Below are positions 1 to 35,079 of a stretch of 35,079 nucleotides of DNA, piece by piece. The stretch is taken from positions 1 to 35,079 of the forward strand of contig JAHJDJ010000162.1 of assembly GCA_018812585.1 (NCBI GenBank), written 5' to 3'. The stretch comes from a bacterium. Lineage in GTDB: Bacteria > Electryoneota > B3-LCP. Below the pieces are notes generated by a model. That model did not search any database and was not told the DNA's origin. It saw only the letters and a program-made list of their open reading frames with translations. Positions within the stretch are counted from its first letter, which is position 1. Each line of letters begins with the position of its first letter. Both the position numbers and the translations under genes were made by a program.

Positions 1-1
1 C

Positions 2-1966
2 ATGCCCTGCACAGTTTATGATGACCTGCGGACGTTTCAGGAAGTAACCGGCTGCCAGCAAGTAACCTTCCTGTTAAACGGCCTGATGGATAGTTCTGCC
101 CCACAATTTCGACAGCTCGTACAACAGGTGGGGGATGAACTGGGAATCAATGTATCCGTCATCCCGATAGGTGATTCGGTTGAAGAGGTCATCTCACAAA
201 TTCCTGAAGGAACTGACGCAGTCTATGTTGGCGCGGCTTATCATCTCCCCGATGCAGAGTTCGACAAATTGGTCCGCTATTCTATCGATCAGAAATTACC
301 CAGTTTCTCTGTGATGGGCAAGGCAGACGTTAGTCGGGGAATTTATATGGGGCTCTCTGGAGATGACTTTTTTGACCGCACCGCGCGTCGTGCAGCCTTG
401 AACCTGCAGCGCATTCTTTTCGGGGAGGAACCCGGCGAAATACCGGTGGCATTTTCCCTGGGGAAGCGATTGTCGATCAATATGACCACCGCACGCGCCA
501 TCGGGCGTTTTCCGACATGGGCAATACTGACTGAAGCCGATCTGATTTCCGAAAAACGCGAAGATATCTCCCGTCAACTGACGCTCGCTCAGGCGATTCG
601 TGAAGCAATGACCGCTAATCTGGAATTAATGGTTCAGGATTACGCCGTCCAGGCTGGCGCTCAAGATGTGAAAAATGCCTGGTCAAACCTGCTGCCTCAT
701 GTTGACATCGGCGCTGCGGGGGTGCTCATCGATGATGACCGAGCCGCCGCCAGTTTCGGCCAGCAGGCAGAAAAGAGTCTGACCGGATCTGGTACTTTGA
801 CACAAGTCCTCTTCTCCGAACCTGCCCTGGCGAATTTGTCAATCCAGAAGAAATTACAGATTGCACGGACAGCCGAAAGAGAGCTGAAGAGGCTGGATAT
901 CGCTTTAGCAGCCGCTACAGCCTACCTGAACGTCCTGCGGACAAAAACGGTAGAACGGATTCAAAAGGATAACCTGAAGCTGACCCGATCAAATTTAGAA
1001 GCAGCCCAGGTGCGCGATGCCATCGGCGTCGCGGGCCCGGCAGAGGTCTTTCGCTGGGAAGCAGAAATCGCCAACAGCCGTTTAGCGGTCATCGAAGGGA
1101 ATTCTCAACGAAACCTGGCAGAGATGGAACTGAACCGCATCCTGGATCGCCCCCTGGAAGATCCCTTTAAAACCATTGAAGCCGATCTACATGATCCGGA
1201 ACTACTGCTATCCTATGAGCGTCTTTTCCATTACATCGACAATCCCTGGACATTCGATGTCGTGCGGGATTACCTGGTCGAACGCGGTCTGGAAAATTCA
1301 CCAGAGTTGAAACAACTGGATGCTTTAATCGATGCCGTTAAACGCCGTAAAACCTCAGCGACACATGCTTTTTATACGCCAACTCTGGGATTGCAGGCGG
1401 ACGTTTCTCAGCTCTGGTGGGAAGATGGGGAAGGCACCGAAGGTCTTGATCTGGGCGAGCAGATGCCATTTTCTTTCCCCGCAGCAGACGATAATAATTG
1501 GAGTGTGGGAGTCAACCTCTCTTTTCCCCTCTTTTCCGGCGGCGCGAAGCAGGCTGAACGAATTCAAGCAAGCCGTGAACTTCAGCGTCTCGAAATACAG
1601 CGGGCGTCCATCGCGGATCAAATCGAGCAGAGAATCCGTTCGGCATTACACATTGCCGGAGCTTCGTATGCAGGGATAGGCTTGTCGCAAAGCGCCGCTC
1701 AGGCAGCAGATCAATCCTTAAATTTAGTGCTCAATGCCTACGGTCAGGGCAGCGTGTCCATCCTGGAGCTGTTGGATGCGCAAAACGCGGCGCTGGTCGG
1801 CAATCAAATGGCAGCCAATTCAATCTTCAACTTCCTGAACGATTATATGCAGGTTCAAAGAGCCGTCGGCGCTTTTGACATTTTGCGCACCCCGGCACAA
1901 AATCTGGAAGACCTGGAAGGACTCGAAAAGTACCTGTACGACAATGATGCGCTTCCCAAGCAGTAA
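2..1966 (+). CDS. TolC-family outer membrane efflux protein with N-terminal ABC transporter substrate-binding-like region (5' end probably outside window)
   Basis: 654 aa ORF. N-terminal ~190 aa resembles the ABC_sub_bind family (…LSINMTTARAIGRFPTWAILTEADLI). The remainder has TolC-like heptad-rich repeats (…NLSFPLFSGGAKQAERIQASRELQ…, …SILELLDAQNAALVG…). First in an efflux operon. Confidence 0.8.
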   Translation: MPCTVYDDLRTFQEVTGCQQVTFLLNGLMDSSAPQFRQLVQQVGDELGINVSVIPIGDSVEEVISQIPEGTDAVYVGAAYHLPDAEFDKLVRYSIDQKLPSFSVMGKADVSRGIYMGLSGDDFFDRTARRAALNLQRILFGEEPGEIPVAFSLGKRLSINMTTARAIGRFPTWAILTEADLISEKREDISRQLTLAQAIREAMTANLELMVQDYAVQAGAQDVKNAWSNLLPHVDIGAAGVLIDDDRAAASFGQQAEKSLTGSGTLTQVLFSEPALANLSIQKKLQIARTAERELKRLDIALAAATAYLNVLRTKTVERIQKDNLKLTRSNLEAAQVRDAIGVAGPAEVFRWEAEIANSRLAVIEGNSQRNLAEMELNRILDRPLEDPFKTIEADLHDPELLLSYERLFHYIDNPWTFDVVRDYLVERGLENSPELKQLDALIDAVKRRKTSATHAFYTPTLGLQADVSQLWWEDGEGTEGLDLGEQMPFSFPAADDNNWSVGVNLSFPLFSGGAKQAERIQASRELQRLEIQRASIADQIEQRIRSALHIAGASYAGIGLSQSAAQAADQSLNLVLNAYGQGSVSILELLDAQNAALVGNQMAANSIFNFLNDYMQVQRAVGAFDILRTPAQNLEDLEGLEKYLYDNDALPKQ

Positions 1967-2014
1967 TATCACCTGAACAGGTTGCATTAGAAGATATAAT
2001 TCTGAGGATAAACA

Positions 2015-3106
2015 ATGAAATCGATTTATACAACTGTACCGCTGGCCTTGTTGATCCTTGCCGTTCTGCAGGCAGGATGCGGAAGAAAAGAGGAGGCGGG
2101 CGAACCTATTATCCGACCGGTCCGATATGAACAGGTATTTATGACCGGTGGAACGAGAATGCGCACTTTTTCAGGTTCCGCGCAAGCAGGCACAGAAACC
2201 AACTTAAGCTTCAAAGTGCCAGGAACTGTGAAACAATTCGCGGTGAAAGTTGGCGACACGATCAAGAAAAATCAGGTCATCGCTAAACTGGACCCGCAGG
2301 ATTACGATTTGCGGGTGCAGGAAGCTGAAGCCGCCCTGCAGCAGGCGATGGCTCAGGCGCGTAACGCCAATGCCACTTACGCTCGTGTGCGCGAACTCTA
2401 TGAAAATCGCACCTCATCGAAAAGTGATCTGGACGCCGCCCGCGCGGGAAGCGAATCGGCGGAAGCGGCTGTTCGTTCTATCGAAAAGCGCCTGGAACTG
2501 GCTAGACTGCAAGTTGATTATACTACCTTACGCGCCCCGGCAGACGGTTCCATCGCTTCTGTCATGACCGAAGTCAACGAAAATGTAGCCGCAGGCAAGG
2601 CAGTCATCGTATTAACGTCGGGGAAGCAGCCTGAAGTGAAAATCACCATCCCGGGAGTGATGATCGCTCAAGTGAAATCCGGCAGTTCTGCCAGCGTCTC
2701 CTTCGATGCGATTCAGAATCGCACTTTCCAGGCGACTGTGACGGAAGTCGGTGTGACGGCGACTGGATTCGAGACGACTTATCCGGTCATCATCCGGCTG
2801 GATGAAGAGACAGATGCGGTTCGCCCGGGAATGGCTGCGAATGTATCTTTTCGTTTTGAAACAAGTACCGCACGTGAACGTATATTGGTGCCATCTGTCG
2901 CGGTTGCTGAAGACCGGCAGGGGCGCTACGTTTTTATCGTTGAACCAGGTGAAGATGATCTGGGTATCGCACGCCGCAAAAAAGTGCAAATTGGAGAGCT
3001 GACCGAAGAGGGTCTGGAAGTGCTGGAAGGGTTACAGGAAGGTGAGCTGCTTATCACCGCCGGAGTAACTCGTATTGTCGATGGTCAAAAAGTCAGACTC
3101 CTCTAA
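2015..3106 (+). CDS. RND efflux periplasmic adaptor subunit (membrane fusion protein), lipoprotein-like
   Basis: Signal/lipobox-like N-terminus (LAVLQAGCG); lipoyl-type segment VKQFAVKVGDTIKKNQVIAKLDPQDY; α-hairpin; LRAPADGSIASV; upstream of RND permease. Confidence 0.93.
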   Translation: MKSIYTTVPLALLILAVLQAGCGRKEEAGEPIIRPVRYEQVFMTGGTRMRTFSGSAQAGTETNLSFKVPGTVKQFAVKVGDTIKKNQVIAKLDPQDYDLRVQEAEAALQQAMAQARNANATYARVRELYENRTSSKSDLDAARAGSESAEAAVRSIEKRLELARLQVDYTTLRAPADGSIASVMTEVNENVAAGKAVIVLTSGKQPEVKITIPGVMIAQVKSGSSASVSFDAIQNRTFQATVTEVGVTATGFETTYPVIIRLDEETDAVRPGMAANVSFRFETSTARERILVPSVAVAEDRQGRYVFIVEPGEDDLGIARRKKVQIGELTEEGLEVLEGLQEGELLITAGVTRIVDGQKVRLL

Positions 3107-3120
3107 CGGAAGGAAGAACG

Positions 3121-6100
3121 ATGTCTATTACAAAATTCGCCATAGAAAAAGACCGGATCACCTGGGTGGCCATCTTTGTGACTGTTTTTGCCGGCTGGGG
3201 CGCTTATCAATCCCTGCCGCGCTCAGAAGATCCCGGATTTACAATTCGCATTGCCCAGATCGTGACAATTTTCCCCGGAGCCAGCCCGGAACGCGTGGAA
3301 AACCTGGTCACCGATAAACTGGAAGCGGTAATCCAAGAAATCCCGGAACTGAAGTTCGTCACCAGTGAATCCCGCTCAGGCATATCGCTGATCTATGTCG
3401 AAATTCAGGAAAAATACAAGGAGATGCAACCCATCTGGGACAATCTCCGGCGAAAAGTAGATCGCGCCAGCGCGGAATTACCAGCGGATGCGCACCGACC
3501 TGTCGTCAACGATGAATTTGGTGATGTTTTCGGTATAATTCTAACGCTGACAGGCGAGGGATTCAACTATGTTGAATTGAAAGACGTTGCAGATCAGGTG
3601 CGCGACGTTTTCCTGAATGTTTCCGACGTGGCTAAAGTTGACATCTATGGCGCGCAGGAAGAGCGCATCTTCATTGAATATGACAACACCCAGCTTGCAC
3701 AATTGCAGATTTCATCTTCCCAACTGCAAAAAACGTTGCAAGCGCAAAATATCCTCTTCCCAGGTGGGCGAGTCACAAGCGGAACAGAACGGATCATTTT
3801 AGAGCCCTCGGGCAGCTTTGATTCTATTGAAGATCTGCAAAAAACTATCCTGAGTCTTCCCGGGCAGAGTGACGTTCTCTATCTGGGAGATATCGCGCAT
3901 GTTTATCGCGGTTACGTTGATCCACCGATTTCTAAAATGCGCTTTAAGGGTACTCCCAGTTTGGGGATCGGAATTTCGATGCGTGAAGGCGGCAACATCA
4001 TCAACATGGGTGATGAAATCCGTGAAATCGTTGCCACTCTCCAGACTCAATACCCCATCGGCATCGAATTTGATTTTGTCGCTTTTCAACCGGATGAAGC
4101 CAACAAATCAACAAGGCGCTTCAGCAGCAACCTCCTGCAGGCGATTGTCATCGTCGTATTGGTGATGATGTTTACCCTGGGATTAAGAACCGGCTTGATT
4201 GTCTCATCGTTGATTCCAGTCGCTGTTCTCCTGGCCCTGGCGGTGATGAAAACAGTGGGCATAGGGATGAATATGATCTCCCTGTCAGCATTGATCATTT
4301 CACTTGGCCTGTTGGTCGATAACGCTATCGTGATGTCGGAATTGATCATGGTCTCCATGCAGGAAGGGATGCCGCGCAAGGAAGCCGCTATCGCTGCCGC
4401 CAAAGAGCTGCGTGTGCCCCTGCTAACCGCATCGCTGACTACCACAGCCGCTTTCATGCCTGTCGCATTGGCGGAGTCAGCCTCAGCCGAATACACCAGC
4501 GTTCTCTTCTATGTCACAGGCATAACTCTACTTGGATCGTGGTTGCTCTCACTGACAATGATACCATTGATGTGTGTGCTTTTTGTCAAAGTTAAGCAGA
4601 AATCAAAAGAAGAAACTTATGATTCGGGTTTCTATCGGGCTTACCGCGGGACTCTGCTGGCTTTGATCCGGCATCCCATCTTAAGCATCATCGGGATTGT
4701 TTTGTTCTTTATCGGGGGAATTCAGTTAGGAAAATTTGTGCCTAATATCTTTTTTCCTCATTCTGACCGTGCTTTCCTGACCGCGACGCTGAAACTGCCA
4801 GTGGGGACGCCCATCGAAATAACCGAAGCAATGATGGATGACCTGGAAACCTTCATGCACGATTCGCTAATGATAAATAATACCAGAGTCGACGGCATCA
4901 CAAATTGGGCGAGCTTCATTGGCCAGGGCGGACCCAGATTCTATCTTTCCATCAATCCCGAACCGCAGGCTGAAGAGCTGGCCTACATGCTGATCAATGC
5001 CACCACTCGCCTTGCGGCTGATGCTGCGAAGGAGAAGCTTGAACGCTATTGCCTTACACATTTCCCAGACCTGAATCCGCTGATCAATCCGCTGGATTAC
5101 GGTCCACCGGTTATGGCTCCAGTGCAAATCAGGCTGTCGGGTGAATCGGAGGACCAGCTTTTCCAGATTGTGGAAAACGTCAAAGGAAAGCTTGCTGAAA
5201 CTCCCGGGACAAAGAACATTTCTGATAACTGGGGTCCGCGCATCAAGAAGATTCTGGTCAATATCGATCAGGCGAGAGCGCGGCGCGCAGGAGTCACCAG
5301 TATGGATGTGGCGGTCAGCTTACAGTCCATCCTGAGTGGTATTGAAATCACACAATTTCGTGAAGATGACAAGGTCATCCCGATCACATTGCGCGCTACG
5401 GAGGCGGATCGACAGGATCTGGGGAAGTTGGAGACACTGGATATCTATTCACAATCTACGGGTCGAACGGTCTCCCTGAAGCAGGTCGCCGATTTGAAGG
5501 TTGTCTGGCAGCCTTCCAAGATTTTACGGCGGGATCGCATTAAGACGGTTACAGTGGAATGCTATAACGAAGCCGGTTTCACGGCGATGGACATTTACGG
5601 CGTCATAACACCCTGGTTCGATCAACAGCAGGCTAACTGGCCGGTGGGATACAAGTACGAATTCGGAGGTGAATTGGAATCTTCCGTCGAATCACAGCGC
5701 TCCATCATGGCCAAGATGCCTCTGGCCATGGCGGTGATTATATTGCTGCTGGTAGTACAGTTCAACAGTCTACGCCGTCCGACCATCATTCTACTGACCA
5801 TCCCGCTGGCGTTTGTCGGCATCAATTTCGGTCTGGTGGTAACCGGTAAATCATTTGGATTTATGACCTTGTTGGGGATGATATCATTGATCGGTATCGT
5901 CATCAATAATGCCATTGTGCTGTTGGATCGAATAAAAATCGAGATAGAAGAGTTGGGTCTGGATCCTCATCGCGCGGTTATCGACGCGGCTCAAAAGAGG
6001 CTGCGCCCCATTCTTCTGACCACAGCCACCACCATGGGCGGCATGATGCCGCTCTGGTTCAGTGGCGGCCCGTTGTTTTCGTCGTTAGCAGTAGCGATCA

Positions 6101-6198
6101 TCTTCGGGTTGTTATTCGCTACGCTGCTGACCCTCGGCGTCGTACCGATCTTGTATTCGCTCTTTTTCAGGTTGAATTTCAAGAACTTTGAATACTAA
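3121..6198 (+). CDS. RND efflux permease (HAE1/AcrB-like)
   Basis: 1025 aa; RND motifs (FPGASPERVENLVTDKLE, GLLVDNAIVMSE, GIVINNAIVLLDRI, RLRPILLTTATTMGGMMPL). Confidence 0.95.
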   Translation: MSITKFAIEKDRITWVAIFVTVFAGWGAYQSLPRSEDPGFTIRIAQIVTIFPGASPERVENLVTDKLEAVIQEIPELKFVTSESRSGISLIYVEIQEKYKEMQPIWDNLRRKVDRASAELPADAHRPVVNDEFGDVFGIILTLTGEGFNYVELKDVADQVRDVFLNVSDVAKVDIYGAQEERIFIEYDNTQLAQLQISSSQLQKTLQAQNILFPGGRVTSGTERIILEPSGSFDSIEDLQKTILSLPGQSDVLYLGDIAHVYRGYVDPPISKMRFKGTPSLGIGISMREGGNIINMGDEIREIVATLQTQYPIGIEFDFVAFQPDEANKSTRRFSSNLLQAIVIVVLVMMFTLGLRTGLIVSSLIPVAVLLALAVMKTVGIGMNMISLSALIISLGLLVDNAIVMSELIMVSMQEGMPRKEAAIAAAKELRVPLLTASLTTTAAFMPVALAESASAEYTSVLFYVTGITLLGSWLLSLTMIPLMCVLFVKVKQKSKEETYDSGFYRAYRGTLLALIRHPILSIIGIVLFFIGGIQLGKFVPNIFFPHSDRAFLTATLKLPVGTPIEITEAMMDDLETFMHDSLMINNTRVDGITNWASFIGQGGPRFYLSINPEPQAEELAYMLINATTRLAADAAKEKLERYCLTHFPDLNPLINPLDYGPPVMAPVQIRLSGESEDQLFQIVENVKGKLAETPGTKNISDNWGPRIKKILVNIDQARARRAGVTSMDVAVSLQSILSGIEITQFREDDKVIPITLRATEADRQDLGKLETLDIYSQSTGRTVSLKQVADLKVVWQPSKILRRDRIKTVTVECYNEAGFTAMDIYGVITPWFDQQQANWPVGYKYEFGGELESSVESQRSIMAKMPLAMAVIILLLVVQFNSLRRPTIILLTIPLAFVGINFGLVVTGKSFGFMTLLGMISLIGIVINNAIVLLDRIKIEIEELGLDPHRAVIDAAQKRLRPILLTTATTMGGMMPLWFSGGPLFSSLAVAIIFGLLFATLLTLGVVPILYSLFFRLNFKNFEY

Positions 6199-6219
6199 CC
6201 CTGATCAGTACCGTAAACC

Positions 6220-6247
6220 AAAAGCCCCCGATTGCAGGGGGCTTTTT
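6220..6247. terminator. Bidirectional intrinsic terminator between convergent operons
   Basis: AAAAGCCCCC-GATTGCA-GGGGGCTTTTT hairpin with A- and T-tracts on both sides. Confidence 0.85.
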
Positions 6248-6275
6248 CAATGTTTGAGTTAGCTCGATAATTGGT

Positions 6276-7058
6276 TTACACGATCCCCTCCAACGCAATA
6301 ATCGCCGCGCCTAATGCGCCCGCATATTCAGGCATCTCCGGGACTTGCATCTCAAATCCTAAAACAGCGCTCAACTCCCTGACCATACAGCGGTTCCGGG
6401 CGACGCCTCCGGAAAAAGCTCCGGGAGCCTGCGGATGCAGCGATTTCGCCATCTGCGCCACGCGCTGCGCGATAGAGCGGTGGACACCGTTGGCAATATT
6501 CTCTTTGCGTACCCCCTCAGCCAACAACGATAGCACTTCACTTTCAGCAAATACCGTGCAGATCGACGAGATCTGCACGGGATCAGTGGAAGCAAATGCC
6601 AACTCAGCGAAATCCGCCACAGGCAGATCCATGGTCATCGCTAAAAACTCTAAGAATTTACCGCTGCCCGCGGCGCAACGGTCATTCATGGCAAAGTCGA
6701 AGACCAATCCTTCTTCATCGATCATGATCGCTTTGGAATCCTGTCCTCCAATATCGATCAATGTTCTCGTTCCCGGCAATAAGTATGAAACGCCTCTGGC
6801 ATGGGCTGTTATCTCCGTGATGGCCTTATCTGCGAACGAGGCAGTCGCACGCCCGTAACCAGTTACCACTATCCGCTCCACCAGATCAATCTGAGTCGTT
6901 CCTTTAACTTCATCGAACGCCTTCTGTGCGCTCTTTTCCGGCGACCAGCCGGTGGGGATCAAGGTCTTTCCCAGAACGGCGCTGCCATCCCAGATGACAG
7001 CTTTCGTGGTGCGGGAACCGATATCGATACCAGCAACTGATTTACCATTGGAAATCAT
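6276..7058 (-). CDS. HgdC/BcrA-type CoA-dehydratase activase (ASKHA ATPase, [4Fe-4S])
   Basis: GIDIGSRTTKAVIWDG, VTGYGRA, DIGGQDSKAI, NDRCAAGSGKFLE, SICTVFAESEV, GGVARN motifs typical of 2-hydroxyglutaryl-CoA dehydratase activators. Confidence 0.92.
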   Translation of the reverse strand: MISNGKSVAGIDIGSRTTKAVIWDGSAVLGKTLIPTGWSPEKSAQKAFDEVKGTTQIDLVERIVVTGYGRATASFADKAITEITAHARGVSYLLPGTRTLIDIGGQDSKAIMIDEEGLVFDFAMNDRCAAGSGKFLEFLAMTMDLPVADFAELAFASTDPVQISSICTVFAESEVLSLLAEGVRKENIANGVHRSIAQRVAQMAKSLHPQAPGAFSGGVARNRCMVRELSAVLGFEMQVPEMPEYAGALGAAIIALEGIV

Positions 7059-8079
7059 AATGCGCCTGTTTCCCGACTTGAATTAACGCCTGCAGCTTTT
7101 CCGGTTGGCATTTGATAGGGACTTCACAACCGGTTGATAATACAAATCCTTTTGGATTGGGAATTCCTTGTGATAAAATCCGATGTGTGCAATCGGAAAT
7201 CACTTGATGACTGGAAGGCAGTAAACTACTGGGTGACAGATTGCCAACCAGTCTCACCCTCTCCCCCATTTCAGCGACCGCCTGCGGCAGTTCAGCTTGA
7301 TCCAGACTGAAAAGGTCCGCCCCGCTTTGCGGAATAAGATCCAGCATTTTGGAAGTGTCACCGCACACATGCAGCGTGATATCCAGATCATAGCGGTGCA
7401 GATAGCTGATAAGTTTTACCTGATAGGGCAGAGCGAACTCTTGATAAGTCCGTCGTGATATCACACTACCGGAGGCCAGGGGATCGACCAGCACGGGTAA
7501 GGCTCCTGCTAAAACGCATGCATCGCAGAAGCGGATCGCCGCCTGCAGGGAAATATCCAGAATTGCATGCGCTGCCTCTGGAGCTAAAACCGTATCCATT
7601 AAAAACTCTTCCACGCCGCGCAGTCCGGCGGCTGTCGTAAAAGAGCAGGGAATAAACGCGAAGATGGGCAAAATATCCCCGGCAGCCTCATACATGGTAT
7701 CAATCGCATCGAGGTATACGGATAGCCTGCCCGTAGACCCTGGATCTGGCGCCTGCAATTTTTCGATCTGATTATGATTATCAATAATGGGCTGATCCAA
7801 AATGGGGACGTCATATTGGCGGTAATGATAACGGCTGCCCATTGCTTCCGCGATGATCCCAACTTCTGAAAAGACGGAAAGCCCCTCATGGCCATACTTC
7901 CGCTGAGCAGCCAACTGCGCTTCCGCCATGACCTTGCCGTTGGTGACGTAGGTCGTCAGATCGCAGCCGTACACTGCCGCTGCGTGAGCGGTCACCAGTG
8001 GATAAACCGGCGGCCGGTCAGGAATTTCGTCGATCAGCAGCAGCCCCCAGCGTTCGCGAGGATTCATTTCACCCGGCAC
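7042..8079 (-). CDS. Uroporphyrinogen decarboxylase-like corrinoid methyltransferase (MtaA/CmuA family)
   Basis: UroD fold signature and Zn-type ligands HVCG…STGCEVP; overlaps neighbours. Likely start 8067 (MNPRERW). Confidence 0.85.
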   Translation of the reverse strand: MPGEMNPRERWGLLLIDEIPDRPPVYPLVTAHAAAVYGCDLTTYVTNGKVMAEAQLAAQRKYGHEGLSVFSEVGIIAEAMGSRYHYRQYDVPILDQPIIDNHNQIEKLQAPDPGSTGRLSVYLDAIDTMYEAAGDILPIFAFIPCSFTTAAGLRGVEEFLMDTVLAPEAAHAILDISLQAAIRFCDACVLAGALPVLVDPLASGSVISRRTYQEFALPYQVKLISYLHRYDLDITLHVCGDTSKMLDLIPQSGADLFSLDQAELPQAVAEMGERVRLVGNLSPSSLLPSSHQVISDCTHRILSQGIPNPKGFVLSTGCEVPIKCQPEKLQALIQVGKQAHYDFQW

Positions 8080-9451
8080 GGCGCGACCTCCTCATGCGTA
8101 ATGATTCGATAAACGCCTCCATGCGGTTGTTAATCTGAGACTGAAGCTGCTTTTTCCCGGGCGCAACCACGTCAAACGCCAGCACAGGAACCCCCTCTTT
8201 TCGTACCGCGTCGATAATCGGCCGGGTTTCATAAGGACAATGCGTCGATGCAAAGATCCCCGAAATAATGACGCCATCGGCCTTAGCACGGCGAACCTGA
8301 TCCACTACTAAATCAACTCTGAATCTGGATGACCCCATTAGCGATCCCGCCAGTTGACCCTCTGCGAGGTTTTCAAAGACGTCTCCTTCCGTTTTCAGAG
8401 CTGGTGTAGACTGATTGATGACGTATTCCGATCCCACTATACGAGCGCCTAAATCTTCGGCGTAATTTTGCAGAATCGGATCCGCGGGCGGCGTGACCCA
8501 GACGATGCGCAGTGGTTGATCAGGATACCCATTCTGCTGTTCGACCCGCGCCTTCATCTCGTCCCGAAATGCTCCCAAAACGGCTGTACATTCTTCCAGA
8601 TCGCCGTAATAGGATAGCGCCGCAAACTCGACGTTCATCATCTCCATGCCGCCCATGGGATTAGGTCCGGTGGTCGCCGCGAGATCCTTTACTTCGGAGA
8701 TTAGTGACCTGATAAGGTTGACCTTTCCGACTGTTTCATGGAGCCGATCTTCACTGAATGAATGACCCGTAACTGCTTCCAGCCGCGTGGCCACTTCGCG
8801 ATAGCGGTCTGCTAAAAATGAGAGCTGCCTCTGCTGATTGCCGGGGATGGTATCTCGCGCGGGCAGTTCCAGGTAATAAACGTCGTTGCCGATAAATTCC
8901 GTTCCTGACATCACCGCAGCCATATCATCGCACGTCGCGCCGACAGTCCCTATAATCAAATTCGGTTTGGGAAAATAGGCCCGCTTCGAAAATGCTCCCA
9001 GTGCCGCACGCACAAAACAGCAGTCCTCCCCCATCCCAAGCTGCCCGGCTTCATTAAAAAGCACCCGGCTTTCCATTAAGAAAGGCGTCCACCAGAGGCA
9101 GTCAGGGTAAAAAGCTACGGTGTCAGGGAAGGAATAAACCAGTGGGGTGATAGCGCCTAAATCACCCACCACCGCCACGACTTTCATCCCAGCCTGACGC
9201 GCTCGATAGATCCGCTCACTTTCTGAAAGCACAAATCCCCAGAGGCGAAGCGCGGCAGGGGAGTTGTCAAATTTCATCTTTCGCAGCAGCCGGTTACCGT
9301 AGACGGCATGCGTGGAAGGAGGAAAAAGGTATTGCGACCACTCAGCGTCAGGCAGATGATGGTAATAGCGCGTGTTTTTTACCCGTTCATCCGGTATCTC
9401 TTTGAACAGCTCATGCCACTGCCGGTAATTGATTTGCTTCGCCGGAATCAC
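8069..9451 (-). CDS. 2-hydroxyacyl-CoA dehydratase/benzoyl-CoA reductase-like subunit (HgdB/BcrC superfamily)
   Basis: 460 aa; GEDCCFVRAALGAF, GTVGATCDD, SGIFASTHCPYETRPI cysteine motifs; overlaps the next gene by ATGA. Confidence 0.85.
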   Translation of the reverse strand: MIPAKQINYRQWHELFKEIPDERVKNTRYYHHLPDAEWSQYLFPPSTHAVYGNRLLRKMKFDNSPAALRLWGFVLSESERIYRARQAGMKVVAVVGDLGAITPLVYSFPDTVAFYPDCLWWTPFLMESRVLFNEAGQLGMGEDCCFVRAALGAFSKRAYFPKPNLIIGTVGATCDDMAAVMSGTEFIGNDVYYLELPARDTIPGNQQRQLSFLADRYREVATRLEAVTGHSFSEDRLHETVGKVNLIRSLISEVKDLAATTGPNPMGGMEMMNVEFAALSYYGDLEECTAVLGAFRDEMKARVEQQNGYPDQPLRIVWVTPPADPILQNYAEDLGARIVGSEYVINQSTPALKTEGDVFENLAEGQLAGSLMGSSRFRVDLVVDQVRRAKADGVIISGIFASTHCPYETRPIIDAVRKEGVPVLAFDVVAPGKKQLQSQINNRMEAFIESLRMRRSRRAG

Positions 9452-10509
9452 GCACGCCTCCGGCTGCGGCTCTGCAGCATCTCCACGAAGGCGCCCACCC
9501 GCGTGCGGAAATTACTCACGGCGGGCGACGTCAAATCATCATCGACGACCAGCACGGGCAGATTCAACTCCTGCTTCATTCTATCAGCTAGCAATCCCCA
9601 GGGATGGCAATATTTGACTGAACGGTAAACCACCCCCTGCACTGCGCGCTCATCGATCATTCGCTTGATATTATCTATCAGCGGATCCACAGGACGGCGA
9701 TGGGGACACAGATTTCCTTCAACATAAGCGTCGTACAAATTTTCCCACGGATTGCCGGACTCTTTCACCAAAAACTGAAAGACACGATCCCCCAGACAGG
9801 TTACATCGGCAACCACCGAAACTCCGCATTTCTCGATTTCTGCTAATTCCCAGACTCCGGGAATACTGCCAGCCAGTAATAGACGAATCGGTTGATTACC
9901 TGAAGGTTCGGTATTTATCTGCTCCAGAAATTTCAGTTTTTCGATAACCGGAAGAGACGATCTGGCCAGGTCTTGCAGCAGGCCATTCGACATACTATTG
10001 GCCATGCGCAATTCAGCGATGCGATTCCTGAGCTTATTGTATAATGGTATGATAGATTCAAGGCAATTGATGTCGAGCTGCAAATCCAGTTGGTCAAACA
10101 GGTACTTAAACGCTTGCTGGAATTCCACCTGAAAATAGGATCGATCAGCGTTCCAGGTTCTGGGAGCGCCATAGAGGATGACGGGGATTTCGAGAGACTC
10201 ACCTAAAGTATCCAATAGTCTCCGCATTTGATCGCAGCAGTTTCCGCCAATAACAGCTTTGACGTTCTGATAACAGGGTGTCTCCAGAATGGCAGGCACA
10301 GACCGGCAGAAGGAACACCCGTCGGATCGGATCAGACCATTTATCGATGTATCGAATTCTTTGCGCGGTGCAATACGAATGGGAATAGCGCCCGCCGCTT
10401 CGATCAACTCAGGCGGCACACGCAAACAGAGATAAGCGATCTTAGGCTTATTCTTAGCTTCTTCCGCGTACGCGGCTTCCCAATCTTCTATCGTGTTCGA
10501 TTCTATCAT
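9448..10509 (-). CDS. 2-hydroxyacyl-CoA dehydratase-like second subunit (HgdB/FldC superfamily)
   Basis: 353 aa; PPELIEAAGAIPIRI, SDGCSFCRS, GGNCCDQMRR, VKYCHPWGLLADRMKQELNLPVLVVDDDLTSPAVSNFRTRVGAFVEML. Confidence 0.85.
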   Translation of the reverse strand: MIESNTIEDWEAAYAEEAKNKPKIAYLCLRVPPELIEAAGAIPIRIAPRKEFDTSINGLIRSDGCSFCRSVPAILETPCYQNVKAVIGGNCCDQMRRLLDTLGESLEIPVILYGAPRTWNADRSYFQVEFQQAFKYLFDQLDLQLDINCLESIIPLYNKLRNRIAELRMANSMSNGLLQDLARSSLPVIEKLKFLEQINTEPSGNQPIRLLLAGSIPGVWELAEIEKCGVSVVADVTCLGDRVFQFLVKESGNPWENLYDAYVEGNLCPHRRPVDPLIDNIKRMIDERAVQGVVYRSVKYCHPWGLLADRMKQELNLPVLVVDDDLTSPAVSNFRTRVGAFVEMLQSRSRRRA

Positions 10510-10512
10510 GGT

Positions 10513-12054
10513 TCAAAATGACATATTTGCCACGTAAATATCCTGAAAATTAGAGTGGTCGCCCAAATTGACGACCTTAACTTTTCCCGGCAGATCCGCC
10601 GCACGCCTCACGAAATGGCTGTTGCCCAGGCAGAGTAGCGCCCCGCGCCCCGCGGCATTATCCATGAAAGTGATCTTTTCTATTGGTATGTCGGGGATCA
10701 AACCGACTGCAACCGCAGACTTGGGGGTCACCCGATTCCCGAAAGAGCCAGTGACGATAATCTCATCTAATTGTGCTGGATCTAACCCTGCCTGCTCGCA
10801 TAGTATTTCTATTCCAGCGGCAATCGCAGCCTTTGCCAGTTGAAATTTGCGCACGTCATCCTGAGTCAGATACAGATCCTGGCGGCTTTGCGGAATCGGT
10901 GTCCAGCGGCGGATATTTTCATGATCTTGCCGGATCAAACCGGTCTTGTCGATGATTCCAGCCTTATGCAGATACGCAATAGTAGAAATATAACCCGATC
11001 CGCAATATCCCACCGGCTCACCCCCGCCAATCACAAAAGGATCACCCTCATCGGATATCCCTTCGATGGCTCCCTGTAAGGCTGGCATCCCTGCCGCCAT
11101 CCCCACACCTTCAAATGCCGGACCGGCTGCCGTTGAGGTCGCCAGGATGTCTCCGTTTGCCGTCAGGACAATTTCACCATTTGTGCCCAGATCTATCAGC
11201 AAACGATGTCCCTCGGGTAAATCCATATCCGCAGCGATAATGGCCGCAGTGGTATCACCGCCGATGAAGCCTGTCAAAACAGGAAAAAGATCGCATTTGG
11301 TTCTGGCAGACAATCCGATCCAGGCTGGATCCAACACGAGTTTCTTCCTGCCTTCCAGAGGCGACCGGAAGGGAGCGATTTCCAACCCTTCTCCGTCGCG
11401 CCCCAGGAGCAGATGCAGCATAGTCGTGTTGCCGGCAAGGCTTACCGTAGAGATAGAATCTACCGCGATCTGTGCCGTCGCAAGCAGCTTTTTAATGCCA
11501 TCAGTCAACCCCTGTCTGACGGAAGCGGTCAGAGCTTCTCGCTGTTCGGGCTTTCTCGCCAGAGTCAGCCGCGTCATCACGTCGCCGCCCTGATGCACCT
11601 GAGGATTCAAGACAGAGTACTGTTCTGTAATGATCCCTTGGGAAAAATCGGCCAGATAGAACGCGATGACCGTTGTCCCCAGATCAATCGCAATGCCAAA
11701 GCTCCTGCTGACCCTCCCCGCGAAATCAAAATCCCTGATATTCTTCTCGATGCGCCATTCCTGCAGCCGTGGAATGGAGATTTCACAATCGGATTGGATG
11801 TGCTGCAGGCAGGCGAGGCGGTAATCGGTATGCTCTCCTAAGAGTTCAGCTTCGCGCTTCTGTACGGGCGGTAACTCAGTTTCGAACAGTACCCGGCAGT
11901 GACCGCACTTTCCCTTCCCAGTACAATTTTGAGGAAAGAAAATCCCGGCTGAGGCCAGCGCTGATCGAAGATTCTGTCCTTTCTGGACTTTGATCTCACG
12001 GCCGTCGGGATTCAATAAAACTGTGTATTCTCTGTTTTCTCTCAGCTTAGTCAT
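10513..12054 (-). CDS. RACo-like reductive activator of corrinoid proteins (N-terminal [2Fe-2S] ferredoxin + ASKHA/DUF4445)
   Basis: 2Fe-2S motif NCTGKGKCGHC…RLACLQ; IAIDLGTTVIAFYLAD; LAGNTTMLHLLLG; GGDTTAAIIA; DLGTNGEIVL. Confidence 0.9.
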   Translation of the reverse strand: MTKLRENREYTVLLNPDGREIKVQKGQNLRSALASAGIFFPQNCTGKGKCGHCRVLFETELPPVQKREAELLGEHTDYRLACLQHIQSDCEISIPRLQEWRIEKNIRDFDFAGRVSRSFGIAIDLGTTVIAFYLADFSQGIITEQYSVLNPQVHQGGDVMTRLTLARKPEQREALTASVRQGLTDGIKKLLATAQIAVDSISTVSLAGNTTMLHLLLGRDGEGLEIAPFRSPLEGRKKLVLDPAWIGLSARTKCDLFPVLTGFIGGDTTAAIIAADMDLPEGHRLLIDLGTNGEIVLTANGDILATSTAAGPAFEGVGMAAGMPALQGAIEGISDEGDPFVIGGGEPVGYCGSGYISTIAYLHKAGIIDKTGLIRQDHENIRRWTPIPQSRQDLYLTQDDVRKFQLAKAAIAAGIEILCEQAGLDPAQLDEIIVTGSFGNRVTPKSAVAVGLIPDIPIEKITFMDNAAGRGALLCLGNSHFVRRAADLPGKVKVVNLGDHSNFQDIYVANMSF

Positions 12055-12066
12055 TCAAATTCGACA

Positions 12067-13026
12067 CTATCGCATCATTTTCTGCACCCGCTTAGGGTCT
12101 GCTTTCGCGGGCAGATCGCATCCCGCAGAAAGGATATAGGGCTCAGGTAAAACCTTGCGGCACTGGCTGATGGCCGCATCCAGATCACCGTTGGCAGTTG
12201 GCATGAACAGATTCGTCGGCACAAATCCCATCGCTATAGCCTGCTGCTCAGGCTTCCACATCGCCTCATGCCAATCTTCAAAGCTCAACAGATCCAGGTT
12301 CAGATCAGCCAGTTCAGTTCCCAGCATCCCGATTTCTCCACAAATGTGAAGACAGCGGAAATTATCTGCAGGGATTCGTGCGAGCAGCTTCTCCAGATAA
12401 GGCATAGCAAACCGTCTGAAGTAGTTTCTACCTATGAGTCCACCAGACGCAATGGGCGCGCCAATGAAAGGAATATAGTTATTAGATACAATATTATCAA
12501 TAAGATAGGATTGACACTGGGTAACCTTTTCCAATAGATCCACTATTCTCGCGGCACCAGTGATCATCAATTCCAGGAATCTCTCCGTGCCAATAGCCAT
12601 CGCCGCAAGGCTGAAAGGATCCTTCATGGAAACGAAAATAGGCATTTCAGCAGGCAGAGCCATACTACTTAAAGACGCCGCTTCGAGAAGTACGGGAATA
12701 CGGCCTTGTCTGGTGTAATCGAACGCCTTTATCTCAGATATCTTCAGTTGCATAGCGGGTTGAGGATTCGTATCGGGGAAATATTCCAGTAGAACACCCA
12801 GCGCTTCCGGTTCAACGGAAACATCGGAAAACACGATGATGAAGTCACTGTGATAGAGTCTTTGTGCGTACAAAAGTCCTTCGGCCAGTAAATCGCTGCG
12901 GCGGCAAACCTCTCCCAATGGCTGCTTTATCAGCACCGCCAGGTGGTCTGCTGCGATCATCGGCCCGCGCGCGCAGCGCTGACCCTGCAGTGCAGTAAAA
13001 AGTCTGTCGAAGGTTTCACGCCTCAA
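12067..13026 (-). CDS. Uroporphyrinogen decarboxylase-like corrinoid methyltransferase (second paralogue)
   Basis: LHICGEIGML…SAGCDLPAKADPKRVQ (H-x-C…C Zn-type ligands); UroD-family layout; 11-nt overlap with corrinoid protein gene. Confidence 0.82.
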   Translation of the reverse strand: MRRETFDRLFTALQGQRCARGPMIAADHLAVLIKQPLGEVCRRSDLLAEGLLYAQRLYHSDFIIVFSDVSVEPEALGVLLEYFPDTNPQPAMQLKISEIKAFDYTRQGRIPVLLEAASLSSMALPAEMPIFVSMKDPFSLAAMAIGTERFLELMITGAARIVDLLEKVTQCQSYLIDNIVSNNYIPFIGAPIASGGLIGRNYFRRFAMPYLEKLLARIPADNFRCLHICGEIGMLGTELADLNLDLLSFEDWHEAMWKPEQQAIAMGFVPTNLFMPTANGDLDAAISQCRKVLPEPYILSAGCDLPAKADPKRVQKMMR

Positions 13027-13666
13027 GAGAAAGTCCTAACAGTTGATGTGCGCCGATAACTGCGGCGCGAGCGTCACCGCCGTAGAAATGAGCGCCAATA
13101 GATTCTGCGAAATCGGTATCCACAGGCGCGCCGCCCACAATTACCTTCAGATCCGGTTTTTTCTGCAAGAGTTTGGCTGTAATCTCAAGCATACTGTCCA
13201 TCGTCGTGGTCATCAGCGTTGAAAGCGCTATGATTCTGGGATTTTCTCTATCGACAGCTTCTGAAAAACGATCCAAAGTCACGTTTTTACCCAGATCGAT
13301 CATGCGAAACCCTGCCGCTTCCAGCATCAACTTCACGATATTCTTGCCTATATCATGAAAATCACCGTCTATTACACCAATGGCGATAGTGCCCTTGTTG
13401 TTGATCGCTCCTTCAACCACGTGATCTTTTAAAATATCAAATCCGGCGTACATGGCACGCGAACAGACCAGCACCTCAGGAACAAAATACTCCTTAGCTG
13501 CAAACAGTTCGCCCACGCGATTCATGCCTGCGGCTAAGCCCTGTTCTATGGCCTGTTCAGGAGCCAGCCCTTCAGCTAAGACCTGTTGCGCCAATTGTTT
13601 CACGTCGTCAGCTTTCATGGCCACGACAGCGTCGGAAAGTTTTGTATAAAGTTCAGACATCTTCAA
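13016..13666 (-). CDS. Methyltransferase cognate corrinoid protein (B12-binding, MtbC/MtaC type)
   Basis: Helical cap domain, then DGDFHDIGKNIVKLMLEAAGF (DxHxxG cobalamin-binding motif) and GGAPVD segment. Confidence 0.93.
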   Translation of the reverse strand: MKMSELYTKLSDAVVAMKADDVKQLAQQVLAEGLAPEQAIEQGLAAGMNRVGELFAAKEYFVPEVLVCSRAMYAGFDILKDHVVEGAINNKGTIAIGVIDGDFHDIGKNIVKLMLEAAGFRMIDLGKNVTLDRFSEAVDRENPRIIALSTLMTTTMDSMLEITAKLLQKKPDLKVIVGGAPVDTDFAESIGAHFYGGDARAAVIGAHQLLGLSLEA

Positions 13667-13697
13667 GTGTTACGTTAGCTTGGTCTATTGATAGCAA

Positions 13698-14120
13698 TTA
13701 GCCTGATAAAAGAACCATGGCGATGATTGCGAAAACAATTCCTAATAACTTCTTCAATGTCACCGGCTCCGCAAGAAGAACGAAAGCCAGCACCGAAGCA
13801 ACCGCCACATACAATGAAGTCAACGGGATCACCGTCGATGCCTGACCACGCGATATGGCGATGTAAAAGTAAAGAAACCCTAACGCGCCTGCCAGCCCGG
13901 CAGCCAGCCCGACCCCATGCCACAAATCAAACTTGAATTTCAGCGGACCCGCCGCCAAACCACCCAACAGCGTGCAGATACCGAACAAAACCATTAACAT
14001 CTGCCACGGAACGCGGTCAGAACTGAGCTTGGTTAAAAAGCCCCAAAGTCCCCAGAAAAACAGTGCGAGGAGGGAGGGTCTGAGCCACCCTCCCCCATTT
14101 AGTAAGTCCATCATTTGCAT
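13698..14120 (-). CDS. Small EamA/DMT-family transporter
   Basis: 140 aa, hydrophobic with about 5 TM segments; …LTSLYVAVASVLAFVLLAEPVTLKKLLGIVFAIIAMVLL typical of the EamA C-terminus; TAATG overlap with upstream gene. Confidence 0.8.
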   Translation of the reverse strand: MQMMDLLNGGGWLRPSLLALFFWGLWGFLTKLSSDRVPWQMLMVLFGICTLLGGLAAGPLKFKFDLWHGVGLAAGLAGALGFLYFYIAISRGQASTVIPLTSLYVAVASVLAFVLLAEPVTLKKLLGIVFAIIAMVLLSG

Positions 14121-14917
14121 TATTTCCTGCAGATGAAACGGCCGCGGCCCATCTTGCCTTCGTGAGCTTTCTCGCCCATGAAAGCCATCTCACCGCCCAT
14201 CGCCTGGAACAGCTCCAGATTATCTCCAATGATTTTCAAAGCGTCGTAGGACAACTGATCTACCAGCATTTTGATATACAAATCGACATAGCCAGCATAC
14301 TCTTCAGTCAAATCAGTGCTTTCTAAGAGGGTCAAGCTATTATCCGCAAACAGCTTTTCATACCCCTTCTGATTTTCCATGTAGGGAAATTTCATAAATG
14401 AATTGATCCGCCTGGCTTCATCGTCAGACAATCCGGCAGCGCCCTCGATCCAATCAGTGAAGACCAGTAAACCACCCGGCTTCAACACTCGTGTGGCTTC
14501 AGAAATCAATCTTGCCTTATCATTGACATAACACCAAGCGTCTTCACCCCAGACAAAATCGAATGTATTGTCCACCCAGGGAATTTCTGTGACGTCGCCC
14601 AGTTTGAATTCGATTCTGTCAGCAAGACCCTCTTCCTGGGCACGCGCCTGAGCTTTGGCGTGCATCGTCTGTGTTCCATCCAGACCGCACATGCTGACAT
14701 TGAAATTCTTCACCAGAAAGCGGCATCCCGCGCCCAGAGCGCTGCAGAGATCCAATCCCCTCCAGCCGGGCTGAATTCCGGCATTCTGAGCCAGCATCAT
14801 CGACGATTTGAACCCACCGACGTGAATCTGCTCGCCCATGATCAGCTCCCAGAGCACACCCTCGGGACCGTCGTAAACTTCATTTACATTCTTAAGAGAG
14901 ATGTCCAACCGTTCCAT
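14120..14917 (-). CDS. Class I SAM-dependent methyltransferase (sarcosine/dimethylglycine N-methyltransferase-like)
   Basis: GLDLCSALGAGCRFL (motif I), EDAWCYVNDKARLISEATRVLKPGGLLVFTDW; start placed at ATG 14917 behind GGAGG. Confidence 0.85.
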   Translation of the reverse strand: MERLDISLKNVNEVYDGPEGVLWELIMGEQIHVGGFKSSMMLAQNAGIQPGWRGLDLCSALGAGCRFLVKNFNVSMCGLDGTQTMHAKAQARAQEEGLADRIEFKLGDVTEIPWVDNTFDFVWGEDAWCYVNDKARLISEATRVLKPGGLLVFTDWIEGAAGLSDDEARRINSFMKFPYMENQKGYEKLFADNSLTLLESTDLTEEYAGYVDLYIKMLVDQLSYDALKIIGDNLELFQAMGGEMAFMGEKAHEGKMGRGRFICRK

Positions 14918-15156
14918 TTTTTCCTCCATTGTGGTTAATTTTGCGACTTTACGGGTTGGTTTGCGTCGTCTCGACACGGTTGGAATGCAGGGGGGCAATG
15001 GAGGAATGAGCCTTTTAAATTACCTGGCGGCCTCCTTCCCCGGCGATCCCACCGGCTGACTTTTCTGCATCCGCGATCTGCAGATGTCAGGATAATCTCA
15101 AAGGCATAACATCGTCTAGTCTCCTGCTTGGATTAAGTTATTTCTTGATAATATAC

Positions 15157-15198
15157 AAAAAAAAAGCGGTAAATGCAAGAAGTAGATGCAAATACCGC
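15157..15198 (-). terminator. Intrinsic terminator downstream of typA
   Basis: Minus strand GCGGTA TT TGCA…TGCA TT TACCGC followed by T9. Confidence 0.75.
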
Positions 15199-15230
15199 AT
15201 TTATTAGTTGTTATCCGGCAATTAGTGAGT

Positions 15231-17066
15231 TTACAGCTTCGCCACTCCCCGTTTCTGCCGCTTGGCGTCATCTTCGCTTAAGTAATGCTTGCGCAGGCGG
15301 ATTGATTTAGGCGTAACTTCCACAAATTCATCATCTTCGATAAACTCCAGAGCCATCTCCAGCGACATGATCCGCGCGGGATGAATATGATAAGCCTCAT
15401 CCGACCCGGAAGCACGCATATTGCTGAGCTTCTTTTCCTTGGTCGCATTGACCCAGATGTCCTTGTCCCGCGAATATTCTCCCACAACCTGTCCGGTATA
15501 AACGTCATCACCTGGCGAGATAAACAACACCCCGCGTTCCTGCAGATTGGCCAGCGCATAAGCGGTCGCCATACCCATTCTATCTGCAATCAGCACACCC
15601 GTGACTTTGCGGTGGAATTCACCTAAATGCGGCTTCCAGCCGAGAAATACATTGTTTACCACTGCTGTTCCGCGTGAATCGACGATCAGGGCCAGGCGCA
15701 GACCAATTAATCCGCGCATGGGGATTTCATACTCGAGCCGCACCCATCCTGATTGATGGTTGACCATCTTCAGCATCTTTGCTTTGCGCGGTCCTAACAT
15801 CTGTGAAACAGTGCCCAAATAGGCTTCCGGACAGTCGATCGTCAAGTGCTCAAAAGGTTCCAGTAATTGACCATTTTCACGGCGAGTTCTTACCGTAGGT
15901 TTTCCGATTTCCAGCTCAAACCCCTCACGGCGCATGGTTTCAATCAGAATGGCCATCTGCAGTTCGCCCCGCCCCACTATCTTGTAAGAATTGGCGCTGT
16001 CCGTCGCCTCTACCTGCAAAGAAGGGTTCCCCTGTATCTCCTTGAAAAGACGATCCTTAAGTTGGCGGCTGGTCAGTAAAGTCCCTTCACGTCCGGCAAC
16101 TGGCGACGTATTGATCGAAAATACCATCTCCAAGGATGGCTCATCGATGCGCAAACCGGGCAGGGGGCGCGGGTCTTCGGGATCTGTCAAAGTTCCCCCC
16201 AGTTTCATCCCCTCAATACCGGCAATAGCAATGATATCTCCCTGCACTGCTTTCGTAATCGACTCTCGCTTTAATCCGGAAAAACCGTACAGTTTAGTGA
16301 TCTTTGCTTTTTCGCCTAACGTCTCGCCATCACTGTCGGCCATCAGCACGATCTGTCCCGTGTGCAATTCGCCATTGGTAATTCGTCCGATACCAATTCG
16401 TCCTAAATAATCGCTGTAATCCAATGACGTAATCTGCAATTGCAGAGGGTGTCCTTCCTCGTAGGATGGCGGTGGCACTCTCTCTATAATCAAATCGAAT
16501 AGCGGCCGCAAATCTTTCCCTGGGACGTTATAATCCAAGGTAGCAGTGCCATTTTTCGCTACGGTGAAAACCGTTGGAAAGTTGCACTGCTCCTCTGTGG
16601 CGTCCAGATCCAGAAAGAGTTCCAACACTTCATCTAAGACCTCTTCAATGCGAGCGTCCGGCCGGTCGATCTTGTTAATGACCACAATGGGCGATAATCC
16701 ATTTTCCAGAGCATTGGATAAAACGTAACGCGTCTGCGGTAACGGCCCCTCTGAGGCATCCACCAGCAGCAGACAGCCATCTACCATCTTCAGAATACGC
16801 TGCACTTCCCCGCCGAAATCAGCATGTCCCGGCGTATCGACGATATTGACCGTTGTGCCGTGGTAGGGAATGGCGGTATTCTTCGCCATGATCGTGATGC
16901 CTTTTTCGCGCTCAAGATCCATCGAATCCAGCGCTCGCTCAGCTATTTTTTCACGGATTCCGAAAATACCGGATTGATGCAGCATACCGTCGACCAAGGT
17001 CGTTTTGCCGTGGTCGACATGCGCGATGATTGCCACGTTGCGAAGGTTCTCTCTTATCTTTATCAA
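15231..17066 (-). CDS. typA: Translational GTPase TypA/BipA
   Basis: [63 protein letters not shown]; BipA C-terminal region. Confidence 0.97.
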
Positions 17067-17117
17067 TTAAATCTCCATGTCCCGAAGTTATTGCGAGTAT
17101 AATACCATAAATAACAA

Positions 17118-17786
17118 CTATTTGGGTATCTTTTCATCCCACCTGCACTGATCCCAAAGGAAGCAGTCCCGGCATCTGGGTTTGCGTGCTTGACAGATTG
17201 TACGTCCAAATTGCAGTAGATTCATGTGCAGCGAATGCCCTTTTCCCGTTGGAACATGCGGTCGAAGCTGCCAGAATGTTTTTTCTGCGGTGGTGTTCCA
17301 ATCCACCCAGGCTAACCGCCTCGCAATGCGATGCACGTGCGTATCGACCGGACAAAGATCACGGCCTAAAGTTATCATCAAAACCACGGTTACCGTCTTA
17401 ATTCCGATACCCTTTTGTGCGGTCATAAGTTCAATGGCGGCATCGTTGTTATAATTCTTCAACTGGCGCAAAGATAGTTCGCCAAATTCTTGCTTGATCC
17501 AGCGCAGGATCGCCTGAATGCGTTCAGACTTCTGCTGCGACAAACCAGCGATCCGAATCGCATCTTCCAGTTTCTCGGTCGGAGCGTTCATCACCTCTTC
17601 CCAGGAAGGATAAATCTCCAGCATTCTGTTGTAAGCCCTATCGCGCAAGTTATCGTTGGTGTTCTGTGACAAGACTGTTAAAATCAGATTATCAAGTGCA
17701 TCAGATGGGCCCGGCCACTGCTTTTCACCCTGATTCTTTTCCAGAAGCTGCAATGCTTCTAATATTCTTACTGATAGATTATTCAT
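17118..17786 (-). CDS. nth: Endonuclease III-family DNA glycosylase
   Basis: HhH …QKGIGIKTVTVVLM…CPVDTHVHRIARRL plus C-terminal FeS loop CQARKPRCRDCFLWDQC. Confidence 0.88.
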   Translation of the reverse strand: MNNLSVRILEALQLLEKNQGEKQWPGPSDALDNLILTVLSQNTNDNLRDRAYNRMLEIYPSWEEVMNAPTEKLEDAIRIAGLSQQKSERIQAILRWIKQEFGELSLRQLKNYNNDAAIELMTAQKGIGIKTVTVVLMITLGRDLCPVDTHVHRIARRLAWVDWNTTAEKTFWQLRPHVPTGKGHSLHMNLLQFGRTICQARKPRCRDCFLWDQCRWDEKIPK

Positions 17787-17801
17787 CGGATATATCGTGT
17801 A

Positions 17802-18434
17802 TTATCGTTCGAAATCTGGCTGCACCACCAGCAGAGATATCGAACGCGAAACCTCATGTATCCTGATCTCTGCGTCTGATTCGTCCCTTAACGCCTCCGC
17901 ATCCTTACTTACACTGCTCCCCTTAAAAAAACAGATGCTTCCTCCCGTTCTAAGGAAAGGCCTTAAATAGTTGAAAAGTTTCACGGTCTGCCCCACCCCC
18001 CTCGAGGTAATCATATCAAACTGACCAACCCAGGATGGCATCTTGAATTCTGCGCCGATCCGGTCGTGGATGACTGTCACATTTTGCAGAGATAACTCAT
18101 CGACCACCCGGCGAAGAAACGCGGCTTTCATGCGTCGCGCTTCAATCAGCGTCATATTCAGATCCGGCCGTGCGAACTTTAAGGGAAACGCAGGGATTCC
18201 CGCTCCACTGCCAATGTCTAAGACCCTTGATCCGACCTCTAATTCCTCATGCTGCAATAGAGTTATCGACTCGTTAATTAAGTTTACCAACAAGTTGTCA
18301 ACATCACCTGTTGATACCAGGTTAGTTATTGAATTCCAATAACTTAAAGTCTCAGCATACGCACAACATTGCGCCTCAAGCGCAGACTTATCAACATCTC
18401 GTAGGTCTAATATTTTGTGCGTATTAAGGCTCAT
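17802..18434 (-). CDS. rsmG: 16S rRNA (guanine527-N7)-methyltransferase RsmG
   Basis: SYWNSITNLVS…VLDIGSGAGIPAFPLKFARPDLNMTLIEARRMKAAFL; adjacent to mnmG. Confidence 0.93.
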   Translation of the reverse strand: MSLNTHKILDLRDVDKSALEAQCCAYAETLSYWNSITNLVSTGDVDNLLVNLINESITLLQHEELEVGSRVLDIGSGAGIPAFPLKFARPDLNMTLIEARRMKAAFLRRVVDELSLQNVTVIHDRIGAEFKMPSWVGQFDMITSRGVGQTVKLFNYLRPFLRTGGSICFFKGSSVSKDAEALRDESDAEIRIHEVSRSISLLVVQPDFER

Positions 18435-18449
18435 TCGCTGCTTGTAAAG

Positions 18450-18458
18450 TTATCCACA
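18450..18458 (+). promoter_or_regulatory. Perfect consensus DnaA box (TTATCCACA)
   Basis: Exact match in the rsmG-mnmG intergenic region, next to AT-rich sequence. Confidence 0.6.
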
Positions 18459-18510
18459 CTTCTCTATTTATAAATTGCCTGAAATCGTTACTATTTGAGT
18501 GCAATTTCCA

Positions 18511-20361
18511 TTACGATCGTTGGTAGTTTTGCCTGAGAACGACCATCAGCACTGAAATATCTGCGGGACGAACTCCAGGCAGACGGGAAGCCTGTCCTAA
18601 CGTAGAGGGTTGTGTCCCTTGCAAGGCGTGCCTTGCTTCAGCAGATAAAGCGTTGATAGAGGTATAATTAAAGTTCGACTGGAGTTTTTGGTTTTCCATT
18701 TTACGAAAAGCGTCTACCTGAGCTCTCTGGCGGACCAAGTATCCTTCGTATTTTATCTCAAGCTCAGCTTGGCGCGCAGCCTCAGAATGCAATCTAATCA
18801 GGTCAACGGTGCGATCAGGAAGAGACTGATCACGCATTAAGCTCTGCAGCGTAATTTCAGGCCGCTTCAAAAAAACAGCGATCGGCTGTGTCGTATCAAA
18901 GAGCTTGATCCGAGTCGATTTAAGCTCGATAAAAACGATCTTCGCAGTATTTTTAACGTCTGCTATCGCTGCCAGGTTTGCTTTGCTCTTAAGTCCGATA
19001 TCCTTCGCTATTTCATAGAGTCTGAGGTGAGCGTTATCCTGACGCAGCAGCAACCTGAACTCCGCTCTGGAGGTAAACATCCGATAAGGCTCTACGGGCA
19101 CTTTGGTGATTAAATCATCAATCAGTACCCCCGCGTAAGCCTGATCTCTGCCTAAAATAATGGGGTCTTTCTGCGTCAAAGACCTGACGGCATTAATCCC
19201 GGCAATCAATCCCTGCGCTGCAGCTTCTTCATAACCGGAGGTCCCATTGACCTGACCTGCCAGATATAAATGCCGAACCAGCTTCGTTTCCAAGGAATTT
19301 TTTAGCTGATTTGCCTGAAAGGCATCGTATTCCACGGCATACCCGGGACGATTAACCTTAACCCTTTCCAAGCCGGGCACCGTTTTTAGTGCAGCCTCCT
19401 GAATATCCTCCGGCATAGACGTGGAAAAACCATTGATATAATACTCGTCTGTCTCCAATCCTTCTGGTTCTAAAAACAACTGATGTCGCTCTTTGTCTGC
19501 GAATCTGACGATCTTATCCTCGATAGATGGGCAATATCTGGGGCCTGTTCCGCCAATTCGCCCTGAATATAGAGGTGATCGGTCTAAACCAGAAGAGAGT
19601 AACTTATGCGTGGCATCGTTCGTATAAGCTAAAAAACAGGGCTTCTGAGGCGACTGCTCACTTGGATGATTCTGCGAGAACCAGATCGGTTCAGGATCGC
19701 TGTCCTGCTGATCTAACTTAGAAAAATCTATCGTTTTACCATCTAAGCGCGGCGGTGTGCCCGTCTTTAAACGTATTTTTTGCAGGCCCAATCTTGATAA
19801 GCTGTCTGAAAGACCTACCGCAGGTGCTTCAAATATCCTTCCTGCTGCAGTTGACCATTCACCAATATGGATAACCGCATTCCAGAACGTGCCACCACAC
19901 AACACGGTTCTCTGTCCTGCGATTTCCACCCCATTTTTATGCACAACTCCTACACAAGTAGATCCATTTATGATGAGATCGACTACTTCGCCTTCGCAAA
20001 CCTCAAGATTCTCGGTCTCCCGAATCAATGCCACCATTTCCTCACTGTATCTCAAGCGATCACACTGCACGCGAGGCGACCAAACCGCCGGTCCTTTGGA
20101 TCGATTCAGCATACGGCACTGTATCGAAGAGCGATCGGTAATCACCCCCATAATACCGCCTAATGCATCAATTTCGCGCACGAGATGCCCTTTTGCCAAC
20201 CCTCCAATCGCTGGATTACACGACATCGCGGCAAGCTTCTTAGCATCCTGAGTGATTAGAACAGTCCGGCAACCCAACCTAGCTGCTGCCGAAGCCGCTT
20301 CACACCCGGCATGCCCGCCGCCGACCACAATAACATCAAATTTACGAGACTGCTCGTTCAT
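18511..20361 (-). CDS. mnmG: tRNA uridine-5-carboxymethylaminomethyl(34) synthesis enzyme MnmG
   Basis: [69 protein letters not shown]. Confidence 0.97.
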
Positions 20362-20390
20362 TCACCCCTCAAGTCCAAATCCACTTCAAT

Positions 20391-20406
20391 TGTTTCACGT
20401 GAAACA
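20391..20406. promoter_or_regulatory. parS centromere site 1
   Basis: Perfect 16-bp palindrome TGTTTCACGTGAAACA, matching the ParB-Spo0J family consensus. Confidence 0.93.
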
Positions 20407-20427
20407 AAATCGTTCTATTCCTTAAAA

Positions 20428-20443
20428 TGTTTCACGTGAAACA
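20428..20443. promoter_or_regulatory. parS centromere site 2
   Basis: Identical second copy TGTTTCACGTGAAACA, 37 bp start-to-start from the first. Confidence 0.93.
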
Positions 20444-20455
20444 ATCGGCAACTTC

Positions 20456-21838
20456 CTACTTTCCGAGACAGAAGCGCGAAAAGATATCCTGTAGGATGTC
20501 ATCATTCGTGATTTCGCCCGTTATTTCCTGCAATTTATGAACCGCTTCATTTAACTCGAAGGCCGCCAATTCAATGCCGCTGCCTTCTTGAAAAATAAAT
20601 TTGGCATTAACAATAAATCCGATTGCCGCTTCAACGGCCTTATGGTGTCGCTCTTTGGTTAAGAGGGCGGTACTTTCAATTATACGATTATCTTCGAATA
20701 TGTCGCTGATAACGTCATCTTTGATGCGATCCAGGCCCAACCGTTTTAAAGCTGAAACCGCAATAAAATCGAATGTCGACAGAATAGACTCATCTACAAG
20801 ATCGACCTTGTTTATCACAATCATACATTTTGCAGTGATCCAGGACGGCTTCTCCGCTTTCTCTGCATCAACAGCATCCACCACCCACAATACTAAATCC
20901 GCTGTTTCTGTTAGCCGCTTCGAACGATCTACAGCCTGCTGGTCAACTCCCGAATATTCCTCGTCTATTCCGGCGCTATCAACCAATCGAACGGTCCATC
21001 CACCCCATTCCACCATAGCCTCTACAGCATCCCTGGTTGTGCCGGGGACATCATGCGTGATCGCCTTATCCTCCCCTATTAAAGCGTTAAAGAGCGTTGA
21101 TTTTCCCACATTAGGTGGTCCACCGATAACAATCACAGCTCCTTCCATGGCCAGCCGCCCGCGCTGATAACTTTTCAAAAGATCTTCAAGGAGTTCGAAT
21201 ATATCTTCTAAGTCACCCATTATTTTGGTGTTATCCAAAAGCGGAAGTTCTTGATCCGTAAAATCAATATCCAACTCGATAAGGCCTAAAACAGAAATAA
21301 TCCGATCTCGTATTTGGTGAATTCGTTCTGACAGGTTTCCCTGCTTCTGTAAAAGAGCGGCTCGATGCGATGCCTTACCGCTGGCTGAAATCAGATCACT
21401 CACTGCTTCCGCCTGGGTCAGATCCAGCCTGCCATTTAAGAAAGCCCGCAGAGTAAATTCGCCGGGTTCAGCCAGGCGGGCGCCCACCCGACAACAGAGA
21501 TCGATCACCTGGGAAATAATGAAGGGACTGCCATGAAGAAATATCTCTACAACGTTTTCTCCGGTATAGCTGTGAGGTTCACTGAATTTCACAACCATCG
21601 CCTGGTCGACGATTACCCCATCTTTGTCGAGGATATCGACCAGTTGCATCTGCTTGTCTTTGAGAGCATTAAGTTTCTCTTTTTTCCTGACAATATTTGC
21701 CAATACTGAAAATGCCTCAGTTCCAGATACTCGAACAATCCCAATAGCGCCGATACCGGGAGCTGTCGCACGGGCGACAATGGTGTCCTTCTTGGTTTCA
21801 ACTGGTGTTTGAATCTTCTCACCCATAATTCTGCTCAT
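20456..21838 (-). CDS. mnmE: tRNA modification GTPase MnmE
   Basis: DTIVARATAPGIGAIGIVRVSG; GPPNVGKSTLFNALIG; DVPGTTRDAVEA; C-terminal DILQDIFSRFCLGK. Start moved from 21880 because a terminator overlaps the longer ORF start. Confidence 0.96.
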   Translation of the reverse strand: MSRIMGEKIQTPVETKKDTIVARATAPGIGAIGIVRVSGTEAFSVLANIVRKKEKLNALKDKQMQLVDILDKDGVIVDQAMVVKFSEPHSYTGENVVEIFLHGSPFIISQVIDLCCRVGARLAEPGEFTLRAFLNGRLDLTQAEAVSDLISASGKASHRAALLQKQGNLSERIHQIRDRIISVLGLIELDIDFTDQELPLLDNTKIMGDLEDIFELLEDLLKSYQRGRLAMEGAVIVIGGPPNVGKSTLFNALIGEDKAITHDVPGTTRDAVEAMVEWGGWTVRLVDSAGIDEEYSGVDQQAVDRSKRLTETADLVLWVVDAVDAEKAEKPSWITAKCMIVINKVDLVDESILSTFDFIAVSALKRLGLDRIKDDVISDIFEDNRIIESTALLTKERHHKAVEAAIGFIVNAKFIFQEGSGIELAAFELNEAVHKLQEITGEITNDDILQDIFSRFCLGK

Positions 21839-21851
21839 AGAGCCTTGGATT

Positions 21852-21876
21852 AAAAAAACCCGCAGCAGGCGGGTTT
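21852..21876 (-). terminator. Intrinsic terminator after yidC
   Basis: Minus strand AAACCCGC-CTGCT-GCGGGTTT followed by T-tract. Confidence 0.8.
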
Positions 21877-21906
21877 CCAAGTCATTTGACAGGCTGAAGC
21901 TGCGCC

Positions 21907-23634
21907 TTAGCTTTTCCGTACAACAGGCTTTGCGACTTGTTGCTTTAAGTACGTTTGCTGGAGGTACGTAAGCAAGTTAAAGAGTGTATAGTAAAGCGTC
22001 AAACCTGAAGGGAAGTTGTTAAATATCATAACCATAAAGAATGGCATCATGTACATCGTCGGCTTCTGCTTGGGGTCAGTAATCATGACCTTACTCATTA
22101 AAAATTGAGTGATCCCCATAAAAATCGGGAGTAGCGCGACATGGGCTCCGTAAAGAGGTATACTGAATGGCAGATCGAAGATGATGTCCGGCTTCGAAAG
22201 GTCTGTTATCCAGAAAATAAATGGTTCACCTCGCAACTGTATCGTAGCCCTGAAAATTATGAATAGCGAATACAGCAGCGGCATCTGCAGCAGCGTCGGC
22301 CAGCAGCTACTGAAGGGATTGACCCCCTCTTCCTTATAGAGCTGCATCACGGCCTTGTTCAGCTTCTCTGGCTGTCCCTTATATTTCTCCTGTATCTCCT
22401 TCATCATCGGCTGCACCGCCGACATACGGCTCATAGCACGGGTCGATTTATGAGTCAATGGCCAGACGAGAATCTTCACGAACACCGAGAAGATGATCAG
22501 GACAAAACCATAATTGGGGATAAAGCCGTGTAGAAACTTCAAAGACCAAAGTACCCCCTTGCTGAATGGCTCAATAATCGGCCATCCCCAGCTCATCATT
22601 TCTTCAAGATTGGGGTGAATTTCTTTAAGCCGACTCTGATCCAACGGACCGCAATAGACCTCGAACTGGGCCGGCTCAACGTCTGTTTTACCGTCCATTT
22701 TCAACGCCATACCGTAGACTTTTGGACGATTCTTGCCAGTCTTCGGCTGCGCCAATATTTTGAATTCTACACCCCGTCCCATACTGGATCGCGGCAGAAT
22801 AACCGCAGCGAAATATTTATTTCGCTGCGCTACCCATTCTGTAATCCCGCTGGCTTGCCCCTCTACGGTGCGATCACCTTTACCTTTGAAAGTTTCTAAC
22901 TCATCACCCATATAGGCGTAAGCCTGGGCGTATTGTATGTCCTGAATCGAGTCCGGCTCTGTAATTTCCAGCCCTGACCCCCAGACAACATCGTAGAACG
23001 AATCTATGCCGCTAAATCCGGCCGTCTTTAATTGCAGCTCAAACGGATAATGATCAGCGTTAAACGTGTAGGTTTTGCGAATGACACCGCCTCTTTCATT
23101 CCGAGCTTCAAATAACAACGAACCCGTTTGCCCTTCGTGCAGGGAAATCCGCTTCTTGTTCGGCTGGAATCGAAGACCCTGGGTGTCGAATTTTCGACCA
23201 TTATTATAAAGAACAATACTTAGAATATCCGCAGATTGCTGCCTGATTAACTGAACCAGACCATCGTCTATTCCCTCATACTGCTTCAACCGCATATCCG
23301 TCAGGACAGCGCCCCTTGAAGAGAAAACCAGTTCATAGAGTGGCGTATCGACAATAATGCTTTCAGGGCTGTTCTCAGCAGAGAATCCTAAATCGGCTGC
23401 GACAGGATCATAAGCCTGGTCCCCGCCCCCACCCCACTCCTCTACATGCTCTGGGGTCGCCTCTTCTCCAATTGCTGTTTCTGTTTGCTGTCTCACTGGT
23501 TCACTGACAACTGCAACAGAATCCACTGGGGGCTCCTGTTGTGCCTGTTCAGGTATGACCAGCTTGTAATAATACGGAAGTATAACGATGACCAGAACGA
23601 TCAGGCCAAATGCGATAATTGTTTTACGATCCAT
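21907..23634 (-). CDS. yidC: Membrane protein insertase YidC
   Basis: MDRKTIIAFGLIVLVI N-terminus, large periplasmic domain; PLTHKSTRAMSRMSAVQPMMKEIQEKYKGQPEKLNKAVMQLYKEEGVNP. Confidence 0.97.
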   Translation of the reverse strand: MDRKTIIAFGLIVLVIVILPYYYKLVIPEQAQQEPPVDSVAVVSEPVRQQTETAIGEEATPEHVEEWGGGGDQAYDPVAADLGFSAENSPESIIVDTPLYELVFSSRGAVLTDMRLKQYEGIDDGLVQLIRQQSADILSIVLYNNGRKFDTQGLRFQPNKKRISLHEGQTGSLLFEARNERGGVIRKTYTFNADHYPFELQLKTAGFSGIDSFYDVVWGSGLEITEPDSIQDIQYAQAYAYMGDELETFKGKGDRTVEGQASGITEWVAQRNKYFAAVILPRSSMGRGVEFKILAQPKTGKNRPKVYGMALKMDGKTDVEPAQFEVYCGPLDQSRLKEIHPNLEEMMSWGWPIIEPFSKGVLWSLKFLHGFIPNYGFVLIIFSVFVKILVWPLTHKSTRAMSRMSAVQPMMKEIQEKYKGQPEKLNKAVMQLYKEEGVNPFSSCWPTLLQMPLLYSLFIIFRATIQLRGEPFIFWITDLSKPDIIFDLPFSIPLYGAHVALLPIFMGITQFLMSKVMITDPKQKPTMYMMPFFMVMIFNNFPSGLTLYYTLFNLLTYLQQTYLKQQVAKPVVRKS

Positions 23635-23637
23635 AAT

Positions 23638-23850
23638 TTAAGGCTCGTCAACTCCCCCGGGGTTAAACGGATTACATCGGACTAAACGCCACATTGCCTT
23701 GGCGCTCCCTGTCAAGGCGCCGTATTTCAGAATGGCTTGCCTGGCGTAAGTGGAACAACTCGGATAAAACCGGCATTCCCCGCCCAAACTCACTCCAAGC
23801 GACGCGCGGTAAAGATCAAGGATCAACATCAAAACCCTGGATGGCAGCAC
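23638..23850 (-). CDS. yidD: Membrane protein insertion efficiency factor YidD
   Basis: [34 protein letters not shown]…RLVRCNPFNPGG. True start is probably internal to the longer tracked ORF (23850 or 23829), overlapping the rnpA 3' end. Confidence 0.88.
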   Translation of the reverse strand: MLPSRVLMLILDLYRASLGVSLGGECRFYPSCSTYARQAILKYGALTGSAKAMWRLVRCNPFNPGGVDEP

Positions 23851-24165
23851 GGTAAGATCTGACCAGATCTTCTTCAACCTGGTGGAAACTCTCTGCCGGT
23901 CGGTTGAAACTGACAATGACACTTCCCGGCACAGACAACTCCGATCGCTGTCTCCTGAAAACCTCCCGAGCCCATCGCTTGTGCAGATTTCGGACATGTG
24001 CTTTACCAAGTTTCTTACTCACCAAAACAGCGAATTTGAATTCGTTCGCAGGTAAAAAAAAAGCGTCAAAGTAACTGCCCGTACTTTTTTTCCGTTGCGA
24101 AGGACAGCTTTGATTTCCCAGCGACGCTTGATGCGCGCAAGTCTGGAAAATCGTTCATTATTCAT
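23816..24165 (-). CDS. rnpA: Ribonuclease P protein component, split into two frames at an A7 run (24091-24085)
   Basis: Manual translation: ATG 24165 frame gives [27 protein letters not shown]; after a -1 shift the second frame gives [48 protein letters not shown]. Together they read as one RnpA. Position between rpmH and yidD is canonical. Confidence 0.85.
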
Positions 24166-24301
24166 CGGATACGGTCAGTCTTTTTCGACCCTTGCGACGT
24201 CTGGCGCTTAGTATCTTGCGACCATTCTTCGTCGCCATGCGAGACCGAAATCCGTGTTTATTAGCGCGCTTGCGGCGGCTGGGTTGATAAGTTCTTTTCA
24301 T
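24158..24301 (-). CDS. rpmH: 50S ribosomal protein L34 (not in supplied ORF track)
   Basis: Manual translation [47 protein letters not shown]; 8-nt overlap with rnpA start. Confidence 0.97.
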
Positions 24302-24332
24302 ATTTCAGCTCCTTCTCATTTTCAAACCTTCT

Positions 24333-24361
24333 AATATAATGTAAATGAGCGCCTTATACAA
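24333..24361 (-). promoter_or_regulatory. Sigma70-like promoter of rpmH-rnpA operon
   Basis: Minus strand TTGTAT-N17-TATATT upstream of rpmH. Confidence 0.6.
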
Positions 24362-24538
24362 GACCTTCTCTCTCTTTTATCTATGTTAATAACTATGTTG
24401 ATAAGGAAAAATGTGATGTGCAATCTCTTTCCGTGAACCTTGATTATTTTCCTTGACTTCTACTTGGTTTTTTTCTATATTTTTATGTTTACTACCTTTA
24501 AGTGCGTTTAGCCCTTTACTGTTGATATTTATAAACTT

Positions 24539-25891
24539 ATGCACAACAACTTCCAAGAAATTTGGCAGCGCGCGCTGCAGAAGATCGAAAAGACTATCCC
24601 TCGTGAAAGCTACCTTACCTGGTTTAGCCCACTCAAGCTGCTGAGCGCCGAAAATAGCGAAATTGTAATTGGCGTCCCAAATGGGTTTTTTTTCGAGTTT
24701 CTTGAGTCTCATTACAAGATTCAAATCGAAGAAGCGTTGCGTGATGTCTCTGGCGGGACACTTGCTATAAAGTTCAAAATTCATCAGAGTGAAGAAGAGG
24801 ACGATATTCAAGAAGCTCAACCGCCACAGAGGGCTTTTCAAGCGCCTCGGGAGGGATATGTTGAAAGAACCCACTTAAACCCCCGATATGTCTTCGAAAA
24901 CTTCGTAGAAGGGGATAGTAATTCTTTCGCCAATGCAGCCGCCTTGGCCGTCGCTGAGGCGCCCGGGAAGACACCATTCAACCCGCTTTTTATCTACGGT
25001 CCAACGGGTCTGGGAAAAACTCACTTGCTTCAGGCTGTCGGCAATTTTTCGCTGGCTAACAAGCGAGCCAAGCGGGTGGTCTTCGTGACCAGTGAAATGT
25101 TCATGAACGATTTTGTGTTTTCGATTAAAACCTATAAAACCACCGACTTTTCACGGTTCTACCGCAATGTTGATATGCTCCTCCTGGATGACGTCCAATT
25201 CTTTCAGGGTAAAGAACGAACACAGCAGGAGTTCTTTCACACCTTTAATTCACTTCATCAAGTCGGTAAACAGATTGTGCTGACTTCAGATCGCCCGCCT
25301 AAAGAATTGGGTGATTTTGATAAGCGCTTGATCAGCCGTATCGGTCAGGGTTTGGTCACCGATATCGTTCCACCTGATTTTGAAACCAGGCTGGCTATTA
25401 TCCAAAAACGCGCCGAACGTGAGGGTATCTTTCTTCCCGAGGAAATTGCTGAGTATATTTCCCAGTCAATTCGAGATAATATCCGAGATCTGGAAGGCGC
25501 ACTCATCAAACTTATCGCCTACTGTTCAATTTCCAATGCTGATTTAACCTTACCGGTTGCCAGGGAAGTTCTGAAGGATATGATCGAAACATCGACTATG
25601 TCGCTCAGTATCGAAAATATCCAGCAGAAAGTAGCGGGTTTTTACCACGTTCCGGTGGATCTTCTGATTGCCAGAAACCGTAAAAAGGAAGTCGCGTTAG
25701 CCCGGCAGGTTGCCATGTATTTCTGTTTTGAGCTGACGAACTCAACCCTGAAAAGCATCGGGGTCCACTTCGGCAATCGCGACCATTCAACCGTGATTCA
25801 CGCTAAGAAGTTGATAACTCAAAAATTAGAAGAAGATCCTGCCTTCGACGCAGAGATCAGTTCTATCCGTAATCTGTTGCTTTCTAAATAA
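24539..25891 (+). CDS. dnaA: Chromosomal replication initiator DnaA
   Basis: GPTGLGKTHLLQAVGN; LLLDDVQFFQGKERTQQEFFHTFN; C-terminal FGNRDHSTVIHA. Confidence 0.98.
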   Translation: MHNNFQEIWQRALQKIEKTIPRESYLTWFSPLKLLSAENSEIVIGVPNGFFFEFLESHYKIQIEEALRDVSGGTLAIKFKIHQSEEEDDIQEAQPPQRAFQAPREGYVERTHLNPRYVFENFVEGDSNSFANAAALAVAEAPGKTPFNPLFIYGPTGLGKTHLLQAVGNFSLANKRAKRVVFVTSEMFMNDFVFSIKTYKTTDFSRFYRNVDMLLLDDVQFFQGKERTQQEFFHTFNSLHQVGKQIVLTSDRPPKELGDFDKRLISRIGQGLVTDIVPPDFETRLAIIQKRAEREGIFLPEEIAEYISQSIRDNIRDLEGALIKLIAYCSISNADLTLPVAREVLKDMIETSTMSLSIENIQQKVAGFYHVPVDLLIARNRKKEVALARQVAMYFCFELTNSTLKSIGVHFGNRDHSTVIHAKKLITQKLEEDPAFDAEISSIRNLLLSK

Positions 25892-26170
25892 GTCTTGGTA
25901 ACTTGTTAATAAGTGATTGATAAGTGATATGTTTTCCACACTTACTAAGATGTTTTTCTTTTTGCCTTCTCGCTCTTTGGGCTTTATGCACTCTTATCAA
26001 CACGAGCTGAAGAACTATCAACTCTTTTGTCAACATCGCCCGTATGTATAAGGAATTAGGTTTAGGTCTCTTTTTCACAAATTAACACTGCCTACTACTA
26101 GTTCTATATTCTTTAAATATAAATAGTAATAATAGAAATAAAAACGTTAAGCCAGCTTTTTCATCAGGAG
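25892..26170. other. Putative oriC (dnaA-dnaN intergenic)
   Basis: DnaA-box-like TGTTAATAA (25904), TTTTCCACA (25932), TTATCAACA (25994), TTGTCAACA (26027), then CTACTACTAGTTCTA (26092) and an AT-rich tract 26101-26155; coding-strand switch nearby. Confidence 0.7.
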
Positions 26171-26176
26171 TTGAGC

Positions 26177-27289
26177 ATGAAATTCAAGGTTGCCCAGGAG
26201 CCCTTTCTTCAGGGTGTAGCAAAGGTTTCAGGTGTCGTTCCTTCTCGTACCCCTTTAACGTTTCTCTATAATATACACGCAGAGTTAAAGGGTAATACGC
26301 TTACGTTGACGGCATCAGATGGTGATGTTTTTCTAATCACCAGTATCGAAGTAGAAGGACAGAAAGATGGTTCGGTTTTGGTGCCAGCCAGACCTCTTCA
26401 GGACCTTCTGAAAGAACTGCCGGGAGCAGAAATCGAGTTGGAAATTTCACCCGAGCAACACCTGTTGTTAAGCACCGCCAAGGGTCAATTTACAATTCCA
26501 GGTGAAGACTCGTCTCGATATCCATCAGCTCCACAGGAAAAGCCGGATAATAAGATTCAGTTCAGCGCAGATGATCTGAAGAAGATTCTGGACCAGACCA
26601 CGTTTGCGGTTTCGCACGATGAATTGCGTCCAGCGCTTACGGGTTTATTACTGCAATTTACCGAAGATGAACTGCGCTCGGTCGCTACAGACGGTCATCG
26701 CCTGGTAAAACTGGTCAAGAACAAACCGGCCGATGGCGGTGAGGCCATCGAAGTAATCGTGCCGTTGCGCACCTTAAATCTTTTGCAGCGAAACCTGGAA
26801 TATTCTAAGAGCGTAGAAGTCTTTCTGGCTACCAATCGTGTTGTTTTTACCACGGAAGATTTGACCATTACCAGCAAAGTCGTTGAAGGAAAATTCCCGG
26901 CCTACGACGCGGTAATACCAAAAGAAAATCCCAATCTGCTGTCCTTTGACATCGTTCCTTTTATGGCGGCCGTGAGGCGTGTTTCGATTTTCGCTAACCA
27001 GATTAACCGTCTGGTCGTCATTTCGCTGTCTCCGGAAGAAATTAAAGTATCCGCAGAAGATCCGGATAGCGGCCGCAAAGGTCAGGAATCCGTTGAAGGA
27101 ATCTATGACGGCGATCCTATCGATATTGGATACAACGCCCAGTACTTGTTAGAAGCCTTGCGTCACATGCCCGGAGGTAAAGCGCAGATTAAACTGGGCT
27201 CAGCGACATCAGCAGGTGTTATGACTCCCGAAAAACAGGACCAGGGCACCGATCTGCTGATGCTGCTGATGCCGATTCGCCTGCAATAG
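26177..27289 (+). CDS. dnaN: DNA polymerase III subunit beta
   Basis: MKFKVAQEPFLQGVAKVSGVVPSRTPLTFLYNI; …LQFTEDELRSVATDGHRLVK; C-terminal LLMLLMPIRLQ. ATG 26177 preceded by AGGAG. Confidence 0.97.
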   Translation: MKFKVAQEPFLQGVAKVSGVVPSRTPLTFLYNIHAELKGNTLTLTASDGDVFLITSIEVEGQKDGSVLVPARPLQDLLKELPGAEIELEISPEQHLLLSTAKGQFTIPGEDSSRYPSAPQEKPDNKIQFSADDLKKILDQTTFAVSHDELRPALTGLLLQFTEDELRSVATDGHRLVKLVKNKPADGGEAIEVIVPLRTLNLLQRNLEYSKSVEVFLATNRVVFTTEDLTITSKVVEGKFPAYDAVIPKENPNLLSFDIVPFMAAVRRVSIFANQINRLVVISLSPEEIKVSAEDPDSGRKGQESVEGIYDGDPIDIGYNAQYLLEALRHMPGGKAQIKLGSATSAGVMTPEKQDQGTDLLMLLMPIRLQ

Positions 27290-27352
27290 AATACTTTGCT
27301 GATAAAGTAATCTAAGAGGAGCGTTCAAACACGATTTCATCGTTAAGGCAGA

Positions 27353-27670
27353 ATGAGAAAACGGGAAAAGCGGCACTTAAACCGCCCCTTTCCCTACGTG
27401 ACCCTTTCCACAGCCCTCGGCAAAGCGATAAAAGCCCCCAAAATACAGCATGGCTTGAATGCTGTCGAGATCGCCCGGGAATGGGAGGCGTTGGTTGGAG
27501 CGAAAGTTTCGGCACATGTTCAGCCAGTATCGCTGGACAAGGGGATACTTACCCTGAAAACTGACTCGTCCGTCTGGCGCCAGCAAATGCTATTTATGAA
27601 AACTGAGCTCCTGGACCGAATTTCCGCACAATTTAATCATCTGCAGGTCCGGGATCTTCGCGTTATTTAG
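27353..27670 (+). CDS. dciA: DUF721/DciA-family protein (predicted helicase loader)
   Basis: 105 aa; …EIAREWEALVGAKVSAHVQPVSLDKGILTLKTDSSVWRQQMLFMKTELLDRI, typical DUF721; located downstream of dnaN. Confidence 0.85.
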   Translation: MRKREKRHLNRPFPYVTLSTALGKAIKAPKIQHGLNAVEIAREWEALVGAKVSAHVQPVSLDKGILTLKTDSSVWRQQMLFMKTELLDRISAQFNHLQVRDLRVI

Positions 27671-27737
27671 GTTGCTCTCTTGACCTTCCAGTTATTCAAG
27701 AACATGAGACCAACAAACATCAAGGACACCCCAAAAA

Positions 27738-28520
27738 ATGAGTACTATCAACCAGGAACTACTTGGAAAATTGCAGGAGGAAATTGGGACCGGAAAAACG
27801 CAGGTGTACTGGCACATCGCCCGCAAAGTAGAAATGACCGGACTTCCCCGATCCCAGGCAGCCATCGCTTTGGCTATGGAGCTGGGCATTAAAGTCTCAA
27901 GGTATGCCACAGAATATGATCTCGAGATGATCCATAAGGTAGAGCCCGGATTAGGCTCTGTCATCTCCAGCGTGCTGCCAGATAAAGAGGCTTTCGCAAA
28001 ACAGGTCGATGATGCACAGGAATCAAATAACGGCTCTCTGCCGTTCCTGGATAGCAAAATGATCGACAAAGCACACAAAAATGCAGAAATCTGTGCACAG
28101 CTTTTTCTTTTTGAAAATTCGATTCGTCTGACAGTTCATGCCGTTATGGAAAAGAACTATGGTCTCGACTGGTGGTATGATAAGACCCCCCGCGATGTCA
28201 TGTACGAAACCTTCGATCGACGGTCTGGAGAAAACGGCCCCAAATGGCGCGGTCAATTCGGTGCAGAACCGATTTACTATACCGACATCAACGATCTGAA
28301 TACAATCGTTCAGGAGCATCAGGAAGATTTCAGTAAGCTGCTCGGCAAAGAGCTGCATTTCAACGGCTGGATCGATTTGGTCGAACGTATACGCATTGCG
28401 CTGACCACCGCGAACCCCATAACTCTGAAAGAACGCAACAAGTTCATTGAAATGGTCAATGAGTGGGGCACTATTGCCCGCCAGATCTACAACAATCTGG
28501 AAGCCCAGAAGTCTAAATAG
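27738..28520 (+). CDS. Swt1/HEPN-like domain protein
   Basis: 260 aa; LFLFENSIRLTVHAVMEKNYGLDWWYDKTP and VERIRIALTTANPITLKERNKFIEMVNEW resemble Swt1-type HEPN segments. Confidence 0.6.
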   Translation: MSTINQELLGKLQEEIGTGKTQVYWHIARKVEMTGLPRSQAAIALAMELGIKVSRYATEYDLEMIHKVEPGLGSVISSVLPDKEAFAKQVDDAQESNNGSLPFLDSKMIDKAHKNAEICAQLFLFENSIRLTVHAVMEKNYGLDWWYDKTPRDVMYETFDRRSGENGPKWRGQFGAEPIYYTDINDLNTIVQEHQEDFSKLLGKELHFNGWIDLVERIRIALTTANPITLKERNKFIEMVNEWGTIARQIYNNLEAQKSK

Positions 28521-28537
28521 CCAGCTAGAGTGATTGA

Positions 28538-29407
28538 TTGTCCGACACTTCGAAGGGGTATGCCTATGTCGTTGTCAGCGCACTGCTGACCGGCGCAGTT
28601 TTCACCTTTGGTAAAGTTGTTACCGCTGCGCTTACCCCAGAGTTCGTGGTCGCCTGGATCTTTACCGTCGCCGCGGCCATACTGGGTGTATGGACGATCA
28701 CTTCTGGCCGCTGGCGAGAATTCCGTCAGTGCAGCAGACGCGATTGGCTTTACATTCTCCTGTTCAGCGCTTTCTCGGTTGCTGCTATTCATACCACCTG
28801 GTTAGGCATTAAGCATCTTGATCCGACGGTAGCAGCGTTTATCAGCAGGCTGCAGACCGTTGTCGCGATCATCTTGGGAGTGCTTCTTTTAAAAGAACGC
28901 TTCAGATGGCCGGAAGCTGTCGGTGGAGTGGCTGTTCTCGCCGGTGTGATCGTTATCCGAGTATCATTTGACGTTTCAGTTACATTCTGGTTTTGGGTGA
29001 TGGTTCTGTCAGGTGTCCTGTTTGGCATAACCGAGATCTTCGCCAAAAAGGCTGTCAGGTCCCTTTCACCCATCCCTTTGAATTTTTTTCGCAATGCCAT
29101 CATTGCGCTGGTCTTTCTCGTGTATGTTTCGACGACTCAGGGCGGGCTCATGGAGTTTAAAGGGCTCTTCTGGATCGTTATGATCATTGGTATTACCGGA
29201 CCGCTGCTTTCACGGCTCTGCTTCCTTTATGCGCTGAGCTATATAGACGTCTCCAAGGCGGTGCTGGTCAATCAACTGCAACCCTTCTTTGTGGCAGTTA
29301 CAGCTTTCGCTGCAATCGGTATGATCCCTACCCTGCGCGAATGGACGGGAGGAATTCTGATTTTGGTGGGTTGCGCAGTTATGATAGGGGGGAGGCGTAA
29401 ATCCTGA
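28538..29407 (+). CDS. EamA/DMT-family transporter (copy 1)
   Basis: 289 aa, about 10 TM; tandem EamA halves (HLDPTVAAFISRLQTVVAIILGVLLLKERF); TTG start. Confidence 0.9.
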   Translation: MSDTSKGYAYVVVSALLTGAVFTFGKVVTAALTPEFVVAWIFTVAAAILGVWTITSGRWREFRQCSRRDWLYILLFSAFSVAAIHTTWLGIKHLDPTVAAFISRLQTVVAIILGVLLLKERFRWPEAVGGVAVLAGVIVIRVSFDVSVTFWFWVMVLSGVLFGITEIFAKKAVRSLSPIPLNFFRNAIIALVFLVYVSTTQGGLMEFKGLFWIVMIIGITGPLLSRLCFLYALSYIDVSKAVLVNQLQPFFVAVTAFAAIGMIPTLREWTGGILILVGCAVMIGGRRKS

Positions 29408-29443
29408 CAGCGGGAAGTCCTGTTTTTCAAACTCTGCGGGTGG

Positions 29444-30313
29444 TTGTTGTCAAACCATAAGAAGGGATACGTTTTTGCGCTCATCGCCACGTTGCTGATG
29501 GCGGTAGTATTCGTTTTAGGAAAAGTCGCTTTAGCAAAGCTTACACCACAGTTCTTTGTCGCTTGGACCTTTTCGATAGCCGCGCTGCCTTTGGGAATCT
29601 GGAGTCTGATTGATGGCAGTTGGAAAGAGATTCCCCGCTGCCGTCGTGAAGATTGGTGGCCTGTCGTCGGGTTTGGCCTGTTTTCGATCATCGCCTTATA
29701 CCTTATCTGGTTGGGTGTTCAGCATTTAGACCCAACGGTCGCAGGCTTCATCAGCAGGGTGCAGGTTTTAATGGCTGTTTTCCTCGGCGTGGTCTTTTTG
29801 AAGGAGCGTTTCGGCCGCGGGGAAATCATCGGTTCTCTGGTCCTGATTGCCGGTTTGGTTATAATCCGCTTTTCCTTTGGTGTGAGCATGGATAAGTGGT
29901 TCTGGGTGATGGTCACAGGCGGTCTGTTCTTTGGCGCGGCCGAAGCCCTGGCCAAGCGAGCGGTTCAAGGGATGTCGCCGGTTCCATTGAATTTTATTCG
30001 TGCGTCAATCGTCGGTCTGTTCTTTTTAGCAGTTATCATCTATGAGGGGCAATCCCCGTGGGAATTCAAGGGGATGTTCTGGTATGTGGCTGGCGTCGGG
30101 ATTGGCGGATCTCTGTTTGCCCGGCACTTTTTCCTGCACGCCATCAGGCACATTGAAATTTCTAAGGCGATGCTGGTGCGCCAGGTTCAGCCATTATTTG
30201 TTTTCGGTATTGCGTATATCACTCTGGGAATGATCCCCACCCTGCGGGAATGGATGGGAGGAATTCTGATTCTGGTGGGTTGCGCAGTTATGATAGGGGG
30301 GAGAAGGAAATAA
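29444..30313 (+). CDS. EamA/DMT-family transporter (copy 2, tandem paralogue)
   Basis: 289 aa; same layout as copy 1 (HLDPTVAGFISRVQVLMAVFLGVVFLKERF). Confidence 0.9.
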   Translation: MLSNHKKGYVFALIATLLMAVVFVLGKVALAKLTPQFFVAWTFSIAALPLGIWSLIDGSWKEIPRCRREDWWPVVGFGLFSIIALYLIWLGVQHLDPTVAGFISRVQVLMAVFLGVVFLKERFGRGEIIGSLVLIAGLVIIRFSFGVSMDKWFWVMVTGGLFFGAAEALAKRAVQGMSPVPLNFIRASIVGLFFLAVIIYEGQSPWEFKGMFWYVAGVGIGGSLFARHFFLHAIRHIEISKAMLVRQVQPLFVFGIAYITLGMIPTLREWMGGILILVGCAVMIGGRRK

Positions 30314-30328
30314 GAACTTAAGGCAATC

Positions 30329-30595
30329 ATGACAAAAGAAGAAAAAATATTATTAAAGGTCCTTCGGGGTGTGTCAGATAGGAATTTACAATTCAATGAA
30401 CTGTGTAAACTATTAACTAGACTGGGATTTGAGGAAAGAACGCGTGGAAGTCACAGGATTTTCTTTCGAACAAATATAGAGGAAATAATCAACTTGCAGC
30501 CCAAGGGCAATTTAGCAAAACCATATCAAGTTAAACAGGTGCGTAATTTGATTTTGAAGTACAAGCTTGGAGGCGTTGAAGATGACAAAGTATGA
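30329..30595 (+). CDS. hicA: HicA-family mRNA interferase toxin
   Basis: Small basic protein with LLTRLGFEERTRGSHRIFF (GSH motif); overlaps hicB. Confidence 0.8.
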   Translation: MTKEEKILLKVLRGVSDRNLQFNELCKLLTRLGFEERTRGSHRIFFRTNIEEIINLQPKGNLAKPYQVKQVRNLILKYKLGGVEDDKV

Positions 30596-30791
30596 AGTGA
30601 TTATCTACTGGAGCGAAGATGACCAGGCATTCATCGCTGAAGTCCCCGAATTGCCTGGCTGTATAGCCGATGGTAAAAGTAAAGAAGAAGCCTTGGCTAA
30701 TGTCGAAGTCATTATTCAGGAATGGCTTGAAACGGCCAAGCAACAAGGACGAAAAATTCCTAAACCAAAGGGGCGGTTGGTGTTTGCGTAA
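30582..30791 (+). CDS. hicB: HicB-family antitoxin
   Basis: MTKYEVIIYWSEDDQAFIAEVPELPGCIADGKSKEEALANVEVIIQEWLETAKQQGRKIPKP; ATG 30582. Confidence 0.88.
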   Translation: MTKYEVIIYWSEDDQAFIAEVPELPGCIADGKSKEEALANVEVIIQEWLETAKQQGRKIPKPKGRLVFA

Positions 30792-30801
30792 CGGGTTAAA
30801 G

Positions 30802-31417
30802 ATGTCACTAGAAGCACAGAAGAAGGAGTTCAGTAAGATACGTGATGCCCTTAAAGTTCAGTTGGAATGGATGTCATTAGTATTTAACGAATTTTGATAA
30901 ACTATATGAGTTGAAAGACAAAAATCTTAAGGTTTTTCGTTTTGCCCCACTCTTCTTTATGGTTGCTAAAAATTCATTATTAAGTTCAACAATTCACCAC
31001 ATTTATAAAATAGTTATCGATAAAAGACACTTTGGAATTCACAAATATCTCGACTTCATCGAAAAGAACGATTTTCTTTTCACCAGAGCAGAAAATCAGG
31101 ATATTAAAGAATTAGTCGCTGATGACCGTCTTAAACTTATTGAACTTAAACCTTTATTGGATAATGTTAAGAAATTAAGACATAATTATCATGCTCATCT
31201 AAATGATAAAGCCGTCCATGAGGTTGCAAAGCTAAGTAATACTTATCCACTAGATCGAAGTAGTGTTATACAGTTGGAATCATCTATCCATGATATTTTC
31301 AACAGGTACTCACAGTATTTCGACGGACAGAGTTTTGCATTAAATTCTTGGTCAGTGGACGATTTTTATCGAGTAAACAATCTAATAAATGAAAAACTAG
31401 GTACGGTTAATCACTAA
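30802..31417 (+). pseudogene. AbiU2-like HEPN protein interrupted by a +1 nt frameshift (TTTT at 30892-30895)
   Basis: Frame 1 MSLEAQKKEFSKIRDALKVQLEWMSLVFNEF* joins in sense to frame 2 DKLYELKDKNLKVFRFAPLFFMVAKNSLL… if one T is removed; HEPN motif RHNYHAH present. Confidence 0.65.
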
Positions 31418-31449
31418 TATCATTAGAAGCCATAATCTGGAAATAAAAC

Positions 31450-33447
31450 ATGCCCGAACCAAATATCCCCAACACTCCTGAACAGTACGATGCGGGAAAA
31501 ATCACCGTCCTGAAAGGCTTAGAAGCGGTGCGCAAGCGCCCCGCCATGTATATCGGCGACACTTCCGGCCGCGGTCTGCACCACCTGGTCTACGAAGTCG
31601 TCGATAACTCCATAGACGAAGCGATGGCGGGTTACTGCACACAGATCGAAGTAACCCTGCACCCGGACGAATCCGCCGAAGTGTACGATAACGGTCGAGG
31701 AATTCCCGTCGACCGCCATAAAACCGAGAAAAAATCAGCGCTTGAAGTGGTTATGACCATGCTTCACGCCGGCGGTAAATTTGACAAGCAGACTTACAAA
31801 GTTTCCGGTGGTTTACATGGCGTAGGTGTTTCGGTGGTCAACGGTCTCTCAGAATGGTGCTGGGTAGAGATCGAACGTGATGGCAAACAATACCGCCAGG
31901 AGTATCAGCGCGGTAAACCGACCTCAAAAGTCGAAGAGATCGGCAAAGCCAGGAAATCCGGCACGCGCGTTCGCTTTATGCCTGATACAGAGATTTTCAA
32001 AGTCACCCACTTCAGCTTTGAAACCCTTTCGACCCGGCTGCGCGAATTAACTTTTCTAAATCCCGGTCTCAAAATCATTATTCGCGATATAAGAACCGAC
32101 GAAATTCGCGAACGAGTATTCCACGCTAAGGGTGGCCTGGCTGCGTTTGTCGCCTATCTCGATGAGGCGCGCATTGCCATCCAGCCCAATCCGATTGTGA
32201 TCTCAAGCGAACGCGATGGCGTCGTTGTCGATGTCGCCATGGAATATAATGATTCCTATTCCGAAAATATCTTCACCTACGTCAACAACATCTATACACT
32301 GGAGGGCGGCAGCCACTTATCCGGGTTTAAAGCGGCGTTGACGCGCGGCATGAACTACTACGCGTTAAAAAACAACATCTTCAAAAACAATAAGTTTACT
32401 CTTTCAGGGGAAGATACCCGCGAAGGCATTACCGCAGTCATATCTATCAAGGTCCCCGAACCGCAGTTCGAAGGACAGACTAAAACACGCCTCGGTAACT
32501 CCGAAGTCAAAGGTATCGTCGAATCAATCGTCGGTGAAGCATTAGCGGAATTCCTCGAAGAGCATCCTGGTATTGCGCGCCGCATTATCGAGAAATGTAC
32601 CGCCTCTGCCCGCGCTCGTGAAGCCGCCCGTAAAGCCAAAGATCTAGTCCGTCGCAAGGGCGCCCTCGAATCAGGCTCACTGCCCGGAAAGCTGGCCGAC
32701 TGTTCCATCAACGATCCCGAACACTGTGAACTGTTTATCGTCGAGGGTGATTCAGCAGGCGGCTCCGCTAAACAGGGCCGCGATCGTCGCTTCCAGGCGA
32801 TTCTGCCATTACGCGGGAAAATTCTCAACGTCGAAAAAGCCCGCTTCGATAAAATCCTCTCTAACGAAGAAATTCGCACGATCATCAGCGCCTTAGGCAC
32901 CGGCATTGGCGGTGATGAGGCAGAGTACGGTGAAAATGGCGATACGCACGAGAACGGCAATGGCAACGGCAATGAAAGCGGCAGCTTCAAATTGTCGAAG
33001 CTGCGCTATGGTAAAATCGTTATCATGACAGATGCTGACGTCGATGGCTCGCATATCCGTACCCTGCTGCTGACCTTCTTCTTCCGTCACATGCGCGGGC
33101 TGGTCGAACAGGGACATATTTTCATCGCCCAGCCGCCGCTTTACCGCGTCCGTAAAGGTAAACAGGATAATTATGTATACGACGAGCGAGAGCTGGAAGA
33201 AGCTTTAAAGCGTATGGGGGGATCGAAAGGTGTCGGTATCCAGCGCTATAAAGGCTTGGGTGAAATGAACCCCGACCAACTCTGGGCAACCACCATGGAC
33301 CCTGTACGACGGACTATGATGAAGGTCACCCTGACAGATGCCGCCGCCGCCGACAAGATGTTCCAGACCTTGATGGGGGATCGTGTTGAACCGCGGCGTG
33401 AATTCATCGAGGAGAATGCCAGATATGTCCGTAATTTGGACGTATAA
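31450..33447 (+). CDS. gyrB: DNA gyrase subunit B
   Basis: KGLEAVRKRPAMYIGDTSGRGLHHLVYEVVDNSIDEA; LPGKLADC; EGDSAGGSAKQGRDRRFQAILPLRGKILNVEKA; QRYKGLGEMNPDQLWATTMDP. Confidence 0.98.
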   Translation: MPEPNIPNTPEQYDAGKITVLKGLEAVRKRPAMYIGDTSGRGLHHLVYEVVDNSIDEAMAGYCTQIEVTLHPDESAEVYDNGRGIPVDRHKTEKKSALEVVMTMLHAGGKFDKQTYKVSGGLHGVGVSVVNGLSEWCWVEIERDGKQYRQEYQRGKPTSKVEEIGKARKSGTRVRFMPDTEIFKVTHFSFETLSTRLRELTFLNPGLKIIIRDIRTDEIRERVFHAKGGLAAFVAYLDEARIAIQPNPIVISSERDGVVVDVAMEYNDSYSENIFTYVNNIYTLEGGSHLSGFKAALTRGMNYYALKNNIFKNNKFTLSGEDTREGITAVISIKVPEPQFEGQTKTRLGNSEVKGIVESIVGEALAEFLEEHPGIARRIIEKCTASARAREAARKAKDLVRRKGALESGSLPGKLADCSINDPEHCELFIVEGDSAGGSAKQGRDRRFQAILPLRGKILNVEKARFDKILSNEEIRTIISALGTGIGGDEAEYGENGDTHENGNGNGNESGSFKLSKLRYGKIVIMTDADVDGSHIRTLLLTFFFRHMRGLVEQGHIFIAQPPLYRVRKGKQDNYVYDERELEEALKRMGGSKGVGIQRYKGLGEMNPDQLWATTMDPVRRTMMKVTLTDAAAADKMFQTLMGDRVEPRREFIEENARYVRNLDV

Positions 33448-33638
33448 ACGACAATTTCCTGAATAGTTACGTATAAATTGTTCTTTTGTGCTTTGTATCA
33501 CAATAATCGATGTGAAAATTCACTTGATTCTACGGTAGAAAAGTGTGCCTATAGTCTCTACAAAAAGAAACATAGGACAAATCAGCCATTCTCACGAAGG
33601 TGGAATCACACACGATGAATTGATGATATAGGTTTTAA

Positions 33639-34409
33639 ATGTCTGTCTTAGTCTTTATAGATGAAAGCCGGTGGAAACAACCCGGAAAAGATGAATACTA
33701 TGCCACCGTAGCTGGAGTCGCCATCGAGGAAGTCAAACTGCCCGACTTCTGCCGCAAGATAATGAAGTTGAAAGGCAAGTTTTTCAAGCGACCCGGGATC
33801 TCCGAGTTTCCCCTGCGAGGCCGGCTATTATTGAACAACCGGGCGTTGGAAAGCTACCGCAAACAGGAATTTCTGGGCGAGCTGTTCAGTCTGTGCCGCC
33901 TGGAGGGTATGGTGACCTTCGGAACCACCCGGCGATGCTCAGTAATATCGCCTCCTGAGGAACTGGAGGATTATCTTAAAGAGCACCAGCAGGGCGCGAT
34001 CTCCGATTCAGACAAATACTCCGCTAAGGTCATCTCCCTGTTGCATGCCTATCTCTTCGAAAGAATAAATTCGTACGTTCTGGAATACTATCCCGGCCAA
34101 CAAGCCAAGCTCGTCTTCAAGAGTGTCGATCCGACCAGGGATAGCACCTTAAGCTCCAGTATTATGAATTTCATCTACCATACAACTTATGGCGGAGGCT
34201 TTGATGGTATTCTTGGAAATCCATTTTTCGCAACGCTTCCGCAAACTTCGGGCTTGCAATTAGCCGATCTTTTTGCGTATATTATCAACCAGTATCACGG
34301 GGGGCGCCCCGAGATGAGATCATTCTACTCCGAACTTGAATCCATGCAGTTTTCGTCTGCTATCGAAAAGGATGATTTCAGCATAAGAGGTATTAACCTG
34401 CTTGAATGA
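33639..34409 (+). CDS. DUF3800 domain-containing protein
   Basis: MSVLVFIDESRW… and C-terminal LPQTSGLQLADLFAYIINQY, typical DUF3800 ends. Confidence 0.75.
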   Translation: MSVLVFIDESRWKQPGKDEYYATVAGVAIEEVKLPDFCRKIMKLKGKFFKRPGISEFPLRGRLLLNNRALESYRKQEFLGELFSLCRLEGMVTFGTTRRCSVISPPEELEDYLKEHQQGAISDSDKYSAKVISLLHAYLFERINSYVLEYYPGQQAKLVFKSVDPTRDSTLSSSIMNFIYHTTYGGGFDGILGNPFFATLPQTSGLQLADLFAYIINQYHGGRPEMRSFYSELESMQFSSAIEKDDFSIRGINLLE

Positions 34410-34467
34410 CAGTTGTTAGGGGTCGGGGATAGACGTAAATAAATCACTTCTTCCGCACGGAAGCGAG

Positions 34468-34505
34468 AAGAGGCGTCCTCTCTCCGAAGACGCCTCTTTT
34501 TCTCT
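34468..34505 (+). terminator. Intrinsic terminator after DUF3800 gene
   Basis: GAGGCGTC-…-GACGCCTC stem followed by TTTTTCTC. Confidence 0.8.
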
Positions 34506-34590
34506 CATATTTAAGGGGAAGCAGATCCAGCCGAAGCCGGAAGGTGCATAACCGATTAGGTTATGCCTGCATCCCCTAAGTTTGCACATG
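34468..34590 (-). ncRNA. Candidate small RNA with three-way junction (34515-34576)
   Basis: Minus strand: P1 GGGGATGCAG/CTGCTTCCCC, P2 GCATAACC-TAATC-GGTTATGC, P3 TCCGGC-TTCG-GCTGGA; preceded by TTGACA-N17-TATATT. Confidence 0.45.
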
Positions 34591-34596
34591 CAGCAT

Positions 34597-34625
34597 AATA
34601 TAGTATAAAATAATCCCTTTGTCAA
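34597..34625 (-). promoter_or_regulatory. Canonical sigma70-type promoter on the minus strand
   Basis: TTGACA (34625-34620), 17 nt spacer, TATATT (34602-34597). Confidence 0.65.
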
Positions 34626-34713
34626 GCAGTTTGTTTTAGCCACTGACCCTTCTTCTTAGAACGACTGCTCTCCTGATTCCCTTATCATCTTGGAATTCAA
34701 AATTGGAGGTGTT

Positions 34714-35079
34714 ATGCCCCGATGGATTAAACACAGCTCTTCTATGATCGGCCTGCCACCCGGATCATTGGTCCATATAGGCGAGCAGAAAATCGACAAA
34801 GCACACATCCGCATCATCGACTACGACGAAAATGAAGTGCGTGAAAGAGAAGTTGATACGATTGAGGAATGCTTTCCGTTCCGGGACCAGGATAGTTCCA
34901 CTTGGATAAACATCGATGGTCTTCACGATGTCGCGCTCATTGAAAAACTGGGTCTGCATTTTGGCGCCCATCCCATGGTACTGGAGGATATCTTAAACAC
35001 CGGTCAGCGCCCGAAGTTTGAGGATTTCGACGATTATTGTTTTATCAGCTTGAAAATGCTTTACTACAATGGGAAGCAA
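34714..35079 (+). CDS. corA: CorA-family magnesium/divalent cation transporter, 3' end beyond window
   Basis: Open to window end: …WINIDGLHDVALIEKLGLHFGAHPMVLEDILNTGQRPKFEDFDDYCFISLKML; GGAGG RBS. Confidence 0.9.
   Translation, partial: MPRWIKHSSSMIGLPPGSLVHIGEQKIDKAHIRIIDYDENEVREREVDTIEECFPFRDQDSSTWINIDGLHDVALIEKLGLHFGAHPMVLEDILNTGQRPKFEDFDDYCFISLKMLYYNGKQ

Follow-up and report, generated by a model that had tools for sequence, protein, structure and literature searches.

What pathway would combine corrinoid-based methyl transfer with an ATP-driven iron-sulfur reductase is the question raised by an operon in a 35,079-nucleotide stretch of DNA (the window) from a genome of Electryoneota, a candidate phylum within the FCB group. 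A preliminary description had placed nine overlapping or near-abutting minus-strand genes at 6276-14917 and proposed that one pathway needs both chemistries. All nine open reading frames are present, domain and profile searches uphold the family assignments of their products, and the proposal of one pathway is supported by conserved linkage of the HgdB and corrinoid genes. The reading favoured here, at a probability of about 45%, is a salvage system for methyl-selenium/methyl-sulfur compounds that includes a dedicated reductase, BzdNO-like, heterodimeric, ATP-driven and of very low potential.

Operon layout and conservation

The genes, in order of transcription, and the element that follows them are:

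14120..14917, minus strand: samMT, class I SAM-dependent methyltransferase, 265 aa (PF08241/PF13649)
13698..14120, minus strand: eamA, half-size EamA-type membrane transporter, 140 aa (PF00892)
13016..13666, minus strand: corr, two-domain corrinoid protein, methyl carrier, 216 aa (TIGR02370 and MtgC/MtbC-like)
12067..13026, minus strand: uroD1, UroD/MtaA-like methyltransferase, 319 aa (PF01208), predicted zinc ligands H227, C229 and C303
10513..12054, minus strand: raco, reductive activator of corrinoid protein, 513 aa (PF00111, PF17651, PF14574)
9448..10509, minus strand: hgdB2, HGD-D subunit, 353 aa (PF06050), predicted [8Fe-9S] double-cubane carrier, BzdN-like
8069..9451, minus strand: hgdB1, HGD-D subunit, 460 aa (PF06050), predicted active-site subunit
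7042..8079, minus strand: uroD2, UroD/MtaA-like methyltransferase, 345 aa (PF01208), predicted zinc ligands H237, C239 and C318
6276..7058, minus strand: actv, HgdC-type ATP-dependent activase (BadF-type), 260 aa (TIGR00241)
6225..6240, minus strand: terminator-like hairpin directly 3' of the last gene, a consensus match only

The genes are tightly packed: samMT overlaps eamA by 1 nt, a 31 nt gap precedes corr, corr overlaps uroD1 by 11 nt, and gaps of 12 and 3 nt separate uroD1 from raco and raco from hgdB2, followed by overlaps of 4 nt (hgdB2/hgdB1), 11 nt (hgdB1/uroD2) and 17 nt (uroD2/actv). No riboswitch or other Rfam element was found upstream of the operon in the window and four related loci. 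Likewise, no selenocysteine was found at the conserved cysteines of the operon proteins, TGA read-through having produced nothing but gene ends and spurious extensions upstream; the "TGA inside" flags raised on HgdB1 and RACo in genome searches are the stop codons of those genes. The longest samMT frame begins at 14998 (TTG), and the start at 14917 is the better one because its 265 aa product matches the orthologues in length (265-267 aa), which occupy the equivalent place in other Electryoneota. SamMT scores under all NCBIfam equivalog cut-offs, and eamA is kept in Electryoneota operons and missing from those of WOR-3. Neither SamMT nor EamA is given a role in the favoured explanation, which is counted against it.

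The combination is not a single-genome accident: other Electryoneota and a second phylum share its gene order. Whole or as a contig-broken piece, the operon occurs in eight Electryoneota species, while the core order corr-uroD1-(raco)-hgdB2-hgdB1-uroD2-actv is found in 38 of 147 WOR-3 genomes at about 40% identity. In two more Electryoneota, hgdB1, hgdB2 and uroD2-actv are scattered, yet all are retained; the Lon protease adjoining the lone hgdB1 in G002 and G005 is an ordinary Lon and not a partner. Of 386 genomes, 10 have hgdB1 and precisely those 10 have uroD2; among 39 Electryoneota, these 10 are also the ones with hgdB2 orthologues. Conservation of the HgdB/HgdC genes with the corrinoid genes, on which the preliminary description had staked its proposal, therefore holds for a core of corr-hgdB2-hgdB1-uroD2, from which raco has been lost about five times and uroD1 about three times, providing a natural experiment, together with gene dispersal, on which parts are indispensable. 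The five or so raco losses leave it missing from the cluster at 11 WOR-3 loci; elsewhere raco is fused to uroD1 (loci L020 and L028) or, in genome G004, relocated from the operon though still present. At the thresholds used, HgdB1 and UroD2 were absent from about 350 non-Electryoneota genomes, a thin sample with no WOR-3 match in it, and absence from phyla other than Electryoneota and WOR-3 is not established.

Predicted zinc, corrinoid and iron-sulfur sites

The corrinoid protein scores under the TIGR02370 and MtgC/MtbC cut-offs and contains the cobalamin motif DxHxxG, as do 36 of 36 WOR-3 copies. RACo comprises 2Fe-2S, middle and C-terminal domains (2Fe-2S + ASKHA) and is AcsV-like, yet far under cut-off. 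The predicted zinc ligands are invariant in UroD1 (40/40 sequences) and conserved in UroD2 (H237 in 46/46, C239 in 46/46 and C318 in 45/45), which is MtaA/CmuA-like and under cut-off. Such a His-Cys-Cys site is a signature of the thiol/selenol methyltransferases among UroD proteins, described for the "mlp gene clusters" proposed to serve methyl-selenium/methyl-sulfur metabolism (Kountz & Balskus 2023; PMC10418091). Where the preliminary description saw no dedicated substrate methyltransferase and considered betaines, methylamines and aryl ethers as substrates, the two UroDs are themselves candidates for that role, and their ligands point instead to sulfur or selenium.

For comparison, the three UroDs of an Acetoanaerobium noterae cluster, presumably of like make-up, served as a stand-in for the Mlp references. 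In the resulting tree UroD2 is sister to two of these three together and UroD1 forms its own lineage, neither being a one-to-one orthologue of the clostridial stand-ins, a point against the favoured reading. The Acetoanaerobium cluster came from plasmid matches of UroD2 and HgdB2, which are distant; the plasmid search returned no HgdB1 copies.

The HgdB pair divides its predicted clusters between two subunits. HgdB2 residues C28, C65, C92, C238, C268 and C301 align with BzdN C36, C73, C100, C263, C293 and C327, and all six are complete in 43 of 49 homologues; the subunit is predicted to hold an [8Fe-9S] double cubane, and the structure closest to its predicted model is BzdN (8s02_B, TM 0.80). 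In HgdB1, C145, C174 and C405, invariant or nearly so, occupy positions comparable to those of the BzdO [4Fe-4S] ligands and are predicted to hold such a cluster. The HgdB1 model matches DCCP, BzdO and HadB, and both models lie within the DCCP/BCR/HAD fold. After C174 the HgdB1 sequence reads D-D-M, and because C174, D175 and D176 are invariant in 48 homologues, no histidine stands at the position of the catalytic His131 of BzdO, which is not conserved; at the other BzdO active-site residue considered, Glu65, the alignment is not safe. Additionally, HgdB1 carries an extra N-terminal region, strongly conserved and with many invariant residues, that resembles a substrate site more than it does a simple electron relay.

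Profile scores of the window proteins set the pair apart from named families, reaching 52 bits for bzdN (cut-off 453.8), 27 for benz_CoA_red_C (421), 25 for HadB (750) and 46 for HadC (700); against the double-cubane protein model NF040772 (cut-off 350 bits), HgdB2 (107.8) and HgdB1 (84.0) both remain under. The activase exceeds its TIGR00241 cut-off (249.8 against 125.4 bits), has HadI, MbdQ, HgdC and DCCP-R as its closest solved structures, and retains both cluster cysteine motifs, as do 32/32 WOR-3 copies. Gene content, conserved linkage, zinc ligands, cluster ligands and fold are what the sequences show.

Proposed mechanism and competing explanations

In the salvage system favoured here, a methylated selenol or thiol would dock at the zinc site of UroD1 and/or UroD2 and give up its methyl group to the corrinoid protein in the Co(I) state; the remaining UroD may transfer the methyl onward to a thiol, and RACo would restore corrinoid that has slipped to Co(II). 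ATP hydrolysis by an activase dimer would drive electrons into HgdB2, where they would be stored on the double cubane before reaching HgdB1 and its open-site [4Fe-4S] cluster. HgdB1 would then reductively cleave, or otherwise reduce, an organo-selenium/organo-sulfur substrate, and the demethylation product, selenide or sulfide, would thereby be freed, selenide being destined for SelD. The selenium or sulfur substrate, the direction of methyl flow and the HgdB1 reduction step are what we infer. It is doubtful that HgdB1, HgdB2 and the activase represent a new class of ATP-driven reductase, in which C-Se (or C-S) cleavage in a methylated compound at a double-cubane-fed open-site [4Fe-4S] cluster would supply methylselenol to a corrinoid demethylase, as the iron-sulfur equivalent of nitrogenase-like methylthio-alkane reductase.

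Selenium enters through the WOR-3 neighbourhoods. selD, selA or selB adjoins the operon at 19 of 38 WOR-3 loci, with SelD upstream in 13 (over cut-off in those scanned), SelA directly downstream in 11 and SelB next in 9, and these adjacencies map to several independent gains on the HgdB1 tree. Moreover, a true DCCP with its activase adjoins the operon at five WOR-3 loci, scoring over the NF040772 cut-off in the two scanned (458.6 and 460.3 bits). Among WOR-3 genomes, 35 of the 38 that carry the operon have SelB over cut-off, against 26 of the 109 that lack it (Fisher p = 5.6e-14); this statistical link is largely phylogenetic, since it is not significant within the operon-bearing part of WOR-3 (p = 0.18). 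No Sec-machinery gene was seen adjoining the operon in Electryoneota, which counts against the favoured reading; SelD occurs in 34/39 genomes of that phylum and is therefore uninformative as a correlate.

The repeated gain of sel neighbours, together with a small FtrB-like protein related to a double-selenoprotein family and adjoining samMT in WOR-3, argues against methyl-sulfur chemistry only, namely methionine or methylthio-compound salvage with incidental selenium genes and an HgdB pair acting as the iron-sulfur counterpart of methylthio-alkane reductase. We regard this as unlikely, although His-Cys-Cys sites suit sulfur as well as selenium, non-selenium type I mlp clusters are linked to MarHDK-like C-S reductases (PMC10418091), and the ABC transporter upstream in WOR-3 has an SsuA-like (sulfonate) binding protein, under cut-off. 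dsrA, found in 8/10 genomes with the system versus 11/29 other Electryoneota, shows a correlation that is weak and likely confounded by kinship; its presence in several operon-bearing Electryoneota means that sulfur chemistry fits as well as selenium.

In a second alternative the HgdB pair and its activase never act on the substrate; their task would be to hold the corrinoid, or a partner, in the Co(I) state as a dedicated ATP-driven reductase working beside or instead of RACo. Co(I) and the HgdB clusters alike require very low potential, and the HgdB pair, corr and uroD2 remain at the 11 WOR-3 loci without raco. RACo is nevertheless retained at most loci, and in the G004 genome after relocation, so that two ATP-driven activators would perform one job; with the substrate-site-like N-terminal region of HgdB1, this renders the alternative rather unlikely.

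Methylated metalloid or metal compounds (arsenic, mercury), with SamMT in an ArsM-like partner role, are very improbable substrates: selenoprotein-rich "SAO" systems with SaoX-like transporters have been proposed for organometals and samMT is weakly similar to ArsM models, but its scores are at the level of any class I methyltransferase and no arsenic or mercury genes were found in the operon neighbourhoods examined. Least credible is that the HgdB pair is an ordinary acyl-CoA enzyme, either a 2-hydroxyacyl-CoA dehydratase or an aryl-CoA reductase, with a methylated acyl-CoA as its substrate and a product that the corrinoid genes demethylate, since, despite a fold and cluster layout nearest BzdNO, HadBC and DCCP, the pair is far under all BCR/HAD cut-offs and lacks the BzdO histidine, no CoA transferase, ligase or beta-oxidation gene was seen in any operon or operon neighbourhood examined, and the host encodes a benzoyl-CoA reductase in a cluster apart, BzdNOPQ, set among genes for thiolase and enoyl-CoA hydratase, with BzdO (687 against 448.6 bits) and BzdQ over cut-off.

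Comparison with known systems

The preliminary description knew of no biochemically assigned function for this combination, and here it requires correction, as a proposal for the pairing of corrinoid and reductase genes has already been published and in part tested. Type I mlp gene clusters encode UroD proteins, a corrinoid protein and RACo, some with selABD; some mlp clusters contain a double-cubane protein and reductase, and in the one enzyme assay ClMlp2 catalyses methylcobalamin:selenide transfer (PMC10418091). Use of dimethylselenide by M. voltae requires a homologous corrinoid/UroD system. A literature search naming all operon parts together gave no match, the mlp work being reached via selenium.

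The operon fits the type I mlp make-up, encoding together a corrinoid protein, a RACo-type activase and at least two UroD methyltransferases. It shares with type I mlp clusters and the Sdm dimethylselenide system of Methanococcus two UroDs with His-Cys-Cys zinc sites, the corrinoid protein, the RACo-type activase and the lack of a tetrahydrofolate methyltransferase, none being found in the cluster; those systems are also reported with a double-cubane protein/reductase and selABD. Type I mlp clusters are described as without synteny, whereas the operon has a fixed gene order, a BzdNO-like heterodimer in place of, or besides, the homodimeric double-cubane protein, and UroDs of lineages apart from the three clostridial stand-ins. 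Electryoneota and WOR-3 are thereby added as hosts of a methyl-selenium/sulfur-type corrinoid system. MarHDK, the nitrogenase-like methylthio-alkane reductase, likewise couples ATP to low-potential reduction and has genetic links to UroD/corrinoid clusters; its fold is unrelated to the HgdB pair, and the likeness is one of role by analogy only.

The class I benzoyl-CoA reductases BzdNO and MbdNO (8s02, 9g87; PMC11971306) share two unequal subunits (353 + 460 versus 379 + 447 aa), with six [8Fe-9S] cysteines in one and three [4Fe-4S] cysteines in the other. The HgdB pair differs in scoring under the family cut-offs, in not conserving His131 and in having a single activase gene, not a BzdPQ pair, and no CoA pathway genes. 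ATP-driven DCCP/DCCP-R (6eno, 7yyl), linked in the literature to selenium genes, provides the top PDB sequence match for both HgdB subunits; each chain of the DCCP homodimer carries a double cubane, whereas HgdB1 retains just three of the ligands. Double-cubane proteins are described as having an unknown physiological role (PMC11971306). In this operon one of their relatives is tied, in one gene order and two phyla, to corrinoid methyl transfer, and both the zinc sites and the WOR-3 neighbours of that system suggest selenium or sulfur. This linkage makes the reductase role testable, as its substrate should be a methylated selenium or sulfur compound, and the operon offers a route to the function of the double-cubane-type reductase family.

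Operon layout and conservation

The operon comprises nine minus-strand genes separated by intergenic gaps or overlaps of ≤31 nt, and all nine genes and family assignments of the preliminary description, made from the sequence alone, are found at these positions.

2–6198, plus strand: RND efflux system, one flank of the operon
6276–14917, minus strand: in order, class I SAM methyltransferase (samMT), half-size EamA transporter (eamA), two-domain corrinoid protein (corr), UroD1, RACo, HgdB2, HgdB1, UroD2 and HgdC-type activase (actv)
15231–27289: typA-nth-rsmG-mnmG-mnmE-yidC-dnaA-dnaN, other flank of the operon (dnaA region)

In the latter flank, typA, an endonuclease III-like glycosylase gene (nth), rsmG, mnmG, mnmE and yidC lead to dnaA and dnaN in a classical origin-of-replication neighbourhood, with dnaA ~10 kb from the operon.

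The relatives compared, which are classed in the family or phylum of the window's genome, include LCP-89, Candidatus Tariuqbacter arcticus, whose genus is assigned to Candidatus Electryoneota by NCBI and by the Tariuqbacter paper, and other MAGs. Among 39 Electryoneota genomes, hgdB1 occurs in 10, hgdB2 orthologues (≥228 bits) occur in the same 10, and a search of 386 genomes places uroD2 and hgdB1 in exactly these 10. Eight of them carry the operon or a part of it cut off by the end of a contig; locus L015 holds all nine genes in the order of the window, and L020/L028 carry a single 850-aa gene (2513–5065) in which uroD1 and raco are fused, hinting at direct contact between the two proteins. 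The operon is dissolved in genomes G002 and G005, which retain hgdB1 alone, hgdB2 alone on a second contig and uroD2-actv on a third despite the lost linkage; G005 has the operon-type RACo on a fourth. RACo is the only gene relocated in G004, and G016 (locus L053, 4670–6196) contains a decayed remnant in which the hgdB genes are deleted, RACo and uroD2 survive as fragments, and the activase after them is intact.

Outside this phylum, a public-genome scan identified the full order in two WOR-3 genomes, at about 40% identity, and a search of that phylum found 38 of 147 genomes positive. Across 38 loci from 37 WOR-3 genomes, plus locus L033, the order corr-uroD1-raco-hgdB2-hgdB1-uroD2-actv is invariant, with genes only missing and never rearranged; samMT is the sole gene placed elsewhere, in four loci. 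The HgdB1 tree implies about five losses of RACo and three of UroD1. Since corr, hgdB2, hgdB1 and uroD2 are retained wherever the contig allows, these four genes form the irreducible set, which the activase nearly always accompanies. The constant order and retained core thereby leave the preliminary description unrefuted on the condition it had set, namely that the HgdB/HgdC genes would prove not to be conserved with the corrinoid genes.

Predicted anatomy of the HgdB pair

Class I benzoyl-CoA reductase provides the reference: Cys36/73/100/263/293/327 of BzdN bind an [8Fe-9S] double cubane, and the active site of BzdO has a [4Fe-4S]-OH2 with Cys95/128/380, His131 and Glu65 (PMC11971306). Alignment of HgdB2 with the BzdN of the host shows Cys at every one of the six ligand positions (C28, C65, C92, C238, C268, C301). 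The set is complete in 43/49 homologues; of the other six, one is an ORF truncated at its N-terminus, and five, all from WOR-3, carry genuine substitutions. In HgdB1, three Cys coincide with or lie close to those of BzdO (C145 in 48/48, C174 in 48/48, C405 in 47/48); owing to a local shift in the alignment, C174 and C405 were paired with BzdO on the basis of motif. An extra invariant Cys, C118, lies within FYP(D/E)C(L/H)WW, and the homologue alignment shows no His after C174. The AlphaFold model of HgdB2 (pLDDT 86) is closest to BzdN (TM 0.80), that of HgdB1 (pLDDT 78) matches DCCP, BzdO and HadB, and the nearest solved relatives of the activase are HadI, MbdQ, HgdC and DCCP-R. Together, the Cys sets and models point to a heterodimer of one predicted double-cubane subunit and one predicted open-site subunit, fed by one activase.

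In five WOR-3 lineages (L094, L100, L107, L115, L121), HgdB2 has kept the C65, C92 and C301 positions but lost between one and three of its six predicted ligands, and may now carry just one [4Fe-4S], like 2-hydroxyacyl-CoA dehydratase. The pair falls short of the family cut-offs for benzoyl-CoA reductase and 2-hydroxyacyl-CoA dehydratase and is by that measure neither. The host encodes a separate BzdNOPQ cluster, with BzdO and BzdQ over cut-off and BzdN just under.

L022 (host contig C346), 4895–9540: BzdNOPQ-type benzoyl-CoA reductase cluster amid thiolase, enoyl-CoA hydratase and SDR genes

Selenium neighbours and proposed chemistry

Selenium genes adjoin the operon in WOR-3. SelD lies upstream in 13 loci (five scanned, all five passing TIGR00476), SelA follows the operon immediately in 11, and SelB comes after that in 9; overall, 19/38 loci have at least one of them, with several independent gains on the HgdB1 tree. 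A DCCP-like gene and activase precede samMT in five loci (two DCCP-like genes scanned, both exceeding the double-cubane family cut-off), and a small FtrB-like protein adjoins samMT or the DCCP gene in five (including L095 3230–3541 and L101 5520–5822). This ferredoxin:thioredoxin-reductase-like protein (CPC..CPC..CFC) is kin to the FtrB double-selenoprotein family, with Cys instead. SelB exceeds cut-off in 35/38 WOR-3 genomes with the operon versus 26/109 without (p = 5.6e-14); inside the operon-bearing part of WOR-3 the link is not significant (p = 0.18), and physical adjacency is therefore better evidence than co-occurrence. The WOR-3 neighbours probably indicate a selenium role. Within Electryoneota, no selenium-gene adjacency to the operon was seen, and SelD is nearly universal; its matches in most genomes (G000–G038) each contain one in-frame TGA, suggesting that SelD may itself be a selenoprotein there. 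The genes immediately upstream of the WOR-3 operon in L107 (15661–19314), and likewise in L109, L110 and L111, encode an unknown 279-aa protein and an ABC transporter, possibly the substrate importer, whose binding protein is SsuA/SaoX-like.

His-x-Cys...Cys is conserved in both UroDs, in every copy long enough to include it; according to PMC10418091, His-Cys-Cys ligands mark S/Se methyltransferases of the UroD superfamily, the Cys being replaced in O-demethylases. The corrinoid protein retains DxHxxG, and the operon RACo is of bacterial type (nearest solved structure, 3zyy); Electryoneota encode in addition a longer, AcsV-like RACo.

In the reading favoured here, a selenol or thiol would be demethylated by the UroD/corrinoid part, while the reduction would fall to the ATP-driven HgdB pair and most likely target the Se/S compound. 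Sulfur rather than selenium as the substrate element is a less likely but live alternative, above all in Electryoneota, several of which have dsrA. That the HgdB pair merely reduces the corrinoid, with no substrate role, is rather unlikely: the losses of RACo speak for it, but most operon copies have RACo, and the N-terminal region of HgdB1 is long and strongly conserved.

Comparison with published mlp clusters

As described in PMC10418091, type I mlp gene clusters contain two or three UroDs, a corrinoid protein and RACo without a tetrahydrofolate methyltransferase, often include DCCP/DCCPR and SelABD, and are proposed to demethylate methyl-selenium or, in a minority, methyl-sulfur compounds. 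Methylcobalamin:selenide transfer is demonstrated for ClMlp2, and deletion of a homologue in Methanococcus voltae abolishes dimethylselenide use (PMC10418091; also PMC11097638); a comparative-genomics study of 2015 (PMC5322559) had already noted HgdB-like and activase genes beside selenium genes. The corrinoid and HgdB/HgdC combination therefore has a proposed function, and the earlier remark that no biochemically assigned function was known gives way to the published mlp proposal and ClMlp2 assay. PMC10418091 links a non-selenium mlp branch to nitrogenase-like MarHDK, a C–S bond reductase, with DCCP instead in many clusters; by analogy, an inviting idea is that the HgdB pair may act as a C–Se bond reductase. 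With an Acetoanaerobium cluster as stand-in for the type I reference, UroD2 is sister to two of the three Acetoanaerobium UroDs taken together, and UroD1 forms a separate lineage. In gene content and zinc ligands the operon is mlp-cluster-like; it differs in its fixed synteny and BzdNO-like heterodimer, neither of which is described for type I clusters in the sections of PMC10418091 covered.
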